Program-made: the position numbers and the translations under genes
In this document: positions 1-32,183 of the stretch, one piece after another
How positions within the stretch are numbered: position 1 is the stretch's first letter
How the letters are laid out: each line of letters begins with the position of its first letter
Notes under the pieces: model-generated
What the model saw: the letters and a program-made list of their open reading frames with translations, nothing else
Told to the model about the DNA's origin: nothing
Databases searched by the model: none
Assembly: GCA_002067405.1 (NCBI GenBank)
Contig: MVRP01000029.1
Location: 1-32,183 of the forward strand
Direction: 5' to 3'
DNA: 32,183 nt
Source: Syntrophorhabdaceae bacterium PtaU1.Bin034
GTDB taxonomy: Bacteria; Desulfobacterota_G; Syntrophorhabdia; Syntrophorhabdales; WCHB1-27

Positions 1-25
1 GACACGATCCGTACTGGAGGTGATG

Positions 26-529
26 ATGGACCTTGGCATACTTGAGACAATGGAAGCGCCCGAGCTTCGTAATTACCTGCGTTTCCTTCTCTGGCATTAC
101 AGGGTCGTTGACGGTTTCTGGTTCCTCTGCGTTGAGGAGAAATACGGCCGGCCCGTAGCGGAAAAATTCGACGAGCTTGTGTGGGGAAAGATCGCGGGTA
201 TGTCGTCCAAAGACATGATCCGGCGCTTCAATATTACCGAAAAGGGACTGAAAGGACTTTTTCGGGCCTTCCAGTATCTGCCCTGGACCATGATCGTGGG
301 TTACAAGGTCGAAGACAAAGGTGACCATCTGATGGTTACCGTGCCCGAGTGCCCAACGCAGGTGGCTCGCGTGCGGCACGGCCTGCCGGAGTTTCACTGC
401 CGTGACATGCATCAGACGGAATTCGAGTCCTTTGCCCATGCCATCGACCCGGAGATCAAAGTCGAGTGCCTCCTTGCCCCGCCTGACCATCCGCCTGATA
501 TGTTCTGTAAATGGCGGTTCACCAGATAG
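26..529 (+). CDS. DUF6125 family protein
   Basis: Soluble protein of about 167 residues. The sequence has the layout I recall for DUF6125: an N-terminal helix with HYRVVDGFWFL, then VEEKYG, a middle PWTMIVGYKVE stretch, and a cysteine-containing C-terminal half (CPTQVARVRHGLPEFHC, IDPEIKVECL, and a closing FCKWRF). The four conserved cysteines and the aromatic C-terminus are consistent with a ligand- or metal-binding fold, but no reaction is established for the family. Three in-frame starts lie together (GTG 20, ATG 23, ATG 26). The ribosome site GGAGG at 16-20 overlaps the GTG and suits ATG 26 best. The upstream context is outside the window, and the gene is followed by a separate promoter for typA, so it is not obviously in an operon with what follows. 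Family call is moderately sure; function unknown. Confidence 0.72.
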   Translation: MDLGILETMEAPELRNYLRFLLWHYRVVDGFWFLCVEEKYGRPVAEKFDELVWGKIAGMSSKDMIRRFNITEKGLKGLFRAFQYLPWTMIVGYKVEDKGDHLMVTVPECPTQVARVRHGLPEFHCRDMHQTEFESFAHAIDPEIKVECLLAPPDHPPDMFCKWRFTR

Positions 530-556
530 CCGGGTAATCCGCCGCGTACAACACGC

Positions 557-585
557 TTGATTTAACACGCGTTTTCGCGTATATT
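557..585 (+). promoter_or_regulatory. Predicted sigma-70 promoter of typA
   Basis: A -35 hexamer TTGATT (557-562) and a -10 hexamer TATATT (580-585) are separated by exactly 17 bases, about 67 bases before the typA start codon. The spacer contains a small hairpin, ACGCG-tttt-CGCGT (567-580). The rest of the gap between the DUF6125 gene and typA shows nothing else. Confidence 0.6.
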
Positions 586-651
586 ATCACCTCGCAAGAC
601 CCGGTTGAATCATTGCCGAACCATTCATTTTAAAGAACAGCCAGAGGGAAC

Positions 652-2463
652 ATGCACCAGGAAAAGATACGTAACATTGCAATCATAGCGCACGTCGATC
701 ACGGAAAGACGACGCTTGTTGATCAGCTCTTCAGGCAGAGCGGGTTGTTTCGTGACAACCAGGTAGTGGAAGAAAGACTCATGGATTCCATGGACCTGGA
801 AAGGGAACGGGGTATTACCATCACCTCCAAAAACGGTTCGTTCCAATATAAAGGCTACCTTGTAAACATAGTCGATACCCCCGGGCATGCTGATTTCGGG
901 GGTCAGGTAGAGCGCGTCCTCAAAATGGCTGACGGCGTCCTCCTGCTCGTCGATGCGGCTGAAGGCCCTATGCCGCAGACTTACTTTGTCCTGAAAAAGG
1001 CCCTTGCCCTGAAGCTTCGGGTCATCGTCGTGATCAACAAGATCGATAAGCCCGCGGCCCGATGTGACAGTGTGGTGGACGAGGTCTTCGATCTCTTCGT
1101 GAAGCTCGACGCCCCGGACCACATCCTGGATTTTCCGGTCATCTTCGCCTCTGCCAAGGACGGTTACGCCACCCATGATCACACCGAAAAAAGCGGCACC
1201 ATGATGCCCCTGTTCGACATGATCGTTGAATCGATTCCCGCCCCGCGGGGCGACGCCGCCGGCCCTCTGCAGATGCTCGTCAGTTCTCTTAGCTATTCTC
1301 CTTTCCTAGGCAGACTGGCGATCGGGAAGATCACGTCAGGCAAGCTCCATATCGACAAGGACGTGGTCGTTGCAGCGCCGGGGACCGCTCCCAAGCCTGC
1401 GAGGATCACGAAAATCTATCGCTTCAAGGGGACCGAGAAGGTCGAGACCGACGGCGCAGGTGTGGGAGAAATAGTAGCTGTCGCGGGCATGGAATCGATC
1501 ATGATCGGCGAGACGCTCACCGACCCTCTGAACCCGATACCACTCGAAGGTATCAAGGTCGATCCTCCTACCGTTTCAATGAGCTTCGTCCCCAATGATT
1601 CGCCGTTCTACGGTAAAGAAGGAAGGTTTGTGACGTCGAGGCACCTGAGGGACAGGCTGTTCAGGGAAACCCTGTCCGATGTGGCGCTCCTGGTGGAAGA
1701 GCTTGAGGATGCGCAGGGATACAAGGTGTCGGGACGCGGCGAATTGCACCTGTCCATCCTGATCGAGAAGATGCGGCGGGAAGGTTACGAGTTTCAGGTC
1801 ACGAGGCCGCAGGTCATATTCAGGGAAGAAGGCGGAAAGAGACTCGAACCTTATGAAGAATTGACCGTGGATGTTGACGAGAACTACATGGGGCGGGTCA
1901 TAGAGAACCTGGGCGGCAGGAAGGGCGTCCTTCTCGAAATGCACCAGAATAACGGAATGGCGCGGCTCAGATACAGGATACCCACGCGCGGCCTTCTGGG
2001 ATTTCGATCTGAGTTTCTGACCGAAACACGGGGCATGGGCGTGATGAACTACGTATTCCTGGAATTCGGCGAATATGCCGGAGAGATCAAGAACAGGACA
2101 AAAGGCGTGATGATCGCCATGGACCAGTGCACCACGGTGGCTTACGCGCTTTTCAATCTTCAGGAACGGGGAAGGCTGTTCCTGGGGCCCGGCGAGAAGG
2201 TCTACGAGGGACAGATCATCGGAGAACATTCCCGGGATACCGACCTCGTGGTCAACCCGGCCAAGGGAAAGAAGCTGACCAATATGCGTGCCTCGGGCTC
2301 GGACGACGCGGTCATCCTGACTCCCCATGTAAAGATGACCCTCGAAGAGTGCATCTCGTACATTAACGATGACGAGCTGGTCGAGATAACGCCCGTATCG
2401 ATCCGGCTGCGCAAGCAGATTCTGGCCGACCTGGAACGCCGTCGCGCGAAGCCGGCCGCCTGA
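652..2463 (+). CDS. typA: Translational GTPase TypA/BipA
   Basis: Ribosome-associated GTPase of the elongation-factor family, involved in 50S subunit assembly and stress or cold adaptation. At 603 residues it has the usual length. The G-motifs are intact: G1 AHVDHGKTT (13-21), the switch I segment RERGITI (51-57), G3 DTPGH (75-79) with the catalytic histidine, and G4 NKID (129-132). The EF-G-like domains III and V follow, and the C-terminal half has the BipA-specific pattern ending near NMRASGSDDAV. The start ATG has GAGGG five bases upstream and its own sigma-70-type promoter. The AlkD-like gene begins 19 bases after the stop and is probably cotranscribed. Identification is secure. Confidence 0.97.
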   Translation: MHQEKIRNIAIIAHVDHGKTTLVDQLFRQSGLFRDNQVVEERLMDSMDLERERGITITSKNGSFQYKGYLVNIVDTPGHADFGGQVERVLKMADGVLLLVDAAEGPMPQTYFVLKKALALKLRVIVVINKIDKPAARCDSVVDEVFDLFVKLDAPDHILDFPVIFASAKDGYATHDHTEKSGTMMPLFDMIVESIPAPRGDAAGPLQMLVSSLSYSPFLGRLAIGKITSGKLHIDKDVVVAAPGTAPKPARITKIYRFKGTEKVETDGAGVGEIVAVAGMESIMIGETLTDPLNPIPLEGIKVDPPTVSMSFVPNDSPFYGKEGRFVTSRHLRDRLFRETLSDVALLVEELEDAQGYKVSGRGELHLSILIEKMRREGYEFQVTRPQVIFREEGGKRLEPYEELTVDVDENYMGRVIENLGGRKGVLLEMHQNNGMARLRYRIPTRGLLGFRSEFLTETRGMGVMNYVFLEFGEYAGEIKNRTKGVMIAMDQCTTVAYALFNLQERGRLFLGPGEKVYEGQIIGEHSRDTDLVVNPAKGKKLTNMRASGSDDAVILTPHVKMTLEECISYINDDELVEITPVSIRLRKQILADLERRRAKPAA

Positions 2464-2482
2464 TCAGGAGAACGACAGGACC

Positions 2483-3193
2483 GTGCTTGAAGGGCTGAGA
2501 AAAGAGCTCAAGGCGCAACAAGACCCGGAAAAAGCGAAGATCCTGCAAGGCTTTTTCAAGACAGGCCCCGGGGAATACGGGGAAGGTGATATTTTTCTGG
2601 GCATCCAGGTCCCTGTTTTGAGAAAGCTTGCAAAGAAATACGCGCTTCTTGATCCCGATGCCGTCTCAACGCTTCTTGAATCGGCAGTTCACGAGGAAAG
2701 GTTCCTTGCGCTCCTGATACTTGTAATGCAGTTCAATAAAGGAGATGAAGCAGCGAGGAAGAGAATCTTCGATTTCTATCTTGCCCGCACCGACCGCATA
2801 AACAATTGGGACCTTGTCGATCTTTCCGCAGAACACATTGTCGGCGGTTTCCTGAAAGACAAACCGAAAGATATTCTTTACCGCCTGGCTCGCTCGGCGA
2901 ACCTTTGGGAAAGGCGGATCGCGATGCTTGCTACCTTCCACTACATCAAGATGGGGCTTCACGAAGAGACATGCCGCATTGCTGGCATGCTTATTCACGA
3001 TCGGCACGATCTCATCCAGAAAGCGGTCGGATGGATGCTCCGGGAGGTAGGAAAACGGTGCTCGGAAGAAGTGGAGGAGACATTCCTAAGACAACATTGG
3101 GGTGAGATGGGCCGGACAGCGCTCCGCTACGCCATTGAGCGGTTCTCGCCTGAGAAAAGACAGGCCTATCTCAACGGGACGGTCGGCCGGTAG
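2483..3193 (+). CDS. DNA alkylation repair protein, AlkD-like HEAT-repeat glycosylase
   Basis: DNA glycosylase of the AlkC/AlkD HEAT-like-repeat superfamily, which removes cationic N3- and N7-alkylpurines without base flipping. The 236-residue length matches Bacillus cereus AlkD. From memory, the key AlkD residues are Trp109, Asp113, Arg148 and Trp187. Here Trp109 and Asp113 fall at exactly those numbers in RINNWDLVDLSA, an arginine pair is at 144-145, and a tryptophan is at 184 (GWMLREVGKR), so a catalytically competent enzyme is likely. The start is a GTG 19 bases after typA; no strong ribosome site is visible, so expression may depend on read-through from typA. Some members of the superfamily act on bulky natural-product adducts instead, and the sequence alone cannot tell which substrate is used. 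Confidence 0.9.
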   Translation: MLEGLRKELKAQQDPEKAKILQGFFKTGPGEYGEGDIFLGIQVPVLRKLAKKYALLDPDAVSTLLESAVHEERFLALLILVMQFNKGDEAARKRIFDFYLARTDRINNWDLVDLSAEHIVGGFLKDKPKDILYRLARSANLWERRIAMLATFHYIKMGLHEETCRIAGMLIHDRHDLIQKAVGWMLREVGKRCSEEVEETFLRQHWGEMGRTALRYAIERFSPEKRQAYLNGTVGR

Positions 3194-3207
3194 CGCTCGT
3201 GCACCTG

Positions 3208-3236
3208 TTGCACGGCGGAAAGCCTCATTGTAAAAT
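3208..3236 (+). promoter_or_regulatory. Predicted sigma-70 promoter of the anti-sigma-type gene
   Basis: TTGCAC (3208-3213) and TAAAAT (3231-3236) are separated by 17 bases, 38 bases before the ATG of the HATPase gene. This suggests that gene is transcribed independently of typA and the alkylation repair gene. Confidence 0.55.
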
Positions 3237-3273
3237 ATCGCCGCTGTAATATTGAAAGGAACCAGGAGATATC

Positions 3274-3711
3274 ATGAGAAAGCCGCTCGAAGATGTGGAA
3301 GCAAGTCAGCACGTCACAGCCCCGGCCAAGGCGGAATCTGTTCCGATCCTTACGGACTTTGTCTCCACCTACGCAGGGGAGATGATGTTTGACGATAAAA
3401 GGATCGGCGAAGTAAAGGCAGCGCTGGAAGAAGCGCTTGACAATATTATCCGCTTTGCCTGTCCGACAGGATCGGAAGAGATCACCATCACATGCAGCGC
3501 GCACGAAATGGGAGCCATGCTTCTTGACATCGTTGATACGGGAGTTCCGTTCAACATGCTTGTAATGAGCACCTTTCCGGAGACCACGGATTTCGCCCCT
3601 GCCGAACAAGTGCCGTCGACAAGAAAGATGAAAAAATACATCAAGAATATCGAGTACAGAAGAGACGGGGAAGCGAAGAAGAATATTCTTGCCCTGGTGG
3701 TCTGGAAATGA
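3274..3711 (+). CDS. Anti-sigma regulatory factor-like serine kinase (HATPase_c_2, RsbW/SpoIIAB family)
   Basis: Small single-domain ATP-binding protein of the GHKL fold. Members usually phosphorylate an STAS anti-anti-sigma partner and sequester a sigma factor. The N-box is clear (EEALDNIIRFA, Asn57 with Glu53), as is the G1 box (DIVDTGVPFN, Asp88 to Asn94), and the C-terminus has the usual strand pair (IEYRRDGEAKKNILALVVWK). The glycine-rich lid motif GxGL that normally precedes the last helix is replaced by STRKMKKYI, so ATP-lid closure or kinase activity may be altered. No sigma factor, STAS protein or PP2C phosphatase lies nearby, so this is an orphan. The start ATG has AGGAG upstream. 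Family assignment is good; kinase activity is uncertain. Confidence 0.85.
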   Translation: MRKPLEDVEASQHVTAPAKAESVPILTDFVSTYAGEMMFDDKRIGEVKAALEEALDNIIRFACPTGSEEITITCSAHEMGAMLLDIVDTGVPFNMLVMSTFPETTDFAPAEQVPSTRKMKKYIKNIEYRRDGEAKKNILALVVWK

Positions 3712-3731
3712 TCAACAGCAACCGGTAGTGA

Positions 3732-3791
3732 AAGCAGTGAAAGGTGAGCGGCTTTGGGCGGCGCTCCTTACCCCCTCACCTTTCACTGCTT
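3732..3791. terminator. Long inverted repeat between convergent genes, probable bidirectional terminator
   Basis: A perfect 17-bp inverted repeat pairs 3732-3748 (starting AAGCAGTGAAAGG) with 3775-3791 (ending CTTTCACTGCTT), around a 26-base GC-rich loop. It sits between the stop of the anti-sigma-type gene and the ubiE stop at 3783, and one arm runs into the last ubiE codons. A modest T-rich stretch follows on the plus strand. The loop is larger than in a typical intrinsic terminator. Confidence 0.5.
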
Positions 3792-4535
3792 CTTTGTTCC
3801 CGCATAAAGGTAGCACGTACCCAGGGTCAATTTATACTTCTTTACGTCGACCATGCCCACCGCCTGCATGAGTCTGAGAAATTCATCGGGCGAGGGGAAG
3901 TTCATGATCGAGTCGGCAAGGTAGTAGTACGCACTCGGATTGAGGGAGAACCTTTTTGCAATCCGGGGAAGCAATCGGTTAAGATAGGTATGGTACATAA
4001 GGTTCGAGAACCAGTTGCGGGTGAAGCTCATTTCGAGCACCAGCACCTGGCCGCCCGGCACAACCACCCTCAGCATTTCCCCGAGCGCCTGCGTTTTGGC
4101 CGGAATGTTCCTGATGCCGAAGGCTATGGCCGAAACGTCAAAGGTGTTGTCGTCAAAGGGCAGGCAAAGGGCATCGCCGTGCACAAGCCGGATCCTTTCC
4201 GAAAGCCTTTTCCGGACCAGCTTGTCCTGCCCGAGATCGAGCATTTCCTTTACAAAATCGAGCCCGATAACAGAAATCGCGGGATACTTGACCGCCGCAT
4301 CTATGGCAAGATCAGCGGTGCCCGAGGCCACATCGAGGAAACGGTTTGTTCTGCCGAATAACATCTTCTTCACGGCAAAGCGGCGCCAGGCGATATCGCG
4401 TCTCAAGCTCAGGAAATGGTTGAGAAAATCATAGCGTCCGGTGACGGTGGTGAAGATGTCCCTGACCATGCCGATGCGCTCCTGGTCCGTCACCTCTCTG
4501 ACTGATCGATACCTTTTTTCCATGCCTTTTCCCAT
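3783..4535 (-). CDS. ubiE: Demethylmenaquinone / 2-methoxy-6-polyprenyl-benzoquinol methyltransferase
   Basis: SAM-dependent C-methyltransferase that carries out the last step of menaquinone synthesis (MenG) and the corresponding step in ubiquinone synthesis. An anaerobe would use it for menaquinone. The 250-residue protein shows the family signatures: YDFLNHFLSLRRDIAWRR near the N-terminus, SAM motif I FLDVASGTADLA, and FGIRNIPAKTQALGEMLRVV followed by PGGQVLVLEMS. A second in-frame ATG at 4523 (MEKRYRSV) is preceded by GGGAAAAGG and may be the true start, which would give 246 residues. The gene stands alone, after a predicted terminator for the redox operon upstream and convergent with the anti-sigma-type gene. 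It implies a quinone-dependent electron transport chain in this organism. Confidence 0.94.
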   Translation of the reverse strand: MGKGMEKRYRSVREVTDQERIGMVRDIFTTVTGRYDFLNHFLSLRRDIAWRRFAVKKMLFGRTNRFLDVASGTADLAIDAAVKYPAISVIGLDFVKEMLDLGQDKLVRKRLSERIRLVHGDALCLPFDDNTFDVSAIAFGIRNIPAKTQALGEMLRVVVPGGQVLVLEMSFTRNWFSNLMYHTYLNRLLPRIAKRFSLNPSAYYYLADSIMNFPSPDEFLRLMQAVGMVDVKKYKLTLGTCYLYAGTKKQ

Positions 4536-4571
4536 TGCAGGGATAGTCGATCTTCCTTTTCTGTCAGTGAT

Positions 4572-4610
4572 CGAAAAAGACTGTCACGCGCGAAAAAGCA
4601 GCGCTGACAG
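4572..4610 (-). terminator. Rho-independent terminator of the glutaredoxin/FTR operon
   Basis: Read on the minus strand, the hairpin CTGTCA-GCGC / GCGC-(g)-TGACAG occupies 4610-4581 with a nine-base loop and one bulge. It is followed by TCTTTTT at 4580-4574. It lies about 80 bases after the FTR stop codon and before ubiE, so it separates the two transcription units. Confidence 0.65.
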
Positions 4611-4688
4611 AGGCCTACTTTAGCACGAAAGGGCACTGCGATCAAGGATCAGGGGAAAACGACACCAACGACCTGGGGGATCCAAAGG

Positions 4689-5198
4689 CTACATGAACCT
4701 TTCGAAGCGGTCCTTCGTCACCTTGCAGATGGGGCATATCTCAGGCGGCTCTTCCCTTGCGCAAAGGTAGCCACATACGCGGCATCGCCACACCGGATAG
4801 GGAAGGGCCGGACCGGGTCCATCCGGCTGCCTGCGTCCCGGGCCCGGTTCGTGTCGGGCAGGTCTCCTTTCCGGAACAGGAGATATTTCTTTTTCTCCTC
4901 TGCAGACTGCCCCGGACACGTACAGGGCGCAATAACATGCCCCGTATTCGTTCAGATCGGGGTCCCTGTAATCACAGGGGCACACAATGTCCGTATCTGC
5001 CTCTTTGTCGCCCGAGGCCAGCCTGCAAGGGCAGGAAGGATAGCCATACCGATCCTGGTTGATAATGAGACTTCGGATCAGGTCCCTGGTAAACTGCTCG
5101 TCAGGGTTTATGAAGTATCCGGAGGACAGAGCACGGGACCGTAGTGTCCGGTACAAGTCGTCTATCTCGGTTTCAGGGATCTCTCTTCTTTCCGTCAC
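4689..5198 (-). CDS. Ferredoxin:thioredoxin reductase catalytic subunit with C-terminal rubredoxin domain
   Basis: Iron-sulfur disulfide reductase that passes one-electron reductant to a thioredoxin- or glutaredoxin-type partner. The FTR-beta core has its cysteine triplets: CPC (56-58), CPC (73-75) and CYC (88-90), which hold the [4Fe-4S] cluster and the active disulfide. After a proline/arginine-rich linker (about 105-135) comes a rubredoxin-like knuckle pair, CRVC (139-142) and CPIC (155-158), a plausible built-in one-electron donor site. I place the start at GTG 5198. It overlaps the glutaredoxin stop as GTGA, with GGGAGGTG eight bases upstream. An earlier in-frame ATG at 5246 would lie deep inside the glutaredoxin gene with no ribosome site. 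The length is then 169 residues. Coupling to the glutaredoxin suggests the two proteins are redox partners. Confidence 0.9.
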   Translation of the reverse strand: MTERREIPETEIDDLYRTLRSRALSSGYFINPDEQFTRDLIRSLIINQDRYGYPSCPCRLASGDKEADTDIVCPCDYRDPDLNEYGACYCALYVSGAVCRGEKEISPVPERRPARHEPGPGRRQPDGPGPALPYPVWRCRVCGYLCAREEPPEICPICKVTKDRFERFM

Positions 5199-5476
5199 CG
5201 TCTGAGCACCTCCCTCATCCTGTCTTCGTCGTATCCTACTATGCACTCACTGTTGTTGACGACAAGAGACGGGAAAGAACATCGCGGATTAAAGCGCCTG
5301 AGTTCCTCAAGCGTTTCGTCTCGCTCCCGGCCCTCCAGGAGATCCACGTCAATGTACTCGTATCCCACATCCATCTCTTTCAGGAATGCTTTTGTCTTTT
5401 TGCACCAAATGCAAGTGCTGAGCGTATAAAGCTTTACATCTCCACGGTCGGTTCCCTGAACACGGTTCATCTCCAT
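5195..5476 (-). CDS. Glutaredoxin-family thiol oxidoreductase
   Basis: Small thioredoxin-fold protein with a dithiol active site CIWC (Cys22, Cys25), the fold's VKLYTLSTC strand before it, and a cis-proline region CSFPSLVVNNSECIVGY. The residues around the active site differ from classical CPYC glutaredoxins. The protein may therefore be reduced by the FTR encoded next to it rather than by glutathione; this is an inference from context. The start is ATG 5476 (MEMNRVQG), which has a full AGGAGG six bases upstream. A more distant GTG at 5503 lacks such a site. The product is 93 residues. Its stop codon overlaps the FTR start (GTGA). Confidence 0.88.
   Translation of the reverse strand: MEMNRVQGTDRGDVKLYTLSTCIWCKKTKAFLKEMDVGYEYIDVDLLEGRERDETLEELRRFNPRCSFPSLVVNNSECIVGYDEDRMREVLRR
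5207..5214 (-). promoter_or_regulatory. Ribosome binding site fixing the FTR start
   Basis: GGGAGGTG on the minus strand lies inside the last codons of the glutaredoxin gene, eight bases before the GTG at 5198. It decides in favour of the GTGA-coupled start over the upstream ATG. Confidence 0.7.
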
Positions 5477-5722
5477 ACACAACCTCCTCGGTGTTGTCTG
5501 CACCTCAAAGTAAATATAGTACGCGGTAGTATCGGAAGCTTACATTTCGGGGCCGGAAATATCAGATGGGTTTCTTCGTGAAGAAAAGAGATGGGCATTG
5601 CTATGACCATTTCCATAACTGACTCCTATTCACTGAGCAGCGTGCGAAAGCGAGAATAAGTATTAGTTCATTTAACAGGAATTGACTTTAAGAGACATTC
5701 CGAGCGATTTCGTGGGGAGAAG

Positions 5723-6199
5723 TCAGGCCTCGACTTCGCGATCCTCCACATAAGTCGCTCTTACCCTTTTGGACCGCTTCAGATAGAGGTACCAGACGGC
5801 AACATACACTATGGTAAGCCCGGCATTAGCGAGATTCGGTCCGGCCATCTCGTTCGCCAGGTGTGAAGGAACCTGGAGCACCGTAGGCAGAACCACCGTA
5901 AGAAGCGAATAGAGAACTACAAAGAAAAAATACTTCCTCACTATCGCTACTGCACCGGGGACGACTTTCCAGAGGGACAATCCGGCATAAACGCTGAAGA
6001 CAAGCAGCGCGATACGAAAGACGCCGGTAGTCACCATCAACCTGAAGAATTCCGGATGCTTCTCAAAATACGGGTTTGCAGTGCTGGTGATCAGGAACAG
6101 GTTTATCAGGATAGCGGACGGATCGAGGACCGTGAGGTTTATACAAAGAAGGAGGAGCCATCCTCTCACCCCTTTTAACTGCAGATCCACCCGGTCCAT
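5723..6199 (-). CDS. DUF2569 family integral membrane protein
   Basis: Multi-pass inner-membrane protein of unknown function. The family pattern is visible: KGVRGWLLLL at the start of the first hydrophobic segment, GLSLWKVVPGA in the middle, and the characteristic end VAVWYLYLKRSKRVRATYV. Four hydrophobic stretches of membrane-spanning length can be picked out (about residues 12-38, 54-74, 86-108 and 120-142). I prefer ATG 6199 (MDRVDLQLKG), which has GGAAAG upstream. An in-frame ATG at 6232 adds 11 residues but has no ribosome site. Transcription runs away from the region holding three tandem dyads, which could control it and the small cysteine-rich gene on the other side. No substrate or partner is known. 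Confidence 0.78.
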   Translation of the reverse strand: MDRVDLQLKGVRGWLLLLCINLTVLDPSAILINLFLITSTANPYFEKHPEFFRLMVTTGVFRIALLVFSVYAGLSLWKVVPGAVAIVRKYFFFVVLYSLLTVVLPTVLQVPSHLANEMAGPNLANAGLTIVYVAVWYLYLKRSKRVRATYVEDREVEA

Positions 6200-6390
6200 T
6201 ATGTCTCTTTCCTTTTTGAAAATCTCGCCCATAATTTACACCGGCTGGAAGTGATTTCCAAGATTATTATGCGGGAAAGCCTCGGGACCCTGTTTTGTCT
6301 TTCGGCTCATTATAAGTTTATGAGATACAGTTAAGAACATTATATAACACCATGTTACTATAAGAACTCTAGTTGTGACCGCTTTTTCAT

Positions 6391-6447
6391 GTCTTGTGAT
6401 TCAAGATCACTGTCTTGCTAAGCAAGACACGTCTTGCAAAGCGAGAC
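6391..6447. promoter_or_regulatory. Three tandem 17-bp operator-like dyads, GTCTTG-N5-CAAGAC
   Basis: Three copies of one dyad stand in a row: GTCTTG-tgatt-CAAGAT (6391-6407), GTCTTG-ctaag-CAAGAC (6412-6428) and GTCTTG-caaag-CGAGAC (6431-6447). The central gap is five bases in every copy, and the start-to-start distances are 21 and 19 bp, close to two helical turns. They lie in the 450-bp divergent region between the DUF2569 gene and the ten-cysteine gene. This geometry is typical of a dimeric regulator bound several times on one DNA face. The regulator is not identifiable from the sequence. Confidence 0.65.
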
Positions 6448-6650
6448 AAAAGAAGGCTGACGTTGCTTATCTCCTTTCAAGCAGGTTTCACCCGAAACCG
6501 CCCATGTCTTAAAGGAAAATTGTCCTTTCCGATGACAGGGCATGATTTTTGTAGAAGGTCTTCCAATGTCCGCAGCCTTGGTATCGAGCGAGAAGGAAAA
6601 GGGAAGGCACGTGGCGTGCCGGAAAATACTACGCGCGGAAAGGTGGCACA
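6448..6650 (+). other. Hairpin-rich leader of the cysteine-rich gene
   Basis: This gene-free stretch holds three further perfect small inverted repeats: GGTTTC-accc-GAAACC (6484-6499), AAAGGA-aaattg-TCCTTT (6511-6528) and GGCACG-tgg-CGTGCC (6606-6620). I do not recognise a known riboswitch. A weak sigma-54-like match (GGGCATG-attt-TTGTA, 6538-6553) is present but lacks the -12 GC. A structured untranslated leader is possible. Confidence 0.35.
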
Positions 6651-6923
6651 ATGGATGAAGTTTTCGATTACGGAACAGGCGTACCATACACATATGAAGA
6701 CCTGGAGGTCTTGTTCGCGGGTAAGGTGACGAGCAGGCGGGAAGGCCGGGGTTGCTCCACGTGCGGTTGGTTTGATGCCGCCTCATGTGAGCTTTGCCGG
6801 GGGCCGGTGACTTGTTCCAAGTGGGCGGAGTGCGGAAAATGCTGTCCCTTGACGGGTAGGGTCTCCCTCGTGGAATTCGAAACGTGTCCACAATTTACCA
6901 TTGACCCGATAATGTGCCAGTAG
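6651..6923 (+). CDS. Small ten-cysteine protein of unknown function
   Basis: A 90-residue protein I do not recognise. It has ten cysteines: Cys35 and 38 (CSTC), Cys46 and 49 (CELC), Cys55, Cys61, then Cys64-65 (CGKCC), Cys79 and Cys89. The paired CxxC spacing suggests zinc or iron-sulfur binding. There is no signal peptide or membrane segment, so it is probably cytoplasmic. The N-terminal 30 residues are acidic and aromatic with no cysteine. The ribosome site GGAAAGGTGG ends just before the ATG, which supports it as a real gene. It lies downstream of the three tandem dyads and is convergent with pyrE. A metal-responsive or redox role would fit the composition, but nothing in the sequence proves it. 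Confidence 0.62.
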   Translation: MDEVFDYGTGVPYTYEDLEVLFAGKVTSRREGRGCSTCGWFDAASCELCRGPVTCSKWAECGKCCPLTGRVSLVEFETCPQFTIDPIMCQ

Positions 6924-6976
6924 GAGCGCAAAGACGCTCATTATCCGGTTAACGGATTCCTGTTTGTCCAAACTAT

Positions 6977-7531
6977 TTAAACTACTTGTCTCAGATCGTT
7001 AAGAGTGAATATCGAGTCGAACAAGTAACCTCTTGCTTCTATTGCTTCTTTACCACCTTCGAGCCGGTCAAGCAGGGCGATCACGCCCTTGACCTTTAAC
7101 CCTTCGCGCTCTGTTGCTTCTATGGCCTTAAGCGATGATCCCCCTGTGGTGACCACGTCTTCCAGAATGACGACGTTCATGCTTTTCGTGAGGTTCTTCC
7201 CCCCCTCGATCCAAAGGTTCTTTCCATGACCTTTCGGTTCTTTTCTTATGAAAAAGCCGGGAATAGGCATTCTCAGGGCGTAGGAGGCGATTACTGTGGA
7301 GCAAACCAAAGGGTCACCGCCAATGCTCACCCCGCCTACAGCATGGATGTCGGGGACCTGAAGGACCCGCTGCAACATGAGGTGCCCCACAAGGTACATG
7401 CCTTCCGGGTTCAGGGTGGTCTCCTTGCAGTCAATGTAAAAAGTGCTTCTTTTTCCGCTCGCGAGCAAGAAATCTCCCTCCTCGTACGAAAGGGTCTTGA
7501 GAAGTCTGAGCAATCGTTTCTCCTCGGTCAT
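6977..7531 (-). CDS. pyrE: Orotate phosphoribosyltransferase
   Basis: Cytoplasmic enzyme of pyrimidine synthesis that joins orotate to PRPP to give OMP. The type I phosphoribosyltransferase PRPP loop is clear (VVILEDVVTTGGSSLKAI, about 123-140), as are the N-terminal substrate region GKRSTFYIDCKE and GGVSIGGDPLV. The length of 184 residues is normal. The ATG has AAGGAG upstream. It is the last gene of a minus-strand set after purF, from which it is separated by 96 bases without other content. Two small hairpins (6924-6939 and 6943-6957) lie between its stop and the convergent small gene. Confidence 0.95.
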   Translation of the reverse strand: MTEEKRLLRLLKTLSYEEGDFLLASGKRSTFYIDCKETTLNPEGMYLVGHLMLQRVLQVPDIHAVGGVSIGGDPLVCSTVIASYALRMPIPGFFIRKEPKGHGKNLWIEGGKNLTKSMNVVILEDVVTTGGSSLKAIEATEREGLKVKGVIALLDRLEGGKEAIEARGYLFDSIFTLNDLRQVV

Positions 7532-7627
7532 ACCATCTCCTTAGATCGTTGTTGGGCCTGCGAGTGCAGTCTGCATTCGCGACCGATCACGCGCCTTCAC
7601 GGCCGGCCTCTCGCTCCAGCTTCCTCT

Positions 7628-9034
7628 TTACTGGGCGCCTTTGCTTTTTACAAAGAGTTCCATCTGCTCCAGTTCCATTCCCCAGGGGAACCTCAACGGG
7701 TAATGGCCTGAGAAGCAGGCGTCGCAAAAAGAATAACGGAATGATTCAGAACCGTTGCCTATGGCCCTCTTCATGCCGTCGATGCTCAGGTACTCGAGCG
7801 TATCGGACCCCATATACTTGTTGATCTCATCGACCTCATGCGAAGAGGCAATCAGTTCTGACCGGGTCGGAGTATCGATCCCATAGAAGCAGGGGAAGCG
7901 AGTCGGCGGCGAGGTAACCCTGAAGTGTATCTCCTTCGCGCCCTGGTCCCGCAGCATCCTGATTATCTTTCGTCCCGTGGTCGCCCTCACGATTGAATCG
8001 TCGATGACGACGATCCTCTTTCCCTTCACCGTCTCATGATCGACGTTCAGCTTGAGTTTGACGCCGAAATGCCGAATTGACTGCTTCGGTTCAATGAACG
8101 TCCTGCCCACATAGTGGTTCCTTATCAGACCCATTTCGAAAGGGATGCACGATTCCTGGGAATAGCCGATAGCGGCGCTTATTCCTGAATCGGGTATGGG
8201 TATTATCATATCCGCCTCAACACCGCTTTCCCTCGCGAGTTCCCTCCCGAAGGCCTTTCTCACGCCGTACACTGTTCTTCCGAACACCACGCTGTCAGGA
8301 CGGGCAAAATAGATGTATTCAAAGATGCAGCGGCGGTGATCGACCCTCTTCAGGGGTGAATAAGAGCGGATTCCATCCCTGCTGATGTGGATTATTTCTC
8401 CCGGCTCTACCTCTCTCAGATATTCAGCCTCGGTCAGATCAAAGGCGCATGTTTCGCTGGAAACAACGTAAGAGTCCTTGAGCTTTCCGAGCACGAGAGG
8501 CCGGAAGCCGTAAGGGTCCCTCACCGCGATCATCTCCTTGTCGGTCAGGAGGAGCAGCGAATACGCTCCTTCAATCCTGCGCAGGGCGCTGATCAACCTG
8601 TCAAGCGTCGAATTTTCGTGGGAAAGGGCAATGAGGTGAACAATAACTTCCGTGTCCATGGTGGACTGGAAGATGGAACCGTAGTTCTCAAGCTCTTCAC
8701 GGACGATCCTTGCATTCGTGAGGTTCCCGTTATGGGCGATGGCGAGGGAGCCTTTCGAGTATTCAACGACGAAGGGTTGGGCGTTCTTGAGATCACTTGA
8801 TCCTGCCGTCGAATACCGCACATGGCCTATCGCGCAGTTCCCCTTCACCTGCTCGAGCACCTGCTCATTAAATATGTCGGAGACGAGTCCCATGGCCCGG
8901 CGCGTGTACATTGTCGAGCCGTCCGTACTGCATATGCCGGCGCTTTCCTGGCCCCTGTGCTGAAGCGCGTGAAGGCCGAGATAGGTCAGGTTCGAGGCCT
9001 CGCGGTGGTTAAATATGCCGAATATTCCGCACAT
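7628..9034 (-). CDS. purF: Amidophosphoribosyltransferase
   Basis: First committed enzyme of purine synthesis, making phosphoribosylamine from PRPP and glutamine. The N-terminal nucleophile Cys2 follows the initiator Met directly (MCGIFGIF), so no propeptide is present, unlike Bacillus subtilis PurF. The glutaminase part carries HNGNLTN and the transferase part carries the PRPP motif VVIDDSIVRATTGRKI. All four cysteines expected for the structural [4Fe-4S] cluster can be seen: in RRCIFEYIYFARPDS, in RFPCFYGIDTPTR, and two in FCDACFSGHYP. That makes it an oxygen-sensitive Fe-S type, fitting an anaerobe. It starts 6 bases after the macrodomain gene and is presumably cotranscribed with it and pyrE. 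Confidence 0.97.
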   Translation of the reverse strand: MCGIFGIFNHREASNLTYLGLHALQHRGQESAGICSTDGSTMYTRRAMGLVSDIFNEQVLEQVKGNCAIGHVRYSTAGSSDLKNAQPFVVEYSKGSLAIAHNGNLTNARIVREELENYGSIFQSTMDTEVIVHLIALSHENSTLDRLISALRRIEGAYSLLLLTDKEMIAVRDPYGFRPLVLGKLKDSYVVSSETCAFDLTEAEYLREVEPGEIIHISRDGIRSYSPLKRVDHRRCIFEYIYFARPDSVVFGRTVYGVRKAFGRELARESGVEADMIIPIPDSGISAAIGYSQESCIPFEMGLIRNHYVGRTFIEPKQSIRHFGVKLKLNVDHETVKGKRIVVIDDSIVRATTGRKIIRMLRDQGAKEIHFRVTSPPTRFPCFYGIDTPTRSELIASSHEVDEINKYMGSDTLEYLSIDGMKRAIGNGSESFRYSFCDACFSGHYPLRFPWGMELEQMELFVKSKGAQ

Positions 9035-9040
9035 GATCGA

Positions 9041-9586
9041 TCAGAAGGCTTTCTCGAGCCGGCCCATTTCGTCTGAAAAGAAGGTTATTATCTCGGGGTC
9101 CATAAGATAGAGGTCAATCTCTTTAATGGTCTGGTCCTGGGCTGTAAATTCTGCAATCTCATTCATGATGATACGGGCGCACCGGTCTTTTGGAAAGCCG
9201 AAAATACCCGCGCTTATGGCGGGCATGCCTATTGACCGGAATCCCCTTTCCTTTGCTGTTTTAAGTGTATTTTTGACGGCCGAGCGGAGCTTTGTTTCTT
9301 CATCGCCTTCACCCCACCGCGGTCCGACGGTATGTATCACATATTTGGCTTTCAGCGCGCCGCCTGTAGTAACGGCGCTATTTCCCACGGGAACGTAACC
9401 TATGCGGTCGCTCTCCTCCTGTATCATGCTGCCCCCCTTTCGGACAATGGCCCCTGCCACGCCACCCCCGTGCTGGAGTCGCGAGTTGGCTGCATTTACG
9501 ATTGCATCCACTTTTGCTTCGGTGAGGTCTCCGCGGATGGCCCGTACCCTGGTTGATTTCAGAAGGATTTCTTTTATGATCTCCAT
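9041..9586 (-). CDS. Macrodomain protein (ADP-ribose or related ligand binding)
   Basis: Single macrodomain of 181 residues. The ligand-binding motifs are VDAIVNAANSRL (Asn31 and Asn34), the glycine loop HGGGVAGAI (39-47), a VGPRWGEGDEE stretch and the phosphate loop ISAGIFGFP (124-132). In MacroD/YmdB-type deacetylases the loop reads GGGVDGAI with a catalytic aspartate. Here that position is alanine, which resembles the Af1521 subgroup instead, so the activity may be binding or a different hydrolysis. Immediate linkage to purF (6-base gap) ties it to nucleotide or ADP-ribose metabolism, perhaps salvage or removal of ADP-ribose-type products. This context reading is inference. Confidence 0.88.
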   Translation of the reverse strand: MEIIKEILLKSTRVRAIRGDLTEAKVDAIVNAANSRLQHGGGVAGAIVRKGGSMIQEESDRIGYVPVGNSAVTTGGALKAKYVIHTVGPRWGEGDEETKLRSAVKNTLKTAKERGFRSIGMPAISAGIFGFPKDRCARIIMNEIAEFTAQDQTIKEIDLYLMDPEIITFFSDEMGRLEKAF

Positions 9587-9663
9587 TTTTTCGTGTCCGG
9601 TCCGAAAGGCAGTATTATTCTATACCATTACCTTCGCCCCTGCAATATGCTATAGCAGTTTGC

Positions 9664-11838
9664 ATGAAAATCATCGGCAGGACAAGAGGACGTAAAGGAA
9701 CAGGAGCCGTTGACCGGACCCTGCAAGGCAGGGCGACAGTACAGGAGGAACATGGTGAAGACGGCCTCCGTGGTCCTGTCACCAGAATCAAGGGCGTCGG
9801 TCCGGCGATCGCCAAAGCGCTCAGGAAACGGGGTATTGTCTCGGTTGAGGATGTACTTTACTTTATTCCTGTAAGGTATGAAGATAAAAGGGTTATTAGA
9901 AGCATAAGCGAAGTAGTGGAAGGAGAAGAGAACGTGGTTGTGGCGCGGGTAGTGGAGGCTAAATCCTCCTGTTCCCGCTTCACGAGAAAGAGGTTCTACC
10001 AGTCCCGTATCGACGATGGAACGGGAACGTTAACGATCAAGTGGTTTCGGTTCAACAAGCGGTGGGCCGGCTCAATTTGCAGAAAAGGCAATCTTCTTCT
10101 CGCTTCAGGACCGGTGACCAGGTTCGGCGCGGAACTCCAGATGGTTCATCCGAGGATTACCGTGATAGACGAGGACAAAGGGACTGAAGGTCTGGCGGTG
10201 ATTGTGCCTATTTATCCGGAAATCGAGGGGGTAAAACAGGGTGTGCTCCGGAATATAACAGAAGAGGCATTCCGGGTATTCGGAGCGCATATCGCAAGTA
10301 CGATACCTGTCCGGATCGAAGCAGCCCACGACTTATGGACGCTTGGGGATGGGCTCAGAATGTGCCATTTCCCCGACCCTGAAATGGCCGGTTATCTTGA
10401 AAAGGGCGCGAGAACTGTTTGCCATTCGAGGATCATCCTGGAAGAGTTCTTCCTCTTCCAGATCGCGCTTTTGCTCAAGAAAAAAGATATCAGGAAAGAA
10501 AAAGGGATTGCCCTGAAACCAGGCCGCTGCCACGCCCACTTGATGGCATCGCTGCCCTTTTCACTGACCGAGGGGCAAAAACGGGCCGTGGCCGAGATCG
10601 GGCGGGACATGGCGGCCAACGAGCCAATGAACAGGCTCATTCAGGGAGATGTGGGGTGCGGGAAGACCATGTGTGCCATCCTTGCCGCATGCACCGCGGT
10701 GGACAATGGATCCCAGGTGGCTTTCATGGCGCCCACGGAGATATTGGCGGAGCAGCATTACCTGAACCTGCACGCGATGCTCGAGCAGTTGGGAATGAAC
10801 ATTGTTTTAATGAGAGGCAATATGGGGGCAGGACGGCGCTCTGTCCTGAAGCGTGTAGCCGGGGGAGACGTGCAGGTAGTAGTGGGTACGCACGCCATGT
10901 TGCAGGAGGACGTCGCATTTCACCGGCTGGGGCTTGTCGTCATTGATGAGCAGCACCGCTTCGGCGTTATCCAGAGAAGCCTTCTGAAAGGGAAGGGGGC
11001 CAGTCCCGATGTCCTCGTGATGAGCGCAACGCCTATTCCCCGGACCCTTGCCATGGTCGTTTACGGTGATCTCGACGTCACCCTTATTACCGATATGCCG
11101 GCGTGCAGGCAGAAGGTGCGGACCGAGGTGGTGACGGACCGGGAGAGGGGCAGGGCGTTGGATGCGGTTCGTGACGAGGTAAAGAAGGGCAGGCAGGCGT
11201 TTGTCGTCTCTCCATTGCTGGAGGAATCAGAAGGCACAAACCTGACCGGCGCCAGGGAGAGCCTCGTGCAGTTGCGCTCAGTTTTTCCTTCCTTCAGGAT
11301 CGGGCTGCTCCACGGCAAGATGAAAGCCGAAGAGAAAGAAAAGGTGATGCTGACCTTCAAAGAGGGGCTGATCGACGTCCTTGTATGCACGACGGTGATC
11401 GAGGTGGGCATCGATGTGCCGAATGCCACGCTGATGCTCGTGGAGCATGCGGAGCGATTCGGCCTTTCCCAGCTTCACCAGTTGAGGGGAAGGGTTGGCA
11501 GAGGCCCGGAAGCCTCAAGATGCTTTTTGATAAGCTCGGAAAGAAGGACGGGTAACGCCACGAAACGGCTGCGGGTCCTGGAAAGAACGGGTGATGGCTT
11601 TGTCATCGCCGAGGAAGACCTGAAACTGCGCGGTTCAGGAGATATGCTCGGGGTGAGGCAGGCGGGAATACCGGACTTCAGGTTGGGTGACATAATCAGG
11701 GACGCCGACCTGATGAGCCGGGCGCGAAGGATGGCTGAAGAGACGATAACATCGGCAGACAGTGAAGAGCTTGCCCGGCTCAGGGCCGCGGTAGAAGAAA
11801 AGTGGCGGGAGAGATTCCATTTCGGGGATGTCCTGTAA
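9664..11838 (+). CDS. recG: ATP-dependent DNA helicase RecG
   Basis: Branched-DNA helicase that regresses stalled forks and processes D- and R-loops. Order of parts: a short basic N-terminal extension (about 1-35), a helix-hairpin-helix-like KGVGPAIAKALRKRGI, the wedge OB domain (about 80-200), then two helicase lobes. Motifs visible are FSLTEGQKRAV, Walker A GDVGCGKT (about 328-335), DEQH box VVIDEQHRFGVIQ, MSATPIPRTLAM, TTVIEVGIDVPNA and QLRGRVGRG. The 724 residues are slightly shorter than many RecGs. The ATG has no good ribosome site; no better in-frame start exists before the conserved region. It is divergent from the macrodomain/purF/pyrE set. Confidence 0.96.
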   Translation: MKIIGRTRGRKGTGAVDRTLQGRATVQEEHGEDGLRGPVTRIKGVGPAIAKALRKRGIVSVEDVLYFIPVRYEDKRVIRSISEVVEGEENVVVARVVEAKSSCSRFTRKRFYQSRIDDGTGTLTIKWFRFNKRWAGSICRKGNLLLASGPVTRFGAELQMVHPRITVIDEDKGTEGLAVIVPIYPEIEGVKQGVLRNITEEAFRVFGAHIASTIPVRIEAAHDLWTLGDGLRMCHFPDPEMAGYLEKGARTVCHSRIILEEFFLFQIALLLKKKDIRKEKGIALKPGRCHAHLMASLPFSLTEGQKRAVAEIGRDMAANEPMNRLIQGDVGCGKTMCAILAACTAVDNGSQVAFMAPTEILAEQHYLNLHAMLEQLGMNIVLMRGNMGAGRRSVLKRVAGGDVQVVVGTHAMLQEDVAFHRLGLVVIDEQHRFGVIQRSLLKGKGASPDVLVMSATPIPRTLAMVVYGDLDVTLITDMPACRQKVRTEVVTDRERGRALDAVRDEVKKGRQAFVVSPLLEESEGTNLTGARESLVQLRSVFPSFRIGLLHGKMKAEEKEKVMLTFKEGLIDVLVCTTVIEVGIDVPNATLMLVEHAERFGLSQLHQLRGRVGRGPEASRCFLISSERRTGNATKRLRVLERTGDGFVIAEEDLKLRGSGDMLGVRQAGIPDFRLGDIIRDADLMSRARRMAEETITSADSEELARLRAAVEEKWRERFHFGDVL

Positions 11839-11891
11839 GGGCTATGAACGACCCTGTCGCAGCAGCGGGGTATGGAGCGGGAGCCAATAAA

Positions 11892-11926
11892 AAGGGCGGG
11901 CATTTCTTCTGCCCACCCTTCGTTTT
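11892..11926. terminator. Rho-independent terminator after recG
   Basis: Stem AAGGGcGGGCA (11892-11902) pairs with TGCCCaCCCTT (11910-11920) across one mismatch and a seven-base loop, followed by TTTTT at 11922-11926. An A-rich stretch just before the stem could let it also work for the convergent Tim44-like gene. Confidence 0.8.
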
Positions 11927-11956
11927 TCGTCTCTTCTGCCCTTGCTTCGTCTTTTG

Positions 11957-12949
11957 CTACGGTTGGGTTATCGCGGACAACTGCCAGGGGTTGCTGCCTA
12001 CCGGTCGCGTAAACGTCCAGTACTCCTCGAATTTCACGGGATCGGTCTTGCTCCCTGAAACCACTTGCCCGCTCGTTTCGTCCACCGTATAGTCAACCAG
12101 GTTCGCGTAGAACCGGACAGTGATGTAGTCTCTTCCCGACTCCTGCCAGGCTTCCACGATCTCGGTCGTTCTTACTGCGATGTTATCGAGTTTGTTTATC
12201 TTCTTTTCCGCCTTGAGCCGCTCGGCATCGTTCTGGATATTACGATACATCTCGTCAGTCAGCAGATTCCTGACCGACGACATCTCACGATTGCCCCAGG
12301 CTCCCTGGATCTTAAAGAAGGTATCCATGCACATGTCGGTGAATCTTGTTTCGTCAAAATAAGGGTCCATCTGACGGATATACCCCAGTCCCGCCTGCAG
12401 GTCCGTGGACCCCTGGCCGCTCTCACCCTGTGGGGCGTATGCCGGCTCATATGACTGAAAAGAAGGGGATCCTGCCGATGCATATCCGGTCGATTGATAG
12501 TAGGCGCCCTGTGGCGCGGTCTGTTCGCGCCTCCTTTTTATAAAGCGGTAGAGAAAATAGAGTATGGCAGCAAGGAGAATGATCTCGAAGAAACCGATGC
12601 CACCGCCTCCCCAGCCGCCCTGGCCCCCGAAACCGAGGCCTCTGAAAAGCATGCTTCCGAGGAACCCTCCGGCTATGCCTCCCATCATGCTCCTGAAGAA
12701 CCCGCCGCCTCCTCCCGAAAAGAGCCCTCCGCCGGCCGGCTGGGAAGGCGTCGGCCGGTAGGATTGAGAAGGCGCCATCGGGCTCGAAGGCGCACTCCTG
12801 CTCGGTGCGCTGTAGGTTCTCGAACCTCGGAACCCGGAAGACCTGCCACCACCAACCCTCGCAAATGACTCGATCTCGAGTGCATAACACAGGAAGAAAA
12901 GAAAGGCGATCGACACCAAGCCAAGCTTTAACCACGTCTTTTTCCGCAT
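11957..12949 (-). CDS. Tim44-like domain membrane protein
   Basis: Membrane-anchored protein of about 330 residues. It has a basic N-terminus with a hydrophobic segment (MRKKTWLKLG then about 7-24, a signal peptide or anchor), a serine/proline and then glycine-rich low-complexity region (about 30-115), a second hydrophobic segment (GFFEIILLAAILYFLYRFIK, about 119-138), and a C-terminal Tim44-like/NTF2-type domain (about 195-325). The last shows the family's features: a helix with FTDMCMDTFFKIQGAWGNREM and strands through DYITVRFYANLVDYTVDE. I start at ATG 12949 because GGAGGT lies just upstream; a longer reading from 13057 lacks this and adds unlikely sequence. Bacterial members are found widely in proteobacteria and lack a settled role. 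It is convergent with recG. Confidence 0.83.
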   Translation of the reverse strand: MRKKTWLKLGLVSIAFLFFLCYALEIESFARVGGGRSSGFRGSRTYSAPSRSAPSSPMAPSQSYRPTPSQPAGGGLFSGGGGGFFRSMMGGIAGGFLGSMLFRGLGFGGQGGWGGGGIGFFEIILLAAILYFLYRFIKRRREQTAPQGAYYQSTGYASAGSPSFQSYEPAYAPQGESGQGSTDLQAGLGYIRQMDPYFDETRFTDMCMDTFFKIQGAWGNREMSSVRNLLTDEMYRNIQNDAERLKAEKKINKLDNIAVRTTEIVEAWQESGRDYITVRFYANLVDYTVDETSGQVVSGSKTDPVKFEEYWTFTRPVGSNPWQLSAITQP

Positions 12950-13400
12950 CCAAACCTCCAGGTGGAATATTTGTATAAATGTTATCATAAACATGAAAAC
13001 GGGACAATGGCTACACTTTTCGGGCTTTTTTTGAAGAAAACCTCCTGCGCGGTGCATCTATGGGCGTTTTTTGACGGCTTCCGTTTCTTTACAAAGAAGA
13101 ATCGATTAATTATAATGATACTTCAAAAAGTTGGAAGGCTTAATTCAGCTTATGCTCCTCTACCATCTCATTCTTGTGATTCACAGACAAAAACGGAAGT
13201 CAGAGGTAGAAAAACCTCCAGTAGCACTCAAGCTCAAAATCGCGTAGTTCGGTCAGATTACGGTATTCAAAACGAAGACAAGTGAAGATAGGGAAGATAA
13301 GAGAGTATAAAAGCATAGCGGTCGTCGCAAGACGTGATAATGGCGGACGACGAGAGTTGGCCGCCAAAGATTAGCAGGGTGTGATCAGTCAGGAAGTAAC
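12950..13400. other. Gene-free region upstream of the hybrid kinases
   Basis: This 450-base AT-richer stretch has no supported gene. It contains an 11-bp palindrome TGTGA-t-TCACA (13175-13185), a GTCGTC arm (13321-13326) that can pair with GACGAC (13346-13351), and a competing hairpin TGGCGG / CCGCCA (13341-13346 with 13361-13366). These lie shortly before the first kinase start. I found no match to a cyclic-di-GMP or other riboswitch that I know. Confidence 0.4.
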
Positions 13401-14069
13401 ATGGAACAACGTGACCGGGATCAGCGAGTAGTTTCGGATGTAGAATACCGGACAATAGAAGAATCGATCGGTTTTGGATTCTGGAAATGTGACGGAGCGG
13501 GCAAGATCACGAACTTGAGCCCTTCATTTCTGAAACTTGTCGGGTGTACGATTGATAGTTGCGCGGGATCGGATTGGGCAAAGTTCCTCCATCCTGATGA
13601 TGCAGGAAAGGTCATGGCAATGTGGAAGAGATGCATTGAGAAGCGGGTCCCGTGGGAACAGGAGCTTCGTATACCGGGCGCTCAGGGAGACCGGTATGTC
13701 CTGAGCCGGGGGGTCCCGATGCAGGATGAGCGGGCCGGAACAATCTGCTGGGCCGGTATCAATCTGGACATCACGTCCCAGAAGCGCAAGGAAATCGAGC
13801 TGCTGGAAAGGGAGGAAAGATTCCGGATGATGATCTCCAATTCTCCTGACAGGGTCTTTCACCAGGACAGAGATTTGATTTACACCTGGATTTCGAATCC
13901 CCCCACCGGGCTTACTGACGAGGATGTGGTAGGGAAGACCGATTTCGACTTTCTCGACAGGGAGGAGGCGGAGCGGCTTCGTTCAGCAAAAGAAGCGGTT
14001 TTAGAAACAGGTGTGGGCAGGAGAGTGGAGATCCGTATTGATGCGGGGGGGCAAAAAGCGGTATTATGA
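13401..14069 (+). CDS. Hybrid histidine kinase, N-terminal PAS part (split by frameshift)
   Basis: First part of a multi-PAS sensor kinase. Residues about 14-130 form a PAS domain (EESIGFGFWKCDGAGKIT, then a PAC-like end WAGINLDITSQKRKE). A second PAS domain begins near 138 (ERFRMMISNSPDRVFHQD) and runs to VEIRIDAGG, where the frame is lost and the product ends with QKAVL. The continuation of this PAS domain (KKRYYDVGLEPRRD and GVAGYMREITSRK) is in the next frame downstream. The break coincides with a run of seven G. With six G the two parts would join as one protein of 809 residues. As written, this 222-residue product would be a PAS-only fragment. Phase variation, a real mutation or a sequencing error are all possible. 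Confidence 0.75.
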   Translation: MEQRDRDQRVVSDVEYRTIEESIGFGFWKCDGAGKITNLSPSFLKLVGCTIDSCAGSDWAKFLHPDDAGKVMAMWKRCIEKRVPWEQELRIPGAQGDRYVLSRGVPMQDERAGTICWAGINLDITSQKRKEIELLEREERFRMMISNSPDRVFHQDRDLIYTWISNPPTGLTDEDVVGKTDFDFLDREEAERLRSAKEAVLETGVGRRVEIRIDAGGQKAVL

Positions 14070-15831
14070 TGTCGGGCTTGAGCCGAGACGCGATGCACGC
14101 GGGCGGCTTCTCGGCGTGGCCGGCTACATGAGGGAGATCACGAGCCGCAAGCAGATGGAAGAGAGGCTTCGTCAGGCCCATGACGAACTGGAAATGCGGG
14201 TTGAACAGAGGACATCAGAGCTGCAGGACGCATACGGGAAACTCGAGGCCGAGATCAACGAGAGAAAGCATACGGAACAGGAGCTGAAGCGGGTAATGAC
14301 GGCTATCAGCCAGTCGGGCGACAGTGTGCTCATAGTCGATACCGACGGCATCGTCCTTTACGCCAATCCTGCCTTTTTCAGTATGAGCGGTTACTCGGCC
14401 GGCGAAACGCTCGGCCGGAATGTCTCTTCCTTGAAGTCCCATCTCTCTGACGACGACCTGTACGAGACGGTGAGGGCCACTGTTAAAAACGGCAGGAGTT
14501 GGACGGGCCTCATAGCCGGAAAGAAGAAGAGCGGCAGTACATATGAAGTCGAAGCGACGGTCTCGCCGGTAAGGGATGACGAAGACAGGGTCACGAACTA
14601 CGTGACGGTTGGCCGGGATGTCACAGAAAAAAAGAAGCTCGAACGGCAACTCCGCCAGGCACAGAAAATGGAGGCCATCGGGACGCTCGCAGGTGGCATA
14701 GCACACGATTTTAACAACATTATTGCAGCCATTATCGGGTTTGCCGAAATGGCTATCGATGATACGGACGAGAACACGCAGATCCGTCGTTTCCTTGAAC
14801 AAATCCTCAAATCAGGGATACGGGGGCGGGACCTCGTCAAACAGATCCTCTCATTCAGCCGGGGGAGCGACATAGAACGGAGGCCGGTTCAGGTCTCCCT
14901 CATTGTAAAGGAAGCCCTGAAGCTGCTGCGCGCCTCCATTCCCGCTACCATCGAGATCCAACAGGATATCGACCCGGACTCGGGTATAGTCATGGCGGAT
15001 GCGACCGAGATACACCAGGTGGTCATCAATCTTGTAACCAATGCAGCCCACGCAATGCGGTCGAAAGGCGGTATATTGAAGGTGGCTGTCTGCAATACGG
15101 CCGGCGGGGTTGACGAGGGGTCAGGCCCGGCCGCGCTCGGCCCCGGTCGCTATCTCAGGTTGACCGTGAGCGATACTGGCCAGGGAATGGACAAGGGTAT
15201 TATGGAACGGATATTCGATCCCTTCTTCACTACCAAAGAAAAAGGGGAGGGGACCGGGCTGGGGCTTTCCGTCGTGCATGGAATCGTCCAATCGCACGAA
15301 GGGGTTATCACGGTCAGGAGCAAGCCGGGGAGGGGATCGACGTTCGAGGTCTATCTTCCGACGATAGAGGAGCCTTGCTCATCAGACGAGGATTTGGGCA
15401 CCATACCCGAAGGCAGGGAATCCATTCTTCTGATTGATGATGAGGAGACGTTGATCGAGATAGGAACGGAGATGCTGGAGCGGCTGGGGTATTCGGTCAC
15501 GGCAACAACAAACAGCATCGAGGCGTTGCGGATATTCAAAAAGAGGCCCCACAGCTTTGATCTCGTTATTACCGATCAGGCCATGCCGCGTATGAGCGGA
15601 CTTGAACTTGCGCGGGAAATGATTTCGGTCCGGGATGATATTCCCATCATCCTCTGCACGGGGTTCAGTGAGGCCGTGTCCAAAGAACAGGTCCCAAATC
15701 TGGGAATTCGGGAGTTTCTCCTAAAACCCCTGGTGAGGAAAGAGATGGCGGAGGCCATAAGACGGGTCCTGGACGGAGCAAAAGTACCTGTGCGGACGGT
15801 TCGGGCTGGCCAAATCCAAGGCAAGGAATAA
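14011..15831 (+). CDS. Hybrid histidine kinase, PAS-HisKA-HATPase-REC part (split by frameshift)
   Basis: C-terminal part of the same split sensor. From about residue 13 it completes the second PAS domain, followed by a coiled coil (AHDELEMRVEQRTSEL onward, 57-92), a third PAS (95-208), the kinase core with phospho-acceptor His232 in GGIAHDFNNI, the N-box around Asn344, DTGQGM (388-393), GTGLGL (414-419) and a receiver domain with phospho-acceptor Asp522 (VITDQAMP). No membrane segment is seen, so it is a cytoplasmic sensor. An ATG at 14011 could begin this part, but it lies before the frame junction and no good ribosome site is visible; without the N-terminal fragment the protein would still hold a full kinase core. 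The next gene is a paralogue only 37 bases on. Confidence 0.82.
   Translation: MWAGEWRSVLMRGGKKRYYDVGLEPRRDARGRLLGVAGYMREITSRKQMEERLRQAHDELEMRVEQRTSELQDAYGKLEAEINERKHTEQELKRVMTAISQSGDSVLIVDTDGIVLYANPAFFSMSGYSAGETLGRNVSSLKSHLSDDDLYETVRATVKNGRSWTGLIAGKKKSGSTYEVEATVSPVRDDEDRVTNYVTVGRDVTEKKKLERQLRQAQKMEAIGTLAGGIAHDFNNIIAAIIGFAEMAIDDTDENTQIRRFLEQILKSGIRGRDLVKQILSFSRGSDIERRPVQVSLIVKEALKLLRASIPATIEIQQDIDPDSGIVMADATEIHQVVINLVTNAAHAMRSKGGILKVAVCNTAGGVDEGSGPAALGPGRYLRLTVSDTGQGMDKGIMERIFDPFFTTKEKGEGTGLGLSVVHGIVQSHEGVITVRSKPGRGSTFEVYLPTIEEPCSSDEDLGTIPEGRESILLIDDEETLIEIGTEMLERLGYSVTATTNSIEALRIFKKRPHSFDLVITDQAMPRMSGLELAREMISVRDDIPIILCTGFSEAVSKEQVPNLGIREFLLKPLVRKEMAEAIRRVLDGAKVPVRTVRAGQIQGKE
14045..14051 (+). 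repeat. G7 homopolymer at the kinase frame break
   Basis: Seven G in a row, followed by C and five A. Reading GCG-GGG-GGG-CAA continues the N-terminal frame to a stop 18 bases later. Reading with one G fewer gives GCG-GGG-GGC-AAA-AAG and restores a full-length PAS hybrid kinase. Confidence 0.85.
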
Positions 15832-15868
15832 CATTTAGTATAACCAGATTTGTCAGGGGAAGTGAAAT

Positions 15869-18511
15869 ATGAAAGAAACGGATCATAAAGACGTGGCCAA
15901 GCACACCGGGCAGACGGCGAACCCCGAGGAAACCTTGATGCCGGAACAGGATATGAAGGGAGGAAACGTGGATGCTGCAGTGGTTGCAAGGGATGAAGGA
16001 GGGCTTGGAGGTTGCGACGATCTGTGTCGTGTGGTAGTCGAGAGCATGAGAGAAGCAGCCGTGGTTGCCAGAGGCGACGGGACGATCATTTTCGGAAATG
16101 CCGGCTTTGCCCAAATGGTACGTCTGCCGCAGGAAAAGATTCTTGGCTCTAAAGTGTTCGACTTCCTTCCTTTTGAGGAGCGGGCGAGGTTCGAATCTAT
16201 ATTCGGGGGCTACGGAAACAATACGGGGAAGGGCGAGTTCAGTATTATTACGGGCAACGGCAATCTTCTTCCTGTCCATTTGTCGGGCAACAAAGTGCGT
16301 GCGGGAGATGCAGAGATCGTGTGTCTGGTCATGACGGATATTACCGTACGCAAGAGAGCAGAAGAGACCCTCCGAAGCTCTCACGAGGAGCTTGAAAATT
16401 CCGTTGCGGAGAGAAACAGGGAATTGACCGACGCCAACGAACGGTTGAAGAGAGAGGCCCGCGAGCGCGAACAGGCAGAGAAAAGCCTGAGGGAGAACGA
16501 GGAGTATTTTCGGCTTCTTATCGAAAATGCGTCCGACATGATAGTGGTGTTGAAAGAGGACGGGTCTGTCAGCTATGCCGGTCCTTCCGTGAGGCGAGTG
16601 CTGGGCTATTCGTCGAAGGAGTTCCTTCACAGGAATTTTCTCGATCTGGTGGTGGGCACGGACAGGGAAAGGGTGCGCGACCGTTTTGCTCAGGCCAGCC
16701 GGATACCGGGTTATACGATATCACTGGAGACGAGCGTTCAGCGCAAGGACGGCGGCTGGCGAACCATCGAAATAATGGGCAGGAACCTGCTCCACGATTC
16801 AAAAGTGGTTGGCATTGTCGTGAACGGGAGAGATATTACCGAGCGGAAGCACATGGAGGAAGAATTACGACGGGCGCACGACGAACTGGAAGCGAGAGTG
16901 GAAGAACGCACGTCCGAGCTCCGGAAGGCGTATGAGCGGCTCGAAGTTGAGATCAGGGAACACAAACAGGCGGAGGAAGAACGGGCCCGCCTTGCAACAG
17001 CCATTGAGCAGGGAGGCGACTGCGTCATCATTACCGACCGTCAGGGGACCATCCAGTATGTGAATCCCGCGTTCGAAAAAACGAGCCTTTACACCAGAGA
17101 AGAGGTAACAGGGCACCCCTTCGACATTTTGAAAGGCGAGAACCAGCACGATGCCTTTTGGGACGACATGTGGATTACCCTTGAAGGCGGCAATGTATGG
17201 GCCGGCCGTATCGGAAACCGCCGGAAGGACGGCGCTGCGTACGAGGTGGAAAGGACCATGTCGCCGATCAGGGATAACAACGGGAAGATTACGAACTACG
17301 TTTCCGTGGAGCGGGACATGACCGAGCAGGCCGGGCTGGAGTCTGAACTGAGACAGGCCCAGAAGATGCAGGCGATCGGAACGCTCGCCGGTGGCATTGC
17401 CCATGATTTCAACAACATCCTTGCCGCTATGATAGGGTTCACCGAGCTTGCCCTCGATGACGTCGAGAAAGGCACCCGGACAGCGAGGCACCTGGACCAT
17501 GTGCGCAAGGCCGGGTACCGGGGAAGAGAGCTTGTAAAACAGATCCTCACCTTCAGCAGACAGGGCGAGCAGGAAAAGAGGCCGGTACAGATGACCCCTA
17601 TCGTCAGGGAAGTGCTGAAGCTTATGAGGGCGTCTCTCCCTGCTACTGTTGAGATTCGCCAGAGGATGGAAACCGAGGAAGGGATCATCTTTGCCGATCC
17701 GGTGCAAATCCACCAGCTTCTCATCAATCTCTGTACCAATGCAGGACAGGCGCTGCGGGGTGAAAAAGGAGTGATTGAGGTGGGGTTGAGCGATTACGTC
17801 CTTTCCTCCGGAGAGAATCCGCCGCATCCTGATATGGAACCCGGTTCTTATGTCCGGCTTTCGGTGACCGATACCGGGCCCGGCATTGACGAGCTGACAA
17901 AGGACAGGATTTTTGAGCCTTTCTTTACCACGAGGCAGCCGGAGGCAGCCGGGATGGGCTTGTCGGTCGCCTATGGCATCGTAAAAAGCCATCACGGCTC
18001 CATTACTGTGGCCAGCACGCCCGGCAAAGGGGCTACCTTCAATATTTATTTCAAGAAACTGAAGGAAGCGGTGGTGGAGGAGAAGACGGCGAGGCCGGTA
18101 CTGCATGCAGCACGGGGAAAGGGACGCATCCTCTTCGTGGATGACGAGGAAGCCCTGGTGGAGATCGCAAAACAGATGCTGGAGCGTCTCGGGTACGAGG
18201 TTGTCGCGGAAAAAGACAGTGTCAAGGCGCTCAAGCAGTTCCAGAGGGACCCGGAAAAGTTCGACCTCGTGATCACGGATCAGACCATGCCGAACATGAC
18301 GGGTATCGAGCTCGCAAAAAAGCTGATGTCCATAAAGAAGGATATCCCTATCATTCTCTGCACGGGGTTCAGCGAAGTGATCTCGCCGGAGACGGCAAAG
18401 GCTATGGGCATACGGGAATTTGTGATGAAGCCCATAATCAAGAACGAAATGGCCGAAACCATCAAACGTGTGATCAGCGGCGAACGAGGGGGTAAGAAGA
18501 GACAGGTTTAG
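15869..18511 (+). CDS. Hybrid histidine kinase, PAS-PAS-PAS-HisKA-HATPase-REC
   Basis: Cytoplasmic multi-sensor hybrid kinase of 880 residues, a close paralogue of the preceding split gene. After a variable N-terminus come PAS1 (about 52-160), a coiled coil, PAS2 (210-325), a second coiled coil (AHDELEARVEERTSELR), PAS3 (372-488), the kinase core with His512 in GGIAHDFNNI, N-box around Asn624, DTGPGI (668-673), and a receiver with Asp804 (VITDQTMP). The G2 box is reduced to EAAGMGLSV where the paralogue has GEGTGLGLS, which may affect ATP binding. No output domain follows, so phosphate is presumably passed to a partner elsewhere. GGGGA lies before the ATG and the gap to the first kinase is 37 bases, so they probably share a transcript. 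Confidence 0.92.
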   Translation: MKETDHKDVAKHTGQTANPEETLMPEQDMKGGNVDAAVVARDEGGLGGCDDLCRVVVESMREAAVVARGDGTIIFGNAGFAQMVRLPQEKILGSKVFDFLPFEERARFESIFGGYGNNTGKGEFSIITGNGNLLPVHLSGNKVRAGDAEIVCLVMTDITVRKRAEETLRSSHEELENSVAERNRELTDANERLKREAREREQAEKSLRENEEYFRLLIENASDMIVVLKEDGSVSYAGPSVRRVLGYSSKEFLHRNFLDLVVGTDRERVRDRFAQASRIPGYTISLETSVQRKDGGWRTIEIMGRNLLHDSKVVGIVVNGRDITERKHMEEELRRAHDELEARVEERTSELRKAYERLEVEIREHKQAEEERARLATAIEQGGDCVIITDRQGTIQYVNPAFEKTSLYTREEVTGHPFDILKGENQHDAFWDDMWITLEGGNVWAGRIGNRRKDGAAYEVERTMSPIRDNNGKITNYVSVERDMTEQAGLESELRQAQKMQAIGTLAGGIAHDFNNILAAMIGFTELALDDVEKGTRTARHLDHVRKAGYRGRELVKQILTFSRQGEQEKRPVQMTPIVREVLKLMRASLPATVEIRQRMETEEGIIFADPVQIHQLLINLCTNAGQALRGEKGVIEVGLSDYVLSSGENPPHPDMEPGSYVRLSVTDTGPGIDELTKDRIFEPFFTTRQPEAAGMGLSVAYGIVKSHHGSITVASTPGKGATFNIYFKKLKEAVVEEKTARPVLHAARGKGRILFVDDEEALVEIAKQMLERLGYEVVAEKDSVKALKQFQRDPEKFDLVITDQTMPNMTGIELAKKLMSIKKDIPIILCTGFSEVISPETAKAMGIREFVMKPIIKNEMAETIKRVISGERGGKKRQV

Positions 18512-18702
18512 TTCTGAAACGAGCGTCCGATTACCGTAGACTCCCGGAGAATATTTCAGACGGACGATTCCGGCCGGCGAAAGGGGGAATGCACCCAAAT
18601 CGTTGTTTGGATCGAAGTGGAAAAGTTCCGACAATCATAGTAGAGTTATGGTTCCCTGTTATGAATAGCTGGGTGCACGGAACCTGAGGGGCGAAGATCA
18701 GC

Positions 18703-19830
18703 ATGTCGAATGTTCTCATATACTGCGATGAACTGGCCAATGCGGAATATACCCCCAGCCATCCCTTTAAGCCGGTCAGGGCCAGGCTCTTCATGGAGCT
18801 TCTTAACAGGTATTTTCACCTCCATGACGATCACTTCAAAATAAAGAGACCCGAACCTCTCGACGAAGAACTCCTTTGCCTCTTTCACGACAGGGCCTAT
18901 ATCGAGCTGCTGAAGAGAGCAGGCAGGGGCGAGTTCGAAATGGAAATGCTCAACGCCGGCCTGGGGACAAGCGACAATCCGGTCTTCAAGGGCATGTTTG
19001 ACCTTGCCCTCACCGTTGCGGGAGGAACCTATGAAGGCGCCATGCTCCTCCTTGGGAGAGAGGCTGAAATGGTCTTCAATCCCGTAGGCGGTCTCCATCA
19101 TGCAGGAAGGGCTCACGCGTCGGGTTTCTGTTACGTGAACGACATAGCCGTGGCGATTACGAGCCTTGTGGAGAAAGGGCAGAGGGTCGCCTATATCGAT
19201 ATGGACGCCCATCACGGCGACGGCGTGCAGGAGGCCTTTTACGCGACTGATCGGGTCCTTACCATATCGCTCCATGAATCGGGCAAGACACTGTTCCCCG
19301 GAACAGGCTTTGAGACGGAGATCGGTATTGGCGAGGGAAGGGGATACAATGTCAATCTCCCGTTCCGCGCGGGAACGGACGACGAAGTTTACCTTTACGG
19401 CTTCGAAGAGATCGTGCCTCCTCTGCTCGAATGGTTCCGGGCGGACATGGTGTTTGCCCAGATCGGGGGAGACTGCCACCGCGACGATCACTTTGCCCAC
19501 CTTAACCTCACGAGCAAAGGCTACAAGCGCGTGGTTTCGAGGATCAGGGAATCGTCAGAGAGAATAATGGCTATGGGCGGCGGAGGCTATAATATCTACA
19601 AAACAGCGGCCCTTTGGGCCATCGCCTGGTCTGCCCTCGTGGGAACCGAGCCTGAAGACAAGTTCTCCGGCCTTATAGGCGGCATGATGTACGGACCCGA
19701 GGCGGATGCAGGGAACCTTGAAGATGCGCCCTTTGTGCTGGAAGGGCGCGAAAAAGAGCTTTGCTTCGAGGATGCCGAACGGGTGGTGACCTACCTCAAA
19801 AAAACCGTTTTCCCGATCCACGGGATTTGA
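18703..19830 (+). CDS. Histone deacetylase family protein (AcuC-like)
   Basis: Zinc hydrolase of the arginase/deacetylase fold; bacterial members deacetylate proteins such as acetyl-CoA synthetase, acetylpolyamines or acetoin-related substrates. Class I-type residues are present: His132-His133 in GGLHHAGRAHASGFCYVND, zinc ligands Asp168 and His170 in DMDAHHGDG, Asp257 in GGDCHRDD (where GAD is usual), and Tyr296 in MGGGGYN. Length 375 matches AcuC. All catalytic positions are kept, so it is probably active. No acetyl-CoA synthetase or acetyltransferase gene is adjacent, so the substrate is unknown. The upstream 190 bases contain no gene, and the ribosome site is weak. Confidence 0.9.
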   Translation: MSNVLIYCDELANAEYTPSHPFKPVRARLFMELLNRYFHLHDDHFKIKRPEPLDEELLCLFHDRAYIELLKRAGRGEFEMEMLNAGLGTSDNPVFKGMFDLALTVAGGTYEGAMLLLGREAEMVFNPVGGLHHAGRAHASGFCYVNDIAVAITSLVEKGQRVAYIDMDAHHGDGVQEAFYATDRVLTISLHESGKTLFPGTGFETEIGIGEGRGYNVNLPFRAGTDDEVYLYGFEEIVPPLLEWFRADMVFAQIGGDCHRDDHFAHLNLTSKGYKRVVSRIRESSERIMAMGGGGYNIYKTAALWAIAWSALVGTEPEDKFSGLIGGMMYGPEADAGNLEDAPFVLEGREKELCFEDAERVVTYLKKTVFPIHGI

Positions 19831-19928
19831 TCAACGGTTCACGTCAATAATCCGGGCATGTCATAGTTTTTTTTGTTGTGCGACGCTGTCAGGAGAAAAC
19901 ACGAAGGACAGAGCGTGCGGAGTCTGCC

Positions 19929-21095
19929 TCATATAGCCGACTGCCCTTCCGGCCGCGATTTGGCTATAGCGCTTATCGCCTGGATGGTCTGATCGATCTC
20001 TTCGGCAGTATTGAAATACCCCGGGCTCAGCCGGACAGTGCCCCTGGGGAAAGTGCCTATACACCGGTGCGCCTCCGGGGTACAGTGAAGGCCGGTTCTC
20101 ACCTTGATATCGAAGGTCTGATCCAGGATCACACCCACTTCTCCCGGCTCGTAGCCGTTAATGTTGCACGATATGACGGCTGCCTGTCTGGCGGTATCGG
20201 GAGCTTTGTAAATATTTACCCCGGGAATACGCGACAAGCCTTCAATCAACCTGTTCGTCAGTGCACGTTCGTGGCTCGCAATATTCTCGCGGCCTGTTTT
20301 CGAAATATACGCTATTCCGCTTCCCAGGCCACAAATGCCCACGGAGTTTTGAGTGCCGGCTTCATATTTGTAGGGAAATGATTCCGGTTGCTCGTCAGAC
20401 TCAGAAAATGTCCCCGTGCCACCTTCACACAGCGTTTCCGGGTTAACTTTTTCGCCGATATACAGCACTCCCACCCCCGGAGGACCGTAGGTGCCCTTGT
20501 GGGCGGAAAATGCAAGGAGGTCGATGTTGCCTGCCTGCACATCGACCGGATAATGGCCCGCGCTTTGCGCTGCATCGACCATGAAAGCAACATTGTGCTT
20601 CCGGGCTATCGCCCCGAACTCCTCGATAGGCTGGATAACCCCGTTGACGTTCGAAATGTGAATCATCACTATCAGCTTTGTCTGCCGGGTAATGGCCTGT
20701 TCGAGATCGGAAGCCGATACAACGCCTGTTTCCGGCGAAGGGGTCAGTCTGGTAATCGCTACACCCTGAGCCTCCAGTTTCCTGAGGGGCCTTACCACGG
20801 AGTTGTGTTCGAGCCTGCTCGTAATCACGTGGTCGCCCGGCCGGACGAAGCCTTTCAATCCGATGTTGAGAGAGTGGGTGCAGTTCATAGTAAAGACAAC
20901 CCGTTCAATCTCGGGGGCATTGATAAAACGGGCCACCCGCATTCTGGTGTCGTCGATCGTCTGTTTGGCCGTTACTGCGAGGCTGTGACTGCCATGGCCG
21001 GGATTGCCTCCTTTTTCCCGAAGAAACTTGTCCATGGTTTGATAAACGATCTCCGGCCGGGGCCAGGAGGTAGCAGCATTATCCAAATAAATCAT
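19929..21095 (-). CDS. Cysteine desulfurase family PLP enzyme (class V aminotransferase)
   Basis: PLP enzyme that takes sulfur from cysteine as an enzyme persulfide. PLP contacts are visible: His97 (RLEHNSV), Asp174 (FMVDAAQSAGH) and the Schiff-base Lys200 in FSAHKGTYGPPG. The sulfur-accepting cysteine is Cys338 in RTGLHCTPEAH, followed by TVRLSPGYFNT. The GGTGTFSE stretch and overall length of 388 place it with the desulfurase-like subgroup often linked to E1-like proteins, rather than IscS proper. Its ATG follows the TAA of the E1-like gene with no base between, so translation is coupled and persulfide transfer to an activated carrier is likely. SufS-like Fe-S assembly is an alternative, but no suf genes are present here. 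Confidence 0.9.
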   Translation of the reverse strand: MIYLDNAATSWPRPEIVYQTMDKFLREKGGNPGHGSHSLAVTAKQTIDDTRMRVARFINAPEIERVVFTMNCTHSLNIGLKGFVRPGDHVITSRLEHNSVVRPLRKLEAQGVAITRLTPSPETGVVSASDLEQAITRQTKLIVMIHISNVNGVIQPIEEFGAIARKHNVAFMVDAAQSAGHYPVDVQAGNIDLLAFSAHKGTYGPPGVGVLYIGEKVNPETLCEGGTGTFSESDEQPESFPYKYEAGTQNSVGICGLGSGIAYISKTGRENIASHERALTNRLIEGLSRIPGVNIYKAPDTARQAAVISCNINGYEPGEVGVILDQTFDIKVRTGLHCTPEAHRCIGTFPRGTVRLSPGYFNTAEEIDQTIQAISAIAKSRPEGQSAI

Positions 21096-22139
21096 TTACG
21101 TTCCCACATACTTCGCGTAAAGGCCCCTTGCATAGGCCTCGTCATGGGTATTCTTCACGATTGCCCTGCCGTCGGGAAAAACCACCATTTCCTGGCCACC
21201 TGTGCTGAACTGCAGCATGAAGTTGCTGTAGCTGACCTCACCCAGCGGCTTCAGCCGATCGGACAATTCCTTTAATGAAATGTTAAACGACCCGGAACTT
21301 AATACTTGTACCGCGTTCTGTCCACACAGAGACGTTGTCTTGGTGCTCAGTTTCCCGTCCAAAAATTCATATTCCCCGCTGCATGCCAGACAATTGTCTC
21401 TCCGGGGGATGTCCAAACGCCGGAAGTCTCCATTCCAGACGTCAATGGTAACAAGATATCTGTTCACCTCTTGGGATCCTATAAGGATCTTGATCGTTTC
21501 CACAGTCTGAAGTGACGCGATGATCCACGGCGTGCCATTTACTACCCCTGCGGTGTCGCAGGTAAGGATTCTGGCGCCCGTGCTCTTCTCCGGCATGAGG
21601 CAGCGATAGCAGGCCGCTTTATGTGGTATGATGTTCATCGTCATGCCGGTCGAACCGATTGCCCCGCCATAGATCCAGGGGATGTTGTGCTTTAAAGAAA
21701 CATCGTTAATAAGCAAACGCGCCTCAAAGTTATCCAGCCCGTCCACAATCACGTCAGCGCCTTCAACCAGCCTCTCGATGTTCGTGTGGTTTACGTCTGA
21801 GACAATGCCTTCGATCTCAATCGAAGAATTTATTTTTCTCAGCCGTCTCTCCGCCGCAACGGCTTTCGGCAGGTTGTCCTTGATATCATCTTCATCGAAG
21901 AGTATCTGCCTCTGTAAATTATGGTATTCGATGAAGTCTCTATCTACTATACGGACCTTGCCCACACCTGCTCGCACCAATCCCGAGGCAATAACCGTCC
22001 CCAGTGCACCGCAGCCGATCACTACCGCGTAGCTGTTGTTTAACCGCTCCTGGCCTTCCGGGCCGATGGGAGCAAAAAGAATCTGCCGGGAATATCTGTC
22101 TGATGTCACGATGATCACACCCTCGAAAATCTCCGCCAT
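21096..22139 (-). CDS. ThiF/MoeB/HesA-family E1-like adenylyltransferase
   Basis: Activates the C-terminal glycine of a ubiquitin-like sulfur carrier (ThiS, MoaD or similar) as an acyl-adenylate. The nucleotide loop VVIGCGALGTVIASGL (39-54), DRDFIEYHNLQRQILF (66-81) with the arginine finger, DGLDNFEAR (133-141), two zinc knuckles (CYRC 177-180, CLAC 250-253) and Cys194 (LTCDTAGVVNG) are all present. A C-terminal extension (about 265-347) ends in GRAIVKNTHDEAYARGLYAKYVG, also seen in other standalone members. No ribosome site is clear for ATG 22139; a GTG at 22109 (TSDRYSRQ) would match the usual N-terminus better. It is coupled to the desulfurase. No carrier protein gene lies in the window, so its pathway is undetermined. 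Confidence 0.9.
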   Translation of the reverse strand: MAEIFEGVIIVTSDRYSRQILFAPIGPEGQERLNNSYAVVIGCGALGTVIASGLVRAGVGKVRIVDRDFIEYHNLQRQILFDEDDIKDNLPKAVAAERRLRKINSSIEIEGIVSDVNHTNIERLVEGADVIVDGLDNFEARLLINDVSLKHNIPWIYGGAIGSTGMTMNIIPHKAACYRCLMPEKSTGARILTCDTAGVVNGTPWIIASLQTVETIKILIGSQEVNRYLVTIDVWNGDFRRLDIPRRDNCLACSGEYEFLDGKLSTKTTSLCGQNAVQVLSSGSFNISLKELSDRLKPLGEVSYSNFMLQFSTGGQEMVVFPDGRAIVKNTHDEAYARGLYAKYVGT

Positions 22140-22400
22140 TGCGGGATATATCTATGATTGAAAACCCAAATATATCGTCAACTACTGCTAAAGTCAACGG
22201 CCTCACAAATTATTACTCCGGGCTGTTCCGGAAGGGATCGTTGCCTCATAAAATGTTACCGATAACTGCGTCCCATTTTCATCTCCCCCACTTTATCGAC
22301 CCAGGAGAGGCAACGAGACCGGAGAGGACCGACACCAATTTCTTGCCTACCCTCCCGCCGGGTGTGGTATCCTCTGAGCACATAGCTTTGATCGTGAACG

Positions 22401-23858
22401 ATGATGTACCATATGAAACCGACTATCCTTGTACGCATGATTTTTGGCTATCTCGCCATATTCATTCCCGTCGTGGCAGTGAGTGCGTATACCTTTTCGC
22501 AGCTTTCCCTTTTTAGCAAAGTGACAGGCGGTATTTTACAGTTTGACCACCACATGAGGGATCTCGGGCAAAAGCTTGGGGATTCCATTCTCGTACAAAC
22601 ACGCTACGAAAGGAAATATATCATCACAAAGGAGAAAGAGCTCCACAGTCAATTTATGCTCGCCGGAAAAGATTTCAATAAAGATATCAACGAGGCGCTA
22701 TCCATAGCAGATACTGCGCGTAAAAGAGAAATGCTGAGCAGGGTAAAGAATCACTATGAGCGCTATATAGGTGCATTTAATAAAGAAGTGGAATTTATAA
22801 ACAAAAACAAAGCCTATTCTCAGAATCGGTTCAAAAGGGAAAAGGGGAATGCGGTAGACGCGATTTTGTGGGAGCTCAAAAACCTGGAGTTTTACACGGA
22901 GCAGGACACCTACGAAAGGATAAGACAGCTTGGGGAGGCAGGGGCAAAGGCGTATAAGATTGCGGTACTTGCTGGTGCAGGTTTCATGCTTTCGGGTATC
23001 ATGATCTCTTTTTTCATTACACGAAGCATCACCAGGCCCCTTTCCTTCATGAGAAAAAAGACGAGGCAGGTTGCCGGAGGGGATTTCGAGATCAGCCTGG
23101 ACATCTCGTCTCCGCCGGAGATACGGGATCTGGCGCAGGATTTTAATCTTATGTGCGAGAGGCTCAAAAAAATGGATACCATGAAGTCTGACTTTTTCTC
23201 ATTAATGGCACATGAGCTGCGCACACCCCTCGCCTCCATCAAAGAAGGAACCAATCTTTTGCTGGAAGGCGTAGGAGAGGATTTTAAAGAAAAACGGAAA
23301 GAGATCCTCACCATCATAGCCGAGGAAAGCAACCGCCTGACCGACCTGGTCAATTCGCTTCTGGATTTGTCGAAAATGGAGGCGGGGATGCTCGCGCTGA
23401 ACCTTGAAGAATCCGACATCCGCCCTCTTGTCGATAAAGCCGTTTCCGGGATGAGACCTCTGGCGATGACGAAAAACGTGAATATCAAGACGGAAATACC
23501 CCGTGATGTACCTTATGTCAAAATGGACGGAGAAAGGATTCTCCAGGCGCTGAGGAATTTGATCGGGAATGCCGTAAAGTTCACCCCGGGAGGTGGTTAT
23601 ATCACGATATCCGTCCAACCCACGGAAAAGGGGGTGAGGGTCTCCGTGGCAGATACAGGTCCCGGCATACCGGAAGAGGATTTAAACGTGATCTTTGATA
23701 AGTTCCGGCAGGCTGCCATGACGAGCTATGCTAAAATTAAGGGAACAGGCTTGGGTCTTGCCATTGTTAAACACATCATAAATGCTCACGGAGGTAAGAT
23801 TTGGGTAGAGAGCGAAACAGGACATGGAAGTACCTTCATCTTTCTGTTGCCTGCATAA
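22401..23858 (+). CDS. Membrane sensor histidine kinase (GlrK/QseE-like)
   Basis: Inner-membrane sensor of 485 residues. It has TM1 (about 11-33), a helical periplasmic sensor (35-185), TM2 (187-207), HAMP (208-260), a HisKA domain with phospho-acceptor His271 in SLMAHELRTPL, and HATPase boxes Asn390, DTGPGI (418-423) and GTGLGL (448-453). The gene order kinase, TPR lipoprotein, NtrC-type regulator matches GlrK-QseG-GlrR of enterobacteria, an envelope-related system, and the regulator resembles GlrR at its C-terminus. The periplasmic part has no known ligand-binding motif. Starts at 22401, 22404 and 22413 are all possible; no ribosome site is clear. The 3' end overlaps the lipoprotein gene by 58 bases. 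Confidence 0.9.
   Translation: MMYHMKPTILVRMIFGYLAIFIPVVAVSAYTFSQLSLFSKVTGGILQFDHHMRDLGQKLGDSILVQTRYERKYIITKEKELHSQFMLAGKDFNKDINEALSIADTARKREMLSRVKNHYERYIGAFNKEVEFINKNKAYSQNRFKREKGNAVDAILWELKNLEFYTEQDTYERIRQLGEAGAKAYKIAVLAGAGFMLSGIMISFFITRSITRPLSFMRKKTRQVAGGDFEISLDISSPPEIRDLAQDFNLMCERLKKMDTMKSDFFSLMAHELRTPLASIKEGTNLLLEGVGEDFKEKRKEILTIIAEESNRLTDLVNSLLDLSKMEAGMLALNLEESDIRPLVDKAVSGMRPLAMTKNVNIKTEIPRDVPYVKMDGERILQALRNLIGNAVKFTPGGGYITISVQPTEKGVRVSVADTGPGIPEEDLNVIFDKFRQAAMTSYAKIKGTGLGLAIVKHIINAHGGKIWVESETGHGSTFIFLLPA
23790..23795 (+). promoter_or_regulatory. Ribosome binding site of the lipoprotein, inside the kinase gene
   Basis: GGAGGT lies five bases before TTG 23801 and within the kinase coding sequence. 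It is the evidence for a TTG start, which gives a complete signal peptide with lipobox. Confidence 0.7.
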
Positions 23859-24394
23859 TCTCCATCTCTCTTGCCGGCTGCTCTACGCTGAAAGAAATGG
23901 AGGCACGAAGGGAGACCCGTGAACACCTCATCACGGCAAGGGAATCCCTTGACAAAGGGGATTACGAGGGGTGCCTGAAAGAAAACGAGAAAGTCCTCTC
24001 ATTGTCTGATAATGCTCCTCCTGCGGACGAAGCCCTCTTTAATGCAGGGCTCGTCTACGTCCATTACGGATATACCAAAAGGGACCATCAGAAATCGCTC
24101 AACTACTTCAACAGACTGGTGAAAGCCTTTCCGCAGAGCCCGTTTGCCGGGCAGGCCAGAATATGGATAGGGATGCTTCAGGAGAACGAGAGAATAAGCA
24201 AAGAAAACGAGAGACTGGGCAGGGAGAACGAGAGAATAAACAGAGAAATTGAAGAGTTGAACAGGACCATAAGGAAATTTCAACAGGAGAATCAAAGATT
24301 GAGCAGAGAAATTGAAGAGTTGAACAGGACCATAAGGAAATCGACGCAGGTCGACATAGAGATAGACGAGAAAAAGAAGGAGCTTTCAAAATGA
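23801..24394 (+). CDS. TPR/coiled-coil lipoprotein between kinase and regulator (QseG/YfhG-like position)
   Basis: Predicted lipoprotein of 197 residues. A basic n-region (RERNRTWK) and hydrophobic core end in lipobox LAGC with Cys27. Residues 35-125 look like TPR-type helical hairpins (LITARESLDKGDYEGCLKE, ALFNAGLVYVHYGY, FPQSPFAGQARIWIG), as in YfiO/YbgF-like proteins. Residues 128-195 are a highly charged coiled coil with repeated ENERISKENERL units and a near-exact 21-residue duplication. The start is TTG with a strong internal ribosome site, overlapping the kinase by 58 bases; its stop overlaps the regulator start as ATGA. In enterobacteria the lipoprotein in this position (QseG) tunes the kinase, and I infer the same here. 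Confidence 0.83.
   Translation: MGRERNRTWKYLHLSVACIISISLAGCSTLKEMEARRETREHLITARESLDKGDYEGCLKENEKVLSLSDNAPPADEALFNAGLVYVHYGYTKRDHQKSLNYFNRLVKAFPQSPFAGQARIWIGMLQENERISKENERLGRENERINREIEELNRTIRKFQQENQRLSREIEELNRTIRKSTQVDIEIDEKKKELSK
24241..24340 (+). repeat. Exact 37-bp direct repeat encoding coiled-coil heptads
   Basis: The same 37 bases (beginning CAGAGAAATTGAAGAG) occur at 24241-24277 and 24304-24340. The period of 63 bases equals 21 residues, or three heptads. Identity at third positions points to a recent duplication inside the lipoprotein coiled coil. Confidence 0.85.
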
Positions 24395-25773
24395 CCGCCT
24401 TGTCATCAAAAAAGATCTTGGTGGTGGATGATGATGGTAACTTTTTGAAATTGATCCGTATGAGGCTTGAGCTGGCAGGTTATGAAGTGACCACGGCCCT
24501 GAACGAAGATGAAGCGATAGCCAGGGCCAGGGAGGAGACCTTTGACCTTTCCATCCTTGACCTCAAGCTCGTCCATAAAGACGGCATCTCTTTGATGGAG
24601 GAGATGCATTCGATCAACCCCTATGTGCCCATCATCATTCTCACTGCCCACGGAAGCATTGAAAGCGCGGTGGAAGCGACGAAGAAGGGTGCTTTTAATT
24701 TTCTCAACAAGCCCTTTGATCCTGAAGAGCTGCTCCTGCAAATAGAAAAAGCAATGGAGAATCAGAGGCTCGTCTCTGAGGTGAGAAGGCTTGAGGGGCT
24801 TCTCAGAGAGAAATATGATTTTCAGAACATTATCGCAAGAAGCGAAAAGATGCAGAAGGTCCTGGAGTTGGTATCCCGCATCGCCGGGACCGATTCCACC
24901 ATTTACCTCTCCGGAGAAAGCGGTACCGGCAAGGAGGTCATCGCAAAGGCAATCCACCTTGCCAGCGGAAGAAGAGAAAAACCCTTTGTGGCAATCAATT
25001 GTGCCGCCATCCCTGAAACGCTCCTGGAGAGCGAGCTTTTCGGCTATGAAAAGGGGGCGTTTACCAGTGCGACGAGGACCCATAGAGGGTTATTTGTCCA
25101 GGCACATCAGGGAACCATCTTTCTGGACGAGATCGGCGATATGCCTCTCTCCATTCAGGCAAAACTCCTCAGGGTCCTTCAGGAGAAGACGTTTTATCCC
25201 CTGGGAAGCGGAAAACCGGTGGAAGTGGATGCAAGGGTGATCGTTGCGACAAATAAGGATCTGGAGGCCGAGGTGAAAAACGGCTCCTTCCGCGAGGACC
25301 TCTTCTACAGAATTCATGTGGTGCCTGTGGACCTTCCTCCCTTGCGGGAGAGGAAAGAGGATATCCCCCTTCTGGCGGAACATTTCATGAGGGAAATCAG
25401 CCAAAGGATGAAAAAGGAGATAAAGGGCATCTCGCCCATGGCGATGCAGAAGCTCATGCTCTACGACTGGCCCGGAAACGTGCGGGAGCTGGAGAACACC
25501 ATTGAGCGTGCAGTTGCCATAACCCAGCATGATGTCATAAGCGAAGAGATTGTCCTCCCCACAAAGGACCTCCCGGCGGAATCGTTAAAACCCTTTAAAG
25601 AAGCGGTGGAAGAGTTCAAAAGGGGATACGTTGTCCGCCTCCTCGAATTCACGAAAGGCAATGTGAGCAAGGCGGCGGACCTGGCAGGAAAGTATCGGGC
25701 CGATTTTTACAATCTCGTCAAAAAACACAACCTCAAACCGGAAGATTTCAAAAACCTCGATAAAGAAAAATAG
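24391..25773 (+). CDS. Sigma-54-dependent response regulator, NtrC family (GlrR/QseF-like)
   Basis: Enhancer-binding transcription activator of 460 residues. The receiver has Asp13-Asp14, phospho-acceptor Asp57, Thr85 and Lys107. The AAA+ domain has Walker A GESGTGKE (175-182), Walker B FLDEIGD (244-250) and arginine-finger region FREDLFYRI. The sigma-54 contact loop reads GAFTSA (222-227) instead of GAFTGA. The C-terminal Fis-type helix-turn-helix (about 404-452: FKEAVEEFKRGYV, LLEFTKGNVSKAADLAGKYRADFYNLVKKHNLKPEDFK) closely follows the GlrR pattern as I remember it. It overlaps the lipoprotein stop as ATGA, with AAGGAG upstream. The two sigma-54 promoters immediately downstream are its most likely targets. 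Confidence 0.93.
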   Translation: MTALSSKKILVVDDDGNFLKLIRMRLELAGYEVTTALNEDEAIARAREETFDLSILDLKLVHKDGISLMEEMHSINPYVPIIILTAHGSIESAVEATKKGAFNFLNKPFDPEELLLQIEKAMENQRLVSEVRRLEGLLREKYDFQNIIARSEKMQKVLELVSRIAGTDSTIYLSGESGTGKEVIAKAIHLASGRREKPFVAINCAAIPETLLESELFGYEKGAFTSATRTHRGLFVQAHQGTIFLDEIGDMPLSIQAKLLRVLQEKTFYPLGSGKPVEVDARVIVATNKDLEAEVKNGSFREDLFYRIHVVPVDLPPLRERKEDIPLLAEHFMREISQRMKKEIKGISPMAMQKLMLYDWPGNVRELENTIERAVAITQHDVISEEIVLPTKDLPAESLKPFKEAVEEFKRGYVVRLLEFTKGNVSKAADLAGKYRADFYNLVKKHNLKPEDFKNLDKEK

Positions 25774-25800
25774 TCCCCGGTACGTCTATGCCTCACTCTG

Positions 25801-25850
25801 AAATTCCATACACTTCGGGATGTCGCCAGCGTATGATAATCCATACGAAA
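25801..25850 (+). promoter_or_regulatory. Upstream activator element pair, copy A
   Basis: Two CCATAC-containing elements: AAATTCCATACACTTCGGG (25801-25819) and TAATCCATACGAAA (25837-25850), with their CCATAC cores 35 bp apart. Both are repeated exactly at copy B, 801 bp on. The second CCATAC lies 93 bp before the sigma-54 -24 element. They are probable binding sites for the NtrC-family regulator encoded just upstream. A GTATG arm at 25831 makes a dyad with the second CATAC in this copy only. Confidence 0.75.
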
Positions 25851-25902
25851 CAGTTACCTTTGAAGTGTGTCCGGGAACCCTGATTGACAGTTTTCCCTTA
25901 GA

Positions 25903-25915
25903 TATCACGTCATTC
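25903..25915 (+). promoter_or_regulatory. IHF-like site, copy A
   Basis: TATCACGTCATTC matches the IHF consensus WATCAANNNNTTR at 7 of 9 specified positions. It lies 31 bp before the sigma-54 -24 element, the same offset as a perfect match in copy B. Confidence 0.45.
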
Positions 25916-25931
25916 TGAAACGCTACCTTTT

Positions 25932-25949
25932 TCTGGCATACCCTTTGCT
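25932..25949 (+). promoter_or_regulatory. Sigma-54 promoter of the small exported protein gene
   Basis: TGGCAT-accct-TTGCT (25934-25949) carries the -24 GG and -12 GC with ten bases between them and agrees with the TGGCAC-N5-TTGCW consensus in all but one position. The 18 bases 25932-25949 are identical to the second promoter at 26733-26750. The inferred transcript start leaves a leader of about 135 bases before the ATG at 26096. The rest of the 25774-26095 gap shows no gene. Confidence 0.88.
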
Positions 25950-26095
25950 TTCTACTACCGAGCAACTACACGTCTTAAGAGAGAGGGGGTGAGGGTTAAA
26001 TTGGACTGCAGGGATCAACTGGACTCTCCGAACCGGTGGAAGTCTGAAGGCCGGCGAAAGGGCTGATCCTAATTCTTTTTAAGGAGGTTAAACGT

Positions 26096-26338
26096 ATGAT
26101 GATCAGAAGGTTGATAGTGCTGGTAATGGTTGCCGCATTTACCTTTGGCGTGGCAGGGATGGGCTTTTCGGCCCAGGAGGTAAAAGGAACAGTTGCGAAA
26201 ATTGAAGGCAACAAGGTAACCGTTCTGGATAACGCGGGTAAACAGACAACGGTGACTGTTCAGGACCCGATGACGTTGCAGGGTCTCAAGGTAGGCGACA
26301 ATGTTTCACTAAGTAACGGCCAGATAGGAAAGAGATAG
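26096..26338 (+). CDS. Small exported beta-rich protein of unknown function
   Basis: An 80-residue preprotein with a typical signal peptide (MMIRRLIVLVMVAAFTFG, likely cleaved after GFSA before QEVKG). The mature part is about 55 residues and strand-rich (VKGTVAKIEGNKVTVLDNAGKQ, a VTVQDP stretch, and GLKVGDNVSLSNGQIG), reminiscent of small OB-like periplasmic proteins such as DUF5666-type domains; the match is only by pattern. No cysteine is present. GGAGG lies eight bases before ATG 26096. It has its own sigma-54 promoter with the same control elements as the exopolysaccharide operon, so it is probably made under the same conditions and may act in the envelope or matrix. Confidence 0.75.
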   Translation: MMIRRLIVLVMVAAFTFGVAGMGFSAQEVKGTVAKIEGNKVTVLDNAGKQTTVTVQDPMTLQGLKVGDNVSLSNGQIGKR

Positions 26339-26393
26339 GAGGTGTGAATCGTTCCAACGTCGTACTGGTCCTTCAAGTCATCGATTCTAAGGT

Positions 26394-26427
26394 CAGCAGG
26401 GTGAAGGCGTTCGCCTTCACCCTGCTG
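26394..26427. terminator. Perfect 15-bp hairpin after the small exported protein gene
   Basis: CAGCAGGGTGAAGGC (26394-26408) pairs perfectly with 26413-26427 around the loop GTTC. There is no T-run on the plus strand, so it may stabilise the 3' end of the short sigma-54 transcript, or terminate weakly, rather than act as a classical terminator. Confidence 0.55.
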
Positions 26428-26509
26428 TAAGTCGAAAATAACACATCCTAAAACACACCCCAAATAATAAACCGCCTTGCTGCTTGCAGCGGGTATCGGA
26501 CGTACGCTT

Positions 26510-26536
26510 GTCACGCCGGATCAAGTCCGGTATGAC
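26510..26536. repeat. REP-like dyad element
   Basis: GTCA-cg-CCGGA-tcaag-TCCGG-ta-TGAC is an imperfect palindrome of the dispersed extragenic type (REP-like), related in style to the CCGGA...TCCGG repeats scattered in many proteobacterial genomes. Only one copy is in this window. The remaining sequence from 26430 to 26600 shows nothing I can support. Confidence 0.4.
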
Positions 26537-26601
26537 GGTTTACGCCGCAAGCCGCGGATGCCCCCGGCTGAGGGATTTGGTCCATCCCGCCGCATCATCT
26601 A

Positions 26602-26651
26602 AAATTCCATACACTTCGGGGTATCTTTGGTGCACAGTAATCCATACGAAA
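26602..26651 (+). promoter_or_regulatory. Upstream activator element pair, copy B
   Basis: AAATTCCATACACTTCGGG (26602-26620) and TAATCCATACGAAA (26638-26651) repeat copy A exactly, with the same 35-bp core spacing and the same 93 bp from the second core to the -24 element. The bases between the elements are not conserved, so the match is not a simple recent duplication of the whole block. Confidence 0.78.
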
Positions 26652-26703
26652 GTAAATTCTCATCATAAAGAAATGAGCAAAATATTAAGTAATTTTACTT
26701 TAA

Positions 26704-26716
26704 TATCAATATGTTA
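26704..26716 (+). promoter_or_regulatory. IHF site, copy B
   Basis: TATCAATATGTTA fits the IHF consensus WATCAANNNNTTR at every specified position. It is placed between the activator elements and the sigma-54 promoter, 31 bp before the -24 element, where a DNA bend would bring bound activator to polymerase. Confidence 0.65.
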
Positions 26717-26732
26717 GTAACACCAGCCTTCC

Positions 26733-26750
26733 TCTGGCATACCCTTTGCT
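26733..26750 (+). promoter_or_regulatory. Sigma-54 promoter of the exopolysaccharide operon
   Basis: TGGCAT-accct-TTGCT (26735-26750) is identical to the promoter at 25934 and ends 118 bases before the ATG of the tyrosine-kinase-like gene. With the activator elements and IHF site upstream, this is a complete enhancer-dependent promoter. Confidence 0.9.
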
Positions 26751-26867
26751 CTTCTTCTTTTCACTTTTCCCATAATTTGCTGCTCGTGCTCTACAGGCAA
26801 TAACCCTTTTCAAAAGAAGAGGGTGAAAGTGGCAGAGAGTCAGGAGCCATAATGAAGAGGAAGACCC

Positions 26868-27605
26868 ATGAGTAAGCTGTACGAAGCCTTGAAAAATGCC
26901 GATGCTGAGCGAAAGACGATCACGGAAGAAGAAATTGCCCCCCGGCAGAGACTCGCAAGAAGATCCTGGGGCTGGACTTCCCAGAACAGGAAAAGTCTTG
27001 AAAGAATCGACGATCTCTGTCAGCGCATCGACTCCCTTCTTCCGAGCCCCGAGCGGAAAGTCCTTCAATTCATGGGCTCGCGAAAAGGAGAAGGGACATC
27101 CACCGTGGTAAGGCAATTTGCCACAATCTCCGCTTTGAACATGCACAAATCGGTGCTCATCCTTGATGCGGACAGGGACAGCCCCGCTCAGCATGCTCTT
27201 TTCGATGTCCACCCCCAATATTGCCTTCACGACGCAACCACGGACGGCGGCCCCCTGGAGAGGGCCTATTCTCAAGCGGGCATTCCCAAACTCTCAGTGT
27301 GCCTGGTTTCGGAAAATTCCGTCTCTCCCGCACAGGTGCTGAAGGGCAGCGGGCTTTGGGCTACCTTCAGGATCCGCTTCGACCTTGTCGTGATCGACTC
27401 CCCGCCACTCGAGGGATCGTCCGACGGCTTGGCCCTGGCGCGGAATGCCGACGGCGTGGTGCTCGTCATAGAGGCCGAGAAGACCCGCTGGCCTGTTGTC
27501 CAAACGCTGAGGGATTCCATCATCGACTCCGGAGGGAATATCCTGGGGGTGGTGTTCAACAAGCGGCGCTATCACATACCGGGATGGATCTATAAATGGC
27601 TATGA
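26868..27605 (+). CDS. CpsD/CapB-type tyrosine autokinase-like ATPase of exopolysaccharide synthesis
   Basis: Cytoplasmic P-loop partner of a Wzc/GumC-type chain-length protein; such kinases control polymer length by cycles of tyrosine phosphorylation. The Walker A region is GSRKGEGTST (70-79): the usual lysine of GKS/T is threonine, while the lysine earlier in the loop (RKGEG) remains. Walker A' reads SVLILDADRDSP (95-106) and Walker B FDLVVIDSPP. The C-terminus has only two tyrosines (RRYHIPGWIYKWL) rather than a long tyrosine cluster, so autokinase activity is uncertain. The N-terminal MSKLYEALKNAD is typical of the subgroup. First gene of the sigma-54-driven operon; its stop overlaps the next gene. 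Confidence 0.88.
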   Translation: MSKLYEALKNADAERKTITEEEIAPRQRLARRSWGWTSQNRKSLERIDDLCQRIDSLLPSPERKVLQFMGSRKGEGTSTVVRQFATISALNMHKSVLILDADRDSPAQHALFDVHPQYCLHDATTDGGPLERAYSQAGIPKLSVCLVSENSVSPAQVLKGSGLWATFRIRFDLVVIDSPPLEGSSDGLALARNADGVVLVIEAEKTRWPVVQTLRDSIIDSGGNILGVVFNKRRYHIPGWIYKWL

Positions 27606-28336
27606 TAGGACTTTTCATAAAAAATAATCCTCTCGCAAAAGCGATTTTGTCGCTCTCTTTAGCGGTGGGATTGGTTGCGTGTGCCGCCCCTGCGGCACAC
27701 AACCCCGACCGGGTTATGGAGATGGAGTCCCGGACCGGCGGAACAGCCGCCGCACAGGCAGATTACAAGATCCAGGCGGGCGACCAGCTTGATATAAAGT
27801 TCTTCTACAACAGCGAGTTGAATGAGGCCCTTGTGGTTCGTCCTGACGGCCGGATCTCGCTGCAGCTCCTCGGTGCGATCAAGGTCCAGGGCCTGACACC
27901 TTCGGAACTGGAAGCGATGCTCAAAAAGCGGTACGTTTCGCGCCTGGCAAAACCGGAAGTCACCGTTATCGTCCGGTCCTTTAATATGCATAAGGTCTTT
28001 GTTGACGGGCATGTCGTCAAGCCCGGAGGATTTCCCCTGGTCGGATTCATGACCGTGATGCAATCCATTTCCCAGGCCGGAGGGTTGAGGGATGGTGCAA
28101 GGAAGAAAGAGATCCTTGTCATTCGCCGGGATGATCTGGGGAAACCGACTGTCCTGAAGGTGAATCTGGATAAAGCAATGGAGGGAGACATGGAGGAGGA
28201 TATCTACCTTGCTCCCTTTGATGTGGTCTTTGTACCGAAGTCCGCTATAGGAAACGTCAATCAGTTTGTCGATCTCTACATCAGAAGGAATTTGCCGATC
28301 AATACAAACGTCGGTTACGCGGTACCGAATTATTAA
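27596..28336 (+). CDS. Wza-like polysaccharide export lipoprotein
   Basis: Outer-membrane export channel subunit. The signal peptide ends in a lipobox-like LVAC (Cys29). Then come the polysaccharide-export domain (about 55-130: DYKIQAGDQLDIKFFYNSEL, VVRPDGRISLQLLG) and an SLBB-type domain (about 137-170: KVFVDGHVVKPGGFPLVG, AGGLRDGARKKEILVIRR). At 246 residues it is the short form found with GumC-type partners. ATG 27596 and ATG 27602 are both possible; the second overlaps the previous stop as ATGA. The C-terminus lacks a long amphipathic helix of the Wza type, so pore formation may differ from the E. coli protein. Confidence 0.92.
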   Translation: MAMIGLFIKNNPLAKAILSLSLAVGLVACAAPAAHNPDRVMEMESRTGGTAAAQADYKIQAGDQLDIKFFYNSELNEALVVRPDGRISLQLLGAIKVQGLTPSELEAMLKKRYVSRLAKPEVTVIVRSFNMHKVFVDGHVVKPGGFPLVGFMTVMQSISQAGGLRDGARKKEILVIRRDDLGKPTVLKVNLDKAMEGDMEEDIYLAPFDVVFVPKSAIGNVNQFVDLYIRRNLPINTNVGYAVPNY

Positions 28337-28366
28337 GACCGGCGAACGTTAAAAGAGGCGAGGACT

Positions 28367-29893
28367 GTGGAACAGAACAGAACAACAGTGACCTTAAGGG
28401 ATTTTCTTACCATCCTGTTCAAGCACAAATGGAAAATCCTTGCTACCTTCGCAGCGGTGGTAGGGACCGTTACCATCGTCACCATAACGACCCCTCCGAT
28501 CTATCAGGCCACGTCGACCGTACTGGTGAAATTCGGAAGGGAGAACATCTATCATTCCGAAGTCGGACAAAGCGGGTCCTGGATTTCCCTCGGTCACGAA
28601 GAAATGGTGAATTCGGAAATCGAGATCCTCGCGAGTCGCGATCTCGCTGGAAGGGTCGTGAAGTCCATGGGTCCCGAGGTTCTCTATCCCAAGCTGGCAA
28701 GGAATCTGCGGGATAAAGGAAAATCCGAAGAATCGCTTGCGGCCGCCGCCGTTTCGGTGTTCAAGGATTCTCTCTCGGTGGAAGGGGTGAAAAAGTCAAA
28801 CGTCATCAGGGTCTCTTTTCAGCACGACAGTCCCAAGATCGCAGCTCAAGGGGCAAACCTCCTGGTTGACTTCCTCAAGGAAAAACACCTTGAGGTTCAC
28901 AGCGATCCCAAAAGCTCCTTTATTGAGCAGGAACTTGCGGCTTACCAAAGAGGCCTGAAAGAATCGGAAGACAACCTTGCGGCGTATCGGCAAAAGTATC
29001 AGACTTTTTCTCTCCCGGAACAGAAGACCCTGCTTCTACAGCAGCGTACGAATTTCGATACCGTGCTGAAGAGTACCCGGAGCCAGGTGGCGGAGCTCCG
29101 GCAAAAACTGAGCGCTCTCATCAAGCAGATGCGGAATGTCCCCGAAGACATACCGCTATCGACCGTGACGGATCGACAGGATATCGTCGACAGGGTGAAA
29201 AATACCCTTCTTGATCTCCAGTTGAAAGAGCAGGACCTGTTAACGAAATATACGGAAAACGAGCCCCTGGTGGTGAATATACGGAAAGAAATTGCCCTTG
29301 CGAAAGAGTATCTGGAGAGACAGGAAAGGGATCCGAAGAAGGTACAAACAACCGGCAGAAATGTCGTCCGCCAGGAGCTGGAAAAGGAAATGATCAAAAC
29401 GCAGGCCGAGCTTGCAGCGCAACTGGCCAAGGCTTCGGCGCTCAGCGCGCAGGTCGGCCAGGTCCACAAAGAGCTGCAGAACCTTTCCCTCAGGGAGAAT
29501 GAGCTTGACCGATTGCTCCGGGAACGGGAGATGAACGAGAAGAACTACAGAACTTACGTTGAAAAGGCGAAAGAGGCTCGAATTCTCGACGATATGAATC
29601 TGCGCAAAATGGCCAATGTCAGTGTTGTACAGAAAGCGGACGTACCCCTCAGCCCGATCAGGCCCCGAAAAACTCTCTATGTGGCGTTCTCCTTCATTTT
29701 CGGCGTGATCGGGGGAATAGCTTTCGCATTTCTTTCCGAATACACCGCGCAGAGATTCACCACCCCCGAACAGGTTGAAAAGCGGCTTAACCTTGGCGTC
29801 CTGGTTGCCCTGCCCCATGGCTCCCTCGCTCGTTCCCTGCAAAGTGCAGGCAAAATTAAACTGAGACATCCATCAGAGGTGGAAAGATGCTGA
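28367..29893 (+). CDS. GumC/Wzz-family polysaccharide chain-length protein
   Basis: Inner-membrane co-polymerase of 508 residues with TM1 (about 22-42), a Wzz domain (PPIYQATSTVLVKFGRE), a long periplasmic coiled coil (about 185-400, rich in E, K, L and Q) and TM2 (about 433-455: LYVAFSFIFGVIGGIAFAFL), preceded by the proline-rich PLSPIRPRKT typical of the family. There is no kinase domain: the ATPase is the separate first gene of this operon. The start is a GTG with a GAGG upstream. The end overlaps the glycosylphosphotransferase gene by 7 bases. Confidence 0.92.
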   Translation: MEQNRTTVTLRDFLTILFKHKWKILATFAAVVGTVTIVTITTPPIYQATSTVLVKFGRENIYHSEVGQSGSWISLGHEEMVNSEIEILASRDLAGRVVKSMGPEVLYPKLARNLRDKGKSEESLAAAAVSVFKDSLSVEGVKKSNVIRVSFQHDSPKIAAQGANLLVDFLKEKHLEVHSDPKSSFIEQELAAYQRGLKESEDNLAAYRQKYQTFSLPEQKTLLLQQRTNFDTVLKSTRSQVAELRQKLSALIKQMRNVPEDIPLSTVTDRQDIVDRVKNTLLDLQLKEQDLLTKYTENEPLVVNIRKEIALAKEYLERQERDPKKVQTTGRNVVRQELEKEMIKTQAELAAQLAKASALSAQVGQVHKELQNLSLRENELDRLLREREMNEKNYRTYVEKAKEARILDDMNLRKMANVSVVQKADVPLSPIRPRKTLYVAFSFIFGVIGGIAFAFLSEYTAQRFTTPEQVEKRLNLGVLVALPHGSLARSLQSAGKIKLRHPSEVERC

Positions 29894-31299
29894 AAAAACA
29901 CAGTCGATCACTGGAAAAGCTACTCTCTTTCATCGATATCTTCACCATCATCCTTTCTTTGTTATCTGTTTCATACTGGATGTTCGGTGCTGATTTCATC
30001 AATGTTTTCAGTCAGCCGGTCCAATACCAGATTCTTTTTCTCGTGTACATGATATCCTGGCTCTACCTGTCTCACCGTTTTCACCTTTACGCTTCCAGAA
30101 GGACCTCCAGATTCAGGAAAGAAATATGGGAGATCGTCAAGACGACCTCCCTGAGCCTTGCGGTGGCGTCCGTGCCGGCATTTTTCATCCGCGAGTTTCC
30201 TCTCAGCAGGATCTTCCTCCTTTATCTCTGGGCCTCCCAGGTCCTGCTGCTTATTTCATTCAGGTTCATTCTCAGAAAGACCCTTCAATATGTGCGGAGC
30301 CACGGGTACAACTACAGAAACGTCCTGATCATCGGCCGCAATTCGCGGTCAGCGGAAATGGTAAAGAGGATCAAAGCCTCCCCCGAGCTTGGATTGCGGA
30401 TTCTGGGATTCGTCGATTCCCCGAACGGCGGGAAGCGACAAGGAGTGAAAGACGGTCTGATGGGGACTGTGGACGACCTGGAGACGGTACTGAAAAGGAA
30501 CGTCGTCGATGAAGTGCTTATCTTCCTGCCCATCAAGTCCTTTTACCTGGAGATCCAGGAGATCATTCACATCTGCGAAACGGCGGGCGTGGAGGCGAAA
30601 ATCCCGACAGACCTATTTACCCGCAAGATCGCACGATCCACGATCTCTCACTATGACGGGGTGCCGGTCATCGATCTGTATACCAGTCCCAAGATGAGCG
30701 TGCAGCTTTTTACGAAGCGGCTCATTGATGTGCTGCTCTCCGCCTCTTTGCTTACCCTCCTTTCCCCGCTTTTCCTCCTCGTATCACTCATGGTTAAAAT
30801 AACCTCCCCGGGCCCCGTCTTCTTCGTCCAACGCCGGGTTGGCTATAACGGCCGGACATTCGGTTGCTTCAAATTCAGGACCATGGTCCAAAACGCAGAA
30901 GAACGAAAGAAAGAACTCCTTGGTCTCAATGAGTTGGCGGGGCCCGTCTTCAAAATAAAGAACGACCCCCGCGTGACACCGCTGGGTCGATATCTGCGCA
31001 AGGCGAGCATCGATGAGCTTCCTCAGTTGATCAATGTCTTCCTTGGGGACATGAGCCTCGTGGGACCGAGGCCGCCCATCCCGAGCGAGGTGGATCAGTA
31101 CGATCTGCGTACGCTGAGGCGTTTAAGCATGAGGCCGGGGATCACCTGTCTCTGGCAGGTCAACGGGAGAAACAGCATCCCCTTCGACAAGTGGATGGAG
31201 CTCGATCGCAAGTATATCGACGAATGGTCGTTGGGTCTCGACGCGAAGATCCTGCTGAAAACAATTCCGGCGGTTCTTAAGGCGTCGGGAGCGTCGTAA
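29887..31299 (+). CDS. Polyprenyl glycosylphosphotransferase (WcaJ-like initiating sugar transferase)
   Basis: Starts exopolysaccharide repeat-unit synthesis by moving a sugar-1-phosphate from a UDP-sugar to undecaprenyl phosphate at the inner membrane. Four N-terminal hydrophobic segments (within residues 15-135) are followed by a Rossmann-like CoA-binding region (NVLIIGRNSRSAEMV), a fifth membrane segment (about 279-305) and the bacterial sugar transferase domain with CFKFRTM, DPRVTPLGRYLRKASIDELP (DELP near 375), LGDMSLVGPRPP and the GITCLWQVNGR stretch. At 470 residues it is full length. The sugar (glucose, galactose or other) cannot be told from the sequence. Confidence 0.94.
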   Translation: MLKKHSRSLEKLLSFIDIFTIILSLLSVSYWMFGADFINVFSQPVQYQILFLVYMISWLYLSHRFHLYASRRTSRFRKEIWEIVKTTSLSLAVASVPAFFIREFPLSRIFLLYLWASQVLLLISFRFILRKTLQYVRSHGYNYRNVLIIGRNSRSAEMVKRIKASPELGLRILGFVDSPNGGKRQGVKDGLMGTVDDLETVLKRNVVDEVLIFLPIKSFYLEIQEIIHICETAGVEAKIPTDLFTRKIARSTISHYDGVPVIDLYTSPKMSVQLFTKRLIDVLLSASLLTLLSPLFLLVSLMVKITSPGPVFFVQRRVGYNGRTFGCFKFRTMVQNAEERKKELLGLNELAGPVFKIKNDPRVTPLGRYLRKASIDELPQLINVFLGDMSLVGPRPPIPSEVDQYDLRTLRRLSMRPGITCLWQVNGRNSIPFDKWMELDRKYIDEWSLGLDAKILLKTIPAVLKASGAS

Positions 31300-31346
31300 C
31301 ATGGGTTAACGTTACTCGCAACGCGCAACCGTAACACGGACCGAAT

Positions 31347-32183
31347 ATGACAAAAATCAAAGTACTACACCTCATAAAAACATTGAGTCTGGGAGGGGCC
31401 GAGAAGAACCTGCTCAACCTCGTGAGTGCCCTTGACCGGGACCGTTTTGAAATCCATGTGGGCTATTCTTACGGCGGGGAATTTGAGGAGCAATTCGGAC
31501 GCCTCGGGATAAAACTGCTCAAATTTTCCGAGACTCGTGACAAAATCAAAAGCTTTGCGACGTTCAGAATCATCCCCAGGCTGGGGAACTACATCATGAA
31601 GAACCGGATCCAGGTCGTCCACAGCCATTGTTTCAATGCCCATGTCTGGGGCATGGTAGCGGCAATGATGACCGGCACAAAACTCGTCGAGCACGTTCAC
31701 GATGCGCGGTACCTGGACCCCGGGGATCTCGCGACCAGGCAATGCCTTACCGCACAGATCAGGTACGCGAAGTACCTGAGGGGGGTTTCCGACAGGGTCG
31801 TTGTCCTTTCGGAGCACTACCGCAGACGTCTGCTCCAAAACGGTTCCGGCAACCATCGTGTACGGAAAATACTGAACGGGATACCGGTCAACGGCGCCGT
31901 GAAGGTCGACGAAGAAGCAGCAGCGCGCCTGAGAAGGGAGCTCGGCCTTGCGGAAAAGGACCAGGTGATCCTGACGAGCGGGCGGATGTCTGCCGAAAAG
32001 AACATGAATTTGATTTTCCGCATCGCACCCCTTGTGACACGCGCAGTGCCGAACGCCGTTTTTCTTCTCTCGGGAAACGGCCCCCGGTTCGACGAGTTCA
32101 AGGCGAAGAGCCGGGAACTGAAAGACTGCCGGATTGAGCTGATCGGGTACTATCCGGAGATTCTCGATCTCCTCGCGATCTCC
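31347..32183 (+). CDS. GT4-family glycosyltransferase, cut by the window end
   Basis: Open frame of 279 codons with no stop before the window ends. The N-terminus (KVLHLIKTLSLGGAEKNLLN) is the nucleotide-fold start of GT-B enzymes, with HSHCFNAHVWGMVAAMMTG and VEHVHDAR in the acceptor half. The second half begins the GT4 donor domain (TSGRMSAEKNMNLIFRIAP, FLLSGNGPRFDEFK, IELIGYYPEILDLLAIS). It presumably adds a later sugar to the lipid-linked repeat begun by the preceding gene. The final E-x7-E region is outside the window. ATG 31347 has no strong ribosome site; it lies 47 bases after the previous gene. Confidence 0.88.
   Translation, partial: MTKIKVLHLIKTLSLGGAEKNLLNLVSALDRDRFEIHVGYSYGGEFEEQFGRLGIKLLKFSETRDKIKSFATFRIIPRLGNYIMKNRIQVVHSHCFNAHVWGMVAAMMTGTKLVEHVHDARYLDPGDLATRQCLTAQIRYAKYLRGVSDRVVVLSEHYRRRLLQNGSGNHRVRKILNGIPVNGAVKVDEEAAARLRRELGLAEKDQVILTSGRMSAEKNMNLIFRIAPLVTRAVPNAVFLLSGNGPRFDEFKAKSRELKDCRIELIGYYPEILDLLAIS

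Follow-up and report, generated by a model that had tools for sequence, protein, structure and literature searches.

Introduction

Within the window, our term for the whole stretch of 32,183 nucleotides analysed here, a sigma-54 promoter module occurs twice behind a regulator gene that ends at position 25773, the second copy being shifted by 801 bp relative to the first. The locus raises two questions: whether the adjacent regulator controls both modules, and whether their equal spacing reflects selection or copying. A sequence-only reading of this DNA had favoured control of both by that regulator and selection on the spacing, and had proposed a regulon based on the hexamer CCATAC that links envelope sensing to an exopolysaccharide (EPS) operon and a small exported protein.

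In E. coli, according to the accessible part of PMC6075780, QseF acts through three upstream activating sequences (UAS) with the consensus TGT-N12-ACA, is assisted by IHF and drives the sigma-54 promoters of glmY and rpoE, while QseG is required for QseE activity. The QseF site is also given as TGTCN10GACA in the available text of PMC8745638. The QseF-like family is already known to be wider, since 117 such activators were counted across genomes (PMC3162934, available portion), and EPS under sigma-54 activators is known from regulome work on Desulfovibrio vulgaris (accessible sections of PMC3333781 and PMC4641369).

Results

The genes and sites described between 22401 and 32183 lie on the plus strand. 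The two modules share an 18-bp promoter core, TCTGGCATACCCTTTGCT (25932-25949 and 26733-26750), and the -24/-12 element TGGCATACCCTTTGCT (25934..25949 in copy 1, 26735..26750 in copy 2) matches the sigma-54 promoter pattern GG-N10-GC with TGGCAY...TTGC in both. Upstream, the repeats AAATTCCATACACTTCGGG (19 identical bases) and TAATCCATACGAAA (14 identical bases) recur at the same offset of 801, and the distances from UAS1 to UAS2 (35 bp) and from UAS2 to the -24 element (93 bp), measured from the CCATAC cores and TGGCAT, are the same in copies 1 and 2. On recheck, the coordinates, the identities of 18, 19 and 14 bases, the two spacings and the offset given by the sequence-only reading all proved correct. 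Eighteen 12-mers were repeated within 25701-26900, every one at offset 801, and no single offset gathered more than four in any of 300 dinucleotide shuffles, which rules out a chance origin of the repeat.

Identity at this offset reached 39/51 in the UAS block (25801-25851) and 19/23 in the promoter (25930-25952), compared with 30/78 for the linker and, for the flanks, 20/101 and 33/148. The earlier statement that the sequence between the elements is mostly unrelated thus holds for the flanks, which are near chance, but not entirely for the linker, where both copies carry an IHF-like site at -31: TATCACGTCATTC in copy 1 (25903..25915, 7/9 consensus letters) and TATCAATATGTTA in copy 2 (26704..26716, 9/9), scored against the consensus WATCARNNNNTTR from the available text of PMC7962754.

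We scored the UAS with a symmetrised matrix built from 17 relatives with the window left out, and set a threshold of 11 for relatives; the underlying sites had initially been picked by eye in the regulator-downstream regions, the same regions that were later tested. In copy 1, UAS1 (ACTCTGAAATTCCATACA, 25795..25812) has a good right half and a weak left half and scored 10.7 at -139, and UAS2 (CGTATG-ATAATC-CATACG, 25830..25847) is a perfect 6-bp inverted repeat and scored 14.8 at -104. In copy 2, UAS1 (CATCTAAAATTCCATACA, 26596..26613) scored 9.6 at -139 and UAS2 (TGCACAGTAATCCATACG, 26631..26648), with a degenerate left half, 8.7 at -104. Both copy 2 values lie under the threshold, and the case for these putative sites rests on their identity with copy 1.

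The relatives' matrix reads TGTAKG-N6-CMTACA, which contains TGT-N12-ACA. CCATAC is therefore the right half of an 18-bp dyad of the TGT-N12-ACA type, and the description of the regulon as CCATAC-based has to be dropped; the hexamer was rejected as a binding unit, being one half of the dyad. All four window sites keep the dyad geometry, and the outer triplets TGT and ACA occur together in none of them.

The kinase-lipoprotein-regulator operon

According to the window's open reading frames, 22401-25773 holds genes for a sensor kinase, a lipoprotein and a regulator, in that order and with overlapping ends. The kinase (22401..23858) is QseE/GlrK-like and has HAMP, HisKA and HATPase domains by Pfam. 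Its sensor part matched that of kinases from loci of GlrR proper in hhalign (Prob 97.3, E 2.4e-11, 191 columns, 16 versus 15 sequences). The QseG-like lipoprotein (23801..24394), identified by its lipobox and a profile match, has TPR-like and coiled-coil parts. Its lipobox Cys27 was invariant across the 17 aligned rows (of 18 references, L143 and L140, a spurious case with masked letters, were omitted), and the same alignment matched the lipoproteins of GlrR-proper loci with Prob 95.1 and E 3e-8 over 98 columns, L003 and L008 having yielded no lipoprotein. Against the Pfam YfhG model (PF13942) it gave 17.0 bits and missed the cut-off of 27. The lipoprotein gene also contains two 21-bp tandem repeat arrays (24185-24330), and the window protein is 197 aa long, compared with 162 aa for the reading frames used from G216 and G347.

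The regulator (24391..25773) is a QseF/GlrR-like sigma-54 response regulator with REC, AAA+ and HTH parts, as identified by Pfam, NCBIfam and its tree position. In an NCBIfam scan of nine window proteins its top model was GlrR (482.4 bits, cut-off 763 missed); AtoC, PEP_resp_reg and NtrC came next and likewise missed their cut-offs. Membership of the PrsR or NtrC families was rejected, with TIGR02915 (PEP_resp_reg, PrsR) at 435.4 bits against a cut-off of 502.6 and TIGR01818 (NtrC, NR-I) at 421.8 against 558.6. In a quick 120-row tree, from which one of 80 loci was excluded by length, the window regulator and 40 relatives formed a clade of 41 (SH-aLRT 95) that was sister to 22 GlrR-proper rows (SH-aLRT 100), the joint group of 63 rows being supported at 99. 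These results uphold the earlier assignment of the protein ending at 25773 to the NtrC-type sigma-54 activators and place it in a GlrR/QseF superclade.

In the sigma-54-contacting loop the window regulator has GAFTSA and is the sole such row among the 41 clade members; GAFTGA was found in 32/41, and in three rows our pattern failed to capture the motif. Elsewhere, one row among 57 outside the window regulator's clade had GAFTSA.

Taken together, the sensor-domain and lipoprotein profile matches and the regulator tree indicate that the window's kinase, lipoprotein and regulator are homologous to QseE, QseG and QseF, though the strict family cut-offs were missed. The proposed envelope link is supported to the extent that these counterparts are themselves envelope-linked, and sensing of the envelope by the window system is accordingly a prediction from the sensor and lipoprotein matches.

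Conservation of the module behind the regulator

Relatives were drawn from 395 genomes of the phylum to which the genome with a 71% identical TypA belongs, from 17 genomes of the G216 family and from 46 of the G347 order. Regulator identity to the window was 88% in G216, 80% in G347 and 68% or less in the remainder, and a contig search with the regulator gave relatives of at most 49% identity among the matches listed (at least 588). By tblastn, the kinase-lipoprotein-regulator order was found in most of 40 relative loci.

We then asked how often the module follows the regulator. Within 600 bp after the regulator gene, a sigma-54-like site accompanied by a UAS scoring at least 11 was present at 22/45 loci from 40 genomes (leave-one-out matrix), a set that excludes the window and L101 (the same locus as L138) and in which several loci are second copies within one genome. 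The controls gave 1/45 on the reverse strand and 2/900 in mononucleotide shuffles. By this test the module was absent from 23/45 loci, among which L128 offered just 203 bp, L144 fails by range only and L121 seems to be a weak example; some failing loci (L132, L146, L148 and L149) have the module elsewhere in the locus. Minus-strand matches inside regulator genes were discarded as chance coding matches beside real intergenic dyads. At 80 loci of other taxa, a UAS of at least 11 accompanied 4/517 sigma-54-like sites. Of perfect dyads of the form TGTAKG-N6-CMTACA, 11 distinct ones occurred in 17 genomes, eight of them at most 5 kb from the regulator gene and six no further than about 110 bp from its stop, and the backward control pattern matched 14 times in all, counted regardless of place.

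These data bear on the possibility that the sites are bound by an enhancer-binding protein of the PrsR or NtrC type encoded elsewhere, the adjacent QseF-like protein being a bystander. The PEP_resp_reg and NtrC models do score well on the regulator, and exopolysaccharide is the usual target of PrsR. Both models nevertheless stay below their cut-offs, the tree puts the regulator beside GlrR, the module and the perfect dyads track the regulator gene across genomes, and the dyad fits TGT-N12-ACA. We consider control from elsewhere very unlikely. For control by the adjacent regulator, the linkage at 22 of the 45 loci is favourable, and the scores of the copy 2 UAS are not.

Spacing of the elements

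Across species, UAS2 positions fell into classes, which we assigned by hand. In the window's class six relatives have UAS2 at -105/-106 and L134 has it at -102, the window copies being at -104; in a second class it lies at -90 to -92 and in a third at -69 to -71. Pairs of UAS 35 bp apart occur twice in the window, in G216 and at another site of G347. Since the UAS2 distances cluster tightly across species and 35-bp pairs recur, the spacing between UAS and promoter is, on this comparison, under constraint, whatever the origin of the window pair. The IHF-like site behaved similarly: for the window's class, which has nine promoters, -31 was the best of 72 offsets (z 5.2), with at least 7/9 letters in seven promoters and no site in two, and the best positions were -29 in the second class (z 3.5) and -18 in the third (z 4.2, the rows being closely related).

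The second module of the window pair may be a duplicate of the first whose equal spacing was inherited and which may be decaying rather than selected. The identical 35- and 93-bp spacings and the long exact matches extending beyond the dyad are what duplication would leave, and the degenerate left half of the copy 2 UAS2 and the low copy 2 scores are compatible with decay. However, the UAS, the IHF-like site and the promoter were retained although identity in the flanks and in most of the linker has fallen close to chance, UAS2 distances are clustered and 35-bp pairs recur in other genomes, and the IHF-like site of copy 2 is better than that of copy 1. We regard duplication with inherited spacing as a serious possibility, if not one that we would back. 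The earlier phrase "selection on spacing, not just copying" thus lacks support in that form: the comparison across species shows constrained spacing, but the window pair may also stem from an old duplication.

Other promoters in G347 carried UAS as well. At L273 and L278 (contig C121 of G347), the regulator operon has three promoters with UAS around it, among them the 35-bp pair at L273 1300/1335. Among the 25 G347 sigma-54 promoters that were scored, the one at L247 (contig C96) has the best UAS pair, spaced by 33 bp, and precedes a gene for a small helix-turn-helix protein (about 100 aa).

The exopolysaccharide operon

Promoter 2 is followed by a series of EPS genes. The first encodes a BY-kinase-like ATPase (26868..27605; TIGR01007 73.3 bits, cut-off of 108 missed), followed by a Wza-like polysaccharide export protein (27596..28336; PF02563, SLBB), a Wzz/GNVR chain-length protein (28367..29893; PF02706, PF13807), a polyprenyl glycosylphosphotransferase (29887..31299; TIGR03025 430.2 bits, cut-off 295.55) and a glycosyltransferase truncated by the window end (31347..32183; PF13439, PF00534).

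In the 40 relative loci, none of the window's small protein, Wza or Wzz was found adjoining the regulator by tblastn, in flanks that were uneven and in some cases shorter than 0.5 kb; a sugar transferase homolog (36-39%) lay 5.0 kb from the regulator in L153 and 8.6 kb in L147. Wzz orthologs matched in 11/14 genomes. A sigma-54-like site lies upstream of the Wza gene in G216 (Wzz 55%), G322 (49%) and G449 (40%, a partial case), and 1.5 kb of sequence contained no convincing sigma-54 site in G423, G426, G428 and G347 (Wzz 37-38%). Because sigma-54-like sites precede the orthologs in G216, G322 and G449, sigma-54 control of the EPS operon seems to predate the operon's position next to the regulator.

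G216 and G347 together contained 104 strict sigma-54 sites, 66 (G216) and 25 (G347) of which were scored for UAS. The G216 EPS promoter, with a score of 14.9, ranked top of the 66, a set that does not include the regulator-downstream promoter, and was among the 4/242,853 positions that reached at least 14. It has just one UAS, which lies at -94 and has the form TAGG/CCTTCA. The EPS promoters of G322 and G449 had no UAS. The polysaccharide operon as a target is therefore partly backed, by copy 2 and by the sigma-54-like sites in the three genomes, whereas a UAS is present in G216 and absent from G322 and G449; for control of the operon by this regulator outside the window, G216 alone is the basis.

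It could also be that the first module alone works for the regulator, and that the EPS operon answers to another sigma-54 activator and is located here by chance. The low UAS scores of copy 2, the sigma-54-like sites of G322 and G449 that come without UAS, and the fact that among the loci compared the operon adjoins the regulator only in the window would all agree with this. Such an arrangement is hard to reconcile with the 19, 14 and 18 identical bases that copy 2 shares with copy 1, in register, or with the first rank of the G216 EPS promoter, and we think it unlikely.

The small protein and other genes behind the module

Behind copy 1 lies a gene for an 80-aa exported protein of the ExtJ family (26096..26338; NF040942 53.6 bits, cut-off 52.5), with six other homologs at 58-73%. 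Its structural model is a small beta-barrel of low confidence (pLDDT 66.7), and a fold search with it retrieved nothing from the PDB with an E of 0.001 or lower. Homologs were found in 14/395 genomes at E 1e-6. At their six best loci a UAS of at least 13 was found in none, and one locus had a sigma-54-like site without UAS. Conservation among relatives with the genes divides: the pairing of regulator and module was recovered at the 22 loci above, and that of module and small protein was not, since the ExtJ homologs elsewhere stand without the module (at all six loci scanned).

Between the two transcription units lies a 15-bp hairpin (26394..26427; RNA fold z -6.3 for 26340-26470). A scan with a consensus terminator found no terminator-like site, and scanning the window against Rfam produced 0 hits at the gathering score.

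The gene behind the conserved promoter varies between clades. A glycine-zipper lipoprotein follows it in L122 and L140-L145 and a BON lipoprotein in L129; L121, L123-L126, L138 and L156 have a stand-alone receiver (L124 judged by its final part only), and G216 and G347 have dissimilar proteins. One glycine zipper, one BON and one receiver were confirmed by Pfam and the others were judged by eye. In the group that has it, the stand-alone receiver might serve as a phosphate sink or feed back on the kinase.

Discussion

Collectively, the elements and their spacing, the homology of the three proteins and the conservation of the module behind the regulator in relatives make it quite likely that a QseE/QseG/QseF-like three-component system controls the two adjacent sigma-54 promoters. 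Counting against this explanation are the sub-threshold UAS of copy 2, the GAFTSA loop of the regulator and the EPS promoters of G322 and G449 that have no UAS, as well as the incomplete outer triplets of all four window sites, the 23 of 45 loci that failed the module test, the initial choice of sites by eye and the ExtJ loci elsewhere that stand without the module. By analogy with E. coli, the kinase, gated by the lipoprotein, would phosphorylate the response regulator. As the conserved sites and their linkage to its gene suggest, the regulator would then bind two 18-bp dyads, UAS1 and UAS2, upstream of each promoter; IHF would bend the DNA at the conserved -31 site, and the activator would open the sigma-54 polymerase at the -24/-12 element, the established mechanism of this family. 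Promoter 1 would thereby yield the small exported ExtJ-family protein and promoter 2 the EPS operon.

On these comparisons the window system is most probably a variant of the QseEGF/GlrR plan, with the same layout and a different predicted target. It resembles QseE/QseG/QseF (GlrK/QseG/GlrR) of E. coli in the kinase-lipoprotein-regulator order, which is similar at GlrR-proper loci, and in the homology of all three proteins, and it resembles the glmY promoter, as far as the accessible part of PMC6075780 describes it, in having several UAS with the TGT-N12-ACA geometry, an IHF-like site and a sigma-54 promoter adjoining the operon. In contrast to E. coli, where the target is the sRNA glmY upstream, the predicted window targets are protein-coding and lie downstream of the operon; there are two UAS per promoter and not three, with halves extended to TGTAKG/CMTACA; and the regulator belongs to a sister clade of GlrR proper, below the NCBIfam GlrR cut-off.

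The PrsK/PrsR PEP-CTERM system is similar in that a sigma-54 activator is linked with exopolysaccharide genes, and XrtA-type Wza and Wzz models match the window proteins below cut-off. It differs in that the regulator misses the TIGR02915 cut-off, the end of the small protein shows by sight no PEP motif, and the kinase has no PrsK match among the 25 models listed. The sigma-54 response regulators of Desulfovibrio vulgaris (DAP-chip, regulome) come from the same broad lineage, but in the available sections of PMC3333781 and PMC4641369 neither a QseF-type system nor a TGT-N12-ACA motif was found. Our literature search found no publication on a QseEGF-type system of the window's lineage, and the module may still be described.

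A more general idea is that the enhancer-IHF-promoter module acts as a socket anchored behind qseEGF in this deltaproteobacterial sister clade of GlrR, in which the plugged-in gene is exchanged (an ExtJ-like barrel, a glycine-zipper lipoprotein, a BON lipoprotein, a stand-alone receiver and others) and which can be copied in place to bring an EPS operon under the same envelope signal. We offer this tentatively, as an idea whose chances are fair but which is slightly more apt to fail than to hold. If true, the proposed control would provide a predicted binding code (TGTAKG-N6-CMTACA), a fixed-spacing promoter layout and a target list, and would cover an uncharacterised branch of an envelope-signalling system that, in the sources as available, has so far been studied in enteric bacteria. 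It would also be a case in which a regulator holds on to the promoter next to it and the output gene differs from clade to clade, so that the evolution of regulon content could be tested directly.

Two further observations concern other places. In a myxococcal locus (L077 4559, Myxococcales), a sigma-54-like site is preceded by TGTCTGGAAATCCAGACA and TGTCTGGAAAACCCGACA, which have the TGTCN10GACA form published for enteric QseF. Elsewhere in the window, two hybrid PAS-kinase genes (14011-15831 and 15869-18511) adjoin each other and look like paralogs, because 14-mers are repeated between them at offset 2704.
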